From the NCBI GenBank assembly GCA_035998445.1, contig DASYHQ010000013.1, positions 1-64,000 of the forward strand: a stretch of 64,000 bases of DNA. Direction: 5' to 3'. Made by a program: the position numbers and the translations under genes. Below, one piece after another: positions 1 through 64,000 of this stretch (its first letter is position 1; each line of letters begins with the position of its first letter). The notes under the pieces are model-generated. The model saw only the letters and a program-made list of their open reading frames with translations. It was not told the origin of the DNA and did not search any database. Origin of the DNA: Tepidisphaeraceae bacterium (GTDB lineage: Bacteria > Planctomycetota > Phycisphaerae > Tepidisphaerales > Tepidisphaeraceae).

Positions 1-343
1 CGCCGCGTCGCCGCCGCCCGGTCGAGGCGACCGGGTGGGCCTTGACCGTCGTGGCGTCGAGCTGCACCTCGTCCAGGTCGGGGTCGCCGGTCGCGCGGGC
101 GATGCGCTCCCACACGCCGGCGGCACACCAGCGGTCGAAGCGTTTGCGGACGGTGTCGTGCTTGCCGAACCGGCCGGGCAGGTCCGCCCAGGGGACGCCG
201 GTCTTGAGCACGTAGACGACGGCGTTGACGAAAAGGCGGTTGTCGCCGGCCGTGCGGCCGGGGTCGGACTTCTTGCCGGGCAACAGCGGCTCGATCTTCG
301 CCCACTGGGCGTCGGTCAACTCGTGGCGGTGGCGATGGGCCAT
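1..343 (-). CDS. IS5-family transposase, N-terminal part (runs off the window)
   Basis: Reading the minus strand from an ATG at 343 gives about 114 codons beginning [20 protein letters not shown] and continuing through [40 protein letters not shown] and [14 protein letters not shown]. This is the typical DUF4096-type N-terminal region and the first DDE aspartate neighbourhood (LDATTVKAH) of IS5-family transposases. A strong ribosome binding site (AAGGAGG) lies about 5 nt upstream. The rest of the gene, including the remaining DDE residues, lies beyond position 1. The product would cut and paste its own element. Confidence 0.9.
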
Positions 344-417
344 CAGGTCCTCCTTGACGGAGGACATCATCGACGAAACGAGCCGAAAGCGCGAGGATGA
401 ATGTCCGTGCTACCTAG
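1..417. mobile_element. IS5-like insertion element, one end visible
   Basis: The transposase N-terminus sits close to one end of the element. The end itself is inferred, not proven. Just outside the promoter side of the transposase, at 414-417, is a CTAG, the kind of target preferred by many IS5-group elements. The reading frame of the neighbouring membrane-protein gene stops making sense about there. The other terminus and any target duplication lie outside the window. Confidence 0.5.
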
Positions 418-756
418 AGAGCGCGCCCGGCCGAGCGAATCGCCGACGTAGTACGACGCCGGGCGTGCGAACCACTGCTCCGGGTCGCTCACGATCTCGT
501 GATGCTCCGGGTCGGCTGAGCGGATCGCCAGACCCGGGGGCGGTGCGAACGTGTATAGATAAGCGAACGAGCCGCACTCCAAGGCGACCGCGCCGTTGGA
601 CACGGTGACCGCGGCGCAGCGATGGTTCGTTCCGCCAGTGTAACGGGCGTAGGTGACCAAGTCTGTGCGGTGATAGCTACGGGCCCACAGTCCGCCGATA
701 CAGATCAGCAGGAGTAGCGACATCCCCATCCGAATGCCCGAATTTCGACGTGTCAT
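418..756 (-). pseudogene. small membrane protein, 3' end cut off by the IS element
   Basis: From ATG 756 the minus strand encodes MTRRNSGIRMGMSLLLLICI, a short basic N-terminus followed by one hydrophobic segment. A soluble region of about 90 residues follows, containing SYHRTDLVTYARY, VTVSNGAVALECGSFAYLY and HHEIVSDPEQWFARPASYYV. Small single-spanning proteins of this layout are common in planctomycete genomes and have no known function. The frame then runs into the IS end (after roughly position 418) and finishes in IS-derived codons, so the natural C-terminus is missing. A longer in-frame extension upstream exists but lacks protein-like composition. Confidence 0.5.
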
Positions 757-1256
757 ACCGTAAACGCGAGCCCGCGGGGACGTCGTGCGACGGACGCGGG
801 AGACCACGCCCGCCATCGTAGCGTCTCGGCCGGGAGGGGACAGGGGGAAATGAGCGCCGCGTTTCGACGCAGTGCTTGGGTAGCCTGCTGCCCGCCTAGT
901 GGCGAGCGGCTGCACTCGCTCGGAGAAGCCGTGCCCCGACGACATGAATCCGGACGGTTCCCGGACGGGGCACCCGTGTAGAACCGCCGACGGTAGGCAA
1001 GGCTCTCGTCCCAACGGACGGGCGAGCGGGCCTTGGTCAGCCGCTCGACCAGCGTCCACGTCTCTTAACAGGAGGGCGGGATGAGCTTTGCGATGCAGCT
1101 GGAATGGGGACTCGGTGCCGCAGTGCAGGTGGTCCCGGCCCGCGCGAAACCAGTAGCCGCCGCGCGGTGCCAGCGCCTCGGCTCGAAGTTCTCACTTGTG
1201 AAAGCCATCGCAAATCTTATCAGTCCCTTCATCCTGCGAAACATTAGCACGCTACA
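757..1256. other. non-coding or decayed stretch
   Basis: No convincing gene was seen. Open frames here lack ribosome binding sites and recognisable domains. The 1081-1200 part could be a worn gene remnant, but I could not assign it. Confidence 0.4.
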
Positions 1257-1280
1257 TTTCCGTTCGTCGGAAACCGAACG
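1257..1280. promoter_or_regulatory. overlapping inverted repeats upstream of a pseudopilin remnant
   Basis: TTTCCG (1257-1262) pairs with CGGAAA (1268-1273). Overlapping it, CGTTCG (1261-1266) pairs with CGAACG (1275-1280). The site ends 11 nt before the GTG start at 1292, with a GAAGGAA ribosome site between. The position suits an operator or a leader hairpin. Confidence 0.35.
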
Positions 1281-1291
1281 AAGGAATTATC

Positions 1292-1648
1292 GTGCGCAAA
1301 GCATCAAGAGACACTGGGAACGGCTTCACGCTTGTGGAGCTGCTGGTCGTCATCGGAATAATAGCGTTGTTGATCGGAATACTTCTACCTGCGAGACGGG
1401 CCCGGGAAGCCGCAAATCAGGTAAAGTGCGCGGCAAACATGCGGTCGGCCTTGCAGGCGCTACACCGGCCTCGCGGATCGTTTATGCATCGCCATCCTTT
1501 GCGCCCGATCGGAGGGCGCTATCGTTTTTCCTGGAGTTGTTTCAGCACGAGCCCCCAAGCCGCCAGCATCAACTCGTCGCGCGGCAATCTACCGCACGGC
1601 CCAGACGCGGGCAGCGGCGGTCACGGTAGCCTGGCGCAGGCAGGCTGA
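1292..1648 (+). pseudogene. pseudopilin-like protein, truncated after the N-terminal helix
   Basis: From a GTG preceded by GAAGGAA the frame gives a short basic leader and then the class III prepilin signal [20 protein letters not shown], which is cleaved and methylated at G/F. An amphipathic helix ([20 protein letters not shown]) follows. After about residue 58 the sequence stops resembling the family: there is no globular domain and no H-Xn-DG tail, whereas intact relatives in this window are 285-305 residues. The rest of the frame runs into an unrelated minus-strand PEP-CTERM fragment. I read it as a 3'-deleted remnant. The sorting signal is intact, so a short peptide could still be made. 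Confidence 0.7.
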
Positions 1649-1857
1649 GCGTCGCAGGATCGGGCACCGCCGTGGCCGTCAGCGTGATGGGCGTGCCGGC
1701 CAACGGGCCGCCGTTGCTCGTGCCCGTGCGGACCGTGTTGTCCTCACGATAGAGCGCCCCCGCAGCGGCGTTGCGCGCACGATAGTTGATGTCGGTTGAT
1801 CCCAAGGCACCTGTCACCTGGAACGTCAGTGTGGCAATTTGGAAGTTGGTTCCCGAC
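1589..1857 (-). pseudogene. C-terminal fragment of a PEP-CTERM protein, frameshifted
   Basis: The minus strand from about 1857 reads GTNFQIATLTFQVTGALGST, then TGTSNGGPLAGTPITLTATA and VPDPATLSL, which is the VPEP-type sorting motif. The expected hydrophobic segment and basic tail are split by a frameshift: the neighbouring frame supplies [13 protein letters not shown] followed by a stop at 1589-1591. The 5' part of the gene is absent because the sequence switches at about 1857 to an unrelated plus-strand PEP-CTERM fragment. It is non-functional as it stands. Confidence 0.7.
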
Positions 1858-2837
1858 TAGGCGCTCAGGCTGGCGAGAACAGCCCCGCGATCGCCAATTT
1901 GTATGCGCAGCGGAACCGCAACGCATATGTCGACCGGCCAGAGTACGCGTGGTCAGTCTTCGCCGACCAACAGAACGACACTCGGCTGTCGGTCACGACG
2001 CCGGACGCCAACGGCGCGTCGACAGCGAACGTGAACCTAGGTCGCGTGCTGCGCAACGCGCCTGTGCCGGTGGCGCAGAATGTAACGCTGACGAAGGCGG
2101 GCGTTGACGGCACTTACTACAGTGTGACGACCAGCGGCGCCGCGACCAGCAGCGTCACTGGACGGAACAACGCGTTCGCGATGGACGCAACTGGTACTCG
2201 TAACCTCACCGTTGGCTTGAGCACGTCGACCAGCACGGCTGGGCATAAATCTGGCACAGTAGTCGTCGACAACCTCGACGTCACAAATCAGGGCGGCGTT
2301 GGTCGCGGTGCCAATGACGGGAATGATGCGGTCAACATCAGCCTTGCCGTGCTGTCAGCATCCAACTCGAGCTTCTCGACATCCGAAAGCGACTCGCTCT
2401 CGCTCGACTTCGGCACGATTCCCCTTGGTGGGTCGGCTGATGCGCAGGGGTTCTCCATTGTCAATCTTGCGTCTTCGCTGGGCGTTGATCTGACAGCCGG
2501 ACTGGACTTCGACTTGGTCGTGGGCACCGGCGATGTCGATGCGTTCTCGCTGGGCGACCTTGGCACCTTCGCGAATCTGAAGGCCGGCGGATCGAATGCT
2601 TATCTCGCACATTTTGATACCACGTCTGCCGGTGTGTTTGATGCCACTTACACGCTGCTGTTTTCCGACGAGAACCTTCCGGGCACGGTAGGTACAACGT
2701 CGCTCACCTTGAACCTGACCGGTGAGGTGGCAGCCGTCCCGGAACCTGCTGCGATTGGGATCGCTTCTTTGGCAGCCTTGGGCGCTTTGCGTCGTCGTCT
2801 GAACGATCATGTTATGCCGGTAAAGGGAGCAAAGTGA
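1839..2837 (+). CDS. PEP-CTERM protein lacking its N-terminus
   Basis: The frame encodes a long Ser/Thr/Gly/Asn-rich beta-type extracellular domain and ends with VPEPAAIGIASLAALGALRR, a canonical PEP-CTERM signal: VPEP motif, hydrophobic helix and arginines. Such proteins are cut and anchored or released at the surface by an exosortase. No signal peptide can be found. The protein-like sequence begins abruptly near 1860, where it meets the opposite-facing PEP-CTERM fragment, and the only start (TTG, 1839) lies inside that fragment. The gene has therefore lost its promoter and secretion signal and is probably silent. It ends 10 nt before the response-regulator gene. Confidence 0.65.
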   Translation: MEVGSRLGAQAGENSPAIANLYAQRNRNAYVDRPEYAWSVFADQQNDTRLSVTTPDANGASTANVNLGRVLRNAPVPVAQNVTLTKAGVDGTYYSVTTSGAATSSVTGRNNAFAMDATGTRNLTVGLSTSTSTAGHKSGTVVVDNLDVTNQGGVGRGANDGNDAVNISLAVLSASNSSFSTSESDSLSLDFGTIPLGGSADAQGFSIVNLASSLGVDLTAGLDFDLVVGTGDVDAFSLGDLGTFANLKAGGSNAYLAHFDTTSAGVFDATYTLLFSDENLPGTVGTTSLTLNLTGEVAAVPEPAAIGIASLAALGALRRRLNDHVMPVKGAK

Positions 2838-2847
2838 GCGGTCTCAA

Positions 2848-3543
2848 ATGAGGACGGTCGCAAGGCAGACAATATCCATCGCGATCTTCTATACGTACGG
2901 CAAATTGGCGTCACAACTGCGCCGATCGAATCCGCCCTTCAACATTGTGGAGCGGACCGGTCCCGTATCTGGTCCACCGAGCGGCGCGGAACTTCACGCC
3001 TCGGTGGTGTTGATCGGTACGGACATTGCCTTCGGGTCGACGCTCCGTCTCTGCGAAGCATTCCGCTCGCGCTCCAAGACAACGCGCAGGCGAGTAGTGG
3101 TGTTGTTGTCTGACCCGACGACCGAGCATGTCGCTCTTGCGTACTCTGCAGGAGCGTCGGACGTACGCGAGGCGCCGCGAACGGCTCGCGGGCTGATCAA
3201 CCTCATCGATGCGGTGCGCCAGCGGGCGGTCAACGGAACGGATGAACAACCGCAAGTCGTTCGTATCGGTGCCCTCACGATCGTCGCCGAAAGCTATGTC
3301 GTGAAGTTGGAAGGCACCACGGTCAGCCTAACCGCAGGTGAGTATCGGGCGTTGTGGCAGTTGGCGATATACGCCGGCAAAGCAGTACCGGCCGATCGTC
3401 TACTCACCGGTGAACTCTCCTCAGAGATCGGTAGTGGCGTTCAGTCCGTGCGGACGTTCATCTTCTCGCTAAGGCGAAAGCTCGGCCGCCACGCACGACA
3501 ATTGCAAACCGTACGTAACGTCGGATACGCCTTGGTTGAATAA
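2848..3543 (+). CDS. OmpR/PhoB-type DNA-binding regulator with a degenerate receiver domain
   Basis: This 231-residue protein has a C-terminal winged helix (about 132-231). Its signature elements are RIGALTIVAESYVVKLEGT, the LTAGEYRALWQLAIYAGK helix, the recognition region VRTFIFSLRRKL, and the closing wing TVRNVGYALVE. The N-terminal 120 residues have the length and alternating pattern of a receiver, but the usual acidic pair near the start is absent. The lysine-proline after strand 5 is replaced (SDVREAPRT). Phosphorylation control is therefore doubtful. No histidine kinase is nearby, and PEP-CTERM genes lie on both sides. The ATG at 2848 has only a weak ribosome site. It looks intact amid decayed neighbours. 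Confidence 0.8.
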   Translation: MRTVARQTISIAIFYTYGKLASQLRRSNPPFNIVERTGPVSGPPSGAELHASVVLIGTDIAFGSTLRLCEAFRSRSKTTRRRVVVLLSDPTTEHVALAYSAGASDVREAPRTARGLINLIDAVRQRAVNGTDEQPQVVRIGALTIVAESYVVKLEGTTVSLTAGEYRALWQLAIYAGKAVPADRLLTGELSSEIGSGVQSVRTFIFSLRRKLGRHARQLQTVRNVGYALVE

Positions 3544-3746
3544 GTTTCAAGAATGACTCGTTGAGATGATGAGAAAGTGGCCTAACAAACTCTTCATCCC
3601 AATTGGCTGCAAAACTGATATTCGCACAATCTGCATCACGTAGAACTACGCCTAAGTTGACGGCACCGTTTGTCACAACATCGGCGCGCCGCCCCTCGGC
3701 GCACACGAACAAATCACCCCATTACTGGGGAGAAAGCAGAAGCATC

Positions 3747-4281
3747 ATGGTCAAGTTACCTCTCCTACTCGCCGCCGCAGTGGTGATCGTTTCCGTAGGT
3801 GCCGCAGGCACCGCGACGGCCGCTTATACGATCAGCGCGACGGGCGTCCCAACAGTGGAGCAGTTCACCAACTTCGCAGGCACCTCGGCTCCAAGCAATT
3901 GGACGGTTGCAGGCACGGGGTCGTTTGCCTGGCGCGGCCAGAACGACGGAGCTGCCAACACGAACGGCGGCTACTCATATGGCGCCGCATCGTCCACCGA
4001 TCGCTCGGTGGGCTTTCTGGCTAGCAGCTCGTCGACCACGAGCGCGACGGCCATCGCCACGTACGCGAACGGTACAGGTAAGACCGCCAACTCGATCGAG
4101 CTGAAGTACGATGCAGAATTATGGCGGGTCGGCGGTCGTGCGAGCACCTTTGACGTGGCTCGCGTTCGACAACGTCAGCGTTAAGTTGGATAGCAACGAG
4201 GTCGCAGTGCCAGTGCCTTCTGCCGTTGGCATCCTCGGCCTTGGGTGCATCGCTGCACTCCGTCGCTTACGGCGCGCGTAG
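3747..4281 (+). pseudogene. PEP-CTERM protein with internal deletion and frameshift
   Basis: ATG 3747 starts a clear signal peptide (MVKLPLLLAAAVVIVSVGAA, cleavage after ATA-A). About 100 residues of beta-rich secreted domain follow (SNWTVAGTGSFAWRGQNDGA and SVGFLASSSSTTSATAIATY). Around 4130-4155 the frame is lost and the original one stops at 4184. The neighbouring frame continues WLAFDNVSVKLDSNEVAVPV, then PSAVGILGLGCIAALRRLRR and a stop at 4281, which is a PEP-CTERM-like tail. The jump from RASTFDV straight to WLAFDNVSVKL suggests that a central piece was deleted together with the frameshift. Confidence 0.7.
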
Positions 4282-4315
4282 TACTTGCCGTCTGAACACG
4301 GACCAAACCGACGTC

Positions 4316-4353
4316 GGCGGGATTTCACGTGCATGCGGCACGGAAATCCCGCC
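4316..4353. terminator. stem-loop after the PEP-CTERM pseudogene
   Basis: GGCGGGATTTC (4316-4326) pairs perfectly with GAAATCCCGCC (4343-4353) around a 16-nt loop, 35 nt after the stop codon. No T-run follows, so termination strength is uncertain. Confidence 0.45.
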
Positions 4354-4519
4354 GTGTCGTCTTGTCCAAGTTGCATTTCAAGCATAGCAGGCGCCTTGGT
4401 GCGGCCCACGAGCATCCGGGCCGCACCGACCTCGGACGCGCGGCGTTGGCCGTCGTGGACTGGTGCTCAAGGTGCCTGCCCGTAGATGACCGGCGAGGCA
4501 GATTGCCTGTGACGGTCGT

Positions 4520-4936
4520 TCAAAATTGTGCGCCGCTCATGGCCTGCATGAATGCAAGCGGATTCCAGTATTCGCGGTATTTGACGATCAGTCCGTCCTT
4601 GAAGGTTACGAACGTGGCGTAGCTCATCTCGTATGCATTGCCGTTCGTCAGTACCTCGCCGGAGGCGCTCCATTCAGCGATGGCGACATTCGGGTCATCC
4701 GTCGAGTAGAGGCGAAGGTGGGGGATCGAACGAACATTGATGACGCTCGGGTAGTTGCGCAGATAGTTGTAAAGCGCCTCACGGCCTTCCAAGCGGCGTG
4801 GCGAGCCTTCGGGCGCAAACGGAAACTCTGCTACGACATCGTCGGCACAGAGCAGCGACCAACCGTTCATGTCCTTGGCAAGAAACGTATCGAGGCTGTG
4901 ACGCAAGCGTTCGACTGCGAAAGGGAAGTTGCTCAC
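4520..4936 (-). CDS. SnoaL-like / NTF2-fold protein
   Basis: I place the start at GTG 4936 because AAGGAGCT lies about 5 nt upstream; a longer frame to 4993 overlaps the upstream gene end. The roughly 138-residue product begins VSNFPFAVERLRHSLDTFLA. It has the helix-then-curved-sheet pattern of SnoaL-like proteins: KDMNGWSLLCADDVVAEFPF, EGREALYNYLRNYPS, VAIAEWSASGEV and a closing KDGLIVKYREYWNPLAF. Such folds act as small isomerases, hydrolases or ligand binders, and the substrate cannot be told from sequence. It is the last gene of a minus-strand run after an amidohydrolase (53-nt gap) and an AraC regulator, which suggests a shared small-molecule pathway. Confidence 0.8.
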   Translation of the reverse strand: MSNFPFAVERLRHSLDTFLAKDMNGWSLLCADDVVAEFPFAPEGSPRRLEGREALYNYLRNYPSVINVRSIPHLRLYSTDDPNVAIAEWSASGEVLTNGNAYEMSYATFVTFKDGLIVKYREYWNPLAFMQAMSGAQF

Positions 4937-4989
4937 TTGAAGCTCCTTATTTGCGGCCCCTCTTCTACCGGACCCGCACCTGCGCCCGT

Positions 4990-6759
4990 TCACCGGGCTC
5001 CGTGGTAGCCGCCGTAGTGTTTGATGGGTGACCAGGCGGGGAGGATGTCGGGTAAGGTCGGTGCGATGCCGCTGTAGTCGCCCGCTCCGAACACCACCTT
5101 TCCATCCATGACGGTCAGGACGGCGGAGATGGACTTGATCTCATCTTCCGGCACGGCGAAGTAGTCCCGGTCGAGCAGAGCGAGATCTGCCAGGTTGCCC
5201 GGGGCGATCATCCCCATCTCGGCTTCGGCATTTATGAACCACGCGGCCCCGCGTGTGAACAGCTTCAACGCCTCGACGCGGGTGAGCCGATTGTCGTCGG
5301 CGAGCACCTGAGACCCGGAGACGGAGCATCCGGAGACCGCCCAGTACATCGCGACCCAGGGGTTGTAGGTCGAGGCCCGGAAGGCGTCCGTCGTCAGGGC
5401 GAGCGGGATGCCGCTGTCGACGAGCTGGCGCAGGCGCGGCGTTACCAGCGCCTTCTCACGGCTGTAGGTCTTGATAAAGCCGTCTCCGTGCAAGGCCATC
5501 TTGGGGTCCAGCGCGATCCCGCCGCCGAGCGCCTTCACCCTCGCGATATTCTCCGGCGTGATGGTCTCGGCGTGCTCGATGCTCCACTTCAGGCCGTCGA
5601 GCGGCACCGTCCTGTTCATCTCCTCAAGAGCGTCGAGGAACGGCGTGATGTTCTCGTTGTAGCTGATGTGCATGCGGAAGGGGATCCGCCGTTTGACCAG
5701 CTTGGCGATGTCCTGCACGACGTGTCGCCGGATCCGTTTCGGATCGAGGATTACTGCGGGTCGGTCGAAGTTCTCGTGATCGTGTACTTCCGCCTCCAGC
5801 GCTTTGGCGCCTCGATACACGTGGCCATGGGCAACGGACGGGTGCAGGTTCTGCCCGGGGCTCATGAGCGACTTTCGCGTGATGGCGTCGAGTTCGGCAT
5901 CCACCATGCTGGCGCTGCCGAACTGCATGTCCACGAAGGCGAGTCGCAGGTTGAAACGATTGTCGCGCATGAGGACCTGGGCGGTGACATGGGCGTCGGG
6001 ATAGCCCCTGCTGCCACAATCGAAGACGGATGTGACGCCGAAACGGTTCAGGCCGTGGACGGTTTGGATTAACGAGCTTAGTTGCTCGTCGAAGGAGGGC
6101 TGTGGGACGAGCGTTTCCAGCGCGAGAAACCCGAACGTGTCGCCATAGACGACGCCCGTGCGATTGCCCTGGCCGTCCTTCTCGAACTCGATGACCTGCA
6201 AGTTGGGAAACCGATCCGTGCCCACGCCGAGCGAATCCATCGCCAGGCCATTCAGGAAGACGCGGTTGTAGGCGTATTGAACGTAAAGGGGGCGGTTGGG
6301 CACGGCACGGCGGAGATCGTCCATCGTCGGGAATCGATTCTCTTCGAACTGGTACGGCGACCAGCCGCCGATCACTTTGACCCAGTGCCCCTCGGGCGTC
6401 CGCTTGGCCTGCTCGCTCAGCATGGCGAGCGCCCGGCTCAGCGAGGGCACGCCGTCCCACCTGACGTTGTAGTTGTAGTTGGCCTCGTTGAGCAGGTGAA
6501 TGTGTGCGTCGCTGATGCCCGGGATCAGTCGACGCCCCCCCGCGTCGATGATCCGGGTGCTGGCGTTCTTCAGGTCCAGGATCTCGTTGTCAGTACCCAC
6601 CGCATAGATGCGGCCCTTCGTGACCGCCAAGGCGGACGCTTCGGGCTGCGCGAGATTGCCCGTGTAGATCCTGGCATTAAACACGATCAGGTCCGCGCCG
6701 GGCTGCTCCTGCGTGGACGGCTCAAACACCCCCGCGACCTCGTTTTGCACGCTCTTCAT
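4990..6759 (-). CDS. amidohydrolase family protein (YtcJ-like)
   Basis: The ATG at 6759 is preferred because AAAGGAGA sits just upstream; an in-frame extension to 6822 has no such site. The 589-residue protein matches long YtcJ-type metal-dependent amidohydrolases. It has an N-terminal small beta domain (DLIVFNARIYTGN), the HxH metal ligands in GISDAHIHLLNE, downstream histidines in FRMHISYNENITP and WSIEHAETITPENIARVKAL, and the catalytic aspartate in LALTTDAFRAS. A C-terminal return to the beta domain follows (APGNLADLALLDRDYF). No signal peptide is present. It should hydrolyse an amide or cyclic amide; the substrate is unknown. It is flanked in the same direction by an AraC regulator and a SnoaL-like gene. 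Confidence 0.9.
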   Translation of the reverse strand: MKSVQNEVAGVFEPSTQEQPGADLIVFNARIYTGNLAQPEASALAVTKGRIYAVGTDNEILDLKNASTRIIDAGGRRLIPGISDAHIHLLNEANYNYNVRWDGVPSLSRALAMLSEQAKRTPEGHWVKVIGGWSPYQFEENRFPTMDDLRRAVPNRPLYVQYAYNRVFLNGLAMDSLGVGTDRFPNLQVIEFEKDGQGNRTGVVYGDTFGFLALETLVPQPSFDEQLSSLIQTVHGLNRFGVTSVFDCGSRGYPDAHVTAQVLMRDNRFNLRLAFVDMQFGSASMVDAELDAITRKSLMSPGQNLHPSVAHGHVYRGAKALEAEVHDHENFDRPAVILDPKRIRRHVVQDIAKLVKRRIPFRMHISYNENITPFLDALEEMNRTVPLDGLKWSIEHAETITPENIARVKALGGGIALDPKMALHGDGFIKTYSREKALVTPRLRQLVDSGIPLALTTDAFRASTYNPWVAMYWAVSGCSVSGSQVLADDNRLTRVEALKLFTRGAAWFINAEAEMGMIAPGNLADLALLDRDYFAVPEDEIKSISAVLTVMDGKVVFGAGDYSGIAPTLPDILPAWSPIKHYGGYHGAR

Positions 6760-6888
6760 CGCGTTCTCCTTTGGAGCGCGGTACTTGGTTCGACACCGCG
6801 ACCCCGCGTTGTCTGCGCGCAAAAGTAAATGATGAAACCCGACGGGTATCGGCGGTTCCTGCTTATTTTTCGGCGGTTCTTGCCGACT

Positions 6889-7806
6889 TCAGGCGAATCG
6901 GCTGGGGGTGACGCCGACGACCCGCTTGAAGTGCCGGGTGAGTTGGGTCTGATCGCTGAAGCCGACTTCGACCGCGACCTGGGCGAGCGAGAGCTGCCGC
7001 GCGGCGATGAGCCGCTTGGCGCGCTCGACGCGCTGGTGGATGACGAACTGGTGCGGCGGCAGACCAGTCGTTTGTTTGAACAGCCGGGCGAAGTGGAACT
7101 CGCTCAGTTGGGCGACGGCGGCGAGATCGGCCAGCGCGAAGTTCTGGTCGAGGTGGGCGTCGATGTACTCCTGCACCGCCCGCAGCGCGGGCCGCGCCAG
7201 GCGGCCGCCGGGCTTGCGGGCAAACTCCTTAGTGGAGGGCCCGTTCGCCATCTGCCGGATAAGATGCACGACCAGCACGTTCGCCAGCGACTCGGCACAC
7301 AGCCGCCCGCCCTGCCCGCCGGTGAACAGCTCATTGCGAAGGGCCTTGAGGGTGTCGAGCACCGCGGGGCTGGATCGGTCGTAGTAACGGGCCGGAAAAT
7401 GAACGCGGGCCGGGTCGAGATCGAACGCCTCTTCGGCCACCTTGGCGACCAAGGCCGGAGACAATTGAAATTGGTTCGATTCGAAGGCGCCCTGCCACCG
7501 CCATCGACTCGCGATTCGGGGCGGCATGAGCGTCACCGAATGCGGCAAGCCGTTCCCCTCATAGCGGGCATCGTCGCAACGGTGATCGACGCGTTCCGGC
7601 ACCTTATCGACCTGCAGGGCGAGGAACAGACTTTCGAGGGGCGGGTGAACGAGCTCGCTTGCGGACACCTGCGGGTCGTGTTCGGCTCGCAGTCCACTCC
7701 AGCCGAGCGCCGCGCTCGAGTGCGAGAACCGGAAGGGGATGTGCCCCAGCCGGCCGTCGGGGGTCAGCGAAGGCCGAGGCTTCAGTGGACGGACCGTATG
7801 CGTCAT
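6889..7806 (-). CDS. AraC-family transcriptional regulator
   Basis: This is a 305-residue protein with an unassigned N-terminal ligand region (about 1-200) and a C-terminal double helix-turn-helix (about 205-305). The HTH pieces are [53 protein letters not shown] and [20 protein letters not shown], ending VGVTPSRF, all textbook AraC. AGGA lies about 10 nt before the ATG. It is transcribed towards the amidohydrolase gene, 129 nt away, so it probably controls that gene. The N-terminal region has no recognisable cupin motif. Confidence 0.9.
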
Positions 7807-7934
7807 AACGCACCATTCCTGGCGAACGCCTTATTCCGCATGATGATCTGACATTCACTGGCCGCGGCCCCGCCGACGGCTCTCGATCTACGATAGAGGC
7901 TCCCCGGCTGCGGTCCAGTGCAGCGGCGGGCGGG

Positions 7935-8105
7935 TTAGCCTGCCCCCGAGATCCGCCAGACTGAAAGCGCCACACAGACTAACGCCGCCAACAGGGCGAG
8001 AACAACCCGGACGAAATACAGTCCGCCGCAGACGGGTGACTCTGCGAGGGCAACAAACTGACCGTCCCGACGCGGGAACCGTCGGAGCCGGGTCACCTTC
8101 ACCAA
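7935..8105 (-). pseudogene. possible C-terminal fragment of an unrecognised membrane protein
   Basis: The minus strand reads KVTRLRRFPRRDGQFVALAE, then a strongly hydrophobic stretch (FVRVVLALLAALVCVALSV) and a stop at 7935. It is open upstream only into the oppositely oriented AlkZ/YcaQ-type fragment, so any original 5' end has been lost at about 8105. The hydrophobic run gives it some credibility, but no family was recognised. Confidence 0.3.
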
Positions 8106-8112
8106 GTGCCCC

Positions 8113-8949
8113 GTACTGAAGCAGGTCGTGGCCCGGATCCGACGGGAGGGCCCGCTCATGTCGCGGGACTTCGACGACGACCCGTACGACCGCGAGCGGG
8201 GCGGCTGGTGGGACTGGAAGCCGGCCAAGGCCATCTTCGAACACCTGTGGCGCACCGGCACGCTCGCCGTGTCGGACCCGCGAGGGTACCGGAAGGTCTA
8301 CGATTTGGCCGAGCGATCGATCCGCCTCCACGCGGCGCCGCCAATGGATCGAGACGCCTTCGTTGACTGGGCTTGTTCTACGGCCCTGGAACGGCTGGGG
8401 GTGGCGACGCCGGCCGAGCTCGCCGCCTTCTACCGGGTCGTCGACGTCGCGGACGCGCGGGCTTGGGTGCGGTCGCGTTTGCAGGCCGGGGCCGTGTTCC
8501 CGGTCGAGGTGGAGGGGCGCATTGCGATCGCACACAGCGACGTGCGACGGCGCCTGGGGCGGCTCGGCGAACCGCTACAGGAACGCGTGCGGTTCCTGGC
8601 GCCGTTAGACCCCCTAGTGCGTGACCGGGCGCGGGCGGAGCGGCTGTTTGGGTTCCACTATCGGTTCGAGGCGTTCGTGCCCGAGGCGAAGCGGGTTTAC
8701 GGCTACTACGTGCTGCCCATCCTCGTTGGCGACCGGCTCGTCGGCCGGACCGACGCAAAGTTCGACCGCGCCGCGGACGTCCTGCGGCTGCGCGTCATGC
8801 CGTGGGAGCAGGGGTTCAGCGTCACGCCGGCGTTACGCGCGGCCTTCGAGGCTGCCGCCGACCGGCTGCGGCAGTTCGTCGGTGCGGCGCGAGTGGACGT
8901 GACCGGAAAAGCCGGTTCGCGCCACCCCTTCCGCCCGCCAACCCGATAG
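8113..8949 (+). pseudogene. winged-helix AlkZ/YcaQ-family protein, 5'-truncated
   Basis: The frame carries the C-terminal two thirds of a YcaQ/AlkZ-like protein: RREGPLMSRDFDD, GGWWDWKPAKAIFEHLWRTG, VYDLAERSI, VRFLAPLDPLVRDR, the conserved YGYYVLPILVGDRLVGRTDA and VLRLRVMPWEQGF. The family removes alkylated or cross-linked bases from DNA. Full-length members are near 400 residues, and the catalytic Gln-x-Gln region lies in the missing N-terminal part. The open frame simply begins at about 8113 next to an unrelated opposite-strand fragment, so only weak GTG/ATG starts (8128, 8158) are available. Loss of the catalytic half makes repair activity unlikely. Confidence 0.75.
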
Positions 8950-9067
8950 TTAACAGATGGATAGGGGACCTCGCGCCGTGCGAGCGTCCACTGACAATCT
9001 GTTGCCAGGCAACTCACCCGTCAAAAAGGGAAGGTCGTTGCGGGCATCGCCTCCACCCGGAGTACCG

Positions 9068-9268
9068 ATGTCGTACCTCGACCCGACCGACCCGCGGAAC
9101 ATGACCGTGGAGGACCGTCTCGCCGAGATCGCCGCGATCCTCGCCCGCCGCGTGCTGCGCCTGCACCGCCGCCATGCGTTAGGCCGCGATAGCCACTCCG
9201 ATCCCGGCCCGTCTTTCCGCTCGGGTTCCGACTTGATGTGTCGGCCCACCCATGGACACCACCCCTGA
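9068..9268 (+). CDS. small unrecognised ORF, probably truncated
   Basis: ATG 9068 opens MSYLDPTDPRNMTVEDRLAE followed by IAAILARRVLRLHRRHAL, an acidic start and an amphipathic basic helix. This composition is seen in small planctomycete proteins of unknown function. After RRHAL (about 9180) the composition becomes low-quality, where the frame meets an IS4-like transposase remnant on the other strand. The natural end is therefore probably lost. Confidence 0.4.
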   Translation: MSYLDPTDPRNMTVEDRLAEIAAILARRVLRLHRRHALGRDSHSDPGPSFRSGSDLMCRPTHGHHP

Positions 9269-9538
9269 GCGTTTGAGCCGCTCGCAGAACTGGGAGTAGT
9301 TCGGAAGGCGATTGGAGCTGAACAGACTGTTGTAGTGCAGGGGGTCGAAGATCCGGGACAGCGGCCGGTCGTGCCAGACGCACCAGAAATAAAGCTTGAC
9401 GACGACTGCGTCGCTCAAGCGAGTGCGGCGCGCTGCCGCGGGACAGCCCGAGAGGCCGACGCTGTGGCACGTCTGACCTGCGTCCCGATCAGTCGGACCA
9501 TACTTGCTCCCTTGTGGTTGTCGCTTCAACGAACGCAA
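9179..9538 (-). pseudogene. IS4-like transposase, N-terminal remnant
   Basis: Minus-strand translation gives RTRLSDAVVVKLYFWCVWHD, RPLSRIFDPLHYNSLFSS and RLPNYSQFCERLKRS. These match the N-terminal domain of a planctomycete IS4/DDE transposase group (pattern: sDavi..y.Wav.hdRP.....d..). All DDE catalytic segments are missing, because the sequence becomes unrelated by about 9250. It is a relic that cannot transpose. Confidence 0.65.
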
Positions 9539-10062
9539 GTATGGATGGGTCAGCCAGTTGGCGCAATCGCAGATGGCCGTCGCGCGATATTCTTCGTGGA
9601 ACGCGTCCTCGACAGAGCCATTGAAGCATCTGGAAGCACACGGATTTCAACATATGAGCGGCTGTGATGACCGCAGGCATTATCCTCCACATTCAACTGG
9701 CGGGGCGGCTCAGGCAGACTCATCCACGTTCCCGACTGAGGAGCGGCGTTTACCTTAGAGAAAGATCGAAGAGGGTTAGGCACGGGGGATTCAGAAATTC
9801 TTGTTTGAAGATGCGTTAGACTTATTCGCGGCGAACCCCTTTGACCGAGTTAGCGGGGTTCGCTCGTTTCCGGGCTGGTCTTACGCTGTTTTGGAGTTGG
9901 ACGGGAGCGAGAGCGCCGTGGTTCTGACCACTCCGGGCCGTCTCGGCCTTCCGCACCTGAGAACTCTCGGTCTCTCCGCTTTATTCCCGGTCGCCAGTTG
10001 ACGACCGTGTCGGGATCGGCATGCCGAATGTAATACTCTTTCAGAAGCGATGGCTGGGTAAA
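9539..10062. other. no supported gene; holds one hairpin
   Basis: Short frames on both strands (for example 66 codons at 9801-10001) have no domain or ribosome site, and the last one overlaps a perfect inverted repeat at 9831-9863. I treat the stretch as decayed DNA. Confidence 0.4.
9831..9863. terminator. perfect 9-bp stem-loop
   Basis: GCGAACCCC (9831-9839) pairs with GGGGTTCGC (9855-9863) around a 15-nt loop and is followed by TCGTTT. It could be an orphaned terminator; no gene end lies directly before it. Confidence 0.35.
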
Positions 10063-10140
10063 CTACTCGGGGGCCCTCGCGGTGCCGCACTCGGTGCAGC
10101 GGGCGGGGGTGACGCGGAGGTTGTAGCCGTCATGTCCACG
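10063..10140 (-). pseudogene. zinc-ribbon C-terminal fragment
   Basis: The minus strand reads GHDGYNLRVTPARCTECGTA and then stops. This resembles the C-terminal CGYDLRATPDRCPECG zinc-ribbon end found in many small planctomycete proteins, with only one Cys pair left. The upstream part is missing. Confidence 0.35.
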
Positions 10141-10441
10141 GCGGGAGCCGGTCGGCTTGGTCGGCGAACGGTGCCAACTGGCGATCGATGATCGATCGCA
10201 TGCCGTCTTCGGTAATGTACCCCTCGTCGAGCGACTCGCCCTCGCACTCGACGACAACGCCCCAATAGCTCAGGTCGTGCCGTTTGAACTCGTCACGGTA
10301 AAGCTGCCATCCGATGCCGCGGACCCGGCCGATCGTGAGGTTGCCTTGTCGCCACTCGCGTAACACCAAGCCGTTGAGCAGGCGGAGTGACTGAGCCACA
10401 TCAGGCTCGCCCGGCACCTCGCGCAGCGCAGCGCGGACCAT
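10130..10441 (-). CDS. unrecognised small soluble protein, second of a coupled pair
   Basis: I start this at ATG 10441, which overlaps the stop of the preceding gene as TGATG, a translational-coupling arrangement. The 103-residue product is MVRAALREVPGEPDVAQSLR, LLNGLVLREWRQGNLTIGRV and YRDEFKRHDLSYWGVVVECE, ending ADRLPPWT. It has normal amino-acid composition and a helix-rich then mixed pattern. I do not recognise the family. Its tight coupling to a second small gene, and the lack of other features, leave function open. The pair could also be one gene split by a frameshift. Confidence 0.5.
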   Translation of the reverse strand: MVRAALREVPGEPDVAQSLRLLNGLVLREWRQGNLTIGRVRGIGWQLYRDEFKRHDLSYWGVVVECEGESLDEGYITEDGMRSIIDRQLAPFADQADRLPPWT

Positions 10442-10602
10442 CAGTGGATCGGTGGATCGGCCAAGGACAGGTCCATCATCCATGGGGGTAGTATCTCTAG
10501 GCCGGCGATCAATAGGTCCGCCCATGCGACGACCTTTGCCGGATCGAGCAGGTCGAATAGGACCGCGTTGCTCGCAAAGTCGGCGAGCACTCGAACCATC
10601 AT
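10441..10602 (-). CDS. unrecognised small protein, first of a coupled pair
   Basis: The frame reads MMVRVLADFASNAVLFDLLD, PAKVVAWADLLIAGLEILPP, WMMDLSLADPPIH and stops at 10441 with a one-base overlap to the next start. An alternative ATG is at 10617; beyond that the frame is low-quality. About 53 residues, helical, acidic-hydrophobic. It may be a truncated N-terminal half of the downstream protein. Confidence 0.4.
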   Translation of the reverse strand: MMVRVLADFASNAVLFDLLDPAKVVAWADLLIAGLEILPPWMMDLSLADPPIH

Positions 10603-10720
10603 CGGCTCCGTGCGCATAGCGCCACGCCGCCAGCCCCGCGCCGACCACACACGCCCGCCATCGTACCGTCTCGGCGGGAGGGGCTAGGGGTGACGGTCCG
10701 GCGCAGCGGCGGGTCGGCCG

Positions 10721-11402
10721 TCATCTGCCGGGCAGTCGCTGGAGCGCGGACAGTTCTGACCGCGTCATCATCACTGTCTCCACATTGCCATTCGCCACCA
10801 CGACCGCGCCGAAGTGCTCGCCGTGGCTCGAGACGGAGTGATCCGTCAAGCCGAATCCCACCAGTTGCTTGATGTCGGCGGGCAGCGCGTGGAACACGGA
10901 GGTGCGGTTGATCAACTTCGGGCTTTGCGTCGAGCCGGCCGCGATCATCACCTTCTGCGCGTAGAAGCTCCGCTGTTCCCCCGTCACCGCGGTGGTCGTC
11001 TTCACCTCGTACCAGTCGTGGGGCACACTGTCCACGACTTCGACGAAGCTGTTCAGCTTGACTAACAGCTCGCTGCCGTTGAGGTCGAGTTCGGTGCTGG
11101 TCAGCTTGGTCTGGTTGATGAGAAGCTCGGCCGTGTTGAAGACGCCCGCGGGTTCGACGAAGAGCTTGCTCGCCGGCGTGCCGCCCGCCAGCAAAGTAAC
11201 GCTGGTGCAGCGCTCGGGGCCTCTGGTCGATGTAGAGATCGTTAGCAATCGGGCTATTGCGGAAGTGGGTGACCAACTCGTGAGCCTTGCTGCCCAGCAT
11301 CAACGACTCGTTCATCCGCTTGCCGGCGAGATCCAGGTACGTGCCTTTCAAGTCCGCCCGGGTCGCGTCGGGGACGAAGTTCAGTTCCCAGTCGGCTAGA
11401 CC
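10721..11402 (-). pseudogene. GMC-oxidoreductase-like fragment with frameshift
   Basis: Two minus-strand frames join into one protein. The first covers about 11400-11225 (DWELNFVPDATRADLKGTYL, LGSKAHELVTHFRNSPIAND). The second covers 11225-10721 (VTLLAGGTPASKLFVEPAGV, FYAQKVMIAAGSTQSPKLIN, LVGFGLTDHSVSSHGEHF). The segment VMIAAGSTQSPKL ... VGFGLTDH is the flavoprotein GMC signature that follows the FAD-binding strand. Neither the N-terminal GxGxxG dinucleotide motif nor the C-terminal catalytic His/Asn region is present, and the 5' end abuts an opposite-facing gene at about 11400. It is a remnant. Confidence 0.55.
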
Positions 11403-12434
11403 TCGGCCGCCATCCGCGCGCACAAGCTGTTCGCCCGCGACCTGTCGGACACCGGTTACGCCCGCGGTTTCGATCTGTTGGGGAAGGAGGCAAACCCGAA
11501 GTTCGTGCCGGCGGGGGCGATCGGCGAGTTCGCCTCGCACGCGCCTGTGGCCATCGGCGATGCGCCACCGGAGTCGTTGCGGCTGCCGATCAAGCGGGCA
11601 CCCGAGCCGGACCTGTCCGATTCGACGGCCTGGGCCAACGCGGTGCAGTTCGGCGCCACGCCGCACAACACGGTGTCGAAGGTCGATCCGACCACCGACG
11701 ACACCGACGGCATCCAGTGGGCGATCGACAGTGGGGCGGCGGTCGTCTACCTGCCCAACGGCACGTATCGTGTATCGCGCACGATCGTCGTGCGCGGCAA
11801 CGTGAGGGCGATCATCGGCATGCAGAGCGCAATCGCCCCCGCCGAGGGCGCAACGGTCGACCCACTCGTCCGCTTCGCTGCCGACGAACCAACCTCCGCC
11901 TGCACGCTCGAACAGCTGTGGATCGAGGGCACGATCGAGCACGACTCGCCCGGCACGTTGGCGTCGAAGCGGCTCGACATGACGCGCGGCTACCGCAACA
12001 CGCCTCGCGGTACCGGCGACGCCTTCTTCGAGGACACGATCGGTCGCCCGATCCGAATCCTGCACCCGCAGAACGCTTGGATGCGCCAGGTAAACTGCGA
12101 GTTCGGCAAAGATCCATTGATCGAGAATCATGGCGGCACATTGTGGGTGCTGGGGTACACAACCGAGGGCGAGTCACCGGTCATCCGCGCGGTTGGGGGG
12201 CAGACGGAAGTTCTCGGCTCACTCATCTACCCGCTGCATCAGGGCACGCCGGGCGTGCCGATGTTCAGCTTTGAGGATGCCGACTTCTCGTTGAACTACG
12301 CACCGAACGGGGGTCGGGTGCGATTTCTCGTCGACCTGATCGTGACGGAAGGCGCACGTCGGCACGAGATTCTGCCGGGCGATGTCCCGCATCGCGGCCC
12401 GGCACTTGTTAGCGGCCGCGGCCGAGATCAATGA
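11400..12434 (+). pseudogene. pectate-lyase-superfamily (beta-helix) protein, 5'-truncated
   Basis: The frame is open from 11400 without a good start. It begins in mid-protein with TSAAIRAHKLFARDLSDTGY and FDLLGKEANPKFVPAGAIGE. Downstream it shows the PF12708-type beginning of a right-handed beta-helix (TDDTDGIQWAIDSGAAVVYL, PNGTYRVSRTIVVRG). Later rungs are NAWMRQVNCEFGKDPLIENH, GGTLWVLGYTTEGESPVIRA and GGQTEVLGSLIYPL. The sequence closely echoes the last third of the adjacent gene at 12450-14816 (HGASLWILGLKTEGYGTIVE, GGRTEVLGGLVYPAW), so the two are paralogues in tandem. The signal peptide and 5' end are lost at the 11.4-kb junction. Confidence 0.65.
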
Positions 12435-12449
12435 ACTTAGGATCGACCG

Positions 12450-14816
12450 ATGATAAAACGTTCTGGATGTCACTCGTTCACGATCGGGTGCTTGGTGCTC
12501 ACTGGCCTCTTCGCTGGCCGCACGTCCGCTGAGATCGCGTTGCCCGAAGCGTTCGCGCCGTCGGCGGCGCGGGTTGCCTTTCCAGTGGGGGCTGGAGTGA
12601 TCGACGTGAAGGCGCAGTTCGGGACCAAAGGGGACGGCGTTTCCGACGACACGGCAGCCATTCAGGCGGCGATCAACTTTGCCCGTCATCGGATGTTCGT
12701 CCTCTACTTCCCGCACGGCACCTACCTCGTGCGCGACAAGCTGACGTTCGGCAGCGACGAGCAGAACACCAAAGCCATCCCGCTTCAAGGTGAGAGCCGC
12801 GATCGATCATCCGCCTGGCGGACCGATCGCCCGGTTACGGCGAGCGTGGCGCGCGAAAGCCTTTGTTAACCATGTTACGAGGGTCAGACGACGAGCAACG
12901 CCTTCCACAATCACCTGTTCAACCTCACCCTCGATGTTGGCGCCGGCAACCCCGGCGCCGTCGGCCTGCAGTGGACGAACAACAATCAGGAGGACGCGGT
13001 AGACGTGTTGATCCGATCGTCCGATCCTCAGGGCGCTGGCGCGGTCGGGCTCGACCTGACGCGCAAGTGGCCGGGGCCGGCGTCAATGAAGCGGATCGAG
13101 GTGCGCGGGTTCGACCACGGCATCGACGCCGACCACAGCACCTACTCGATCACCATGGAGCACGTCGCGCTCAACGACCAGCGCGTCGCGGGCCTGCGCA
13201 ACACCAACAACGTACTGTCGATCCGCGGGCTGGTCAGCCGCAACGTGGTGCCGGTGATCCGCACCGAGGGGGACGGCGGGTTCATCACGCTGATCGACTC
13301 GCAGTTCACGGGCGGCGCAGCCGGCGCGGTGGCGATCGACAATAGTGGCAAGCTGTTCCTGCGCAACGTGCGGCACGGGGGGTACGACGCGCTAGTGCGC
13401 GACCGTGTGGGCCTCACCGGCGACGTGGGGGGCGACCGGATCGACGAGTACCACTCGCACGGTGGCCAGACCCTGTTTGCCACCGAATTGCGCTCGCTTG
13501 ACCTGCCGATCGAGGATACGCCAGAGGTGCCGTGGGACCCGGTGGATCAATGGGAACCCGTCAAGCTCACGCCCGGTGGCGACACAACCGCCGACATCCA
13601 ATCCGCCTTCGACCGTGCCGCCACCGCCGGCCGAACGACCGTCTACTTCCCCGGCGCGCAGAAGGAGAAGCCCTACCAGATTGCCCGCACGATCCGCGTC
13701 CACGGCAGCGTGCGGCGCGTCCTGGGGCTGCAGCAGAACCTGCTCGTCACCGAACCGCTCTGGTGAGCCGTGACGAGCCCGCCTTCCGCTTCGAAGACCT
13801 CACGAACGACGCGATCGTCTTCGAACGCTTCTGGTTTTTGCCGTGGAGCAACGACACGCGCGGGGCCAAATATCGCTGGTTTGAAAATCGCAACGGCCAA
13901 GTCGCTGGTCGTCAAGCATCTTCGGACCAACTCCGGCGAGCTGTACCGCACCGCGCCGCACGGGAGCGGAAAGCTCTTCGTTGAGGACGTGGTCGCGCGC
14001 AAGATCGCGCTGACCAGCCAGCAACAGCCGGTGTTCATGCGGCAGATCAACCCGGAGAGCCGGCAGTGGATATTGCGCAACCACGGCGCGTCGCTGTGGA
14101 TCCTGGGGCTCAAGACCGAGGGGTACGGAACGATCGTCGAGACCACCAACGGGGGTCGGACGGAAGTGCTCGGCGGGCTGGTGTACCCGGCCTGGGCGCC
14201 ACCGCCCGAGCACAACCAACCCGGCCCGCACGAGCCCGCCTTCATCAACGACGAATCCGACTTCTGCGCATTCTTCGCGACCGAAGCCTGGAAACGCCAC
14301 TGGAACTACATGGAGCCGGTCCGAGAACGGCGCCGGGAGCATACGCGCGTCTTGACGCTCGAAGCGAGCGACGCCGGTGGTCGCGGCAACGGCCACACGT
14401 TGCCATTCTACCTGGGGCGGCGCGGCGCTGACGCCAGCGCGCCCAGCATCGCGGCGACCGCCAACCACAACGCAGATCGCGGTGATGGCTCCGCTAGGTC
14501 TGCCATTATCACCGTTGCGCGTCGTGGTGGTAGCGTCACCCAACCACTCGAAGTCGCGTACCGCCTGCGCGGCTCGGCGACGCCCGCCGCACATTACGCG
14601 AGACTTCCCACGCGGGTTACGATCCCTGCAGGTGCCGAGTCCGCAGACATCAGGATCGAGTTAACGCGAGGTGGTGTTCCCACGGGTGATCGCCAGCTCT
14701 TCTTAATGCTCGAACCGACGGCTGATTATGCTCTCGCTAGCACGGTGCTTTCGATCACGGTCGAGAAAGTCACCCAGCCTGACGATGCCGGGCACGTTGA
14801 CGAAGCAACCAATTAA
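12450..14816 (+). pseudogene. secreted pectate-lyase-superfamily protein with Calx-beta-like tail, multiply frameshifted
   Basis: ATG 12450 starts a signal peptide (TIGCLVLTGLFAGRTSAE). The PF12708-type domain follows (VIDVKAQFGTKGDGVSDDTA, AIQAAINFARHRMFVLYFPH). The protein can then be followed across three frames. It leaves its frame near 12795 (SIIRLADRSPGYG in the next frame) and returns near 12885 (QTTSNAFHNHLFNLTLDVGA). It runs to 13760, shifts (SRDEPAFRFEDLTNDAIVFE), and shifts again near 13890 (KSLVVKHLRTNSGELY) to the end. The C-terminus is a Calx-beta-like domain (SAIITVARRGGSVTQPLEVA, YRLRGSATPAAHYARLPTRV). Four or more frameshifts in an otherwise well-preserved sequence mean recent decay or sequencing error. 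Repaired length would be about 780 residues. Confidence 0.75.
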
Positions 14817-15864
14817 TGGATTGGACGCTTCGGCGCGCCGTCGCGTGGCACAACAACTCCATCATTTTTTCTGCGGCTTGCCAGACGTTTCACGTCGACG
14901 ATGTGGGAACATCGGGGGACCATGGTCAGGATCACGTTCTAATGGCATCGTGACGGGGGCGCCCACTGTGTGGCCGAGTGCCAACACCAACGTCAGCGGG
15001 CCCGCTTTGGCCAACGATCGGTATACCTGCCCAAGTGTTCGGCGGGGATAACGCGGCGCCACCGGCGAGTTCGCCAACGGCGCTCCACGTCGATCATCTC
15101 CTCATCCACCGTCTCGTCGGCCCCAATCGCCTAGAGCGACCGGTCCACTACGCGCTTGTACGCCGCGGTCCTCATCATGACGTACCGCCGTCCTGCGGGT
15201 CGAGGTAGCCCAGCTTGCAGGCCATCGTGAAGCCAACCTCGACCGCGGCGGAGTGCAACCGCACCTGATCGCCCACGTGCGTGCCGACCGGGTACTCTCT
15301 CAGTAGCCGCTCCTTCACGTGATCCTTCTCCGCGGGCACCAGGACCGTCAGGGCCGCAAGTTGGTCCGCTGGCGTCACCGCACGCGGTCGTGGGGCTGCG
15401 GGGCTGCGGGGCTGCGGGGGGCCGTGGCATGCGCCTTGCACGTCTCGGTGTCCGAGACCCAGTTCCACTTCTCCACGATTGCGCTCACGGGCCACGTGGC
15501 GGGATTGCGGGCCTCTGTGATTGCCCGACCGACCATGTCGTGGACCCAGCGTGCCGACCGCGGGTGTTGCCGCAACGTCCAGCGGGCGAGCCGCGGGGGA
15601 CCTGAGCGAAAAGCAGGGAGTAACCGTACTCGTGGGTGTTCGCGTCGGCGGCGTGAAGATCGCGGCGAAGTTATCGATTTCACTGGGCGGCGTCTCGGCA
15701 ACCGACGCCACGCGTGCTACCGTCGCCGAGGAACGCGCAGGTTCTGCTTTGACAGGGGACGTAGGTCTTACATCTTATCCTGTGCTCCGAGTTCTGCGCG
15801 CGCCGACGACAGGGGAACGCCGCTCCCTAGCCCGGTCCGACCAGGCCGTAGATCGTCGCCGAGA
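14817..15864. other. decayed stretch with unassigned minus-strand remnants
   Basis: No intact gene was found. Two minus-strand pieces have protein-like composition but no family I know: 15175-15375 (LAALTVLVPAEKDHVKERLL, AAVEVGFTMACKLGYLDPQD, stop) and about 15430-15590 (RWVHDMVGRAITEARNPATW, PVSAIVEKWNWVSDTETCKA). They sit in different frames on either side of a GC-rich octamer repeat and may be one broken gene. Confidence 0.35.
15392..15421. repeat. GGGGCTGC tandem repeat
   Basis: Three exact tandem copies of GGGGCTGC (15392-15415) are followed by six G. The repeat lies inside a decayed gene, and changes in copy number would shift frame. Confidence 0.8.
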
Positions 15865-15981
15865 TCAGGTCGCCCGCGCCGACGGGCCCGGGCAGTCCCT
15901 CGCCGCTCGGTCCGCGCCGCGCGCATGGGCGAACGTGCAAAGCAGCCCCAACGCCACCACCAACGGACGTACCTCCCACAT
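15865..15981 (-). CDS. short secreted peptide or 5' remnant
   Basis: The minus strand has a good ribosome site (GGAGGCGAC) directly before ATG 15981. The peptide MWEVRPLVVALGLLCTFAHA is a convincing signal peptide, followed by RGADRAARDCPGPSARAT and a stop. A one-base change would continue into GAGDLISATIYGLVGPG, which ends near 15830. The 38-codon frame may therefore be a frameshifted version of a slightly longer exported peptide. Function unknown. Confidence 0.4.
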   Translation of the reverse strand: MWEVRPLVVALGLLCTFAHARGADRAARDCPGPSARAT

Positions 15982-16155
15982 GTCGCCTCCAGCTCATGAA
16001 CTTCGGGAGCATTGATCGAGCGGCACGTAACTACCGTTATCTGGTTCGAGAACTAGATTGCAGAAAACGCTCCCCGCCTCGATCCCGTCAGCAAGAGCCT
16101 ACCTGCCCGCCCGTGCGCCGGCCAATAGTTCCACCTTTCCAACCCCGTCGAACAG

Positions 16156-16462
16156 GTGCTGGTCCGCGAACTGGCCGCCGGCGACGTGGTGGTGATAGAC
16201 AGATCTTCAAGTCACGAGCGCGACCACATTCGCGAATTGATCGAGTCGACCGGCGCTCGGCTGCTGCTCCTGCCGCCGTACAACCCGGATCTGAGCCCGA
16301 TCGTACTGATCTTTCCCGAAGCCAAGCAACGGCTGCGTTCGCTGGTCTGCCGCAGGCGGGAGCCACTATGGGAATTCGTCCAATCGTGCTCGACCGGATC
16401 ACCGCAGCTGACGCAATCGACTACTGCTTAACACGTTGCGGATATGTGATACGAATAGGTTA
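16156..16462 (+). pseudogene. IS630-family transposase, C-terminal remnant
   Basis: The frame gives LVRELAAGDVVVIDRSSSHE, then the IS630 DDE signature ARLLLLPPYNPDLSPIVLIF (canonical LPPYSPDLNPIE, here with the catalytic Glu changed to Val). Near 16383 it frameshifts to LDRITAADAIDYCLTRCGYV before the final stop at 16462. The N-terminal DNA-binding part and the first Asp are missing. It is inactive. Confidence 0.8.
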
Positions 16463-16511
16463 AGAACCCGCTAAACCGTTCTGTGCAGAATCGATGGAAG
16501 GTGCAGCAGTA

Positions 16512-16569
16512 CCACTCTCAACATGAGTGGAAAGATTAATGGAACGACATGGTGACAATCGGCCACCAT
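16512..16569. promoter_or_regulatory. two inverted repeats upstream of the LacI gene
   Basis: CCACTC (16512-16517) pairs with GAGTGG (16525-16530), and ATGGTG (16549-16554) pairs with CACCAT (16564-16569). They lie 94-151 nt before the LacI start in an AT-rich stretch (16463-16662) that contrasts with its GC-rich surroundings. They could be operators for this regulator, or the first may be a weak terminator for upstream transcription. Confidence 0.35.
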
Positions 16570-16662
16570 ATCGCTGTATCCCTTCATAATTGATGGTAAA
16601 GATGAAATAAATTATGGAATTTTTCACTTTGACATTTCTGGATCACACAGCAAAATAGCGGT

Positions 16663-17808
16663 ATGTCCTCGCCATTGACCGTTGCCGAGCTAGGTCGCCG
16701 AATAGGTTGTTCGCCTGCGACGGTCTCCCGTGCTTTGAGCGGAAGTGGGCCTGTGAGTCCGAAGATCCGTGAGGCCGTACTCCGCGCTTGCCGGGAGGCG
16801 GATGCAATGCCGTCGGCGGCGTCGAAGCGGGGGCGACTAACGCGGGTGCGTGAGCGAGCGGTCGACACGGGCCTCATCGAGGTCATATATCACCGACCGT
16901 CGGTGTACGAACATGTCGAGTTGGCGGGCGATTCACTAGCGATCGGCGGTTTTACGCATGCTGATGGCATTTCCGCGTTAGGGGACGCATCGCATCGGTT
17001 GTCGGATTCGTTCTGGCGGGGCATGGCGGACGCCGCCATCACCGAGGCTAGCCGTTGGCGGCGGCGGTCCGTCCTGCAACTGTGCGACGACCTCGGCAGC
17101 GAGGACCTGCTCGCCGAGCTGTCTCACCCGGACTGCAGTGGGGTGCTGGTCGTCGGTGAGCCAAGCGAATCAGTTGGGGAGTTGGTCGCACGGTGCCCGC
17201 ACCCCCTGGTGCTGATGGACATCGACCACGTCGGCTGGCCCACCGTGGTCACGACCGACAACGCGTACGGAATCGCGCAGGCGTTCGATCACGTGTATCA
17301 GCTTGGCCATCGGCGGATTGGGTTCGTGGGGCGGTCCGACGACAACTTCGCTCACCGCGAGCGGTACGTTGCCCTCAAGATGAAGATGGCAGAGGCCGAT
17401 TTGCCGGTGCGAAGCGATTGGGTGTACGGGGGGCTGAGCCACGTCGTCCATGCTGTCGAAGGGATGCGGAAAATGCTGTCGAGCCCCGATCGCCCGACCG
17501 CGGTCATCTGTGGAAACGATTGGCTCGCGATCGGCGCGTTGCGCGCAGCGCAGTCGCTGGGATTGCGCGTGCCGCAGGATCTGAGCATCGTCGGTTTCGA
17601 TGGCACCGACGCGGCCCTGCTCGCCACGCCGGCGCTCACCACGGTGCACGCGCCCGTTCGCGAGATCGGCCGACAGGCGATTCGCCAATTGATGATTCAA
17701 ATACTGGCGGGCGTGTCGGAGCGCTCGTCAGGGGTGCGAATTCGGCTGCAGCCAGAGTTGATCGTCCGAGGGTCGACAGCGCCGGTGGCAACGGCGAACG
17801 GGAACTGA
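16663..17808 (+). CDS. LacI-family transcriptional regulator
   Basis: This 381-residue regulator has an N-terminal HTH (LTVAELGRRIGCSPATVSRA, LSGSGPVSPKIREAVLRACR) and a periplasmic-binding-protein-like effector domain (about 70-381). The effector domain shows VVTTDNAYGIAQAFDHVYQL, GHRRIGFVGRSDDN, TAVICGNDWLAIGALRAAQS and LSIVGFDGTDAALLATPALT. The linker between HTH and core is unusually long. No strong ribosome site precedes the ATG. It is the first gene of a co-directional run (PEP-CTERM protein, clan-A glycosidase, GH78-like enzyme, aldolase, kinase) and most likely represses that run in response to a sugar. The inverted repeats at 16512-16569 are candidate sites. Confidence 0.92.
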   Translation: MSSPLTVAELGRRIGCSPATVSRALSGSGPVSPKIREAVLRACREADAMPSAASKRGRLTRVRERAVDTGLIEVIYHRPSVYEHVELAGDSLAIGGFTHADGISALGDASHRLSDSFWRGMADAAITEASRWRRRSVLQLCDDLGSEDLLAELSHPDCSGVLVVGEPSESVGELVARCPHPLVLMDIDHVGWPTVVTTDNAYGIAQAFDHVYQLGHRRIGFVGRSDDNFAHRERYVALKMKMAEADLPVRSDWVYGGLSHVVHAVEGMRKMLSSPDRPTAVICGNDWLAIGALRAAQSLGLRVPQDLSIVGFDGTDAALLATPALTTVHAPVREIGRQAIRQLMIQILAGVSERSSGVRIRLQPELIVRGSTAPVATANGN

Positions 17809-17857
17809 TGTTGCGCGGGTCATATCACCGCGATCATATCTAAACGGAGGAGAGACG

Positions 17858-19528
17858 ATGTTTGATGCAACTAACGTGTCGCGAAAGCTTTATCTGCTGG
17901 CTGGGGCCACCTTGGTCGTGTTGGCCATGAACGATGCCAAGGCAGCACCGCTGTACTGGGATGCGAACGGTGATGGCACCGATTCGACCTACGGCGGCAA
18001 TGGAACGTGGGACACGTCCAACGCATTCTGGAACAACTCGGCCACTATTGGCTCAGGCGTCCTCCAGACGTGGAACACGATCGATAATCCCGCCATCAGC
18101 ACCTCGGCGGTGTTCCTCCGCAACACGTCCGGCGCCGTGACTGTCGGCGTGGGCGGCGTCATGGCGCAGAATCTCAGCTTCGGAACGTCGACCGGGTCGT
18201 TCACCACGGGCAGCGGCACGAACTACACGCTGTCCGGCGACGCGATCACGGTCACGCAGTCTGGCACCGGGACTGGTATTGGCTTGAACAATGGCGGCAC
18301 GGTTGCGATCGGCAACGCCATCAACTTCTCGGGCACGATGAAGGTCGTTGCAACAGGTGGCACCAACTCGCTCACGCTCGCCGGTGGGTTGAATAATATG
18401 TCCGCCTCGAACCAGATCCTCTATTTCGAATTCAGCAGCGGTTCCAACACGACCGACGTCTCCGGGGCGATCACACGGTCAGGCAACGGCACGATCGGCC
18501 TCGTTTTCAATGGAACCAGCTCGACCGTCGTCAAGCTGAGCGGCAGCAACACCGGCCTGAACGGGAACGGGACGCTTCGGCTTGAGGGGGGCATTCTGGC
18601 GCTGGATAACAGCAACGCGCTGGGTTCCGCGTCGCTTCCGACATTGGCCCTAGGCGTCGCCAGCTCAACGTCCTCACGTGCGCAATCGGTCTTGATCGGC
18701 ACGAGCGGCGTTTCGATTGGGAACGGGATTTCCCTTGCCTCCTTGGGCACCGGTGGTACCGCAACCCGCACGCTTGGCAGCGCGATCGCCAGCGGCACCG
18801 CGACGTTCACCGGCGGCGTAACGCTGGCATCCACAGGCGTCAGCCTTAGGTCCGATGGCGACGCTCTCACCACCTTCAGCGGGTTGATCAACGACGGCGG
18901 CCAGATTCAGGCCGTCACCAAGATCGGCACGGGCACCGTTGCCCTGACCCGCCCCGCAGGCAACACCTATGACGGTGGGACCACCGTGTCTGCAGGCACG
19001 CTGCTCGTCAACAACACCAGTGGCTCCGGAACGGGGACCGGTGGCGTGCTCGTCGGGGCAAGCGGCACGTTGGGTGGCAGTGGCTTCATTGATCCCGGCG
19101 CTGGAAGCACCGTCACCGTCAACGGCAAGATCGCGCCGGGCAACGGCGTCGGAACGTTGACCGTCGGCTTGATCGACAGCAAAAACGACGTCTTGTTCGG
19201 TGAGGACGCCTGGCTCGTGGCGCAGGTGGCTGGCGACACGGCCGATACACTGGCGGTGTTCGGCTCGATCGACTTGTCCAACTCAGGCGACGTTCTCGAC
19301 GTCGCCTTCACTGGCACGCAAACGCTTTCGCGGTACGTGCTCGCCACGTACACCGACGGGCTGGCCGGCACGTTCTCGTCGCTCAACGTCACCGGTTCGA
19401 GCGAGCCATGGCAGATCGACTACAGCCAATCCGGCGAGATCGCTGTCGTCGTCGCCGTCCCCGAGCCTGGAATGCTCGGCTCGCTCGCGGCCGCCGGCCT
19501 GCTGCTGTGCCGTCGTCGGCGGCATTAA
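17858..19528 (+). CDS. PEP-CTERM protein with autotransporter-type beta-strand repeat
   Basis: A strong site (GGAGGAG) precedes ATG 17858. The 556-residue product has a signal peptide (KLYLLAGATLVVLAMNDAKA), then YWDANGDGTDSTYGGNGTWD, a common opening of beta-strand-repeat passenger proteins. Long Ser/Thr/Gly-rich beta rungs follow, and near residue 365 the autotransporter-associated repeat (NTYDGGTTVSAGTLLVNNTS, GGVLVGASGTLGGSGFI). It ends VPEPGMLGSLAAAGLLLCRR, the exosortase sorting signal. It is probably a surface-displayed adhesive or structural fibre; no enzyme motif is seen. The gene lies 49 nt after the LacI gene. Confidence 0.88.
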   Translation: MFDATNVSRKLYLLAGATLVVLAMNDAKAAPLYWDANGDGTDSTYGGNGTWDTSNAFWNNSATIGSGVLQTWNTIDNPAISTSAVFLRNTSGAVTVGVGGVMAQNLSFGTSTGSFTTGSGTNYTLSGDAITVTQSGTGTGIGLNNGGTVAIGNAINFSGTMKVVATGGTNSLTLAGGLNNMSASNQILYFEFSSGSNTTDVSGAITRSGNGTIGLVFNGTSSTVVKLSGSNTGLNGNGTLRLEGGILALDNSNALGSASLPTLALGVASSTSSRAQSVLIGTSGVSIGNGISLASLGTGGTATRTLGSAIASGTATFTGGVTLASTGVSLRSDGDALTTFSGLINDGGQIQAVTKIGTGTVALTRPAGNTYDGGTTVSAGTLLVNNTSGSGTGTGGVLVGASGTLGGSGFIDPGAGSTVTVNGKIAPGNGVGTLTVGLIDSKNDVLFGEDAWLVAQVAGDTADTLAVFGSIDLSNSGDVLDVAFTGTQTLSRYVLATYTDGLAGTFSSLNVTGSSEPWQIDYSQSGEIAVVVAVPEPGMLGSLAAAGLLLCRRRRH

Positions 19529-19633
19529 TCGGGGGCGCAGACGACAGGAGCCCGAGACTGATGGAACGGCCGCGATTCGGAACGGTCTTACGCTCGTCGC
19601 GCATGTCGACGAACGTGATCGATCCGCTTGCAA

Positions 19634-19643
19634 GGGGGGGGGG
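19634..19643. repeat. run of ten G between the PEP-CTERM gene and the glycosidase
   Basis: Ten consecutive G lie in the 234-nt gap before the 926-aa glycosidase gene, about 120 nt upstream of its start. Such tracts slip during replication, and here the effect would be on transcription or a leader, since no gene crosses it. Otherwise the 19529-19762 gap has no supported gene. Confidence 0.75.
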
Positions 19644-19762
19644 CGCGGCCTCGTGCCCTGCGCGGCCGAACGCCACGATGACGGCGGGCGTATGGGTGGA
19701 CTTGGACAAGTAGACGAACATCGACGGTACCGAAGCGAACGAGAAGCGTGAAGGAGTAAATT

Positions 19763-22543
19763 ATGCTTCTGTGGAAGCGTGTGCTCGTTGTGTTTGTCAT
19801 CATTGTCAGTTTCAGCAGTGAAACGTTTGCGGCCGTGGCGATGAAGGCGGGAGATAAGGGCATCGAGATCGACGCCGGGACGATCGGCACGATTACCGTC
19901 GAGTATCCGGTGCTGCTCGGCGCGGATCAGAAGCCCGCGGCCCAGCTCGTTCAGTCCGACGTCGCCGATTCGACGGTGACGCTGCGGTATGGCGGCGACG
20001 TCACCGTCGTCGGCACGATTGACGCGGATGGGTTCTCGTACCGCGTGAGCAATGCGGCGGCGGTGAAGTTCATCCGCACGCAGGCGATCCTCTCGTCCGT
20101 GGGGCTGACGGACGGCACCTGGAAGTTTGACGACAAGCCGGCGGAACCGTTCCCGGCCGAAAAGCCGGCCAAGCCTCATTTGTTCCAAGGCCAGGCCGCC
20201 AAGCTCACCATCACGGGTGCCGACGACACCAAGCTCGTGCTCGGCAGCCCGCGGGCGTACTCGTTCAATCAACTGACCGACAACCGCGAGTGGGGCTGGA
20301 ACGTCTTCGCATGGCGGGTGGATACGGCGTTCGACAGCGCCAACCCAGTCTTCGCCTACACCGTCGGTGATGGCTCGGTCGCCGGCGCGTCGGCCGAGCC
20401 GAAGAAGCCGTCGGCGTACATCGACCCGTTCGGCCAAAGCATCAAGTCCGACTTTCCCGACAAGGTGCGGTCCGACGAGGAGCTGAAGGCCGACGTCGAA
20501 TCGGAGAAGGCCTATTACGCCTCGCTGACCTCGCCCGCGCTCGACCGTTTTGGTGGGCTCGACGGCAGCGGCGAGACGCTCGCCCTAAAGGCGACCGGCT
20601 TCTTCCACGTCGTCGCGCGCGACGGGCGCTGGATGATGGTCAACCCGCTCGGGAACCTGTTCTACCCTGTCGGCGTATGCGTACACATGCCGGGCGACGA
20701 CTACACCTACGTGGCCGGGCGCGAGGGTGCCTACGCGTGGCTGCCAGAGCGTGAGGGCGAGTTTGGGTCCACCTACCGCTCGGGCGAGCCGGCGATGTCG
20801 TTTCACCTGACCAATCAGATCCGCAAGTATGGCAAGCCGTACGACCATGCCGAATATCAGAGCCGGATGATCGACCGCCTGCGCGCATGGGGGTTCAACT
20901 GCGCCGGCCCATTCGCCAGTCTGAGCAAGGCGGTGCAGGAAGCGAACTTTCCGTACGTCGTCTCGCTGCACTATGGCGCCTGGCCCGGCATCCCCGACCT
21001 GCCGGGCGCGGCCCGCACGTGGGACCCCTTCGAGCCCGCCAACCGCGAGCGGGTCGAGCGCGAGTTCGCCAGGTCGCTCCCGCTGCGCGTCGATGATCCG
21101 TTATTGATCGGCTACTACCTGAACAACGAACCGCTGTTCGAGGACCTGCCGCGCGTCGTGGCGCGGCTGAACGGCTCGAAGCATGCCGCTAAGCGCGAGC
21201 TCGTGGCGATGCTGGCAAAGAAGTACGGGACGATCGACGCGTTCAACGCCGCGTGGGGCATGTCCGCCGGGGCGTTCACCGAGCTGGTCGACCCCGGCAT
21301 TCCCGTCGCCACCGCAACGGCAGCGGCGGACATGCAGGACTTTGCCGACATCTTCTTCGAGTCCTACTACAAGCTGATCTACGACACATTCAAGAAGCAC
21401 GACAAGAACCACCTGCTGCTCGGCAACCGGTTTCAATCCGGCACGATCAACAACGAGCGGCTTGTCCGCATCATGGCCAAGTACAACGACGTGGTGTCGT
21501 TCAACTACTACACCTACGCCATCGACACGTCGTTCCTGAAGCGCATTTACGCGTGGTCGGGCAAACCGATGATGATGACCGAGTGGTTTTACGCCTCCCC
21601 CCGCGACTCGGGGCTGGGCGGGGGTGGAAAGGAAGTGTCGAGCCAGGTCGAGCGTGGGCTCGCCTACCGGAACTACGTGGAGCAGACCGCGGCGCTGCCG
21701 TTCATGGTCGGCAGCACGTGGTTCACGCTCGTGGACCAATCGGTGACCGGTCGATGGTTCTCGAAGTACAACGGTGAGAACGGCAATTCCGGGCTGATTG
21801 CCGTCACCGACCGTCCGTGGAAGCAGATGCTTGCGCACGCGATGGAGACGAACTATTCGATCTACGATGTCGTGCTCGGCAAGCGTGAGCCGTTCGCGTG
21901 GGACGACCCGCGCTTCGTGATCGCCGCCGCCGCCGACAAGCGGATTTCGATTGCGCGTGCTACCGGTACGGTCGCGATGGACGGCACCGCCGCCGGATTC
22001 CCAGGGACGCCTGCCGAAACGGTCTCGGGTAGCCGTTTGGTTGTCGGTCTGCCCGCCGATGAATTTGAGGCAAGCTTCAAGCTCTGCTATGACGACCAGA
22101 ACCTATACCTGCTGGCGGAGGTGATTGACGCCACTCCGCTTCAGAACGTCAACGCGATGAACTACCTCTGGTCCGGGGATGGCATCGAATTGTTTATCGG
22201 ACATGAGAGGCTGGACGTGGGTGGGCAGCTTCTCTTCTCCGATCGCCAGGTCATCGTCGCCGCCAGTCCCGAGCCCAAGGCGGTCATCGCACGTCATCAA
22301 TCGCAACCCATGATCCGCTCAACCGCGCAGCGTCGCGGTGACGGTAGGGGGTACGTGTTGCAGGCAGCCATTCCGTTCGAGTCGCTCGGTTTCACGCCGA
22401 AGGAAGGGGACATGATTCGATTCGACATCGGCGTCAACGACAGTGCCGACGGCAAGGATCGCCAGCGCCAACTAATGTGGAACGGCACCGCTCGCAACTC
22501 CGGTGACCGTACGGGTTGGGGCCGCGCGTCGTTCGCAAAGTAA
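19763..22543 (+). CDS. secreted clan-A glycoside hydrolase (GH42/agarase-like) with CBM9-like C-terminus
   Basis: AAGGAG precedes ATG 19763. The 926-residue protein has a signal peptide (LVVFVIIVSFSSETFAA) and an N-terminal beta domain to about residue 240. The TIM barrel opens with GFFHVVARDGRWMMVNPLGN, a beginning shared by agarase/beta-galactosidase-like proteins. The probable acid/base is Glu456 in IGYYLNNEPLFED and the nucleophile Glu607 in KPMMMTEWFYASPRDSG. The last 150 residues (FEASFKLCYDDQNLYLLAEV, NYLWSGDGIELFIG, VLQAAIPFESLGFTP) match the CBM9/DOMON-like sugar-binding fold. It should cut an external galactan-like or related polysaccharide; substrate not decidable. It sits between the PEP-CTERM gene and the GH78-like gene. 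Confidence 0.88.
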   Translation: MLLWKRVLVVFVIIVSFSSETFAAVAMKAGDKGIEIDAGTIGTITVEYPVLLGADQKPAAQLVQSDVADSTVTLRYGGDVTVVGTIDADGFSYRVSNAAAVKFIRTQAILSSVGLTDGTWKFDDKPAEPFPAEKPAKPHLFQGQAAKLTITGADDTKLVLGSPRAYSFNQLTDNREWGWNVFAWRVDTAFDSANPVFAYTVGDGSVAGASAEPKKPSAYIDPFGQSIKSDFPDKVRSDEELKADVESEKAYYASLTSPALDRFGGLDGSGETLALKATGFFHVVARDGRWMMVNPLGNLFYPVGVCVHMPGDDYTYVAGREGAYAWLPEREGEFGSTYRSGEPAMSFHLTNQIRKYGKPYDHAEYQSRMIDRLRAWGFNCAGPFASLSKAVQEANFPYVVSLHYGAWPGIPDLPGAARTWDPFEPANRERVEREFARSLPLRVDDPLLIGYYLNNEPLFEDLPRVVARLNGSKHAAKRELVAMLAKKYGTIDAFNAAWGMSAGAFTELVDPGIPVATATAAADMQDFADIFFESYYKLIYDTFKKHDKNHLLLGNRFQSGTINNERLVRIMAKYNDVVSFNYYTYAIDTSFLKRIYAWSGKPMMMTEWFYASPRDSGLGGGGKEVSSQVERGLAYRNYVEQTAALPFMVGSTWFTLVDQSVTGRWFSKYNGENGNSGLIAVTDRPWKQMLAHAMETNYSIYDVVLGKREPFAWDDPRFVIAAAADKRISIARATGTVAMDGTAAGFPGTPAETVSGSRLVVGLPADEFEASFKLCYDDQNLYLLAEVIDATPLQNVNAMNYLWSGDGIELFIGHERLDVGGQLLFSDRQVIVAASPEPKAVIARHQSQPMIRSTAQRRGDGRGYVLQAAIPFESLGFTPKEGDMIRFDIGVNDSADGKDRQRQLMWNGTARNSGDRTGWGRASFAK

Positions 22544-22622
22544 AGTAGCGTGGACCAACGGCGGCAGGGGGCGTGGGGCGGAGCTTGAGGGGCGCACTGT
22601 GACGATCGAAGGGAGACGTGGG

Positions 22623-24992
22623 ATGAGTGATGCGATTCGTTTTCTCGCGGGCTGTCCGGTCTGGCCTACCGGACGCGAACGTGCCATGAACGATTTCGTT
22701 GGCTTCCGAGCCGTCTTCGCGCGGCCGGAGGGGGGGCATGCACTTCTTCGCTTCACGACGCCGTACATCGCCCGGGTATTCCTTAACGGCAAGTTCCTCG
22801 CCTATGGACCCGCGAGAGCAGCGCATGGCTATTATCGGGTGGACGAGATCGACCTGACGCCACGACTGCAACCGGAACAGAACGTCCTGGCGGTCGAGGT
22901 TGCCGGGTACAACGTAAACTCTTACTACTTCCTGGACCAACCTTCGTTCTTCATGGCCGAGGTCGTTGCGGGGCCGCTCGTGGTTGCGGCAACCGGGCGC
23001 GATTTCGAAGTAATCGATCTTCCAGAGCGGGTCCGCAACGTCCAGCGCTTCAGCTTTCAGCGGCCGTTCTCGGAAGTGTATCACCTGACGCCAAACTGCC
23101 ACGCGTGGCGCACCGAAATCGCTCCGCCGACGATCAAGTGCGCCTTTAACAGTTTCCCTCAGCCGCGACTGTTACCAAGGCGATGTGCATACCCCAACTT
23201 CGATACGCTGCACCAGCCGACGAGGGTTGAGTCGCGGGGCACGTTCACGCGCGGCGAGCTGCCGGCGCAGCCGTGGAAGGACCGATCGCTCACCACGATC
23301 GGGCCGCAACTTAAGGGATTCACCGAGAGCGAACTCGCGTGGATCCCCTCGCTGGAGTATCAGCGATTTCGATTTTCGCTGGAGCCGTGTGCACATCCGT
23401 ATCGGCCGCAGGAGCCCATAACGTTACAGGCGCGGGATGCGATCACGCTTGGCCTTGGTGCCAATCGCACCGGCTTTCTGGGATTCACGATCGAGGTCCG
23501 TCGCACCACGCGACTCATCTTGGCGGTCGACGAGGTACTCGCCGACGACGGCAGCATCAACATCGGTCGGATCGACAGCACGTATGTGCCCTCCTGGGAT
23601 CTGGAACCGGGCGAGTACGCGATCGAAACCTTCGAGCCTTACACGTTGCGGTACTTGCGACTGTGCGTGCCGGAAGGCGACTGCACAATTCGGGGAATTT
23701 ACCTGCGCGACTATGCTGCCCCCCCGATGAGCTGCGCACGCTATGTCACATCCGATCCGACTATAAACGACGTCTTCCGAGCAGCGGTGGAGACGGCACG
23801 TCAGAATGCGGTAGATTTGTTCTTCGACGATCCCAGTCGCGAGCGGGCGGGCTGGCTGTGCGATGCTTTCTTCCAAGCGAGAGCCTTCTTTGACCTCACG
23901 GCCAGCACGGCCGTCGAGCACGCGTTTCTCGAGAACGTCCTATTGGCGCCGGAGCCGTTCCCAAATCTTCCCGAGGGCGAGATTCCCGCCGCTTACCCAG
24001 CGGACTTTTACGAGGGATTGCACATCCCGCAATGGCCATGTTGGCTGGTCATGCAGTTGGAGGAATACCTGCAGCGCTCGGGCGACGCGGAACTCGTTGC
24101 CGCGTTTGGCCCTAAGATCGAGAAGTTCTTGGCATTTCTTGGTCGCCATCGAAACTCCGATGGTCTGCTGGAGCGACTTCCCGGCTGGAACTTCCTCGAG
24201 TGGTCCTTCGCGAACGAGTGCACGCAGGACGTCAACTACCCCATCAACATGCTCTATGCCGCTACGCTCGATGCCGCCGCTCGGGTATGGCACCACCCGG
24301 AGTGGGCCCAAGGGGCCGAACATGTTCGCACGCAGGTTCGGTCGCAAAGCTGGGACGGGGAGTTCTTTGTCGACAACGCGGTCCGGTCTGATGGTCAATT
24401 GTGCCGCACACGCAATCGCACCGAGATGTGCCAGTACTTCGCTTTCTACTTCGGAACGGCTACGCCGGAGAGTCATCCGCGGCTCTGGTCGAACTTGATC
24501 GAGCACTTCGGTCCGACACGCGATGCGGGGACGGTTTTCCCGGAGATCCATCCTGCCAACGCGCTGATCGGTTACCTATTGCGCTTTGAATTGCTCGCCA
24601 ACAGCGGCCGGACCGAGCAACTTCTACGAGAGCTGAAAGCGTACTACGGCCGCATGGCGCAGCGCACCGGCACGCTGTGGGAGCACAATGACCTGCGCGC
24701 GTCGGCGTGCCAGGGATTCGCATCGCACGTCGTCCGCTGGATGATAAGTTCAGTACTCGGCGTCGAGGCGATCGATCCCGTGGCTCGCCAGATCAGCCTG
24801 CGCTCGCGTCGAATTCCGTTGGATTGGATCGATGCCGAAGTACCGCTCGCCAGTGGATCACTAACGCTCCGCTGGCAGGCAAACATCGCTGAGCCAATTC
24901 AAGTGCTATCCGTTCCCGCAGGATGGAACATCGTTATCCAACAAGCCGAACCAGACGGCAGGCCCGAAAAACAACTGAGAGGAAAACCGTGA
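22623..24992 (+). CDS. GH78-like alpha-L-rhamnosidase family protein
   Basis: I choose ATG 22623 (GGGAG upstream); the frame is open to 22503 but overlaps the preceding gene. The 789-residue protein has N-terminal beta domains (ALLRFTTPYIARVFLNGKFL, AYGPARAAHGYYRVDEIDLT) and an (alpha/alpha)6 barrel. Near residue 400-415 the barrel carries FFDDPSRERAGWLCDAFFQA, the family's DCPxRDERxGWxGD active-site motif in altered form. Later barrel pieces are NMLYAATLDAAARVW and LWEHNDLRASACQGFASHVV, then a C-terminal beta domain. No signal peptide is seen, so it likely acts in the cytoplasm on imported oligosaccharides. Its TGA stop overlaps the GTG start of the aldolase gene, indicating coupled translation. 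Confidence 0.85.
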   Translation: MSDAIRFLAGCPVWPTGRERAMNDFVGFRAVFARPEGGHALLRFTTPYIARVFLNGKFLAYGPARAAHGYYRVDEIDLTPRLQPEQNVLAVEVAGYNVNSYYFLDQPSFFMAEVVAGPLVVAATGRDFEVIDLPERVRNVQRFSFQRPFSEVYHLTPNCHAWRTEIAPPTIKCAFNSFPQPRLLPRRCAYPNFDTLHQPTRVESRGTFTRGELPAQPWKDRSLTTIGPQLKGFTESELAWIPSLEYQRFRFSLEPCAHPYRPQEPITLQARDAITLGLGANRTGFLGFTIEVRRTTRLILAVDEVLADDGSINIGRIDSTYVPSWDLEPGEYAIETFEPYTLRYLRLCVPEGDCTIRGIYLRDYAAPPMSCARYVTSDPTINDVFRAAVETARQNAVDLFFDDPSRERAGWLCDAFFQARAFFDLTASTAVEHAFLENVLLAPEPFPNLPEGEIPAAYPADFYEGLHIPQWPCWLVMQLEEYLQRSGDAELVAAFGPKIEKFLAFLGRHRNSDGLLERLPGWNFLEWSFANECTQDVNYPINMLYAATLDAAARVWHHPEWAQGAEHVRTQVRSQSWDGEFFVDNAVRSDGQLCRTRNRTEMCQYFAFYFGTATPESHPRLWSNLIEHFGPTRDAGTVFPEIHPANALIGYLLRFELLANSGRTEQLLRELKAYYGRMAQRTGTLWEHNDLRASACQGFASHVVRWMISSVLGVEAIDPVARQISLRSRRIPLDWIDAEVPLASGSLTLRWQANIAEPIQVLSVPAGWNIVIQQAEPDGRPEKQLRGKP

Positions 24993-25762
24993 GCATCGCA
25001 ACCGCCAACACCCCTTGGACCCCCAATGCCATCGTCGGCCTGTGCGATCACGCGATCTTGCACCCAGCGCTTACCGATGCAGACCTTCGCGACCAGTTGA
25101 AGGCCCTGCGAGCGTATCCCGTCGCAACCGTCTGCATCAAGCCCTACGCGGTGGCTACCGCGGTCGAGGTGCTCAGCGGCACCAACATTGGCGTGGGCAC
25201 CGTGATCGGCTTCCCGCACGGCTCATCGGTGCCTGAGATCAAAGCCGAAGAAGCGGAACGCGCCTTCCGCGATGGCGCCCGAGACGTGGACATGGTCGTC
25301 AACGTCGGCAAGGCACTCTCGCACGACTGGGACTATATCCATCAAGACGTTCGGGCCGTTCTCGACGTCACGCGCAAGTACAACGGCGTCATCAAAGTCA
25401 TCTTTGAAACTGATCTCATTACCGACGACACCGTAAAGATCGATCTCTGCAGGATCTGCAGTGAGTTGGCGGTGGATTTCATCAAGACCTCGACGGGCTT
25501 TGGCTTCGTCAAGCGAGCGGATGGAAACTATAACTACCAGGGTGCCACCGAGCATGACATCGCGCTGATGAAGCGACACTCGTCGCCGGGCATGGGCATC
25601 AAACCTTCCGGTGGGATTCGGTCGCTGGACGACGTACTGAAGTACGTAGCCTTGGGTGCCACACGTATCGGTACTGCGTCGACGTTTGCCATTCACGCGG
25701 AAGCCACCGCTCGCTTCGGCGGGGCCGCCAAATCATCGATTGACGTCAGCATTGCGTACTAG
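24989..25762 (+). CDS. deoC: deoxyribose-phosphate aldolase family protein
   Basis: GTG 24989 overlaps the previous stop (GTGA), with GAGAGGA upstream. The 257-residue protein carries the DeoC class I aldolase landmarks: LCDHAILHPALTDADL (family pattern IDHTLLKP), NIGVGTVIGFPHGSS, DVDMVVNVG, the Schiff-base lysine in VDFIKTSTGFGF and the second lysine in GMGIKPSGGIRSLDDVLKY. DeoC splits 2-deoxyribose-5-phosphate to acetaldehyde and glyceraldehyde-3-phosphate. Placement directly behind a glycosidase and before a ribokinase-like kinase suggests it cleaves the phosphorylated product of the sugar released here. That could be deoxyribose or another sugar; the true substrate is uncertain. Confidence 0.93.
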   Translation: MSIATANTPWTPNAIVGLCDHAILHPALTDADLRDQLKALRAYPVATVCIKPYAVATAVEVLSGTNIGVGTVIGFPHGSSVPEIKAEEAERAFRDGARDVDMVVNVGKALSHDWDYIHQDVRAVLDVTRKYNGVIKVIFETDLITDDTVKIDLCRICSELAVDFIKTSTGFGFVKRADGNYNYQGATEHDIALMKRHSSPGMGIKPSGGIRSLDDVLKYVALGATRIGTASTFAIHAEATARFGGAAKSSIDVSIAY

Positions 25763-25799
25763 TATTGCCCACGTCCGACGCGCGTTCGGGAAGCCGATT

Positions 25800-26738
25800 A
25801 TGAAACCTCGCATCACCGTCATTGGCAGCTCTAACGCGGACATGATTATGAAGCTGCCGCGCCTTCCGGGCCGTGGTGAAACTGTCACAGATGGACAGTT
25901 CGTCTCGACGTTTGGCGGCAAGGGGGCGAACCAAGCGGTGGCCGCCGCGCGGGCCGGGGCGGATGTGAAGTTCCTGACCTGCGTCGATACAGATGTGCTC
26001 GGGCAGGCGATGGTCGACAACTTTGTTCGTGATGGCATCGATACCCGGCACGTCCTTCGCACGTCCGACGCGCCGTCCGGTGCAGCCTTGGTCATGTTCG
26101 ACTCCAACGGCGAGAACTACCTTGCCGTGGCACCCGGATCGAACTATTGCATTCGTCCTGCGCACATCGACGACGCGCGTGAGGCAATCGCCGGTTCCGA
26201 TATGTTGGTCATGCAAATGGAGATTCCCGCCGACACGACGTTGCGCGCCTTAGAGGCTGCGGCCAAGGTGAACGTGCCCGTGCTCTTCAACTTTGCACCC
26301 GTGCGTACGCGCGACGTGCCGCTGAGCGCATTAATGACTGGCTTGGTGGTCAACGAAGTAGAGGCCCACGAGTTGTCCGGCATGCCGGTTCGCACGCCCG
26401 AAGACGCTCAGCGGGCAGCGCGGCACCTGTTGAACATGGGGCCGAAGTTCGTCGTGGTCACGCTCGGACGCGATGGCGCCTGTGCTGCTTCCGCGGAGGG
26501 CGCCTTTCGCGTTCGCTCAATCCCAGTGCAAGCGGTGGATACGACTGGCGCCGGCGACACTTTCTGCGGCGCACTTGCGGTCGCGCTAGCGGAGGGGCAA
26601 CCCTTGCCTCTCGCGATGCGGTTCGCGACTGCGGCGGCTGCAGTTAGCGTGACCATAATGGGAGCGCAGCCCTCCATTCCACCCCGTAATAGCATCGAGT
26701 CAACACTAGCGCGCTTTGACTCAATTCGCAGCACATAG
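25800..26738 (+). CDS. rbsK: ribokinase-like PfkB-family sugar kinase
   Basis: This 312-residue kinase starts at ATG 25800, 38 nt after deoC. It shows the PfkB signatures: an N-terminal ITVIGSSNADMIMKLPRLPG, the substrate site FGGKGANQAVAAARAGADV, NGENYLAVAPGSN, NFAPVR and NEVEAHEL, and the C-terminal catalytic motif VDTTGAGDTFCGALAVALAE with the base Asp in GAGD. Close relatives phosphorylate ribose or deoxyribose at O5. Paired with DeoC it gives a kinase-aldolase route into central metabolism. The gene symbol reflects family; whether ribose, deoxyribose or another sugar is the substrate is not shown by sequence. Confidence 0.9.
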   Translation: MKPRITVIGSSNADMIMKLPRLPGRGETVTDGQFVSTFGGKGANQAVAAARAGADVKFLTCVDTDVLGQAMVDNFVRDGIDTRHVLRTSDAPSGAALVMFDSNGENYLAVAPGSNYCIRPAHIDDAREAIAGSDMLVMQMEIPADTTLRALEAAAKVNVPVLFNFAPVRTRDVPLSALMTGLVVNEVEAHELSGMPVRTPEDAQRAARHLLNMGPKFVVVTLGRDGACAASAEGAFRVRSIPVQAVDTTGAGDTFCGALAVALAEGQPLPLAMRFATAAAAVSVTIMGAQPSIPPRNSIESTLARFDSIRST

Positions 26739-27038
26739 CCGCAGCGCCGGATACGCGTCCGATGATCGCGAGCGCACCTTCTGCGACGAGCAGGAGTATC
26801 GCAAGACGCACTGGGATTGTTGTGGCGGTGTGACGGCGGGCACGATCGTGGCGGGGGGCAGCGGGACCGTGCCGATGTACTAAGATTTCGCTATGTACGC
26901 GATCGACGACCTCAGGCAACAGCCGACCGCGGACCTTGTGCCAGAGTAGGCGCTCTAGACATTGCAATACCACGCTGTCCCGCCGACGGCCCAGGCGCTG
27001 CAGAAGCCGCCGGCGCTAAATGATCGAGACGGCCAGCC
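26739..27038. other. intergenic stretch between convergent genes
   Basis: No supported gene, terminator or repeat was seen between the kinase gene and the convergent minus-strand glycosidase remnant. Confidence 0.4.
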
Positions 27039-28788
27039 TTATTGCGGTGGTAAGGCGTCGACCAGCACGATCACCGGCCGCTCGGAAACGTTCAGCGTCA
27101 GGCCCCGGTTCTCCAGGTTCAGCGGCTGCTCCTTGCCGTTGATCTCGCCCTTGACGAACTCGACGAGCGTCGCCGTCGTGGCGGGGCCGAGGTTGGTGAG
27201 GGCGAAGTCGTCGACGGTGCGATCATCAGACGTGGGACACCACGCCACGTACGCGCCGCGGCCGTCGTCGGCGCGGAAGCGGTAGATCCAGACGTTCTCG
27301 TTGCCCGACGCCACGTCGCCGTCGAAGCGCATGCCGGTGAGGCGGCTCTTGAACGTGTAGGTGTAGTACCACGAGCTCTTCGGAGTCCAGTCGCCCTTGA
27401 CGCCCGTCAGGCCGCTCGTGCCGTACTTGCCGCCGACATCCTTTTTAACGGCGACCACGTCGCGCAGCATGTATTGCGCCGCCCGGTCGACTCCGCCGGC
27501 GGCGATGGCGAGATACGAACGCAGCAGCCAGCGGCCCTGCACCTCTTCCGTGTCGTCGTCACCGATTGCCGGCGCGCCTTGGACCGATCCCTCCGCCGTG
27601 TCATAGCCGAATTCGGTCAGCCAGAATTCTTTGCCGGGCAGGTAGCGATTGCGCCAGTCGACCATCTCGGCGAGCTTCTCGCGCAGCTTGTCTTCTTCGG
27701 GGCTCACGCCGCGCCGGCTGTTGCCTTGGCCACCGAGATCGTTCGAGTAGGTGTGGACGTTGAGGATGTCGGCCGGAAAGTCGCCCTTGCGGTTCCAGTC
27801 GGCCCACATCTTCATGGACTTGATGTAGTCGAGTTGAAGCCCCGCGAGTCCGCCCATCGACAGCTTGGCGTTCCGGTCGGCGTTCTTGACGCCAAACGTG
27901 TCGCCCATCGTGCCCATGTGGCCGTCGTAGTCGGCGCTCGTCTGCGCGGCCAGTTCGTAGGGCGTGGAGTAGACTTCGCGATCGCGCCAGTGGGCGTTCG
28001 GCTCGTTGGCGTTCTCGAAGTTCTGAATGAGGTTCAGCCCGCTGACGCGTGGCTGGTTCGGCGCCAGCTTCAGCTTCTCGTCGGCCACCTTCGCGCTGCC
28101 GTAGCGGGCGGCGAACTGGAACATGTAGTCGGCATGGGCCTCGTACGACTTCGGGTCGGTGGCGTCGGTGTCACCCCTGTCCATCGGCTTGTTTTCGAGG
28201 TGATTGTCATCGAGCCAGCGCACGCTGCCCTTCAGCGTCGGGGCCACCATGATGCCGGCGTCCTTCAGCTGCTTATAGTAATCGTCGAAGTTCCACGCGC
28301 CGCCGCCCGCGTATGAGGGCGCGAAGGCGTTGAGGTTGTTCGGGTACGGCTCGTTGCCCGCATCCCACGACCAGCTGTGGTACTCGCGGATGTAGCCGAC
28401 GGCCTTCATCTTGTCGATCGGGTCGTCGATGAAGGCGTTCGTGCCAATCATGGCGTCCATCGTGGGCAGGCGCATCGGCTTGGGCTCGGGGATTGCCGGC
28501 TTCTGCACCGGCTCGAGCGCCGAGCCGTACAGCACGATCTCTGGCATGCCGCCGCCCTGCCCCGTTGCGACCACGCGCAGGTAGCGGGTTTTCACGTCTA
28601 CCTTGTGGCCGTTCCAGCTCTTGAAGTTCCCCAGGCCGTCCTTCACGAGCGGCTGCCAGTCGAACGGCTTGCCGCTCTCGACGACGAAGTCCATCTTGCC
28701 GTTCGTGTCGTACAGGTAGACGTCGGTGAGCTGGTGCGCTGCGCCGAGATCGATGATGACGCTTAGCGGGAAGTAGAAGGGGCGCGAC
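27039..28788 (-). pseudogene. clan-A glycosidase with F5/8-type domain, 5'-truncated
   Basis: The minus-strand frame encodes the end of an F5/8-type C (discoidin) domain: LSVIIDLGAAHQLTDVYLYD and VDVKTRYLRVVATGQGGGMP. A TIM-barrel glycosidase domain follows, with both probable catalytic glutamates: acid/base in NFENANEPNAHWRD and nucleophile in KEFWLTEFGYDTAEG. It ends NVSERPVIVLVDALPPQ. Sequence upstream of about 28788 is unrelated and belongs to the plus-strand fragment, so the signal peptide and start of the discoidin domain are gone. In-frame ATG codons upstream exist only inside the foreign sequence. The catalytic part is uninterrupted, so inactivation looks recent. Confidence 0.7.
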
Positions 28789-28790
28789 GG

Positions 28791-29334
28791 TAAACCGGTC
28801 GGCATCTGGCAGAGCGAAGGGGCCTTCAACGTTCCCAGTCGCACTTGGCTGCGGACGATGCGCAACCCCGAGGCCCTGCCCGAAACGGTCGGCGCGCTCA
28901 CGGCAGGGTTTGCGGCCCAACTGGCGGTCCTGAAGGCCAGCGGTGTCGAGCGGAACTTTCACTATCCCGCGCCCAACGCCGGCGCCTTCGGGCGGTTGGT
29001 CTATCGGAACGATTTCGCCTACGGTGACGACGCGTTCGGCAACCCGTTGCCTCTGTGGGCCGCCCACGCCGCGGCGGTGAAGTTTCTGGACGGCATGCCA
29101 CCGGTGAACGACGAACCGCTGCGCGAGCTTCGCATTGCCAACGAACAGGTCTGGCTGGCAAGCTTCCAGCGGGAAGACAAACGCGTCTGGGTCGCCTGGA
29201 CCGCGGGTCAACCGATCCGCGCCTCAGACCTCCCCGTTCCCTCCGATGCCGCCGCCTACGACACCACGGGCAACCCGGTGGCCACTGCAGCCACCGCACA
29301 GGTCGACTGGCGCCCCATCTATTTCGTCAAATGA
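28791..29334 (+). pseudogene. C-terminal fragment of a second clan-A glycosidase
   Basis: The frame starts in mid-protein with GKPVGIWQSEGAFNVPSRTW, where the Glu in IWQSEG is placed like a barrel nucleophile. It continues AALPLWAAHAAAV-type helices (NPLPLWAAHAAAVKFLDGMP) and ends with a beta domain (VWLASFQREDKRVWVAWTAG, VDWRPIYFVK). No start, signal peptide or acid/base region is present. It faces away from the truncated gene on the minus strand and meets it at about 28790. 29335-29510 downstream has no supported feature. Confidence 0.6.
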
Positions 29335-29510
29335 CCTTCGACGCATCTCGACAGCCCGCCCAAACGGACGGCCGCCCGAAGTCGGAAACGTGCAGTACAA
29401 GGGAGAGATCCATGAGGGGGGAACCCGATGTCATGGTCGGTCCCGAGCGATTCCAGCACGTGATAGCCTGAATCGCCAACCAAATTGTCCAAGCAACGAT
29501 CTAAAAAAAT

Positions 29511-29542
29511 TTGCATTAGCACATTCTAATTGTATATTAGAA
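29511..29542 (+). promoter_or_regulatory. promoter with a perfect palindromic operator over the -10 box
   Basis: TTGCAT (29511-29516) and TATATT (29533-29538) are separated by 16 bp and make a good sigma-70-like promoter. The -10 box lies inside TTCTAAT-TGTAT-ATTAGAA (29524-29542), a perfect 7-bp inverted repeat with a 5-bp spacer. Transcription would start only a few bases before the ATG at 29550, so the LacI mRNA would be nearly leaderless. A regulator bound here would block polymerase, which fits autorepression. Confidence 0.7.
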
Positions 29543-29549
29543 CCATCTA

Positions 29550-30584
29550 ATGACGGTCACGCTGGACACGATCGCGAAGCATGTCGGGTTAAGCCGGCAG
29601 ACCGTGGCGTTCGTGTTAGGTGATCGGCCGCACCTGTTCCGCGAAGAGACCCGACGGCGAGTTTTTGCGGCGGCACAGGAACTCGGATATCGGCGAAACG
29701 TGGCGGCGGTTGCGATGAATCAGGGCCGGTACAACGCGATTGGGTTGCTCCAATCAGCGGTGACGGGTCTAGGTGCCGTGCATCCGAATTTCCTCGCGGC
29801 GGTGCTTGAGTCGCTCCGAGAGGCAAAAATGCATCTAAGCATCGGCCAGTTGGACGACGCTGCGTTGACCGACCAGCGAGCCATGCCGAACCTGATGAAC
29901 GACTGGGCGATCGACGGCCTCATCATTTCATACATCGCGAACTATCCGAAGCGCCTCGTCGACATCCTGCATCGTTATCGCCTCCCGGCCATCTGGACGA
30001 ACGTGAAGCGTGACCACGACTCAGTCTATCCGGACGATTACGCCGGTGCCCGACAAGCGACCGAACTCCTGCTCGCCCAAGGGCACCGCAAGATCGGGTT
30101 CGTCCGCCACGGTGACGCGGTGCATTACAGTTCGCAGGATCGATGGTCCGGTTACGGCGATGCGATGCGTTCCGACGGCCTTGAGCCCCGTCGGCTCGGA
30201 ACTGGCGTCCACAATTCGGACGTGACCACGCCAGCGTGGCACGCCGAACTTCTGACGAGCATTCGCGCGTGGCTGCAGTCCCCCGACCGACCGTCAGCCG
30301 TGGTGGTGGATGACGACCAGGCGGCGCCGCTCATCGTCCACGTTTGCGAGTTTCTCGGTATTGCGCTTGGGTCGGAACTGTCGGTCGTCAACCTCACGCG
30401 TGACCCGTCACCGGTGCTGGGGCGCGTGCTGACGACCATGCGGATCCCGACTGGCGGCCTCGGACACGTGGCCGTCCCCTTGCTGCTGCAGAAGATCGCC
30501 GCCAGTGCGACTGACCTTCCGTCGGTCGCCGTCCCGTACAAGGTGGTCCATCCGGACGTCACGTGCCGTCCGCCCGTCGGTTGA
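29550..30584 (+). CDS. LacI-family transcriptional regulator (Block B), paralogue of the one at 51.4-52.5 kb
   Basis: This 344-residue protein has a LacI HTH (TLDTIAKHVGLSRQTVAFVL, GDRPHLFREETRRRVFAAAQ) and an effector-binding core (QGRYNAIGLLQSAVTGLGAV, WAIDGLIISYIANYPKRLVD, LLAQGHRKIGFVRHGDAVHY, PSAVVVDDDQAAPLIVHVCE). It is the same length as the LacI protein encoded at 52461-51427 and shares long blocks with it, including SRQTVAFVLGDRPHLFREET around the recognition helix. A perfect palindrome overlaps its promoter. The downstream co-directional genes (pseudopilin, PEP-CTERM proteins, beta-helix protein, GH2-like enzyme) are the likely targets. There is no ribosome site, which fits a leaderless message. 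Confidence 0.92.
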   Translation: MTVTLDTIAKHVGLSRQTVAFVLGDRPHLFREETRRRVFAAAQELGYRRNVAAVAMNQGRYNAIGLLQSAVTGLGAVHPNFLAAVLESLREAKMHLSIGQLDDAALTDQRAMPNLMNDWAIDGLIISYIANYPKRLVDILHRYRLPAIWTNVKRDHDSVYPDDYAGARQATELLLAQGHRKIGFVRHGDAVHYSSQDRWSGYGDAMRSDGLEPRRLGTGVHNSDVTTPAWHAELLTSIRAWLQSPDRPSAVVVDDDQAAPLIVHVCEFLGIALGSELSVVNLTRDPSPVLGRVLTTMRIPTGGLGHVAVPLLLQKIAASATDLPSVAVPYKVVHPDVTCRPPVG

Positions 30585-30662
30585 ACGTTTGTGAACGGTA
30601 GCGACGCCAGTAAGCGCCGCCCATGTCTGAAGCCAGAGTTGCAAAGAGAAAGAGAGGCCAAC

Positions 30663-31520
30663 ATGCGTCGCACCCGAGCCTTCACATTGGTTGAATTACT
30701 TGTAGTTATAGGAATTATCGCCCTATTAATCTCGATTCTGCTGCCTTCCCTGAACAAGGCCCGCGCCGCGGCGAACGCGGTCGCCTGTGCCAGCAACATG
30801 CGGCAAATTGGGCAGGCGTTCTACATGTACGTGAACGACAACAAGGGTTCACTCCCGTTCGGCCATGTGCGGTACTCGGCGTCGGTCAGCCTGACCTGGG
30901 AAGATCAAATGATGCCCTACCTTGGCAACAGGCGCATGACCGATGCGATGAAGGAGGGCAGTTCAGGATGGTTCGGCACGGCGGCGGGCGATCCGAACAA
31001 CATTGAGAAGGCCCGCACGAAGATCCTGGTCTGTCCCACGGATGACATCGAGCGCGGACTGAACTACGTGCCGATCACCTATCACATGGTCAGCCGATGG
31101 GGCGCGATTCCCGCGACCAGTTGGGTGAACAACTGGTTGGGCGTGGCCGCCGATGTCGACTTCACGACTACAAACACCGCCGCCAGCAACTATCCCAATC
31201 CGAGAGTCGGCACGCAGGCCTTCAAACTGGCGGCCGCTAAGAAGAGCTCTGAGGTCTTCCTGCTGGCCGAGCGCTCCAGCCGCTTTGACCGCCTTGGCTA
31301 TTACGGTGGTCCCGGCGACGTGCTGGTCGGTCGGATTGAGGGATATCAAGGCATGAATGACACCGGCTACTTCACCCGGTTTCTCCACCAGAAGAAGAAC
31401 AACTTCCTCTTCGTCGATGGCCACGTGGAGACGTTGAACCCCAACACCACGGTCGGCACGGGCGCCACCTCGTCCCTCATTTACCCGCAGGGCCCGTGGA
31501 CGCGCTTCGATGGAGACTAA
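30663..31520 (+). CDS. pseudopilin-like protein with H-X9-DG tail
   Basis: GAGAGG precedes ATG 30663. The 285-residue protein begins with a short basic leader and the prepilin signal [20 protein letters not shown] (cleavage and methylation at A/F, Glu+5 present). The helix [20 protein letters not shown] and a globular domain follow, with a C-terminal [17 protein letters not shown]. That histidine-X9-DG element marks the planctomycete minor-pseudopilin group. These proteins assemble on type II secretion or pilus-like machinery. The gene lies 78 nt after the LacI gene and opens a series of secreted-protein genes, so it may be part of a substrate-capturing or exporting fibre. No assembly ATPase is in the window. 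Confidence 0.88.
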
Positions 31521-31725
31521 TGTGTCGTTGGCTGATCGGTGGCACAGTGCGCGCAAAGGCGGTCACTGCGAATCGTGAATCGGCCACTCCGCTTCACGCG
31601 TAGCAAATGTGCCTGCGTCAAATGCACCTCGGTCGAGAACAATTGTTGACTCGGAATGGAATGTCCCGGCGCATGTCAGGTTGACTGCACGTCGGCGAGC
31701 TGAATGGGGTCCTCTTTCTATTGAC

Positions 31726-31741
31726 GTCGCCTGCGGGCGAC
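31726..31741. other. small leader hairpin before a PEP-CTERM gene
   Basis: GTCGCC (31726-31731) pairs with GGCGAC (31736-31741) over a TGCG tetraloop, directly before the AAGGAGC ribosome site of the next gene. It could stabilise the mRNA end or affect translation. The rest of the 31521-31754 gap shows nothing clear. Confidence 0.35.
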
Positions 31742-31754
31742 ACAAGGAGCAAGT

Positions 31755-32693
31755 ATGCGAGGCGGAGTATTCTCAGTATGTGTGGCCGTGACGACGCTTG
31801 GGATGACGGGGGCGATGAGCCAGGCCGCATCGATCATCAGTGAAGGTTTTGATTATACCTTGGGAGCGACCAACCCCGACCCAGATGGTGGTGCAAACGG
31901 CGGGAACGGCTTTCCGGCCTCGAACGCCAGCAATCCAGCATCAACGGGCATTGGTCTACGCTCGTCTTGGGGAGCGAACACGACTGTCGTTGAAGGTTTA
32001 AGTTACGGCAACCTCGCGACCAGCGGTAATGCGCTTCAGCACGCCGGAACTGGTTTTGTCGACGGAGCCGTCGTCTACCGATCCGTGACCCCTGACCCGT
32101 TCATCGGCTACCGGGCTGACGGGACGACGGGTGCGCTGAATAACAACAACGGAGGCCTCCTCGGTGGTGACGGGACAACGCTTTTCTTCAGCTATCTGGC
32201 AAAGTTCTCAGACGTGACGAAGACGAATCGTTTCTCATTATCGGGCAACGACGGTGCAGAGAACTTCTTCATCGGCTTGAACGGCACGAACGGAAACATC
32301 ACGATCGTGGGTCCGAACGGGACCGACTTCGGCGTGACCAGGACCACAACCTCGACTGGTGCTGTCGCCGCGTCGAACGGGCAAACAAATCTGATCGTGG
32401 GCCGCATCGATTTCGCCTCGCCCAACGATTCTTTGTCGGTCTGGGTGAACCCCGACCTGGCTACGTTCAATGGTGCACAACCTGCCGACCTTACGGCGAC
32501 GACCACTGCCCAACTCTCGGTCTGGCAGATGAAGTTCAATGGCACCACGGCCAATAACATGACCCTGGACGAACTGCGTCTGGGCACGGCATTGGCCGAC
32601 GTCACCCCGACTGCCGTCCCCGAACCCGCCTCCATGGCGGTGCTGGCGATCGGGGCGATGGGCCTGCTGGCCCGTCGTCGTCGGTCGATGTAA
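31755..32693 (+). CDS. PEP-CTERM protein, lectin-like beta fold
   Basis: AAGGAGC precedes ATG 31755. The 312-residue protein has a signal peptide (VCVAVTTLGMTGAMSQAASI). A beta-sandwich-like body follows (SEGFDYTLGATNPDPDGGAN, TLFFSYLAKFSDVTKTNRFS, LIVGRIDFASPNDSLSVWVN, NMTLDELRLGTALADVTP), a pattern typical of concanavalin/LamG-like domains in planctomycete PEP-CTERM proteins. It ends VPEPASMAVLAIGAMGLLAR plus arginines. It is likely anchored at the surface and may bind carbohydrate; binding residues are not identifiable. It follows the pseudopilin gene in the Block B run. Confidence 0.88.
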   Translation: MRGGVFSVCVAVTTLGMTGAMSQAASIISEGFDYTLGATNPDPDGGANGGNGFPASNASNPASTGIGLRSSWGANTTVVEGLSYGNLATSGNALQHAGTGFVDGAVVYRSVTPDPFIGYRADGTTGALNNNNGGLLGGDGTTLFFSYLAKFSDVTKTNRFSLSGNDGAENFFIGLNGTNGNITIVGPNGTDFGVTRTTTSTGAVAASNGQTNLIVGRIDFASPNDSLSVWVNPDLATFNGAQPADLTATTTAQLSVWQMKFNGTTANNMTLDELRLGTALADVTPTAVPEPASMAVLAIGAMGLLARRRRSM

Positions 32694-32775
32694 CAGTCTT
32701 CCTCCAAACGCCAGCGCGCCGGTTAACGCCGGCACGCGGGCTTGCCCCGCCTGCCCAATTCCTTGGAGGAGTGAG

Positions 32776-34317
32776 ATGTCACGAGGTTCCCGCTGCTCGT
32801 CCGCGAGTGCCCGCCACCGCTGTCGGCTGATTCTCGCGGCCGTGGCGACCGCCGTGACGTGGTGCTTCACCGCGGTTGATCCGGCCGCCGCGCAGTCGAC
32901 CGATTTCGCGTTTACGCAATACGGTACGTACTACACGATCCCCAACGGGCCGGCGCGGGTCTGGTTGCCGGACACGGGCACGCCACTGCGCGGATTGATG
33001 GTGTTCGACAATTTCGCGCCGGACAACTCCTCACAGCCCAGCTTCAGCAAAGATCCGACCGCCATCACCGCCTACCGAAACGCCGCCGCCGCGATGGGGT
33101 TTGGGTTGCTGACGACGCCGAAGTCGATCGATGGGCTGTCGGCCGATAAGACGCAGCAGACGATCGACGGGCTGCTCAACGCCGCAGCGACGGCGACCGG
33201 GCGGGGGCAGGTGGCGAACCTGCCGATCGTGCCGATCGGGTTTTCGGGTGGGGGACGCGACGCGTTACGCGTCGGCCAGCGATACCCGTCGCGCGTCATC
33301 ACCTACGTCGCCAACCGCATCACCGGCGAGATGGTCACCGAGATCCAGAACAACCGCCCCGTCAGCGGCGTTCAGCCGGGCTGGCAGTCGGTGCCGGGTT
33401 TGTTCCTCGCCGGCGCCGTCGACGACAACGAGCGCCCGAGCTGGATCTCGGCCTCGGTGATGAAGGGTGGGCCGAACAACGGCACCACCCGCACGGCCGT
33501 CGGTTCCGCCATCCGCGAGATGGGAGGCCTGGCGGCGCTGGGCGTATTGCCGGAACGGGGCCACAGCGACGATCACGCGAACGCCACGATCAGCGAGGGG
33601 TACGAGTTCTCGATGTACTGGATCGCCCGCAACGCGGCCGCACGCCTGCCGGCCGGCGTGGCATCCGCGACGCCAGGTAATCCGGTTGCGCTGACGCCTC
33701 TTTCGAAGACGAGCGGCTGGCTCGGTGAAGCCGATCGCTACCAGACTGTGAATGACCCGTACGGCGCCGGCGATCCGTTGCCCGACACCCGCGCCGGCAC
33801 GAGCGTGTTCAAGCCGATCGCGGCCTACGCCGACTTTGCGGGCGACAAGGAGGCCGCATCGTGGATGGTCGATCAGGACCTGGCCTTCGCCTATCGCGCC
33901 GCGCTCTCGAACGACGGCGGACACCACAGCCGCAATTCGCTGCGCAGCGGCACGCCACTGCTGTTCACTTCCATCGCGCCGCTGCAGAACTTCGACCAGG
34001 GCGCCGTGGCGAACCTGGCGATCAATCCGCGCGACTTCGACGACGCCATCGCCATCAGCAAGATGGACTTCTACGACGGCGCGACGTTCCTAGGCAGCGA
34101 CACGCTGGGCAGCGACGGTTGGGGCATCACGGTGCCGCTGACGGAGGCCGGCGTTCGCGGGCTGAACGTGGTGGCAACGCGTGATGACGGGCAGATGCGT
34201 GCGGGTTTCCGCGCCATCGCCGTGCAGCCGACGGCCGTGCCCGAGCCGGCGTCCCTTAGCCTGCTCGGCCTGGCCGCCTGTGGGCTGCTTCGCCGACGCG
34301 GACGTACGACCCGCTGA
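32776..34317 (+). CDS. PEP-CTERM-anchored alpha/beta-hydrolase-like protein
   Basis: GGAGGAG precedes ATG 32776. The 513-residue protein has a signal peptide (LILAAVATAVTWCFTAVDPA, cleavage AAA-Q). The hydrolase-type core has a nucleophile-elbow-like VPIGFSGGGRDALRVGQRYP, preceded by a strand, and a histidine-bearing LPERGHSDDHANATI that could supply the base. A central segment with SNDGGHHSRNSLRSGTPLLF and a C-terminal Ig-like beta domain (DDAIAISKMDFYDGATFLGS) follow, then VPEPASLSLLGLAACGLLRR. It may be a surface esterase removing acetyl or aromatic groups from polysaccharide. The fold call is moderate; PEP-CTERM sorting is clear. Confidence 0.8.
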   Translation: MSRGSRCSSASARHRCRLILAAVATAVTWCFTAVDPAAAQSTDFAFTQYGTYYTIPNGPARVWLPDTGTPLRGLMVFDNFAPDNSSQPSFSKDPTAITAYRNAAAAMGFGLLTTPKSIDGLSADKTQQTIDGLLNAAATATGRGQVANLPIVPIGFSGGGRDALRVGQRYPSRVITYVANRITGEMVTEIQNNRPVSGVQPGWQSVPGLFLAGAVDDNERPSWISASVMKGGPNNGTTRTAVGSAIREMGGLAALGVLPERGHSDDHANATISEGYEFSMYWIARNAAARLPAGVASATPGNPVALTPLSKTSGWLGEADRYQTVNDPYGAGDPLPDTRAGTSVFKPIAAYADFAGDKEAASWMVDQDLAFAYRAALSNDGGHHSRNSLRSGTPLLFTSIAPLQNFDQGAVANLAINPRDFDDAIAISKMDFYDGATFLGSDTLGSDGWGITVPLTEAGVRGLNVVATRDDGQMRAGFRAIAVQPTAVPEPASLSLLGLAACGLLRRRGRTTR

Positions 34318-34340
34318 TCCCAAATTGGTAAGAGGCGCCG

Positions 34341-37300
34341 ATGAATCATTCAGTGCACGCGCGTCGCTGTCGTCGTCGTTCGAACGCTTCACATTGGATC
34401 GAGAATCTCGAGGCCCGGTTCCTGCTGACGTCGTACTTCGTATCGACGGCGGGCAGCGACGTGAACCCCGGCACGTCGATCGACGAACCGCTGCGGACCA
34501 TCCAGCAGGCGGTGAACGCGGCGATGCCGGGGGACACGGTGTTCGTGCGCGGCGGCACGTATCGCGAGACGGTCTCCACGCCACGCTCGGGCACGGCGCT
34601 GGCGCGCATCACGATCCAGAACTACGGGGACGAAGTCGTAACCGTCAGCGGCACGGACGTCATCACCGGCAGTTGGGCGTCAGTCAGCAACGAGGTCTAC
34701 CGCGCGCCGATGCCGTGGAACTACCAGTTTGAAAACCAAGTTGCGACGTACGATTCCAACCAGGTATTCCTTGACGGCCAAATGATGGAACTGGCCCGCT
34801 GGCCCAACCAGACCGGCAGCGACCCCAACCGTCCGACGAACGCGTTCGCCGACTCGGTCACGTTCTCCAAGAGCGATCCGAACCTGACCAGCAATGACTT
34901 GGCGACGTTCCACGACACCGACTTCACCGATAACCCTGCCCGCTGGGTGGGTGCCAAGATATGGGTCAACCTGTCGCGCACCGGTTGGGACGGTCAGGGC
35001 CAGACGGGGACCGTCGTCTCGGCGACGACCGGCAGCATCACGGTGAAGGGGATCGACACGCGCGGTGGCACCGGCCCCTGGAGCATCGGCGCCGGCACCG
35101 AGTACTACCTGTTCCAGCCGACGCTGGCAGCTCTGAACAATGCGGGCGGTATCGCCGCCGGCCTCGATCGCGGCGAGTGGTTCGTCGATAGCGCATCGCA
35201 GCAGGTTTACCTGCGCACGCCCACGGGTGCGGCACCCGTCGCTGGCGCGGTCGAAGCGAAACGCCGCACGTACGGCCTGAACCTCGACGGCGACAGTCAC
35301 CTGACCGTCAAGGGAATCAACCTGTTCGGTACGTCGCTGACGACCGACAACCTCGCGGCAAACCGCAACGTGACCGGCGGGGTTGCGACCGCCAGCAACA
35401 TCCTGATCGACGGGATGAACGCACGCTTCGTCTCCCACTTCACCGACCAGGCCGGCAACTACCAGATGCAATGGCTGCAGAAGTCCGGTCTTATCCTCAG
35501 CGGCACGAGCATCACGTTCCAGAATGGCGACGTGCGCAATAGTGCGGGTTCGGGCATCAGCATCTTCGGCCGGCAGAACCGCGTGCTGAACAACGTCTTT
35601 CGCGACCTGAACTTTAGCGTCAGCGAGGCTGGAGCCGTCAACTTCGGCAAGACGTACGATCCCGGCAACTTCGTCGTGATCAGCGAAGATCACGAGTTCG
35701 CGTACAACACCGTCTCGCACACGCCGCAGCAGGGAATCAACTTCCGTGCGCTGAAGAACAGCACCAACGATCCCAGCGACGTCCGCGCCCGCATTCACCA
35801 CAACGTTATCCACGACGTGATGCTGCGATCGTTCGACTCGGCCGCGCTCGACTCGTTCGGGACGAACCACCAATACCTGCGCATCGACCACAACGTCATC
35901 TACAACGTGACGGGCGGCACGAACTTCGGCATCTACTTCGACTATGCGTCCGGCGGCATCGTCGACCACAACGTGATCTACAACACGCAGCGGCCCATCA
36001 ACATCAATTGGAACCCGGCAACGGGGAACCAGAACATGTGGGTGCTGAACAACGTGGCGATCGCGGAGCTGCCGTTCCTGTCGGGCATCAGCTCGTCGAG
36101 CAGCACGAGCGGCGGGAGCGTGATCCGCAACAACATCGTCAGCGCATCCCTTTACACGCCGAGCGGAGCGGTCGTCAGCAACAACATCCTGTCGAGCGAC
36201 GCGCTATTCATCGATGCGACGAACGCCAACATGGCCCTGCGCAACTACCAGCTCAAGAGCACGGCCAGCACTGCGGTCGATGCGGGCGCGAGCGTGGCCC
36301 CGTACGACGACGCGCTCGCCGACGGCCCCGACGCGGACGCCATAGCGCAGCCTGATATCGGGGCTTACGAGTACGGCGTCGCGCCCTGGGCCGCCGGCGC
36401 GGGTCGGGTGACCGTGCCATCGTCGTGGTTCATCGGTGGCGTTGCCTATCGCGACGGAAACCGAAATGCCAGCCGCGATGTGGGCGAGCCGCTGCTGGCG
36501 GGGCGAAGCGTTTACCTCGACCTGAATGGCAACGGCCTCTACGACGTCGCCAGTGAACGATCGTTCACGTCGACCGACGTACCTAAGCCCGTACCCGACC
36601 ATAACGGCAGCGCCAGCGGTGTCGCGACCGCCACGCTTACAGTGCCTGCTGGCTCCGGGACGGTCGCCGGAGTGACAGTAACGATCAGCATCGATCATCC
36701 GTGGGTCGGTGATCTCGTCGGCTACCTGATCGCGCCTGACGGCACGCGCGTGCAACTGATGAACCGGACGGGCGGCTCACAGGACAACTTCACAAATACG
36801 ACGTTCACCGACGCGGCAGGCACGGCCATCGCAAACGGTGTCGCGCCGTACACCGGCTCGTTCCGCTCAACTGAGCCGCTCGCGGCCTTCGATGGCAAGG
36901 CAGCGGGCGGAACGTGGACGCTGCGCATCGAAGACCACGCCGGTGGTGACGTCGGGGCGATCAAGGCGTTTTCCATTCGCTACGGCGTCACTGGTGACGT
37001 TGCGACGACGACGGCGGCCGACGGGTCGTACGCGTTCTACAACCTCGGCTCCGGCAACTACACCGTGCGGCAGGTCGTGCCTGTGGGCTGGTCGGCCGTT
37101 GCGCCAGCGAACGGCTACGTCGTGACGATGATTGCGGGGACTTCCGTCGTGAACCGCGACTTCGGCAGCTACGAGAACTCGACCCCGACCGTCGCCACGG
37201 CCGCCGCCGTCTTGCCCAACCCACCGACGGCCGGCACCGCCGCGGCCGCCAGCGTGCTCGGCGCTGACGCCAACGGCGCTGCGCACCTCACGTACGCCTG

Positions 37301-38021
37301 GTCGGTCGTCGCTAAGCCCGCCGGTGCCACCGACCCGACGTTCAGCGCCAGCGGCACCAACGCCGCCCGCAACAGCGGCGTGACGTTCCCCGTCGTTGGC
37401 AGCTACACGCTTCGTGCGACGATCGTCAACGCCGCGGGCACAGCGGTAACGTCCGACGTGGCCGTCATGGTCAACGCGCCGGTCGCGGCACCAGCGGTCC
37501 AGAGCATCACCGTCAATGGCGGCGGTGGCACGGCCGCTGCCGCCCAGCGCAGCATGGTGACGAGCGTGACTTACGTGTTCAGCACGGCCGTGGCGCCGGC
37601 GGCGGGCGCGTTTAGCCTCACCCGTCGTGCCGATGGCCTGAGCGTCGCGCTTACCGTTGCTAACCCCTCGGGCGACGGCAAGATGTGGGTCCTGACCTTC
37701 GCTGGTGGCAGCGGGATCATCGCCGGCAGCCTGGCCGACGGCGTGTACGACGTGTCGGTCAACGCCGCGCAGGTGCGCGACGCCTACGGTCAACTCCTTA
37801 GCGGCGGCGGTCGGTCGCTGGCGTTCCACCGACTGTTCGGCGATCAGGACGGTGACCGAGACGTCGACGGCGTCGACTCGCTCCGCTTCCGCCAGAGCCA
37901 AGGCTCGACAACGGGCGATGCCACCTACCGTCCCTGGTTCGACTTCGACGCCGACGGCGACATCGATGGCGTCGACTCGCTCCGCTTCCGGCAGCGCCAG
38001 GGACTCTTTTACACCTATTGA
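34341..38021 (+). CDS. giant secreted beta-helix protein with P-domain and dockerin-like C-terminus
   Basis: The 1226-residue product starts with Arg/His-rich residues and IENLEARFLLTSYFVSTAGS, the LEPRxLL planctomycete extracellular motif (about 20-30). A right-handed beta-helix (about 30-675) follows: DEPLRTIQQAVNAAMPGDTV, RIHHNVIHDVMLRSFDSAAL, GGIVDHNVIYNTQRPI, QPDIGAYEYG. An SdrD-like linker (YRDGNRNASRDVGEPLLAGR) leads to a proprotein-convertase P-domain (about 745-885, IDHPWVGDLVGYLIAPDGTR). Ig/PKD-like segments come next. The last 60 residues hold two calcium-loop dockerin-like repeats, DQDGDRDVDGVDSLRFRQ and DFDADGDIDGVDSLRFRQRQ. It probably binds or cleaves an external polysaccharide and docks onto a cohesin-like partner. 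The gene is 23 nt after the hydrolase gene. Confidence 0.9.
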   Translation: MNHSVHARRCRRRSNASHWIENLEARFLLTSYFVSTAGSDVNPGTSIDEPLRTIQQAVNAAMPGDTVFVRGGTYRETVSTPRSGTALARITIQNYGDEVVTVSGTDVITGSWASVSNEVYRAPMPWNYQFENQVATYDSNQVFLDGQMMELARWPNQTGSDPNRPTNAFADSVTFSKSDPNLTSNDLATFHDTDFTDNPARWVGAKIWVNLSRTGWDGQGQTGTVVSATTGSITVKGIDTRGGTGPWSIGAGTEYYLFQPTLAALNNAGGIAAGLDRGEWFVDSASQQVYLRTPTGAAPVAGAVEAKRRTYGLNLDGDSHLTVKGINLFGTSLTTDNLAANRNVTGGVATASNILIDGMNARFVSHFTDQAGNYQMQWLQKSGLILSGTSITFQNGDVRNSAGSGISIFGRQNRVLNNVFRDLNFSVSEAGAVNFGKTYDPGNFVVISEDHEFAYNTVSHTPQQGINFRALKNSTNDPSDVRARIHHNVIHDVMLRSFDSAALDSFGTNHQYLRIDHNVIYNVTGGTNFGIYFDYASGGIVDHNVIYNTQRPININWNPATGNQNMWVLNNVAIAELPFLSGISSSSSTSGGSVIRNNIVSASLYTPSGAVVSNNILSSDALFIDATNANMALRNYQLKSTASTAVDAGASVAPYDDALADGPDADAIAQPDIGAYEYGVAPWAAGAGRVTVPSSWFIGGVAYRDGNRNASRDVGEPLLAGRSVYLDLNGNGLYDVASERSFTSTDVPKPVPDHNGSASGVATATLTVPAGSGTVAGVTVTISIDHPWVGDLVGYLIAPDGTRVQLMNRTGGSQDNFTNTTFTDAAGTAIANGVAPYTGSFRSTEPLAAFDGKAAGGTWTLRIEDHAGGDVGAIKAFSIRYGVTGDVATTTAADGSYAFYNLGSGNYTVRQVVPVGWSAVAPANGYVVTMIAGTSVVNRDFGSYENSTPTVATAAAVLPNPPTAGTAAAASVLGADANGAAHLTYAWSVVAKPAGATDPTFSASGTNAARNSGVTFPVVGSYTLRATIVNAAGTAVTSDVAVMVNAPVAAPAVQSITVNGGGGTAAAAQRSMVTSVTYVFSTAVAPAAGAFSLTRRADGLSVALTVANPSGDGKMWVLTFAGGSGIIAGSLADGVYDVSVNAAQVRDAYGQLLSGGGRSLAFHRLFGDQDGDRDVDGVDSLRFRQSQGSTTGDATYRPWFDFDADGDIDGVDSLRFRQRQGLFYTY

Positions 38022-38091
38022 TGACTGCCGTGGCCCGGTTCGCAGCGCACGACCCGTCGGAAATCGCGTTCGACACCTTTGGAGAGACGTT

Positions 38092-38703
38092 ATGCTGAGC
38101 AACACTTTTATCGCTGTTTTGGGTTCGACGATGCTGATTGGCGCAACCGCTGGCTGGTCCGACGCGGCGCTGCTGGTCCGCCCCGTGCAGTCCAGCTACA
38201 CCGCTGCGGCCAACGGGTCGGTGTCGGTCGTGGTGGAACTGGTGGAAACCGGTGGCACCACCGTTGTTCGGGACGGTGGCGGACTCTACAGCATCGGCTT
38301 TGGCCTGACGCGAACGGTCGGCGACGCGGTGGTCGCGGCCGCGGCGCGCAACATGGCGTTCGACCGGCAGAACAGCGGTTCGACAACCGTGTTTCCCACG
38401 CTGACGTACCAGCTTTGGGCCGAGCAGGACGACAACTTCGGCGACGCCGGGCCAGGCGCAGGCGGGTCGGCCGTCGTTGCGCTGGCCACGCTGACGGTCG
38501 ACGCCGGGGCCACGGGCGGCACGTTCCAACTCGGCGACTTCGGGCCCAGTGACCAGAACGTCCTCTACAGCGGCGACGGGCTGGACGGCAGCCTCTCCTA
38601 CGGGTCGTTCACCGTCACCGCCACCACCGCCGTGCCCGAACCGGCGACCTTCATGACAGTAACGCTCGGCGTCGCCACGCTAATGCTACGCCGCCGACGT
38701 TGA
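38092..38703 (+). CDS. small PEP-CTERM protein
   Basis: I start at ATG 38092 (GGAGAG upstream). The 203-residue protein has a signal peptide (FIAVLGSTMLIGATAGWSDA), then a single beta-sandwich-like domain (VRPVQSSYTAAANGSVSVVV, TVFPTLTYQLWAEQDDNFGD, ALATLTVDAGATGGTFQLGD). It ends VPEPATFMTVTLGVATLMLR plus arginines. The domain looks like the cohesin-type Ig fold seen in short PEP-CTERM proteins. That would make it a possible partner for the dockerin-like repeats of the gene just upstream, but this is inference. Its stop overlaps the open frame of the next gene. Confidence 0.85.
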   Translation: MLSNTFIAVLGSTMLIGATAGWSDAALLVRPVQSSYTAAANGSVSVVVELVETGGTTVVRDGGGLYSIGFGLTRTVGDAVVAAAARNMAFDRQNSGSTTVFPTLTYQLWAEQDDNFGDAGPGAGGSAVVALATLTVDAGATGGTFQLGDFGPSDQNVLYSGDGLDGSLSYGSFTVTATTAVPEPATFMTVTLGVATLMLRRRR

Positions 38704-38774
38704 ACACGGCGCGCTGCCCGCAACATATGCTACCGTGCCAGTCCGGATCCGCTTGTCTTACGAGAACCTGTTGC

Positions 38775-41700
38775 ATGCTGAAGAGTCTTAAATTGCAGTT
38801 GGCATTTCTGTTCGCCTTCGTGATGGCGGTCGGCCCGGCGCACGCCGAGCCGTTGCCACCGATCCAGAGCGGGTTCGACGCACCGGATTCGGGACAATGG
38901 TTTTCAGGTTGGACGGCGGGCGACCCGGCAGTGGTGTCGCGGGTCACTGAGCAGGGCACCTCGTTCGTGCGTCTGCAACTGAAGCACCAGGGCAGCGCCA
39001 TGATCGAGCGGTCGATCGCGATCGACCCGGCTTGGCAATCTGTCGAGGTGACGTCACGGCTGCGCGGCAAGGACGTTGCGCCCGGCGAGAAGAACTACGA
39101 AACGCCGATGGTGCAGGTGATCTTCAAGGACGCCGCCGGTGAACTGGTCGGCGGTTGGCCGACGAAGTTGCAGGTGGCCGCGGATGCCGATTGGCACGAA
39201 CAACGACACGTGTACGCAGTTCCGGACGGGGCGGCGAACGTCGTGCTTCAATTGTTCATCCTGAACAGCGCCGGCACCTTCGAAGTGGATTGGGTCAGGC
39301 TGAAACCTCTACGTAAGGACGAACAGCCGAGCGCCGCAGGACAGACGTTGCGGTGGGACTTCGAGAAGCTTGGCAGCGGTTGGCCCGTTGGGTTCTCGCG
39401 AGGTGACCAGAGCCAAGTTTCGATCGTCGAAGAGGCAGGCAATCACTTCCTACGCGTTAACCGCCGGACGAAGGACGAGTCGGCAATTATCTCCAATTCG
39501 ATCGTCGTCGATCCAAAATGGTCAGCCGTGACCGTCGGCGCGCGCGTGAGGATGGCAGACCTGCAGAAGGGCGAACAAGCCTGGATGACGGGAAATGTCC
39601 AGAGTGCCTTCTTCGACAACTCGGGCGAGCAGGTGGGTGGCTGGCCACCCAAGATCGGCGCTCAGGCCGATATGGACTGGTCGCCGCGCACCCAGCGTTA
39701 CGATGTTCCACCTGGCGCCGCGACGTTGCGGGTAGACATCGGCATGTGGGGCTCATCCGGTCGGTTTGATGTGGACGACCTCACGATCACGCCGCATGGG
39801 CCTAGCGACCTGCCTGCCGGTGAACGGCCACGGTGGGGGGAGGAACCGGTCGTCGCGCTCGGCGAACATCGAAGTGAGATCGTCCTGAACGGCCTGTGGC
39901 GCTTCGTGCCCGGCACAATCAAAGAGCCACAGGAGCGGCATCTGGGTTGGGTGCGCGTGCCCGCCAGTTGGCATGCTAGTGCGGGGCCCGGAATGGTCGT
40001 GCGCGGAGCCGAGTGGGGCCAGATCGACCTGAAGGAACTTCAGGCCGCCACCTACGAGCGGCCGATCGAGGTGCCACGCGATTGGGACGGTCGAGCCGTC
40101 GTGCTTCGACTCGATCGCGTCAGCACCGATGCGGTGGTCTACGTGGACGATAAGCGCGTCGGTGAAATCCACTGGCCCTCCGGCGAGGTCGATCTAACCT
40201 CGCTCGTGTCGCCGGGGAAGAAGCACTCGCTGCGCATCGACGTCTTCGCGACCCAGCACGACGAGGAGGTGCTGGAGTTCATGGAGACGATGGACCTTCA
40301 GGTGACGCGCCGCAAGAGCACGCTTGAGACGCGGGGGCTTACCGGAGACGTCGTGCTGCTTTCGCGTCCGCGGGGCGCCCATCTGACCGATGTCGCCGTC
40401 GTTACCTCAGTCCGCAAGAAGCAACTCAGCGTCGACATTGAACTGCGCGACGTCGCGACCGCCGGACGGGCGACCGTGTCGGCCGAGGTGATTGACCGCG
40501 CCACGGGCGACATTGTCAAGGCGTTTCGCGATACCGTGCAGGTTGAAGCGGTCGCGACGCAACGGGTGCGCGCGGGTTGGGACTGGGCGGACCCAAAGCT
40601 ATGGGATGTCGGACAGCCGAACCTGTATGACCTGCGGTTGACCATCACGAACGATGGCGATCTGCGCGACTCGCAGCGGGTCACGTTCGGGTTCCGTGAA
40701 TTCTGGACAGAGGGCAAGCAGTTCATCCTGAACGGTACGGCGATCCGCCTGCGACCGTTCCTTGCCCCCAACGGCTACTTCGCGTTCGACGGAGTTCCAT
40801 CAGCGGCCGCAGGACGATTGGCAGGGCTGCAGAAGTCGGGCTTCAACTTCATCGAGGTCTGGCCGAACGACATCACCCGCCGTGGCAGCGACCATACGTT
40901 CGACGTGTGGTACCGCGAGGCCGACAAGCTCGGCCTGCTAATCTCGGGCGTCCTGCCAACGGTGAACGGGGCGATCATCGACTCCAACTGGCGTCAGATC
41001 TGGAACACCGAGCGCGGCAAGACCGCCTGGCAGCCGCGCGTCGCGGACCACCTGCGCGGTCGAAGGAACAGTCCCAGCGTGGTTATGTGGGCGATCAGCG
41101 GCAATTTCTTCGGTCACTCGCACGATCAGAACCCGCGAATGATCGGCCGGCGGGGCGTGTATGACGAAAAGCCTGCACGCGTAGCCGGTCGCGAAGCGGT
41201 CGAGATCGCCCGCGCGCTCGACCCGACGCGCGCCATCATCACGCACCAGGGTGGCGACGTGGGCGACGTCCACACGATCAACATGTACCTGAACCTCATC
41301 CCGCTGCAGGAGCGCGAGGAGTGGCTCAGCGAATGGGTCGAATCGGGCGAGATGCCGCTAATGCCCGTCGAGTTTGGCGTGCCGCAGTTCAACACCTACC
41401 TGCGCGGCCGCAACGGCTTCGGCGGCAGCATCCTCACCGAGCCTTGGCTGACGGAGTTTGCGGCAATCTACTTCGGCCGTGAAGCCTACGCCGCCGAACC
41501 CGACGAGTACCGACAGGGGATGCGCACGCGGTTCAAGCAGGAGCAAGAGTACGCGAGCTGGCACGCTGGCAGCGAGCTGCTCGGTCAATCCGAGAACATG
41601 CAGCGGTTGACCAGCCTGTTCATCAAGAACACCTGGCGCACCTGGCGGACGTGGGGCATCACGGGTGGCATGATCCCGTGGGACCAAGGCTACATCTGGT

Positions 41701-44009
41701 CGCACCATGCCGATCAGAACACGACAGAGGACCTCGCCTTCGTTCCGGGCCAGCGCGGCCGATATGCGCCTACGCTGCCTCTGCACGCGAAGGCAACCTT
41801 CCAGCCGCCGCACTCCAAGCTAACGCCAAGCGGCAAGGTGTTTGTGGCCAATGGTGGCACGACGCTCGCGTGGATCGCCGGTGGCAATGCCGAGCACTTC
41901 ACCGACAAGGACCACCTGTTTACCGCGAGCGATCGGGTATCAAAGCAGATCGCGATCATCAATGACGAACGCGTTGAACTTCCATACGCGGGCACGTGGC
42001 GGGCCAGCGTAGCTGGCCGAGAAGTTGCCAGTGGCAAGGTCGCGGGGCGAATCCTTCCCGCCACCAACCGGTTCGAGCCGATCGAGTTCACCTTGCCCGC
42101 AGACGCCACCGAACCGAAGCAGGCGGGCGAGATCATCATCGAGATGCTAATCGGCCAGACCAGCCACACCGACACGTTTGCGTTTCGCACGTTCAAGCAA
42201 CCCGTCCCCACCAAGCGCACCGTGGCCGCGGTCGATCCGCGAGGCCTCTCGACGAAGATGCTGCGATCGGTTGGTGCGGAGGTGGCTGGCTTGGATGCGG
42301 CTGGTACAGCATCACCTGTTGTCATCGGACGGCAGGCGTTGGACGGAGATCCGAACGCGCTCGGGCAACTCGAAGCGCAAATTCGGGCCGGTCGTACTGT
42401 GATCGTCTTCTCGCAGTCGCAGGAAGTCCTGTCTCGCTATTTCGGCTTCCGAACCTCACCACACGTATCGCGGCGCGTGTTCCGAGTCGACGAAGGTCAT
42501 CCGATCACGGCTGGTCTGGACGACGCCGACTTGCGCGACTGGAACGGCTCGTCGACGCTGATCGAGCCGAAGCCCGATATGACCGGGCCAAACGTAAAGC
42601 TTGGCGCGTCGTCACCCTATTACGGATGGCACTGGGGCAACCGTGGCTCCGTCGCCACGGGTGCGATCGAGAAACCGCACCACAGCGGCTGGACGCCAAT
42701 TCTCGAATGCGAGTTTGACCTGGCGTATTCGCCGTTGATGGAATTGCAGGTGGGCAAGGGGCGGGTGATCTGGTGTCAGTTGGATCTGGAAGATCAGATC
42801 CACACGCCGTCGGCTCGAATCCTGCTCGACCAGTTGCTCTCCTATGCTGCCAAACCGAGCGAGCGGTCGTCCGCGCCTGCCGTGTACATCGGCGATGACG
42901 CCGGACAGAAGATGCTTGCATCGCTGGCGCTATCGTTCGAGGTTGCTGAAGGGCTGCCGGACGCTGGGCAATTGGTGATCTTAGGGAGTGGTGCATCGGT
43001 ATCCGATGAGGCGCTACGGTCGTACATCGAGCAAGGTGGGCGCGTGCTGGTGCTGGCTCAGGACGCCGAGAGTGGCCGGCTCGGCGTAAGTTACGAAAGT
43101 GGCAGCACGACGGGCGCGCTTGCGCTACCGAGTTGGCCGGAGACAAACGGGCTATCGCCGTCGGATCTGCGCCTGCGGAACACGGCCGACCTGAACCGGA
43201 TTCGCTCGGGTGGCGAGGTGGCAGCCAACGGATTGCTGTCACGATTGGCGATCGGGCGCGGCGTGGCGGTCTTCACTCAGATTGATCCGACGGCGCTCGA
43301 CGCCGACAGCAAGACGTACATGCGCTTTAGCCGCTGGCGCCAGACGAGGGCGCTGTCGCAGTTGCTTGCCAACATGGGTGGCCAGTTCATTGCGGACCGT
43401 CGCGTCTTCAAGCCTGTCGACGCGGTTGAACCGTCCGTCGATCTCGCCGGAACGTGGCGCGCCAAGTACGTTACGCGCATCGAAGACCCCAACGGCGACC
43501 TCCACCCCGATCCCGGCATGTCCGAATCGGCCGAGGCGCTGTTGGCGGTGACGGTGGCTGACGATGAGTGGGACAAAGTGAAGGCCCCGGGTTCGCTCGA
43601 GGACCTCGGAGCGCCTTGGGCCGCGGCCAACGGTGAGATCGTGCTGCGGAAGACGATCGACGTAACCGAAGCGATGGCCGCGCGGGACCTTGTCCTGGAA
43701 CTCGGTCCCATCGACGATTTCGACGTCACCTTCGTCAACGGCCAACGCGTCGGCGGCAGCCCGGATAGCGCCACGAGCCAGTGGAACGTCGATCGCAAGT
43801 ACGCCTTGCCCGCGGGCCTGATCAAGCCCGGCAAGAACGTGATCGCCATTCGCCTATGGGATCAGTTTGGCGGTGGCGGGTTCAACGGCCCGGCCCCCAA
43901 GATGAAGCTCGCGCCAACGCCAACGATCGATGCGGCGCCGCTGTATCATGCTGACTACCGCACGGACTACGAGCTGGGCGATGATCCGTATCGGTACTAC
44001 CGCTGGTAG
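38775..44009 (+). CDS. giant secreted GH2-like protein with duplicated N-terminal domain
   Basis: I choose ATG 38775, which opens a signal peptide (LKLQLAFLFAFVMAVGPAHA); a TTG at 38700 adds non-signal residues. The mature 1744-residue chain has two tandem carbohydrate-binding-type domains (about 28-195 and 195-350). GH2 modules follow: a jelly-roll (WVRVPASWHASAGPGMVVRG, TYERPIEVPRDWDGRAVVLR), an Ig domain, and a barrel (FNFIEVWPNDITRRGSDHTF). At the GH2 acid/base site (consensus SNE) it has VVMWAISGNFFGHSHD, with no Glu. MPVEFGVPQFNTY may carry the nucleophile. Next are a glutamine-amidotransferase-like segment (TVIVFSQSQEVLSRYFGF, VDEGHPITAGLDDADL) and a C-terminal GH2-type jelly-roll. Specificity and even activity are uncertain. 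Confidence 0.85.
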   Translation: MLKSLKLQLAFLFAFVMAVGPAHAEPLPPIQSGFDAPDSGQWFSGWTAGDPAVVSRVTEQGTSFVRLQLKHQGSAMIERSIAIDPAWQSVEVTSRLRGKDVAPGEKNYETPMVQVIFKDAAGELVGGWPTKLQVAADADWHEQRHVYAVPDGAANVVLQLFILNSAGTFEVDWVRLKPLRKDEQPSAAGQTLRWDFEKLGSGWPVGFSRGDQSQVSIVEEAGNHFLRVNRRTKDESAIISNSIVVDPKWSAVTVGARVRMADLQKGEQAWMTGNVQSAFFDNSGEQVGGWPPKIGAQADMDWSPRTQRYDVPPGAATLRVDIGMWGSSGRFDVDDLTITPHGPSDLPAGERPRWGEEPVVALGEHRSEIVLNGLWRFVPGTIKEPQERHLGWVRVPASWHASAGPGMVVRGAEWGQIDLKELQAATYERPIEVPRDWDGRAVVLRLDRVSTDAVVYVDDKRVGEIHWPSGEVDLTSLVSPGKKHSLRIDVFATQHDEEVLEFMETMDLQVTRRKSTLETRGLTGDVVLLSRPRGAHLTDVAVVTSVRKKQLSVDIELRDVATAGRATVSAEVIDRATGDIVKAFRDTVQVEAVATQRVRAGWDWADPKLWDVGQPNLYDLRLTITNDGDLRDSQRVTFGFREFWTEGKQFILNGTAIRLRPFLAPNGYFAFDGVPSAAAGRLAGLQKSGFNFIEVWPNDITRRGSDHTFDVWYREADKLGLLISGVLPTVNGAIIDSNWRQIWNTERGKTAWQPRVADHLRGRRNSPSVVMWAISGNFFGHSHDQNPRMIGRRGVYDEKPARVAGREAVEIARALDPTRAIITHQGGDVGDVHTINMYLNLIPLQEREEWLSEWVESGEMPLMPVEFGVPQFNTYLRGRNGFGGSILTEPWLTEFAAIYFGREAYAAEPDEYRQGMRTRFKQEQEYASWHAGSELLGQSENMQRLTSLFIKNTWRTWRTWGITGGMIPWDQGYIWSHHADQNTTEDLAFVPGQRGRYAPTLPLHAKATFQPPHSKLTPSGKVFVANGGTTLAWIAGGNAEHFTDKDHLFTASDRVSKQIAIINDERVELPYAGTWRASVAGREVASGKVAGRILPATNRFEPIEFTLPADATEPKQAGEIIIEMLIGQTSHTDTFAFRTFKQPVPTKRTVAAVDPRGLSTKMLRSVGAEVAGLDAAGTASPVVIGRQALDGDPNALGQLEAQIRAGRTVIVFSQSQEVLSRYFGFRTSPHVSRRVFRVDEGHPITAGLDDADLRDWNGSSTLIEPKPDMTGPNVKLGASSPYYGWHWGNRGSVATGAIEKPHHSGWTPILECEFDLAYSPLMELQVGKGRVIWCQLDLEDQIHTPSARILLDQLLSYAAKPSERSSAPAVYIGDDAGQKMLASLALSFEVAEGLPDAGQLVILGSGASVSDEALRSYIEQGGRVLVLAQDAESGRLGVSYESGSTTGALALPSWPETNGLSPSDLRLRNTADLNRIRSGGEVAANGLLSRLAIGRGVAVFTQIDPTALDADSKTYMRFSRWRQTRALSQLLANMGGQFIADRRVFKPVDAVEPSVDLAGTWRAKYVTRIEDPNGDLHPDPGMSESAEALLAVTVADDEWDKVKAPGSLEDLGAPWAAANGEIVLRKTIDVTEAMAARDLVLELGPIDDFDVTFVNGQRVGGSPDSATSQWNVDRKYALPAGLIKPGKNVIAIRLWDQFGGGGFNGPAPKMKLAPTPTIDAAPLYHADYRTDYELGDDPYRYYRW

Positions 44010-44115
44010 GGCGGCCCGCGGTGCATCGTCGCACAGGTCACCTGCTGGGCGGCAAAGGTCCTGCGTCGATTCCAGACGGCCGCGCGAGGTCGAGCAGACT
44101 TTCGCGTAAGACCTT

Positions 44116-46182
44116 TCAGTTGCCGAACACTGTCATCTTTGCCCCTTGGTCCGCGACGAACGTCGCGCTGATCTTGGCTCGCCCATCCGGCAAACGTTCT
44201 ACGCGGACGCCATCGTGGCACCACGGTTCACCCATCGCGACCGGATGCTCGGTGACGTAGACGTACGTCCCTGGCACGTTGGCGAACGCGCAGACAATGC
44301 CGCGACCGGTCGCAGGGTTCAGCTTCTCATGCCATTCAGGCGTCGCGCCCGTAGTCCCGTTTCGCACGGGTGGTGCGGCGGCGACATCATCGCGCACCGC
44401 TTTGTACGCGGCCACGCCGTCGCCGATTCGCTTGACGCCCTCGGGCGAGATCGCCAGCAGATCGCCCCAGATGCCGTTCTGCCCGAGCACGAGCGAGGCT
44501 ACACAGTTGTCCTGACTGCCGGCAGGATCGTCGGGCAGGTAGTGAGTCAGAAACAGGTTCGACGGGATCCACCGGTCGAACGCAAGCGGGTAGCGCATGA
44601 ACCACGGTCGCGCACGGCCGGGGTAGAACAGCAGGTTCGCGTTGCCGTCGGCAATGTTAGCGCGGGGGATATTGAAGTCCCAGAAGTACGGACCGTTGTT
44701 GACGAGAAAGAACTTGCCGACGGCGAGAAAGCTAAGCCCGAAGCAGCGGCCGCGTTCGGTCATGTCGAAGTCAACGATGGCGCCGGGGCATGCCTCGGTC
44801 AGCCGCTCGACGATCTTGCTGAGGTAGATCGGGAGTTGGTAGGCGCACGCGTCACGCCGCTCGTCAACTGAGTGTTCGGGCCCACCATGGTTGTGGCCGG
44901 AGGCGTCGCAGTCGTACTGGCTGATGGCGTCCCACTTGAAGTACGTGACACCCACCTCACGCGACAGCCGGATCAACTCGTCGGCGAACCGGCGCCAATA
45001 CCGGCTGACGAGACACAACCGCAAAGAGGCCGGCGTCTCCCAGATCTCGTGCACCTTTGGCTCACCGTCGCCCTGGCGCGTCACGCAATCGCGGTGTTCC
45101 TTGTACGCCGCGCTGTCCAGCGCAGCGGCGCTGTCAAACCATAGTCCCAGCTTCATTCCGTGCTGGTCCAGCCGTTGTTTGACGGTCCGCAGGTTATCGG
45201 TGAATCGATCCGGATTCACCTGCCAATCCCCCGTGTGCGCGAACCAGCCGGTGTCGATCACGAACACCTCGATCCCCATCCGGTGCGCCACTTCGATCTC
45301 GGCCAAGATGCGTTCCTGCCGCATGTCGGCCAGGTATGGCTTTTTGTGCCAGTTGAAGTTGCGCTCCTGGAAGTTCCAGGTGTTGTAGAAGACGTAAGGC
45401 TTGCGCGTCTCAAGGTTCTCGCATTGGTGCAGCCGAACGAATTCACGAAACTGCGTCGCGATCTGGTCGCGGTGGCCGGCGACGATCGCAACATCGAACC
45501 AGACACTTTCGAAGGGGTCAGACGGTCCCAGCAGTTGGCCGTTCAGGCAGTTTCCTTTCACGCCGTTCAGCGTGACCGTCCGGTCGGCCGTGAGGTCGAA
45601 GCGGAGGTAGGCATCGGGGAATGTTGAACCGTGCTCGTAAGCGAACAGCACATGCGCGTGCCCGTCGCCTGCAAGCAGAATCGGGCCCATAATGCCAAGA
45701 CTGGCGTCGAACTCCTTCTGCCGAACGGGCACTTCGTTCGGTGCAAAACTGTGGACGAGGTCGACGAACTCGCTCAGACGCACCTCGGTAACGTCAGGCC
45801 AGGCTGACAGTGAGAACTGCGCATAAGTCGGCACGTCGCCAGCCGTACGATTGGTGAGGCGCCGCGGCCGTTTCGATTCGATCGTGTAACGAAATCGGAC
45901 GACCGGGCTGTCCGCCGCGACACGGAATGTGATCGTGATCGACAGGCCATCGCCGACATGGCCCACGTCGCCACGCCATTGGTGTTCAACGACACCGTTG
46001 CGAAGCGTGCGCGGCTCCACGCTCGGCTTGAGCGATGCCGGGCGCATCGCGACGCGCTCGCCGTCGATCACCAGGGATGGGGCGGCGAACGCCAATGCGT
46101 GTTCGCCCGTGCGGGCGACGCATCGCCAGAGCGTGTCGTCGTTCGCGGGAAGAAGGTCGATCGTGAGGTGATCGTTGTTCAT
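44116..46182 (-). CDS. GH36-like alpha-galactosidase family protein
   Basis: This 688-residue minus-strand protein has an N-terminal beta-sandwich (VEHQWRGDVGHVGDGLSITI) and a barrel with GH36/melibiase landmarks: YVFYNTWNFQERNFNW, GIEVFVIDTGWFAHTGDWQV, DQHGMKLGLWFDSAA, a probable nucleophile Asp near 418 in VTYFKWDAISQYDCDASGHN, and a downstream FDMTERGRCFGLSF. The C-terminal beta domain is VYVTEHPVAMGEPW. No signal peptide is present, so it should act in the cytoplasm on imported alpha-galactoside-like sugars. It lies 145 nt downstream of, and in the same direction as, the XylR-type regulator, and converges with the 1744-aa gene. The ribosome site is weak. Confidence 0.87.
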   Translation of the reverse strand: MNNDHLTIDLLPANDDTLWRCVARTGEHALAFAAPSLVIDGERVAMRPASLKPSVEPRTLRNGVVEHQWRGDVGHVGDGLSITITFRVAADSPVVRFRYTIESKRPRRLTNRTAGDVPTYAQFSLSAWPDVTEVRLSEFVDLVHSFAPNEVPVRQKEFDASLGIMGPILLAGDGHAHVLFAYEHGSTFPDAYLRFDLTADRTVTLNGVKGNCLNGQLLGPSDPFESVWFDVAIVAGHRDQIATQFREFVRLHQCENLETRKPYVFYNTWNFQERNFNWHKKPYLADMRQERILAEIEVAHRMGIEVFVIDTGWFAHTGDWQVNPDRFTDNLRTVKQRLDQHGMKLGLWFDSAAALDSAAYKEHRDCVTRQGDGEPKVHEIWETPASLRLCLVSRYWRRFADELIRLSREVGVTYFKWDAISQYDCDASGHNHGGPEHSVDERRDACAYQLPIYLSKIVERLTEACPGAIVDFDMTERGRCFGLSFLAVGKFFLVNNGPYFWDFNIPRANIADGNANLLFYPGRARPWFMRYPLAFDRWIPSNLFLTHYLPDDPAGSQDNCVASLVLGQNGIWGDLLAISPEGVKRIGDGVAAYKAVRDDVAAAPPVRNGTTGATPEWHEKLNPATGRGIVCAFANVPGTYVYVTEHPVAMGEPWCHDGVRVERLPDGRAKISATFVADQGAKMTVFGN

Positions 46183-46327
46183 GGAGGTTTACCTGCAGGA
46201 TAAGACGTGGAGCACATGTCAGCGTTGTTCGCCGACGGGAGCGACTATGTAACCCAAGCGGGCAGGAATCGGAAGAGGGGCGTCACGTGGACATCTCGGC
46301 CGCTAATGAAGCTGGTAGACGGTGGCG

Positions 46328-47479
46328 TCACTCCACCCTATTGCCAGGCGCGTTTGAGCATGACGCATCGCGATTGCGCTGGCGGTACTCGTGGGGCGTG
46401 GCACCCGTATCGTGCTGGAACAAGCGGTGGAACTGGGCGCGCGTCCCGAATCCGCAAACCTTGGCGACGTCGCTGACGCGCAGGGTCGAGTCGGTCAGCA
46501 TCTGCCGCGCGCGGTCCAGACGCGTCCGGCGGATGTGTCCTAACAACGTTCGGCCAGTCGCGGCCTTAAAGCGACGTTCCAGCAGGCGCCGGCTGATGGT
46601 CGTCGCATCGGCGACCTGGTCAACGGTGATCTGGCGGTGGGCGTTCTGCTGGATGAACGCCGCGGCTGCTGCAGCTTCGGCGTCGGACATGACAAGAATG
46701 TCACTCGATCCGCGAACGGCGATGCCCGATGGTGGCAGGATGCTCGATCTGCGCGCCGCCCGCGGATCCGTGAGGTGCTCGGCCAAGAGGTGGACGGCCT
46801 CGGTTCCCACCCGTTCCCACGGCACGCGCACGCTCGTCAACTCCGGTTCCGACGCCAACGTGCGCACGCCGTCATCGTTCACTGAGACGACGGCCACTTC
46901 CGATGGGACAGCGATGCGGCCCAGCTGGCAGACTTCGGTGACCGCGCCACCGATCGGGTCGTCTGCAGCAAACACGCCGACGGGCTTCGGCAGTGCGGTG
47001 AGCCAGCTCAACATAGCGTCGAACTCCTCGGGCGTGTTGTGATACGCCACGGGACAAACCGAAAAGCTGCGCGCCCGCGTGCCGATCGCCTCACGAAACC
47101 CGATTCGCCGTTCCGTACCTTGGATCGGGTACCCGACAAAGCCAAAATGCCGAAATCCTCTCTCCAGCAGGTGCTCGCCAGCCAGCCGTCCAATCTGATG
47201 GTGATCCAGGATGACTCCGGCAACGCAACCAGGTTGCCCCAACCGCAGCACGCTCACGTACGGGATGCCCGCCCGTTCATAATCTAGCGGCCCCGGCCGA
47301 TCGATTGCCGATCCGATCATGCCGCGCATACCGCACCGCAGCATAAAGTCCGGCGCGTTCTCCCCTAACCCGACGATCCAGTTGCGCGCGTGCGTCGCCC
47401 GCAGCGCACCGAGCAAGATGCGACCCATATATCCGGAATCGGGAAGACGCACTGCGATGCGGATGGGGGAGTCGGCCAT
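46328..47479 (-). CDS. XylR-type regulator (LacI-like sensor fused to AraC HTH)
   Basis: I prefer ATG 47479 (MADSPIRIAVRLPDSGYMGR); a start at 47524 is possible but would overlap the palindrome at 47525. The 383-residue protein has a LacI-like sugar-binding domain (about 5-265: DHHQIGRLAGEHLLERGFRH, FGFVGYPIQGTERRIGFREA, PKPVGVFAADDPIGGAVTEV). It ends with an AraC double HTH (ITVDQVADATTISRRLLERR, FKAATGRTLLGHIRRTRLDR, DVAKVCGFGTRAQFHRLFQH). This is the architecture of the xylose regulator XylR. It is divergent from the epimerase/GH38 operon and upstream of the GH36-like gene, so it probably activates both. Confidence 0.9.
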   Translation of the reverse strand: MADSPIRIAVRLPDSGYMGRILLGALRATHARNWIVGLGENAPDFMLRCGMRGMIGSAIDRPGPLDYERAGIPYVSVLRLGQPGCVAGVILDHHQIGRLAGEHLLERGFRHFGFVGYPIQGTERRIGFREAIGTRARSFSVCPVAYHNTPEEFDAMLSWLTALPKPVGVFAADDPIGGAVTEVCQLGRIAVPSEVAVVSVNDDGVRTLASEPELTSVRVPWERVGTEAVHLLAEHLTDPRAARRSSILPPSGIAVRGSSDILVMSDAEAAAAAAFIQQNAHRQITVDQVADATTISRRLLERRFKAATGRTLLGHIRRTRLDRARQMLTDSTLRVSDVAKVCGFGTRAQFHRLFQHDTGATPHEYRQRNRDASCSNAPGNRVE

Positions 47480-47524
47480 TGGTTTACCAACACGCTCGCC
47501 CATTAAAGCTAACGTCATTCGCAT

Positions 47525-47553
47525 ATTGTTACAACAATGACGCGATTTGCGTC
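47525..47553. promoter_or_regulatory. two adjacent inverted repeats in the divergent control region
   Basis: ATTGTT-AC-AACAAT (47525-47538) is a perfect 14-bp palindrome. Directly next to it is GACGC-GATTT-GCGTC (47539-47553). They lie between the XylR-type gene (start 47479) and the epimerase gene (start 47650). This is the expected place for the regulator to act on both. Confidence 0.6.
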
Positions 47554-47649
47554 TTTGTTTCTACTGGGCCTGTGGCAGATTAGGTGCGGCTAGCCGCAAC
47601 GCGCCAGTAGGTGAGTTGCGTGCGGGCGGGATCCCAAGGAGAACGGCGG

Positions 47650-48972
47650 ATGGACGATCAGGATGTATGGGCCCTGCGGCGGGCGAGCGAGGAGATCCGC
47701 GAGCATTTTGAGAACGGCATCGTGCGCTTCTGGACCGAACGTTCCATCGATCGGGAGTATGGCGGGTTCAACGTTCGCTTCGACCAGAATGGCAACTTCA
47801 TTCCCGGCGAATCGGACAAAAGCATCATCTCGCAGACGCGCGCGATCTGGGGGTTTTGTAACTTTTACCGCCACACGCGCAACCCGCTGCACCTACAGGC
47901 GGCTCGGCAGGGTTTCGACTTTCTCGTGCGCAACTTCTGGGACGATCGCCATGGTGGCTGGTACTGGATGACCGCCCGTGACGGCACTCTGATCGACCCC
48001 GGCAAGGTCGTCTACGGTATCGCGTTCGCGATCTACGCGTTATCCGAGTATCACGACGTCTCCGAAGACCCTGCCGCGCTCGACTACGCTTGCCGTACGT
48101 TCGACTGCCTTCAGAAGTACGCGGTGGACGTCGAAAACGGCGGATACCTTGAGAATCTTGAGGAAGACTGGCGGTCGTGTGGTGGCGGCAAAATGGCCGG
48201 CGACCGCAAGACGCTCAACACGCACATGCACGTGATGGAAGCGTTCACCACGCTGTACAAGGTCTCGCGCGAAGAAGTGCACCGGCGGCGGCTTAGGGAA
48301 ACGATCGACCTGATCCTGAAGAAGATGATTCACCCGATCAGCGGATGCTGCATGTCGCAGTTCGACTTCGCCTGGAACAACATTCCCGCGCGCTCGATCT
48401 ACCGAAGCTGGGACTTCGAGCGTCAAGGTGAGCCGCTGGACACAGACGAAGAGGCGACGTGCTACGGACACAACGTCGAGTTCGCGTGGCTGCTCGTCCG
48501 CGCCGGCGACGTGCTCGGGTTGGACCACCGTCATTACGCCGAGACGATCAGGCCCATGCTCGACCACGCCGTTCGATACGGCGTCGACCCCAAGCACGGC
48601 GGCGTCTTCTGCAGCGGGCCGCACCAAGGGCCGGCCACCAATCGTGACAAGGAGTTCTGGGAGAACATGGAAGTGCTGCCTGGCTTCCTCGATGCCTACG
48701 AGGTGCTTGGCGACCCGATCTACCTGAACGCGTTTCACGCCTGCTGGGAGTTCTCGCGCACCCACATGATCAACCACGAACTGGGCGAGTGGATCTTCCT
48801 GGCCAAGGAGGATGGCACGCCCGTGTGGAGCCACCTCGGCAACAACTGGAAGATCAACTATCACTCGGGCCGGTCGATGACCGAAGCGCTGACGCGCATC
48901 GACCTGATCCTCAACCCGAACCGCCCCAACACAGCGGCCGACGCTTACGCGACTGGACCCTCGCACCGATGA
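47650..48972 (+). CDS. AGE-family epimerase/isomerase (cellobiose 2-epimerase / mannose isomerase type)
   Basis: AAGGAGA precedes ATG 47650, which I prefer over an in-frame start at 47611. The 440-residue protein is an (alpha/alpha)6-barrel N-acylglucosamine 2-epimerase-family enzyme: RFWTERSIDREYGGFNVRFD, KSIISQTRAIWGFCNFY, GGWYWMTARDGTLIDPGKVV, LNTHMHVMEAFTTLYKVSRE, YGHNVEFAWLLVRAGDVLG and NYHSGRSMTEALTRIDLILN. The histidines in THMH, GHN and NYHSGR match the catalytic and binding positions. Such enzymes interconvert glucose- and mannose-type ends. It has no signal peptide and shares a 4-base overlap (ATGA) with the mannosidase-like gene, so it probably processes mannose-containing products in the cytoplasm. 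Confidence 0.9.
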   Translation: MDDQDVWALRRASEEIREHFENGIVRFWTERSIDREYGGFNVRFDQNGNFIPGESDKSIISQTRAIWGFCNFYRHTRNPLHLQAARQGFDFLVRNFWDDRHGGWYWMTARDGTLIDPGKVVYGIAFAIYALSEYHDVSEDPAALDYACRTFDCLQKYAVDVENGGYLENLEEDWRSCGGGKMAGDRKTLNTHMHVMEAFTTLYKVSREEVHRRRLRETIDLILKKMIHPISGCCMSQFDFAWNNIPARSIYRSWDFERQGEPLDTDEEATCYGHNVEFAWLLVRAGDVLGLDHRHYAETIRPMLDHAVRYGVDPKHGGVFCSGPHQGPATNRDKEFWENMEVLPGFLDAYEVLGDPIYLNAFHACWEFSRTHMINHELGEWIFLAKEDGTPVWSHLGNNWKINYHSGRSMTEALTRIDLILNPNRPNTAADAYATGPSHR

Positions 48973-51329
48973 TCGACGACATACACCTGATCCCCCATAC
49001 GCACGCCGACTTCGGTTACACCGATCTTCCGAGCACGGCATGGCGATTTCTCCCGCGCTACGTGCGCGATGCGCTATCGTTGGCCGAGGCGACCGATTCG
49101 TTTCCAGAAGAGGCACGCTTAAACTGGACGATCGAGATCACGTTCCAGTTGGAGGCCTTCCTCGCGCAAGCAAGCGAACGGGAAAAAACGCAGCTCGGAA
49201 AGCTGGTCGACGAGGGCCGGTTCGAGATCGGGGCCATGCCGTTCCACACGACGGCTTTGCTGACCCAGCCTGAGTGGCAAGCGATGCTGGACCGGTCGGC
49301 GGCGCTCTTCGAAATGTATCGGCCGCGCACCTGCTTTCAGAACGACATCAATGGCCTGCCGTGGGGTCTGATTCCGTCGTTGTCCGACCGTGGGGTGCGG
49401 TACGTGATGATGGGCATCAACACCTACAACGGTGGCACGCCACGGCCCGCGCCGTACCCCTTCTGGTGGCAGGGGCCAGATGGTCGAAAGCTGCTCGCGT
49501 GGACGGGACTACACTACGCCGCCGGCTTCGCGTTCTTCCATGAGGCTGAATGGCGCCGCGGGCCGGTGCCGGCGTACCACGACGTTTGGTACAACACCCC
49601 AGGTATCGGCGAGACGTGGGACGCAAGCCCGGCCGCGTTGCGTGCGGCGCGTGAGGTGCTGTCGCGAAAGATCGAGTCGTCGCTCGGCCATTACCCCCAT
49701 CGCACGCTCGGCTTGCAAGTGACCAACATGTGGCGAATGGACAACGATCCACCCGCGATTGGCCTGTGCGAGTTCGTGCGCGCCTGGAATGACGCTGGCC
49801 ATGGCCCGCGGTTGCGGTTGTCCACACCGGCCAAGTTCCTCTCAACCCTCGAGCGCGAGGCGGGTGACCGAATCGACGTCGTCCGCGGTGATTGGGGCGA
49901 GTGGTGGGCGGACGGGGTGACCTCCATGCCGACCGAGGTGGCCCTGGCGCAGCGCGCCAAGACGGCACTAGCGGAACTTCCCGCGGCGCTAAAGGCGGTG
50001 CAGGCGCAGGACGAGCATCACGCCGGCTTCCGCCAAGGCTGGTTTGACGCCGCGATGTTCACCGAGCACACCTTCGCGTCGTACGAGTCGCTGCCGCAAC
50101 CGTACTCGCCGTTGTCGATCGGCAACTACGTGCAGAAGGCGGACTACGCCTGCCGCGCCGACGAGGCCGCACGCGTGATATGGGCCGAGGGTGTCCGGCG
50201 TTCACCACGGTTCCGGTCCTTCTCGCAGACCAGACGGCTGGCCGTGCTAAATCCGGGCGGCACACTTCGAAGCGGGTGGGTGCAGATCCCGTTCCCACCG
50301 CTTCGCGAGCCGGCCAACGCGTTGCGCGACGTGTCGACGGGAAAGATTTACCCCTTCGAAGCGCTGATCGGCCCCACCTGGTCGGCAGCCGACGAGCAGG
50401 GGCCACAGCAGTTCGAAGTGCCGAACGACATCTGGACCCTGACGACCACCGGCCTGCGCTTCTACTGCGACTCGGTCCCGCCGGGACAGGAACGGGTATT
50501 TGAACTCGTGCAGCAGGCCGACATGCCTACGCCTGTAACGGCCGAAGTGAAGGGACGGAGTGCGCGCGTCTCTTGGGAATGGGAAGCGGCCGCGGGAAAA
50601 CTCCGGTCGTTGAAGGACGAGGCCGGAAACGAACTGATTGATCCCGACGCGCCGTACGGCTTAGGACAGGTCGTTCTCGAACTGCCGCAAGGTTATGGCG
50701 CCCGCGAGCCGCTGCTGTCGCACGATTGGACGCGCATCGCACACCTCATGAAGTACGAGTCGCCGCGACTGCTGTCGTGGCGGCCAGAGCCGTCGCACTA
50801 CGGCGCGAGGTTCGTGAGCGAATGGGAACACCCGAACCTGTACCGCGCGCGACAAAATTGGGAATTCCGCGATGCCGTTGGCGGGGTTGACCTCACGACG
50901 ACGTTCTGGTTCCGCGAGCATCACGCGCCGCAAGCGGTGCTCATTGCCTTCCCATTTTTGCTGCCCGACGCAGAGATGACGTACGCATCGTTGGGCTACC
51001 CCACGCGCGTCGGACACGATCAGATGCCCGACTCGTGCGGAGAATACCAGATGGTCCACGACGGCGTGAAAGCGACCACCGATCGCCGCTGCATCGTGCT
51101 GGCGACACCGGACACGCCCTTGGGCTGTTTTCAGAGCATCTCGCTCCGAACCGGCCGCAAGGCATTCGTGCCGTCGAACGCTCACTTCTATTCGGTGGTA
51201 ACGGAGAACTATTGGAAGGACAACTTCAGTCACACGCGCGCCGCCAAGATGTCCGTCCAGCACCTGATCGCATCGGGCATCGAACGGGGTGAAGCGATCG
51301 GTCGCCTGCTCGCGTACCCGTGCCGGTAA
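48969..51329 (+). CDS. GH38-like alpha-mannosidase family protein
   Basis: ATG 48969 overlaps the epimerase stop (ATGA). The 786-residue protein opens MIDDIHLIPHTHADFGYTDL, with His10, His12 and Asp14 in the GH38 zinc-site pattern H-x-H-x-D-x-G. The likely nucleophile is Asp126 in FQNDINGLPWGLIPSLSDRG. Further core pieces are TGLHYAAGFAFFHEAEW and LGLQVTNMWRMDNDPPAIGL, with a C-terminal beta region (GVDLTTTFWFREHHAPQAVL). Family members hydrolyse alpha-mannosides using zinc. There is no signal peptide. Coupling to a 2-epimerase and control by a XylR-type regulator suggest breakdown of imported mannosides. It is a divergent member, so the linkage is open. Confidence 0.8.
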   Translation: MIDDIHLIPHTHADFGYTDLPSTAWRFLPRYVRDALSLAEATDSFPEEARLNWTIEITFQLEAFLAQASEREKTQLGKLVDEGRFEIGAMPFHTTALLTQPEWQAMLDRSAALFEMYRPRTCFQNDINGLPWGLIPSLSDRGVRYVMMGINTYNGGTPRPAPYPFWWQGPDGRKLLAWTGLHYAAGFAFFHEAEWRRGPVPAYHDVWYNTPGIGETWDASPAALRAAREVLSRKIESSLGHYPHRTLGLQVTNMWRMDNDPPAIGLCEFVRAWNDAGHGPRLRLSTPAKFLSTLEREAGDRIDVVRGDWGEWWADGVTSMPTEVALAQRAKTALAELPAALKAVQAQDEHHAGFRQGWFDAAMFTEHTFASYESLPQPYSPLSIGNYVQKADYACRADEAARVIWAEGVRRSPRFRSFSQTRRLAVLNPGGTLRSGWVQIPFPPLREPANALRDVSTGKIYPFEALIGPTWSAADEQGPQQFEVPNDIWTLTTTGLRFYCDSVPPGQERVFELVQQADMPTPVTAEVKGRSARVSWEWEAAAGKLRSLKDEAGNELIDPDAPYGLGQVVLELPQGYGAREPLLSHDWTRIAHLMKYESPRLLSWRPEPSHYGARFVSEWEHPNLYRARQNWEFRDAVGGVDLTTTFWFREHHAPQAVLIAFPFLLPDAEMTYASLGYPTRVGHDQMPDSCGEYQMVHDGVKATTDRRCIVLATPDTPLGCFQSISLRTGRKAFVPSNAHFYSVVTENYWKDNFSHTRAAKMSVQHLIASGIERGEAIGRLLAYPCR

Positions 51330-51426
51330 AGCACGCGCCGGCGCGAACATGCGACTGCAATTTAATGTCGGCCAAGCTGTAAGCGAGATCTGGGTAGGGC
51401 TGAATCGTGCGCGGCGATGTGCGCTG

Positions 51427-52461
51427 TTAGCGCTTAACCGCAACGCACGACGAGTCCATGTGAACGAAGTGATAGGGGACGGCCACGGTTGGCAACTGCG
51501 TTTCAGGCGTCTTGATCTTCTTGAGCAGAAGCGGGACCGCCATGTGCCCGATGTCCCCGGTCGGCACGCGCGCCGTCGCAAGTCGCGTCCCCAGCGGTGC
51601 GAGCAGGTCGCGCGATACTTGGATCACCGACATGTCGCGGCCGATCGCTATGCCTTTCAGCGCGCATTGATGGACGAGAATCGGCACCACCTCGTCGTCG
51701 TCTACGATGACAGCGGTCGGCCGGTCGGCCGCGCTGAGCCATTGGTCGACGTCCTGACACTGCACATCGAAGTGTCGCGAATGGTGGGGCAAGCTTACGT
51801 CGACGGGTCGTCCGAGCATGCGCGGCTGCAGGCCAGCGGCGGTCATCGCGTCCTGATAACCCTTTGAGCGTGCGGCGCAACTGTAGTGGACAAACTCATG
51901 GTATCGCAGGAACCCGATCGAACGGTGTCCCATTTCCAGAAGCCTTCGCGTGGCCTCGCGGACGCCGCCGTAGTCGTCCGGGTGCACAGCGTCGAACGGT
52001 CGCACGACGTTCGTCCAGATGGCCGGCAGGCGGTAACGCTCGAGGATTTCGGTGAGCCGCTGCGGGAAGTCGGCGACGTACGAAATGATGAGTCCGTCGA
52101 CCGCCCAGGCATTCATCAGGTTCGGCAATGCCGCCTCGTCGGTCAGGACCTCGTCGTCCACCTGGCCCAGGCTGAGATGCATGCCGATTACCCGCATCTC
52201 CTCCATCAAGGCCGCCAGCATGTTGCCATGAACCAGGCCCAGGCCGACCTTCGACGTCTGCAGCAGACCGAGCGCGTTGTACCGCCCACGCGTCATCGCC
52301 ACCGCTGCCGCATTGCGGCGGTAACCCAGCCGCTCGGCGGCCTCAAACACCTTGTTCCGCGTCTCCTCGCGAAACAGGTGCGGCCGATCACCCAACACGA
52401 ACGCCACGGTCTGCCGGCTCAGACCCGTGTGCTTTGCGATAGTGTTAATCGTGACAGCCAT
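51427..52461 (-). CDS. LacI-family transcriptional regulator (Block D), paralogue of the one at 29.5 kb
   Basis: I start at ATG 52461 because the paralogue at 29550 starts at the same residue; an in-frame ATG at 52479 lies in the operator. The 344-residue protein has the HTH TINTIAKHTGLSRQTVAFVL, GDRPHLFREETRNKVFEAAE and a LacI core (RGRYNALGLLQTSKVGLGLV, WAVDGLIISYVADFPQRLTE, LLEMGHRSIGFLRYHEFVHY, PTAVIVDDDEVVPILVHQCA). The recognition helix is identical to that of the 29.5-kb regulator, so the two may read similar sites. It is convergent with the GH38-like gene and divergent from the GntR-type gene about 0.7 kb away. Confidence 0.92.
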   Translation of the reverse strand: MAVTINTIAKHTGLSRQTVAFVLGDRPHLFREETRNKVFEAAERLGYRRNAAAVAMTRGRYNALGLLQTSKVGLGLVHGNMLAALMEEMRVIGMHLSLGQVDDEVLTDEAALPNLMNAWAVDGLIISYVADFPQRLTEILERYRLPAIWTNVVRPFDAVHPDDYGGVREATRRLLEMGHRSIGFLRYHEFVHYSCAARSKGYQDAMTAAGLQPRMLGRPVDVSLPHHSRHFDVQCQDVDQWLSAADRPTAVIVDDDEVVPILVHQCALKGIAIGRDMSVIQVSRDLLAPLGTRLATARVPTGDIGHMAVPLLLKKIKTPETQLPTVAVPYHFVHMDSSCVAVKR

Positions 52462-52471
52462 AATGCTCAGC

Positions 52472-52507
52472 CTGACCAATATATATGATCAGAAAAGGTT
52501 AACACAA
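52472..52507 (-). promoter_or_regulatory. promoter and near-palindromic operator of the Block D LacI gene
   Basis: On the minus strand TTGTGT (52502-52507) and TATATA (52480-52485) lie 16 bp apart. The -10 box sits inside CTGACCA-N7-TGATCAG (52472-52492), an inverted repeat matching in 6 of 7 pairs. The layout (operator over the -10, very short leader) copies the paralogous regulator at 29.5 kb. Confidence 0.55.
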
Positions 52508-53188
52508 GAACCGCCATTTGTCTGCGAAAGTAAGCGAAAACCCCATTGTCTGGACGTGTCGCTCGAAAGGGAAGAGAGTGAACCTCGAACGCGACGTGGA
52601 AACTCCCGGCCACCTCAACATCCCCGAACTCTTTGCCCTATTTACCGCTGCCAGTTTACACCCGCGTCGGGATCGGGGGGCGTGCGGAAGGGGCAGAAAG
52701 GGAGGCCCTTACCACGCCGCTACCCGCTCGTCGAGCCACACCGCGGAGCGTTTGGCACTCCAGCCGACGAAGTCTGTAGCCGTCCGTCGCCGACCTCCAC
52801 GATCCGCAGGACGCTGTCGGTTCGGGCAATGAAGTTGACCGTGAAGGGCGGCGAGATCCAAAGATCGCGAGTTCGGCTATTGCAAACGTGCTAGGTTCGA
52901 GCACGGCTGCGGTTGTCACTAAACGGTTCGTGAAGTCTAGGCCGCTCGGGTCACCGCTTTACCGGTTCAAGACCACCAACCGATCTAGCCCGGTGTTCGC
53001 CGCCAAGATGCTGAGGGGGGTCACTAGGATTGGATCCACAGACCAGAAGGATTAGCTTGGCAGCCCAGAATTGACCCAGATTGTGCCGTGAATCACGGCC
53101 ATTTGACTGTCCGATTTGCATGTCACCGGAAATGTGGTAGGTTATTCCATCTGGACGATATGTGGTTGGTTCGACAGGTGGCGTTTCT
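52508..53188. other. long intergenic stretch with possible gene remnant
   Basis: No intact gene was found. Frames at 52518-52919 have mixed, low-quality composition on both strands. On the minus strand a piece near 52700-52830 reads TDSVLRIVEVGDGRLQTSSA, which could be a decayed protein. The last 100 nt before 53189 must hold the GntR-type gene promoter, but I could not pick a clear -35/-10 pair. Confidence 0.35.
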
Positions 53189-54400
53189 ATGGTGACCGAA
53201 GCGAGCGACAACATCAGTCTGGCACTGCTGCCGCCACGGACGAAGGTGGCTCGCCTGCTGCGCTCCTGGATCACCGAGGGGCGCTTCGGACCCGGAGAGC
53301 TGTTGCCGTCGGAGCGGGTGCTCGCACGTGAACTAGGCGTGGCGCGTGAGACCGTGCGGGCGGTGGTAGATCAGTTGACGACCGAGGGGATGGTCGGGCC
53401 AGCACGGGAGAAGGCCCGGCGGGTGGTGCGCGGGCCGGCGCCCGTCGCCAGTGATGGCGCGCTGCTCGCACATACCGTTGCCATCGTGACCGACACATAT
53501 ATGGACGACGAGCATCCGTGGTGGCGCTCGTCGGGATACGACACCTTCATTGATACCGAAGCCGCCGCCCTCATTGGCCGTGCGGGGCTGAATGCGCTGA
53601 CCGTTCACCCGGACCGGCTGCGGGCCGGTGGTCCGCAGTACATCGCGCAGCACCGTCCCTTTGGCGTGCTGCTCACGTACAACGTTGCGGACACGGTGCC
53701 GGGGCGCCAGATCCTGGTCTCATGCCGGCAGCACGGCATCCCCGTGGTCGCCTACGGCGACGCTCCGGCGTTGGACGAGTTTGATCGGGTGACCTCGGAC
53801 CATGCGGACGGCGCGGCGCAACTGGCGGATTGGCTCATCGCTCGTGGCCACAGGCGAATCGCGCGATTCATGAGCGACATCGACGAGACGGCCGCGCCGC
53901 AAACCTGGGTGCGCCGGCGGCGCGAGGGCTATGAACGGGCGATGGCCGCCGCCGGGCTCGAGGCGTTGCCCGGCATTCGGACCATGCCGTTTCCGCTCGA
54001 GATCGAGGAGAGCGTGGACCACGACCCTGCCGCCTACGCCCATCTCACGCGAGCCTACGCCGGTTACCTCCTCGAACACCTCAACGCGCCCGAGCCGGTC
54101 ACCGCGTTCCTGGCGATCAACGACCGCGTCGCGTATCGGCTGAACGGTGCGCTTCGCCTGCTCGGGAAGACGCCGGGGCGCGACGTGATGGTCGTCGGAT
54201 ACGACGGCAGCTGGCGTGACAATTCCGAGCGGCAGTGGGAGCCGGTCCCGCCCGCGGCGACCGTCGACAAGCAGAATCGGGAGATCGCCCGCGAGCTGGT
54301 GCAACTCCTGCTCGACCGTTCGGCGGGTAAGGCCCCTTCGGCCCCCCAGCAGCGGACGTGCCCGCCGAAGCTGGTCGAGATTGATGCAGCTGGCGCGTGA
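53189..54400 (+). CDS. GntR-family regulator with LacI-like sensor domain
   Basis: The 403-residue protein (ATG 53189; an earlier in-frame start at 53162 lacks support) begins with a GntR winged helix (about 13-80: PPRTKVARLLRSWITEGRFG, GELLPSERVLARELGVARET, VRAVVDQLTTEGMVGPAREK). A periplasmic-binding-protein-like domain follows (HTVAIVTDTYMDDEHPWWRS, ADWLIARGHRRIARFMSDID, EPVTAFLAINDRVAYRLNGA, RDVMVVGYDGSWRD). This is the AraR/GntR-LacI architecture of sugar-sensing repressors. It is directly upstream of a pseudopilin gene and two secreted glycosidases in the same direction, which are its probable targets. Confidence 0.92.
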   Translation: MVTEASDNISLALLPPRTKVARLLRSWITEGRFGPGELLPSERVLARELGVARETVRAVVDQLTTEGMVGPAREKARRVVRGPAPVASDGALLAHTVAIVTDTYMDDEHPWWRSSGYDTFIDTEAAALIGRAGLNALTVHPDRLRAGGPQYIAQHRPFGVLLTYNVADTVPGRQILVSCRQHGIPVVAYGDAPALDEFDRVTSDHADGAAQLADWLIARGHRRIARFMSDIDETAAPQTWVRRRREGYERAMAAAGLEALPGIRTMPFPLEIEESVDHDPAAYAHLTRAYAGYLLEHLNAPEPVTAFLAINDRVAYRLNGALRLLGKTPGRDVMVVGYDGSWRDNSERQWEPVPPAATVDKQNREIARELVQLLLDRSAGKAPSAPQQRTCPPKLVEIDAAGA

Positions 54401-54470
54401 GGCGCACGTTCGGTTCGGCACACGCTGCGGCCGGGCCGCACTTCGATAGCTACGAGATAGGGAGCCTGTC

Positions 54471-55388
54471 ATGTCTATGAGAACACGTACATCCTTCCGC
54501 GATGCGTTTACGCTCGTCGAACTGCTGGTCGTAATTGGCATCATCGCCGTACTAATCAGCATCCTTCTTCCGGCACTGTCGAAGGCGCGCGCTTCCGCAC
54601 GGGCGGTCGTTTGCGCCTCGAACCTTCGGCAGCAATCCCTCGCGTTCTTCAACTATGCGGCCAACTATGGCGGCGGCGACCGACTGCCGCCGTCGTATCG
54701 GCAGAAGACCCCCGGCGACTGGCGATACGAGGCGGTAGCCTACCCCGTCCTGCTCGACCTGAAGTATCTGCCGGCATCCCAGGTCGAATCGGTCAGCCAC
54801 TCGAACGGCACCGTTCTGCCCAACGTCCGCATGTCGGGCGTATTGATGTGCCCGGAAGGTGAACTCTATGCCGGTGGATCCCAATCCCGACTGGTGAGGG
54901 TGCCAAGCTATTTCGGCGGGACAACTCAAGGGTTGCTTCCCCGTCACTTGGGTGCTGACGAGAAGCTTGCTGGCGTTGACAGCCAAGCCTTCGTCATTGG
55001 CGGCCGCCCACTGTTCTCGCATTATCAGATTAATGGTGTCTGGGGCTGGTTCGTCATTCAACAGAACCTGCACAGCCGATTGGCGTTCAACGTCGTCGAG
55101 TCGAGCTGGCATCATGGTGCGACGTGGGGCAAAGAGCGCCCCGGCCGCATCAGTGCCAAACGCGCTAGCGAGTTGATCATGATTGGCGATGGCAGCACCG
55201 ACTGGGGCATGCTAAAGCCCTCATTCCGGCACGGAAGTAATGCGCGTCCTGCGGCAAACTTCGTGTTCCTCGATGGCCACGCAGAGTTGCTTTACGTCGA
55301 TCAGATGAAGTTCAAGCTGGACGGTGCCAACCTGTTACTGTGGGACAACCGCATGTGGAAGGCTACGCCAGCTTCCGGACCGCTTTAG
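54471..55388 (+). CDS. pseudopilin-like protein with H-Xn-DG tail
   Basis: GGGAGC precedes ATG 54471. The 305-residue protein has the prepilin signal [20 protein letters not shown], the helix [20 protein letters not shown], a globular domain ([40 protein letters not shown]) and a C-terminal [20 protein letters not shown]. The spacing between His and DG is 12 rather than 9. It is the second pseudopilin in the window placed directly after a sugar-type regulator and before secreted glycosidases. It could form part of a pseudopilus for secretion or for catching polymer. Confidence 0.88.
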
Positions 55389-55548
55389 TCCAATCGCAAC
55401 GTAAGGTCGATGCACGTTCTGGCGCTGTCGATCTGCGTCGGCGGTGGGCCGATTGACTAGTCTCGTTCAAAGGCTATCGGGTCAGCTTGTAGTTGCCGCG
55501 AAATTCGCTCGCCGACCTCACGCTCCCTGATCCAAGGTACAAGCGACG

Positions 55549-58500
55549 ATGAATATTCACGTATTCCAGCCACGCCGTTTCATGCTCTGCCGTCTCTTCT
55601 TGGCCGTCGTCGCGCTTGCTAGCTTCGAGGTTACCGCCGCGGCAACCCAACCACTGCAAACGTCGGTCGTCGCCACGCGCACGCTGCAAGAGCAGGGGAT
55701 GACAATGGAGGGCGTCGGCGTGCAACCGGTCGAGGTGAAGGGCACGGAGGCGTGGGTCAGCCGCCACAAGTCGGTGCCCGCCGACGAGTGGGCGCGGTCG
55801 TTCCTTTTCACGATTACGGACGAGCGGTTCAAGAAGGGCAAGGTGCCGGTGGTCGACGTGGAAGTCGTCTACATGCACGAAGGGAACACGAAGGTAGAAC
55901 TCGTTGCCGACACCGCGCGCGGCAGCCAGGTGGTGGGGAGCGGTTGGGGAAACAAGAAGGAATGGCAGACGCTCCACTGCACGATCGACGACGCCTACTT
56001 CGGCGGCCGTGCGACCGGAAACGACCCGAAGAAGCTGCCGGTCGACGGGTTCGACCTTCGCTTGAACGCTTGGGCCGGCGATCTTCACATCAAGCGCATC
56101 ACCGTGACCGGGCGCAATCCCGCGAACCCCGCGCCCGACGAATGGGCGCGATACCTGTCGATAAAGGACGTGACCGACGATCGCGGGTTCATTGTCGCGC
56201 CAGGCGAGTCCAACCAGATTACGTTCAAAGTCAAAAACGAGGCGCTTCTAGCGGCAAACGCCGTCGCACGGCTTGAGATCGTGGACGCGGGCGGCAGAGT
56301 AATCGGAACGACGGTGCAAGACGTAACGCTCGCCGCGCGGGCTACGGAAACAGACCAGCCGGTCATCACGCCGATCACGTTCACGTTCGACGCCGCCGAC
56401 CGACAGACGGGTGCGTACGGCGCAAGGTTGTCGGTGGACGTCGGTAGCGGCGAAAGCCGCCGTACTGCCATTGCGTATGAGCAGGCGGTTGCGGTCGCCG
56501 GGCCGCTGGACCTGTTCATCATCTTCGACCAGCAACCCATTGCGCGGGGACTTGAGTTCGACCGAGCCGATGCAAAGCCGGTGCAGTTGACGGTGGGCGG
56601 ATCCAAGCAGTGGGCTTGGACAAGCACGGGCTCGCGCGGCGGTGACGGGTGGTGGCACTCGATGGTGATGAAGGTGACCGACGAGCGCTTCCGCGATGGC
56701 AAGATGCCCGCCGTCGACGTGCGGGTGACGTACCGCAATGAAGCTAACGCGCCCGTGACGCTGACTGCCGACGCAGGCGCCGGCAGTCGACAGATCGCGA
56801 GCGGGTGGGGCAACAATCCCAAGTGGCAGCAGATGCACGCTCAGATCGACGATGCGACGTTCTCGGCGGGCTCGCACGGCAGCGATCCGAAGGCGATGAT
56901 GTCCGACGGTTGGGACCTGCGCTACAACTCGTGCAATGGGCCGGTGCAACTGCGGAGCATTTTCATTCGTGGATTCGATCGGGACGCCGACCCCGACTAC
57001 GCGCGGCTGTTGAGGTTCGATGGCCTTGATGCTGGGCGTGACCTGTTCGTGTTCGAGCCGGGCGAGGCGCTCGATTTTACGCTCAAGATGCGAAACCTCG
57101 CGCGTGTCGATCTGCCGGCGGAGTACACGGTACGGTTGACCGATGACCTGGGGCGCGAAATGTGGTCGCGCGACGCGCAGGCGAGGATCGCCGGCGACGG
57201 GCCGTTCGACCTGCGCGTCCCGTTCGACAGCACCGGTTTGCCGCAGGGCGTTTACACCCTGGTGCTGGACGTCGGCCGCAGGACGGCCACCGGCGAACGG
57301 CAGGCGTTGATCTCGCCCAGCATCGACCTGATGGTCGCCGAACGTTCCCAGATCGCCAAGGCGAAGCCAGGTGAGTTCATGTACGGCGTTGACTCCGGTG
57401 TTGGCTACGCCGACGAGCGCTGGATGCAGTGGTTGGACTTCATGGGCTGCGACATCACGCGTGGCAATGGTGCCAACCGCATCAACGACGACTGGGCCCC
57501 CGCGTTCGCGGCATTCGATAGGTACAACATCCGGAACACCGTTTTCGCGGACGTGCCGTGGGATGAGGACCCATCGCGGCGCGCCCAAGAAGTGCGGGAC
57601 GTGGCTGCGAAATCGGAAGCCAGAGCCAAGACGTTCGGCGATCGCATTACTTACTGGGAGCTTGGCAACGAACCGGACCTGACGTTCTTCTACCCCGGGC
57701 CGATCGACGAGTACGTGAAGGGGTTCGTCGAGATCTCCGCGGCCATTCGGCGGGGCAATCCCAACGCCATTGTCATGAACGGCGGCCTGTGTCATGCGGG
57801 AGAGGAAGCGGATCGTCGGGCGCGCAGGTTCATCGAACTCGTACCCTCCGAATCCATTCAATGCTGGGCCTTCCACGCACACGGCCCCGGCGCGCGATCG
57901 GAGCGCGTGGCGTACGAGCGCATGTACACGCTCGCCAAGCAACACGGCAAGGCCGACCGGCCGATCATGGACACCGAAAGTGGCGTCAGCGCCCGCACCC
58001 CGGGCCAGAAGCGCATCCAGGCCCGAACGGCCGTCGAGAAGATGGTCTACGCCCAGAGCGTCGGCATGCCTACGCTGATGTGGTTTCGACTGAACATCCT
58101 GGGCGGCGACGGAGACTACACCAACACGAAGAACGTGCGCGAGCCACGGCCCGTCGTCCTCAGCTATCGAACGATGGCCAGGACGCTGAAAGGCCTGACA
58201 TTCTCCCGTAAGCTCGAGGTGAGCGCGTCTAGCGACAACGGTGGTGAAGCGTATCTGTTTGCACAGAAGGACGGTGACGGGCGCGCGATCTGCATGTGGG
58301 CGACCGGCCGCGGGGGTGGTACGGTCACCCTTCGCCTTTCCGATGGCCCGCAAGGCGTGACGGATGTACGGATAGTCGATCTGTTCGGCAATGTCACGCC
58401 GCTCCCTCATGCCGGGCGCGGCGGGGTGGTCACCGTGCCGCTGGAACTGGATCCCGGTTACGTCACGTGGCGCGACGCAAGCGCGCCGGCGACGGTGGCG

Positions 58501-59901
58501 GTCCTTCCGTCACCGTTGATGGTGAATCCTGTGGTCACCGTGTCGCCAGGCGCGAGCGATGTGCTCACCGTGCAAGTGCGAAATCAATCCGATCAGCCGC
58601 TCGCTGCGACGCTCCTTGTTACCACGGGCCAAGCGACGGGCGTGGCCCTGCAGCAGCCGGACGTTGAGTTGATGGTGCCAGCCAACACGACGCAAGCAGT
58701 GACGGTTCCCGTGACGGTTGCCGCCGAAAGGCAGACCCTGGCGTGGCCGCAAGGTTGGACCGTGTTTGCACCGGTGCCGACGGGCGCGGTTGACGTAACG
58801 CAGTTCAGCACGCGCGTGCCGGAACGAATAGAGGTACAGGGTCAGACGGTTCAGCCCCAGTCGGCTCGCTCAATCGACGGGCAAGTTGACCTCTCGTCCC
58901 TTGGCGGCGGCGTTGCCGAGCAGCGCGAGGCAGTTCTGTTCGCCGAACTTGAATCACCCGCAGCACAAACGATCCGCGTCGGCAGCAGCGCCGACTGGTG
59001 GCAGCAATGGTTCGTCAACGGCCGGCCCGTCTTCGACACGTTGGCGACAGGAAACGCAGGGCCGCAGTCAATCCTCGAGCATACCTTCGACATGCCGCTG
59101 CAGGCGGGGCGCAACGTAATAGCCGTTCGCGTGCTGAGCGGCTCGCAGGGATGGAAGCTGCTGAGCGGCGGCCCGGACGAACTGGCCGCGGCCAAGGGCG
59201 CGGCGTCGGGCGATGGCAATGCGATCTCGTTCGAGCTGCGCCAAGGAACAAACGTGCTGGCACGTGAGCGCGCCGTCGTCGCGATTCGTCCGGTCGTGCG
59301 TCCGCTCGACGCCGAGCAGACGTGGGATGGGCCGGTCGCGTCATGGGACAGTGTGGTTCCTGATGGCGACCTGACCGAGGAGCACGTCATCAACGAGTGG
59401 GCGAAACAGCCCGACTCGTCGAAGTGGTGGCAGGGCGATAGCGATCTGTCTGGTCGGGTGTGGGTACGGCAGGACGCGGCACACCTGTACGTCACCGCTG
59501 CGATACGGGACGACGTGTTCCGTGCCGCCAGCGCTTTGGACGCGATCGAGACCGGCGATGCGCTGCGGGTCGCGATTGTCAGCGCCGGCGGCACTCCGTT
59601 GCAGCTTGGCCTGCCCGCGGACGGAACCAGGGTCTTCCGCCGCGACGGCGCAAGCGGTGCGTGGTCGCCGATGCCGCCCGAGCAAGCCACGGCCAAGGTT
59701 GAGCGTGTAGACGGTGCCGCGACGACGTGGTACCGCCTGCGCATCGCCCGGCCGTCCGTTGTCGAAAGTGGTTCCGTAGCGATCAACGTTTTAGCCAACG
59801 ACGACGACTTCGGTCGTCACAAGCAGTCGGTCGCGTGGCAGCCCGGAATCGACCAGGAGCCGGCGCCGACGTGGCGTTGGTGGCAGGGGCTAATCAAATA
59901 G
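55549..59901 (+). CDS. giant secreted clan-A glycosidase with duplicated domain and CBM9-like tail
   Basis: ATG 55549 begins a signal peptide (RFMLCRLFLAVVALASFEVT). The 1450-residue protein carries two copies of one beta domain (about 65-195 and 360-490). Both contain TDERF(K/R)..K(V/M)P.VDV and SGWGN...WQ..H..IDDA.F. Beta linkers and a TIM barrel follow (about 610-930: FMYGVDSGVGYADERWMQWL). The acid/base is Glu708 in ITYWELGNEPDLTFF and the likely nucleophile Glu810 in RPIMDTESGVSARTP, a GH39/GH-A-type layout. Further Ig-like domains and a CBM9-like C-terminus (LSGRVWVRQDAAHLYVTAAI) come next. It should degrade an external polysaccharide. The substrate is unknown. Confidence 0.87.
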   Translation: MNIHVFQPRRFMLCRLFLAVVALASFEVTAAATQPLQTSVVATRTLQEQGMTMEGVGVQPVEVKGTEAWVSRHKSVPADEWARSFLFTITDERFKKGKVPVVDVEVVYMHEGNTKVELVADTARGSQVVGSGWGNKKEWQTLHCTIDDAYFGGRATGNDPKKLPVDGFDLRLNAWAGDLHIKRITVTGRNPANPAPDEWARYLSIKDVTDDRGFIVAPGESNQITFKVKNEALLAANAVARLEIVDAGGRVIGTTVQDVTLAARATETDQPVITPITFTFDAADRQTGAYGARLSVDVGSGESRRTAIAYEQAVAVAGPLDLFIIFDQQPIARGLEFDRADAKPVQLTVGGSKQWAWTSTGSRGGDGWWHSMVMKVTDERFRDGKMPAVDVRVTYRNEANAPVTLTADAGAGSRQIASGWGNNPKWQQMHAQIDDATFSAGSHGSDPKAMMSDGWDLRYNSCNGPVQLRSIFIRGFDRDADPDYARLLRFDGLDAGRDLFVFEPGEALDFTLKMRNLARVDLPAEYTVRLTDDLGREMWSRDAQARIAGDGPFDLRVPFDSTGLPQGVYTLVLDVGRRTATGERQALISPSIDLMVAERSQIAKAKPGEFMYGVDSGVGYADERWMQWLDFMGCDITRGNGANRINDDWAPAFAAFDRYNIRNTVFADVPWDEDPSRRAQEVRDVAAKSEARAKTFGDRITYWELGNEPDLTFFYPGPIDEYVKGFVEISAAIRRGNPNAIVMNGGLCHAGEEADRRARRFIELVPSESIQCWAFHAHGPGARSERVAYERMYTLAKQHGKADRPIMDTESGVSARTPGQKRIQARTAVEKMVYAQSVGMPTLMWFRLNILGGDGDYTNTKNVREPRPVVLSYRTMARTLKGLTFSRKLEVSASSDNGGEAYLFAQKDGDGRAICMWATGRGGGTVTLRLSDGPQGVTDVRIVDLFGNVTPLPHAGRGGVVTVPLELDPGYVTWRDASAPATVAVLPSPLMVNPVVTVSPGASDVLTVQVRNQSDQPLAATLLVTTGQATGVALQQPDVELMVPANTTQAVTVPVTVAAERQTLAWPQGWTVFAPVPTGAVDVTQFSTRVPERIEVQGQTVQPQSARSIDGQVDLSSLGGGVAEQREAVLFAELESPAAQTIRVGSSADWWQQWFVNGRPVFDTLATGNAGPQSILEHTFDMPLQAGRNVIAVRVLSGSQGWKLLSGGPDELAAAKGAASGDGNAISFELRQGTNVLARERAVVAIRPVVRPLDAEQTWDGPVASWDSVVPDGDLTEEHVINEWAKQPDSSKWWQGDSDLSGRVWVRQDAAHLYVTAAIRDDVFRAASALDAIETGDALRVAIVSAGGTPLQLGLPADGTRVFRRDGASGAWSPMPPEQATAKVERVDGAATTWYRLRIARPSVVESGSVAINVLANDDDFGRHKQSVAWQPGIDQEPAPTWRWWQGLIK

Positions 59902-60119
59902 CGCGCGTGGCGGGCCGACGTGCCGCTTTCGCGTTCTCACAAATTCCAAGCATTGGCCGTGTTGAGTTAACCCGCTGTGCTTTAAGTCGAATGGCTGTTT
60001 GCTGACGCGATCGTCAGGCGACATGTCATCAATACCTGTGCGTACCTCGGACCGGTCATCGTGCATGCGACGACCGTGCCTGCCCTCACTTCCCTTCACT
60101 CCTATCCGGAGGATATCGC

Positions 60120-62879
60120 ATGTCCGTTCGCTCACGTTCTCCCCGTGTAACCGCGGCGTCCCACGCCGTGATCGAATCCCTCGAGTGTCGTCGGCTCTTT
60201 GCGGTCGTTCCCGCCGCCAGTGCTGATGCGTTTGTCGAGTCGGTCGGCGTCAACGGTGGCGGCGGCAACGCCCTCACCGACCTCCATCGCTTCCGCGAGT
60301 ACGGGTTCCGCTACTCCCGCAGCGCGATCATCCGCCAAGAAGACCCGAACTGGGTCGCGAAACACAACCAGGCGTTCGACCAGTACGGCCTACGCTACCT
60401 GATGACGATCAATAAGGAACCGTCGCCCGCGGGTCTGGTCGCCAAGTACAAGGAGTTCCTGCCCGGCAGCATCGCGATGCTTGAGGGGAACAACGAGGTC
60501 GACAACACCGCGTTCTATGACCAGGGTTACGAGACGATCGCGCAGAACGCGCAGGCCGGGTACTGGGACGCGCTGAAGGGGGATCCCGCCACGCGCGACA
60601 CGCCGCTGGCGATCTACTCGACCACCTACGGCGACTGGCACGGCTTCCACACCACAAAGGCCGATCTGGGCAACATGCACTACTACCCCGGCCCGCAGAA
60701 GCCGCCGCTGTTCGTCGACGGGATCAACGACTTCTTCGTGAACCGCAACCGCCTGGATTCGGCGCTCGACGGACCCGAGAAGGGCTTCATCGTCGGCGAG
60801 GGCGGCTACAGCGTGAGCCGCTTCGGCCCGATGACCCGCGCCGCCCAAGCCAAGGCCGACAGCATCCTGGCGGCCGAATACTTCAAGCACGGCGTGGCGC
60901 GCACGTTCATGTTCAGCTTCTACGGCAGCAACGAGGGCTTCGAGCTCTACAACCAGCCTGCCGGTGCTGCCATGAAGTACCTGCTGAACACGCTCGGCGA
61001 CGCCACGTGGAACGACGCGGCCAACACTTGGAACTACCCAACCTTCAACGCTGGCTCGCTCGACTTCAGCATCAGTGGTGGCGACCCGTCGATCCGATCC
61101 CAGCTGCTGCAAAAGGCCAACGGCGACTTCTACCTCATGCTCTGGCAGAGCAAGCCCGTCAGCAACAACACGGGCGGCGATATCAACAACCCCAACGTCA
61201 ACGTGACGCTGAACTTCAAGACCGCGCTCGGCTCGACCGCGGTCGTCCACCGCATGACGCCCAGCACCGGGGCCTACGCGACCAGCAACGCAACGATCAG
61301 CGGCAGCGCCGGCTCACAAAGCCTGACGGTCGGCGTGCCGGACAGCCTGATGCTGATCAAGCTCGACCCAACGTCGACGTCACCCTTCGCGCAGACGGGA
61401 ACCGTTTACCAGGAAGTCTGGACGGGCGTGAGCGGCACCGCCGTGGCCGGCGTGCCGGTGCAGAACGCGCCGACGCAGGTCAACACGCTGACGCAGCTCG
61501 AGGGCACGTTCAGCGGCGACAACTACGGCAGCCGCATTCGGGGGTACATCACGGCACCGAAGGAAGGCCTCTACACGTTCTGGGTCAGCGGCGACGACAA
61601 CGTGCAGCTGCGCCTCAGCCGCATGCCCGACGCCGCGCGCGACCTGCAGACGATCGCCACGGTTCCCGGCTATTCGAACCTGCGCGAGTGGAACAAGTTC
61701 GCCGAGCAGAAGTCGGTGCCCGTCTCGCTGTTAGGCGGTCGCAAGTACTATTTCGAGGTCGTACACAAGGAAGGCACCGGCGGCGACAGCGTGAGCGTTG
61801 GCTGGGCAAAGCCCGGCGAGTCGAAGTCGTTACCGAGCCAGGTCATCCCCGGCAGCGTGCTCTCGCCCGTGGCCACGACGCTGCCGAGCGGTTGGATGAA
61901 CGCCGACGTCGGCAAGACGGACCTGCCCGGCACCGCCAGCGAGAGCGGCAGCACCTTCGCGCTGCAAGGCAACGGCCGCGACATCTGGGGCACGTCTGAC
62001 CAGTTCCATTACGCCTACAAGGGGATGAACGGCGACGGTACCGTCATTGCCCAGGTCGCATTACAGCAGAACACGGACCCGTGGGCCAAGGGTGGCGTGA
62101 TGGTGCGCAGCGGCATCGGTGCCGCAGACCCGTACGTCGGTCTCTTCCTCACGCCGACCAATGGCATCGCGCTTCAGTACCGCTCCAGCGTTGGCGGCTC
62201 CACGACCAACGCTGGCAGTGTTGCGGGCCTCGCGGCACCCGTTTGGTTGAAGCTGGTCCGCAGCGGCAACACGTTCACCGCGTCGTACTCCACCTCCGGA
62301 TCCAGTTGGACGCAGGTCGGATCTCCCGTGTCGATCGGCGTGGCCACGAATGCCAAGGCGGGCCTGGCCGCCACCAGCCACAGTACGCTCACCACGGGCT
62401 CGACGAACTTCACGAACGTCACGGTCGGCGTCCCCGTGACCACGACGAGCGCGCCGGTCGGCCGCAACATTGGCTTCCGCGCGACGATCAACAACCGGTA
62501 CGTCATGTCTGACCAGAACGACTCGTTGCGCCGGCTGAAGGCCACCGTGGCCACGACCGTCGGCGCGTGGGAGCAGTTCGACGTCGTCGACGCGGGCGGC
62601 GGGTTCATCGCGCTCAAGAGTCGTGTTACCGGCACGTTCGTCACGGCCGACCAACGCGTCGGCGCCAACGGACAGCTCCGTGCAGACACGGCAACCGTTA
62701 TCGACACGTGGGAACAATTTGAGTGGGTCGATCAGGGCAACGGCCTGTTCGCGTTACGCGCCGTGATCAGCGGCCTGTTCGTCAGTTCCGACCAGAACAA
62801 CGGCGGCGTCCTGAAGGCGTGGGCCACCGCGGTGCGATCGTGGGAACTGTTCGACTGGGCAGACCTCGGCGCCTCGTAA
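60120..62879 (+). CDS. secreted clan-A glycosidase with PA14, DUF1349-like and beta-trefoil domains
   Basis: CGGAGG precedes ATG 60120. The 919-residue protein starts with the planctomycete surface motif IESLECRRLFAVVPAASADA (LEPRxLL type, about 18-28). A TIM barrel (about 35-300) has candidate catalytic residues in IAMLEGNNEVDNTAFY and GFIVGEGGYSVSRFG. A PA14 domain (about 425-580, GYITAPKEGLYTFWVSGDDN), a DUF1349-like beta-sandwich (about 590-770, KGGVMVRSGIGAADPYVGLF) and a C-terminal three-repeat fascin-like beta-trefoil (about 778-919; repeats NNRYVMSDQN, TGTFVTADQR, SGLFVSSDQN, each followed by WEQF or WELF) follow. It probably acts on cell-surface-bound polysaccharide. A strong terminator follows. 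Confidence 0.88.
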   Translation: MSVRSRSPRVTAASHAVIESLECRRLFAVVPAASADAFVESVGVNGGGGNALTDLHRFREYGFRYSRSAIIRQEDPNWVAKHNQAFDQYGLRYLMTINKEPSPAGLVAKYKEFLPGSIAMLEGNNEVDNTAFYDQGYETIAQNAQAGYWDALKGDPATRDTPLAIYSTTYGDWHGFHTTKADLGNMHYYPGPQKPPLFVDGINDFFVNRNRLDSALDGPEKGFIVGEGGYSVSRFGPMTRAAQAKADSILAAEYFKHGVARTFMFSFYGSNEGFELYNQPAGAAMKYLLNTLGDATWNDAANTWNYPTFNAGSLDFSISGGDPSIRSQLLQKANGDFYLMLWQSKPVSNNTGGDINNPNVNVTLNFKTALGSTAVVHRMTPSTGAYATSNATISGSAGSQSLTVGVPDSLMLIKLDPTSTSPFAQTGTVYQEVWTGVSGTAVAGVPVQNAPTQVNTLTQLEGTFSGDNYGSRIRGYITAPKEGLYTFWVSGDDNVQLRLSRMPDAARDLQTIATVPGYSNLREWNKFAEQKSVPVSLLGGRKYYFEVVHKEGTGGDSVSVGWAKPGESKSLPSQVIPGSVLSPVATTLPSGWMNADVGKTDLPGTASESGSTFALQGNGRDIWGTSDQFHYAYKGMNGDGTVIAQVALQQNTDPWAKGGVMVRSGIGAADPYVGLFLTPTNGIALQYRSSVGGSTTNAGSVAGLAAPVWLKLVRSGNTFTASYSTSGSSWTQVGSPVSIGVATNAKAGLAATSHSTLTTGSTNFTNVTVGVPVTTTSAPVGRNIGFRATINNRYVMSDQNDSLRRLKATVATTVGAWEQFDVVDAGGGFIALKSRVTGTFVTADQRVGANGQLRADTATVIDTWEQFEWVDQGNGLFALRAVISGLFVSSDQNNGGVLKAWATAVRSWELFDWADLGAS

Positions 62880-62889
62880 ATGTCGTGTC

Positions 62890-62936
62890 GCCCGGCCTTC
62901 ATGGCCCTCATAACCATGAAGGCCGGGCGTTTTTTT
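62890..62936 (+). terminator. strong rho-independent terminator
   Basis: A perfect 15-bp GC-rich stem (62890-62904 with 62914-62928, 9-nt loop) is followed by seven T (62930-62936), 11 nt after the stop of the 919-aa gene. It closes the Block D run. Confidence 0.95.
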
Positions 62937-63027
62937 CCATCTATTAGGTGCGGGATTGCGAAGGTTGTGGGGCGACGCGTTCCTGGGAAGGCGTCGCTTT
63001 CATCCTGCTCCCGCGTTGAGTGAGAGA

Positions 63028-64000
63028 ATGAAACGAATCGACTTGGCCGCACGGCCGTGGCATCTCATCGGTTGGCGGCCGAACTACTGGCTGATGGAGC
63101 GGGCCGGGGAGACCGGCGCGTTGTTCGGCCCGGACGTGGGGCCGATCCCCGCATCGTTGCCTGGTTCGGCGTACACTGCGTTGCGTGCCGCGGGCGTGAT
63201 CCCGGACTGGAACGTTGGTCTGAACTCACGCGCGTGTGAGTGGGTCGAACATCGCGATTGGGAGTTCTACACCGACATCGCCGCCGACGAGATACCGATT
63301 GGTGAGCAGGCGGTGCTGCACGCGGATGGACTAGATTACGCCGGCGCAGTGCTGGTCGACGGTGCGGTCGTCGCGCGCTTCAGCGGCGCGCTCGTTCGGC
63401 ACCGCATCGATCTCTCGGCCGCGCTGAACGACGGTCGCCCGCACCGGCTGCGGATCGTATTTACCCAGCCGCCAGAGGAACAGGGGCAAATCGGACGCAC
63501 GTCCGCCACGCACGTGTTCAAACCGCGGTTCAACTTCAGTTGGGACTGGTGCCCGCGGCTGGTGCCGGTCGGCGTGTGGGACGATTTGTCCCTCGTCATC
63601 GATAACGTTCCGGCAGAGGTAGTCAAGGTGCTGGTGGACGTCGGGCTCGACGGGAGGTCCGGCAGCGTCTTGATTGACATGCAACCGATGTCGGATCGAC
63701 CGACGCAAGCGCGGGCAGAACTGTCGCGGGAGGGCCGCTCCATCGCGATGGGTTCCATCACGATAGCCGGCGGCGTGCCAGCGTCTCTTCGGCTGAACGC
63801 CGACGAAGTCGACCTGTGGTGGCCAAACGGCCATGGTGCGCAGCCGCTTTACGTGCTTCGCGTCTGGGCGGCGAACGGCGATGACGCCGAGTTGCTCATC
63901 CATGAAGTGAACGTGGGCTTTCGGCGAATCGACTGGACGCAGTGCGCCGATGCGCCCGCCGGCGCGGCGCCGTTGCTGTGCGAGGTGAATGGCCGGCCGG
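63028..64000 (+). CDS. GH2 beta-mannosidase-like protein, N-terminal part (runs off the window)
   Basis: The frame from ATG 63028 (GAGAG just upstream) is open to the window end, giving 324 codons. It begins MKRIDLAARPWHLIGWRPNY. It shows the GH2 sugar-binding jelly-roll (IPASLPGSAYTALRAAGVIP, DWNVGLNSRACEWVEHRDWE), HVFKPRFNFSWDWCPRLVPV (the KxxxxxGWDWxPxL motif of beta-mannosidase-type GH2) and DEVDLWWPNGHGAQPLYVLR. The catalytic barrel lies beyond 64000. No signal peptide is present, so a cytoplasmic exo-enzyme is likely, in keeping with the mannoside theme of Block C. It comes after a strong terminator and so should have its own promoter. Confidence 0.88.
   Translation, partial: MKRIDLAARPWHLIGWRPNYWLMERAGETGALFGPDVGPIPASLPGSAYTALRAAGVIPDWNVGLNSRACEWVEHRDWEFYTDIAADEIPIGEQAVLHADGLDYAGAVLVDGAVVARFSGALVRHRIDLSAALNDGRPHRLRIVFTQPPEEQGQIGRTSATHVFKPRFNFSWDWCPRLVPVGVWDDLSLVIDNVPAEVVKVLVDVGLDGRSGSVLIDMQPMSDRPTQARAELSREGRSIAMGSITIAGGVPASLRLNADEVDLWWPNGHGAQPLYVLRVWAANGDDAELLIHEVNVGFRRIDWTQCADAPAGAAPLLCEVNGRP

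Follow-up and report, generated by a model that had tools for sequence, protein, structure and literature searches.

Enzymes of family GH2, among them the beta-galactosidase LacZ, the beta-glucuronidase GUS and CsxA, share a core of jelly roll, Ig and TIM-barrel domains and a Glu nucleophile. The Glu on strand beta4 is regarded as indispensable and serves to annotate activity. Here we describe a protein of 1744 residues (P0001) from a Tepidisphaeraceae bacterium (GCA_035998445.1) that has the same core and nucleophile and belongs to a whole clade without the beta4 Glu. It is encoded on contig DASYHQ010000013.1, of which positions 1-64,000 of the forward strand, 64,000 nucleotides in all, were analysed and are referred to as the window. 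A previous sequence-only reading of the window had drawn attention to the missing Glu and had offered three explanations for it, namely that another residue is used, that the protein is a non-catalytic binder, or that it represents a distinct family.

Domain layout and active-site residues

The coding sequence runs from the ATG at 38775 to 44009 with the stop codon included, as the earlier reading had it, and the program-made ORF list opens the same frame at a TTG at 38700. All features given below lie on the forward strand. Residues 1-24 (38775..38846) were read by eye, rather than with a predictor, as a probable Sec signal peptide, and the protein is therefore probably secreted. Two tandem, carbohydrate-binding-like repeats follow (about residues 26-188 and 189-346; 38850..39812), which were delineated by blastp of one half against the other (40% identity over 138 residues, E 6e-32); Pfam returned nothing for residues 1-343. 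These repeats are optional within the family and missing from several members, and stretches resembling them occur elsewhere in the query genome. The three-domain GH2 core is present according to both Pfam and structure matches. It consists of the N-terminal jelly roll (PF02837, GH2_N; residues 371-532, 39885..40370), the immunoglobulin-like domain (PF00703; residues 535-641, 40377..40697) and a TIM barrel (about residues 645-975, 40707..41699) assigned from Pfam, an AF2 model and structure search, with the GH2_C barrel match at residues 731-873 scoring 20 against a cut-off of 21, one bit short. The AF2 model, model 1, covers residues 345-1540 with the C-terminal tail outside it (pLDDT 90.7, pTM 0.89), and all 50 matches listed for it were titled GH2-type enzymes, the best being 6b6l (VIA Z 25.9, 525 residues, rmsd 9.0).

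Downstream of the barrel lies a region that was named glutamine-amidotransferase-like (GATase-like) by eye and delineated from the model and from conservation (about residues 1148-1540, 42216..43394). Strands and helices are seen in the model from about residue 1148, and the region is strongly conserved, with E1299-K1300, C1334 and D1337 as near-invariant residues (Glu1299 in 40/42, Cys1334 in 40/42 and Asp1337 in 41/42 aligned rows); residues 1176-1540 had no Pfam match above cut-off. The region may take part in the function of the protein. It is followed by a second jelly roll (about residues 1552-1720, 43428..43934), recognized from the match of residues 1595-1708 to the sialate O-acetylesterase chain 7kmm (E 1.7e-15) and unmatched in most rows of clade B, one of the two main clades of the family. 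Both segments had been noted from the sequence as oddities after the barrel, and both are present; the GATase-like segment is, however, no peculiarity of this protein, since it is also matched, in part, in some Glu-bearing GH2 relatives. The chain closes with the tail GDDPYRYYRW (43977..44006), conserved in the family, in which Trp1744 is the last residue and directly adjoins the stop codon.

The acid/base position is occupied by Asn777 (41103..41105) at the tip of beta4, as judged from spacing, model superposition and family count, and we regard the exchange of Glu for Asn at this position as virtually certain. The string VVMWAISGNFFGHSHDQN, pointed out earlier at the GH2 SNE position, is present in the protein. 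Of the 45 family members that can be read five residues past the beta4 Trp, 44 have Asn and one (L060) has Gln, so that beta4 offers neither Glu nor Asp at the acid/base position, and Glu is found on either flank in 0/45. The 45 members take in both L060 and L052; alignment A1, with 44 rows, is without these two, and its Asn count of 43/43 therefore excludes the Gln of L060. At the same Trp spacing, Glu stands in 11/11 Glu-bearing relatives of clade C and in 28/30 of a wider Glu-bearing set (34 loci fetched from a longer match list, minus four repeats of genes), the two exceptions being L147 (Ala) and L145 (unreadable). The claim that the acid/base Glu is absent is borne out by these counts. 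The earlier reading was also right that Glu is replaced, but the stand-in is the Asn of SGN itself and no residue after it.

Superposition on GH2 structures gave the same picture. Model 2, which ends at residue 779 with the C-terminal tail outside it, paired up to its last residue with solved structures in 50/50 matches listed. Asn777, at chain end minus two, falls on residue 461 in LacZ 3dyo, 447 in 4ypj and 469 in CsxA 2vzu, with end pairs that shift by 1-2 positions among entries for a single protein (6jz1 420 and 6jz4 421, 5t98 444 and 5t99 446, LacZ 3dyo 463 and 9hpm 464) and a mean pLDDT of 71 over the last five model residues. We take residue 461 of LacZ and residue 469 of CsxA to be acid/base residues, and 4ypj to be the B. 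circulans enzyme BgaD; the title of 2vzu itself names a D469A mutant. For Glu447, PMC5145203 gives the role of acid/base residue. On the basis of this superposition, Asn777 stands at the place of the Glu in a GH2 fold.

Chance, sequencing error and decay of a single gene were ruled out as causes of Asn777 because the Asn is common to members in many genomes. We further considered that Asn777 might correspond to the Asn usually found just ahead of the Glu. This register was rejected, as the Trp-Asn spacing equals the Trp-Glu spacing of Glu-bearing relatives; in addition, hmmsearch (row 5uj6) and hhalign of clade A, which includes the query, against three other Glu-bearing sets both pair the Asn with Glu, and the end pairs of model 2 likewise speak against it. 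MAFFT and hhalign against clade C favour the other register, which requires an insertion of one residue and aligns Asn777 with the conserved Asn preceding the Glu. In either register, Glu is absent from the acid/base place of the 45 readable members.

The remainder of the active site is well preserved. Glu866 (41370..41372), in the motif VEFG, provides the nucleophile Glu on beta7 and pairs with the segment PFIMCEYAH of T. maritima LacZ where the hmmsearch alignment has a second, weak stretch. Together with His824 (41244..41246) at the beta5 tip, Asn836, Tyr838, Glu894 and Arg958, it is invariant in 44/44 aligned rows, L060 and L052 standing outside these rows; Trp969 is unvarying in 43 rows. 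Tyr838 and Trp969, placed by eye, presumably correspond to the active-site Tyr and Trp of LacZ. A further difference is found at the beta2 tip, where Glu-bearing GH2 proteins mostly have an Arg beside the nucleophile. Here residue 694 is Glu in the query (40854..40856) and in 17/17 clade A rows and Tyr in 18/20 clade B rows, the Arg being lost from both clades. In one decayed member, L060 (also L115 / L174, G311:C8), positions 777, 824 and 866 are occupied by Gln, Trp and Ala, respectively, and the conserved tail is missing. Because of the invariant ring including Glu866 and the joint losses in L060, the data speak for an active site that works and was rebuilt around the lost Glu rather than left as a relic, and we consider it likely that the Asn-bearing protein is an active enzyme.

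The C-terminal tail and its covariation with the loop after beta4

The last residues directly before the stop codon read DDPYR(Y/F)(Y/F)RW in family members, and this C-terminal tail, shared across the Asn-bearing family, is new here. A stop codon closes 41 of the 46 ORFs, and of these 37 end in PxRxxxW-stop and 39 have Trp as the last residue, L072 and L052 carrying looser Trp-ending tails. The other two are L024, which has a frame change, and L071, which runs into Ns. Searching DNA for the exact tail pattern yielded 23 matches in 12/294 phylum genomes and 0 for the reversed control, with 23/23 located on proteins matching the family profile. Nine further stretches fetched around tails gave eight new proteins with readable beta4, and Asn was present in 8/8. 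By contrast with the family, the tail was seen in 0/24 Glu-bearing relatives that end in a stop, comprising nine of the 11 clade C ORFs (0/9) and 15 ORFs from the wider set of 30 (0/15); none of the nine ends in Trp. The tail persists where the second jelly roll is unmatched, that is in most of clade B, L030 and L033. Clade B includes short proteins such as L059 and L057, read as 1318 and 1330 residues, in which this domain has no match. The divergent member L207 (G277:C502) has the Asn and the nucleophile together with a changed tail, KDPYEYIYW. A literature search of partial coverage found no description of the Asn-bearing clade or of the DDPYR tail. The motif followed by a stop codon offers a simple marker for finding the family and avoiding misannotation.

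While listing tails, we noted by eye that Arg1743 changes together with Asp784 (41124..41126), which lies in the loop after beta4, seven residues past Asn777; the test was run after this. A column was taken as testable if at least 60% of it was one residue, with few gaps and at least three departures. In the first test, Asp784 alone stood out for Arg1743 among 230 testable columns (n=37, p 8.0e-5; next column 4.2e-2): each of the two residues was lost in six rows, and five of these rows were shared. Two members found after the rule had been noted, L205 and L207, both lack Asp784 and Arg1743, and with these included 7 of 8 and 8 losses were shared (n=39, p 4.0e-6), the next of 235 columns reaching 1.1e-2. 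Lowering the limit to 40% gave 632 testable columns and a next best p of 5.2e-3. Asp784 showed no link to other tail columns (next p 0.088). The association was seen within clade A (3 shared of 3 and 3, n=17, p 0.0015) as well as within clade B (3 shared of 4 and 4, n=20, p 0.013). These 37 and then 39 rows comprise members with both a tail and a readable beta4, leaving aside L045 (no beta4) and eight tail-selected rows whose Arg was fixed by the search pattern; Trp and Pro are thus 39/39 by construction, and free tail counts come from the 41 stop-ending ORFs.

The signal comes from nine rows in which Asp784, Arg1743 or both are changed. Two of them break the rule, L036 having lost Asp784 with Arg kept and L038 having lost Arg with Asp kept, and three of the seven co-changes have an Asp one place earlier, at 783. 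On the best tree (45 rows, without L205 and L207), Asp784 was lost five separate times and Arg1743 six, and the five co-changes represent five separate events, three of them on supported branches. Shared ancestry is thereby lowered as an explanation, and a paired sign test on the tree has too few supported pairs to reach significance. Over every tail position, the tests number 1840 pairs, and the first p of 8.0e-5 would not withstand Bonferroni correction for all of them; for tail columns 1735 and 1742, some pairs reach lower p values, presumably due to the split between clades A and B. From the Arg1743-Asp784 covariation, we infer that the loop after beta4, beside Asn777, is the docking site for the end of the tail. 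Such covariation would point to a contact and is no proof of catalysis, and the contact could also belong to a surface or between-subunit site. Nevertheless, we consider a location of the tail at the active site rather probable.

Family, spread and gene neighbourhood

The query genome contains five family genes including the query. One paralogue (L024 / L176, G000:C38:10118-14498) is interrupted by a frame change at about query residue 1475, which may be an assembly error or mark a decayed gene; the conserved tail is found in the next frame, as seen in L176. Relatives at E 1e-60 or better were detected in 18/294 phylum genomes and 8/61 close relatives, both figures including the query genome, and in 21/392 genomes of a second, overlapping draw. 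A scan of genome contigs returned one Chitinophagales, one Obscuribacterales and one Planctomycetota MAG with a family match. Across 296 genomes of the phylum of the Chitinophagales MAG, a match at 1e-40 was obtained only in the seed itself, and the plasmid collection gave no family match at 1e-30.

Most members fall into clade A or clade B, with clade B rows about 27-31% identical to the query and aligned rows overall 27-43%. The Asn-bearing proteins are separated by a single change of state on the tree (SH-aLRT 91), which supports a distinct clade. Of the distinct family suggested earlier, this much stands, as a clade within the GH2 fold. The nucleophile is kept in this clade, and up to eight tail-bearing genes occur per genome. 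The eight tail copies are found in a genome of 3.1 Mb (G284) whose members on the tree belong to clade B, and represent a local expansion. In another locus (L056 / L061 / L172, G296:C364), the second jelly roll can be read and the frame ends without the tail, at an end that looks frame-shifted. The distant relative L147 (G332:C21), mentioned above for its Ala in place of the acid/base Glu, has a nucleophile-like TREFGTP and the end HPYTSNIW, and may represent a third clade.

The query is located in a sugar-degradation neighbourhood (window 19763-26738 and 44116-51329) that contains GH42-like with CBM9, GH78-like, GH36-like, AGE-epimerase-like and GH38 genes, and also genes for deoxyribose-phosphate aldolase and ribokinase. 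LacI- or GntR-type regulators are encoded within the window. GH29 and GH95 genes lie near a paralogue of the query, and xylose isomerase, a xylulokinase-like kinase and aldehyde dehydrogenase are found near L018. These neighbourhoods suggest several deoxy and neutral sugars as potential targets. At 55549-59901, the window also encodes a 1450-aa protein whose one match is a weak CBM9-like one near its end.

Candidate mechanisms and comparison with known systems

We somewhat favour the view that the protein is an active GH2-derived glycosidase whose tail forms part of the active site. The chain end would be pinned beside the lost acid/base place by Arg1743-Asp784, Glu866 would attack and form a glycosyl-enzyme as in ordinary retaining GH2 enzymes, and the acid/base role would be taken over by the tail or His824. 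A docked tail could restore the acid/base function through the free carboxylate of Trp1744 or through Asp1736/Asp1737, and this group would protonate the leaving group and activate water, with Asn777 and His824 holding the tail or the leaving group. The use of another residue, as proposed in the sequence-only reading, is hence the most likely of its three options, with the tail or His824 as the candidates. It is a tentative proposal that the tail supplies the catalytic group, and a more doubtful one that the C-terminal carboxylate of Trp1744, held by Arg1743-Asp784, is the catalytic acid/base replacing the beta4 Glu. If the tail does replace the Glu, the catalytic group would have moved from the barrel to the chain end, and in case of the Trp1744 carboxylate the position of the stop codon would become a catalytic determinant.

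The main rival of the tail for the proton is His824, which may be a new general acid/base while the tail merely shapes the aglycone side. His is known in a general acid/base role from the GH3 NagZ enzymes, the residue never varies in the 44 aligned family rows, Asp takes its place in 9/10 readable clade C rows, and L060, without Asn777 and Glu866, has Trp there. However, the Glu-bearing L121, L143 and L146 also have His at this place, which means that the His does not depend on the Glu being lost, and the family member L052 has Asn; we regard this assignment as unlikely. The mechanism might instead have become inverting, with Asn777 activating water and Glu866 acting as the acid. With the beta2 Arg replaced by Glu or Tyr, Glu866 would have a higher pKa, and both this replacement in the two clades and the near-constant Asn at 777 would fit. 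A catalytic Asn base has been proposed for GH139 and GH95, with a similar relay in GH45 (PMC12282258). For Asn777, though, no activating partner was identified. Moreover, Tyr838 is kept in 44/44 rows, at a position where a Tyr presumably pairs with the nucleophile in ordinary GH2 enzymes, and an inverting mechanism appears improbable.

We likewise attach little probability to the reading that a GH2 enzyme has lost its activity and now only binds glycans. In its favour, none of the readable members has the acid/base Glu, the N-terminus carries binding-like repeats, and a binding role has been suggested for a GH139 member without the catalytic acid (PMC12282258). What disfavours a binder is that Glu866 and the surrounding active-site ring stay invariant in rows only 27-43% identical to the query, and that L060 lost Glu866, Asn777, His824 and the tail together, as expected if these cooperate. 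With Glu866 kept and the acid/base lost, the protein could also be a retaining GH2 enzyme that relies on a good leaving group or an outside base. Plant myrosinase is such a retaining enzyme without its own acid/base. This would leave the tail and its link to Asp784 unexplained, and we hold it to be quite improbable. Finally, the tail could be a sorting or secretion signal with no role in catalysis, given its position at the exact C-terminus and its aromatic last residue, features shared by some sorting signals. A sorting signal would be expected on other cargo as well, yet the exact patterns in the 294 genomes all fall on the Asn-bearing family, and just a single column, in a barrel loop, stood out for Arg1743, which makes a sorting signal very improbable.

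With the sialate O-acetylesterases (7kmm, 9ega), the query shares only the accessory second jelly roll. The inverting alpha-L-fucosidases of GH139 and GH95 resemble it, by description, in having a conserved Asn at a catalytic place, but are described as inverting enzymes in which a Glu acts as the catalytic acid (PMC12282258). Closer to the query are clade C and related planctomycete GH2 proteins (L089-L099, L138-L148), which have the GH2 core and an alignable GATase-like stretch. Unlike the query, clade C keeps NE on beta4 throughout, and the Glu-bearing relatives are without the tail. Compared with GH2 as a whole, the query has Asn in place of the acid/base Glu and Glu or Tyr in place of the beta2 Arg, and has gained a GATase-like region and a C-terminal tail.
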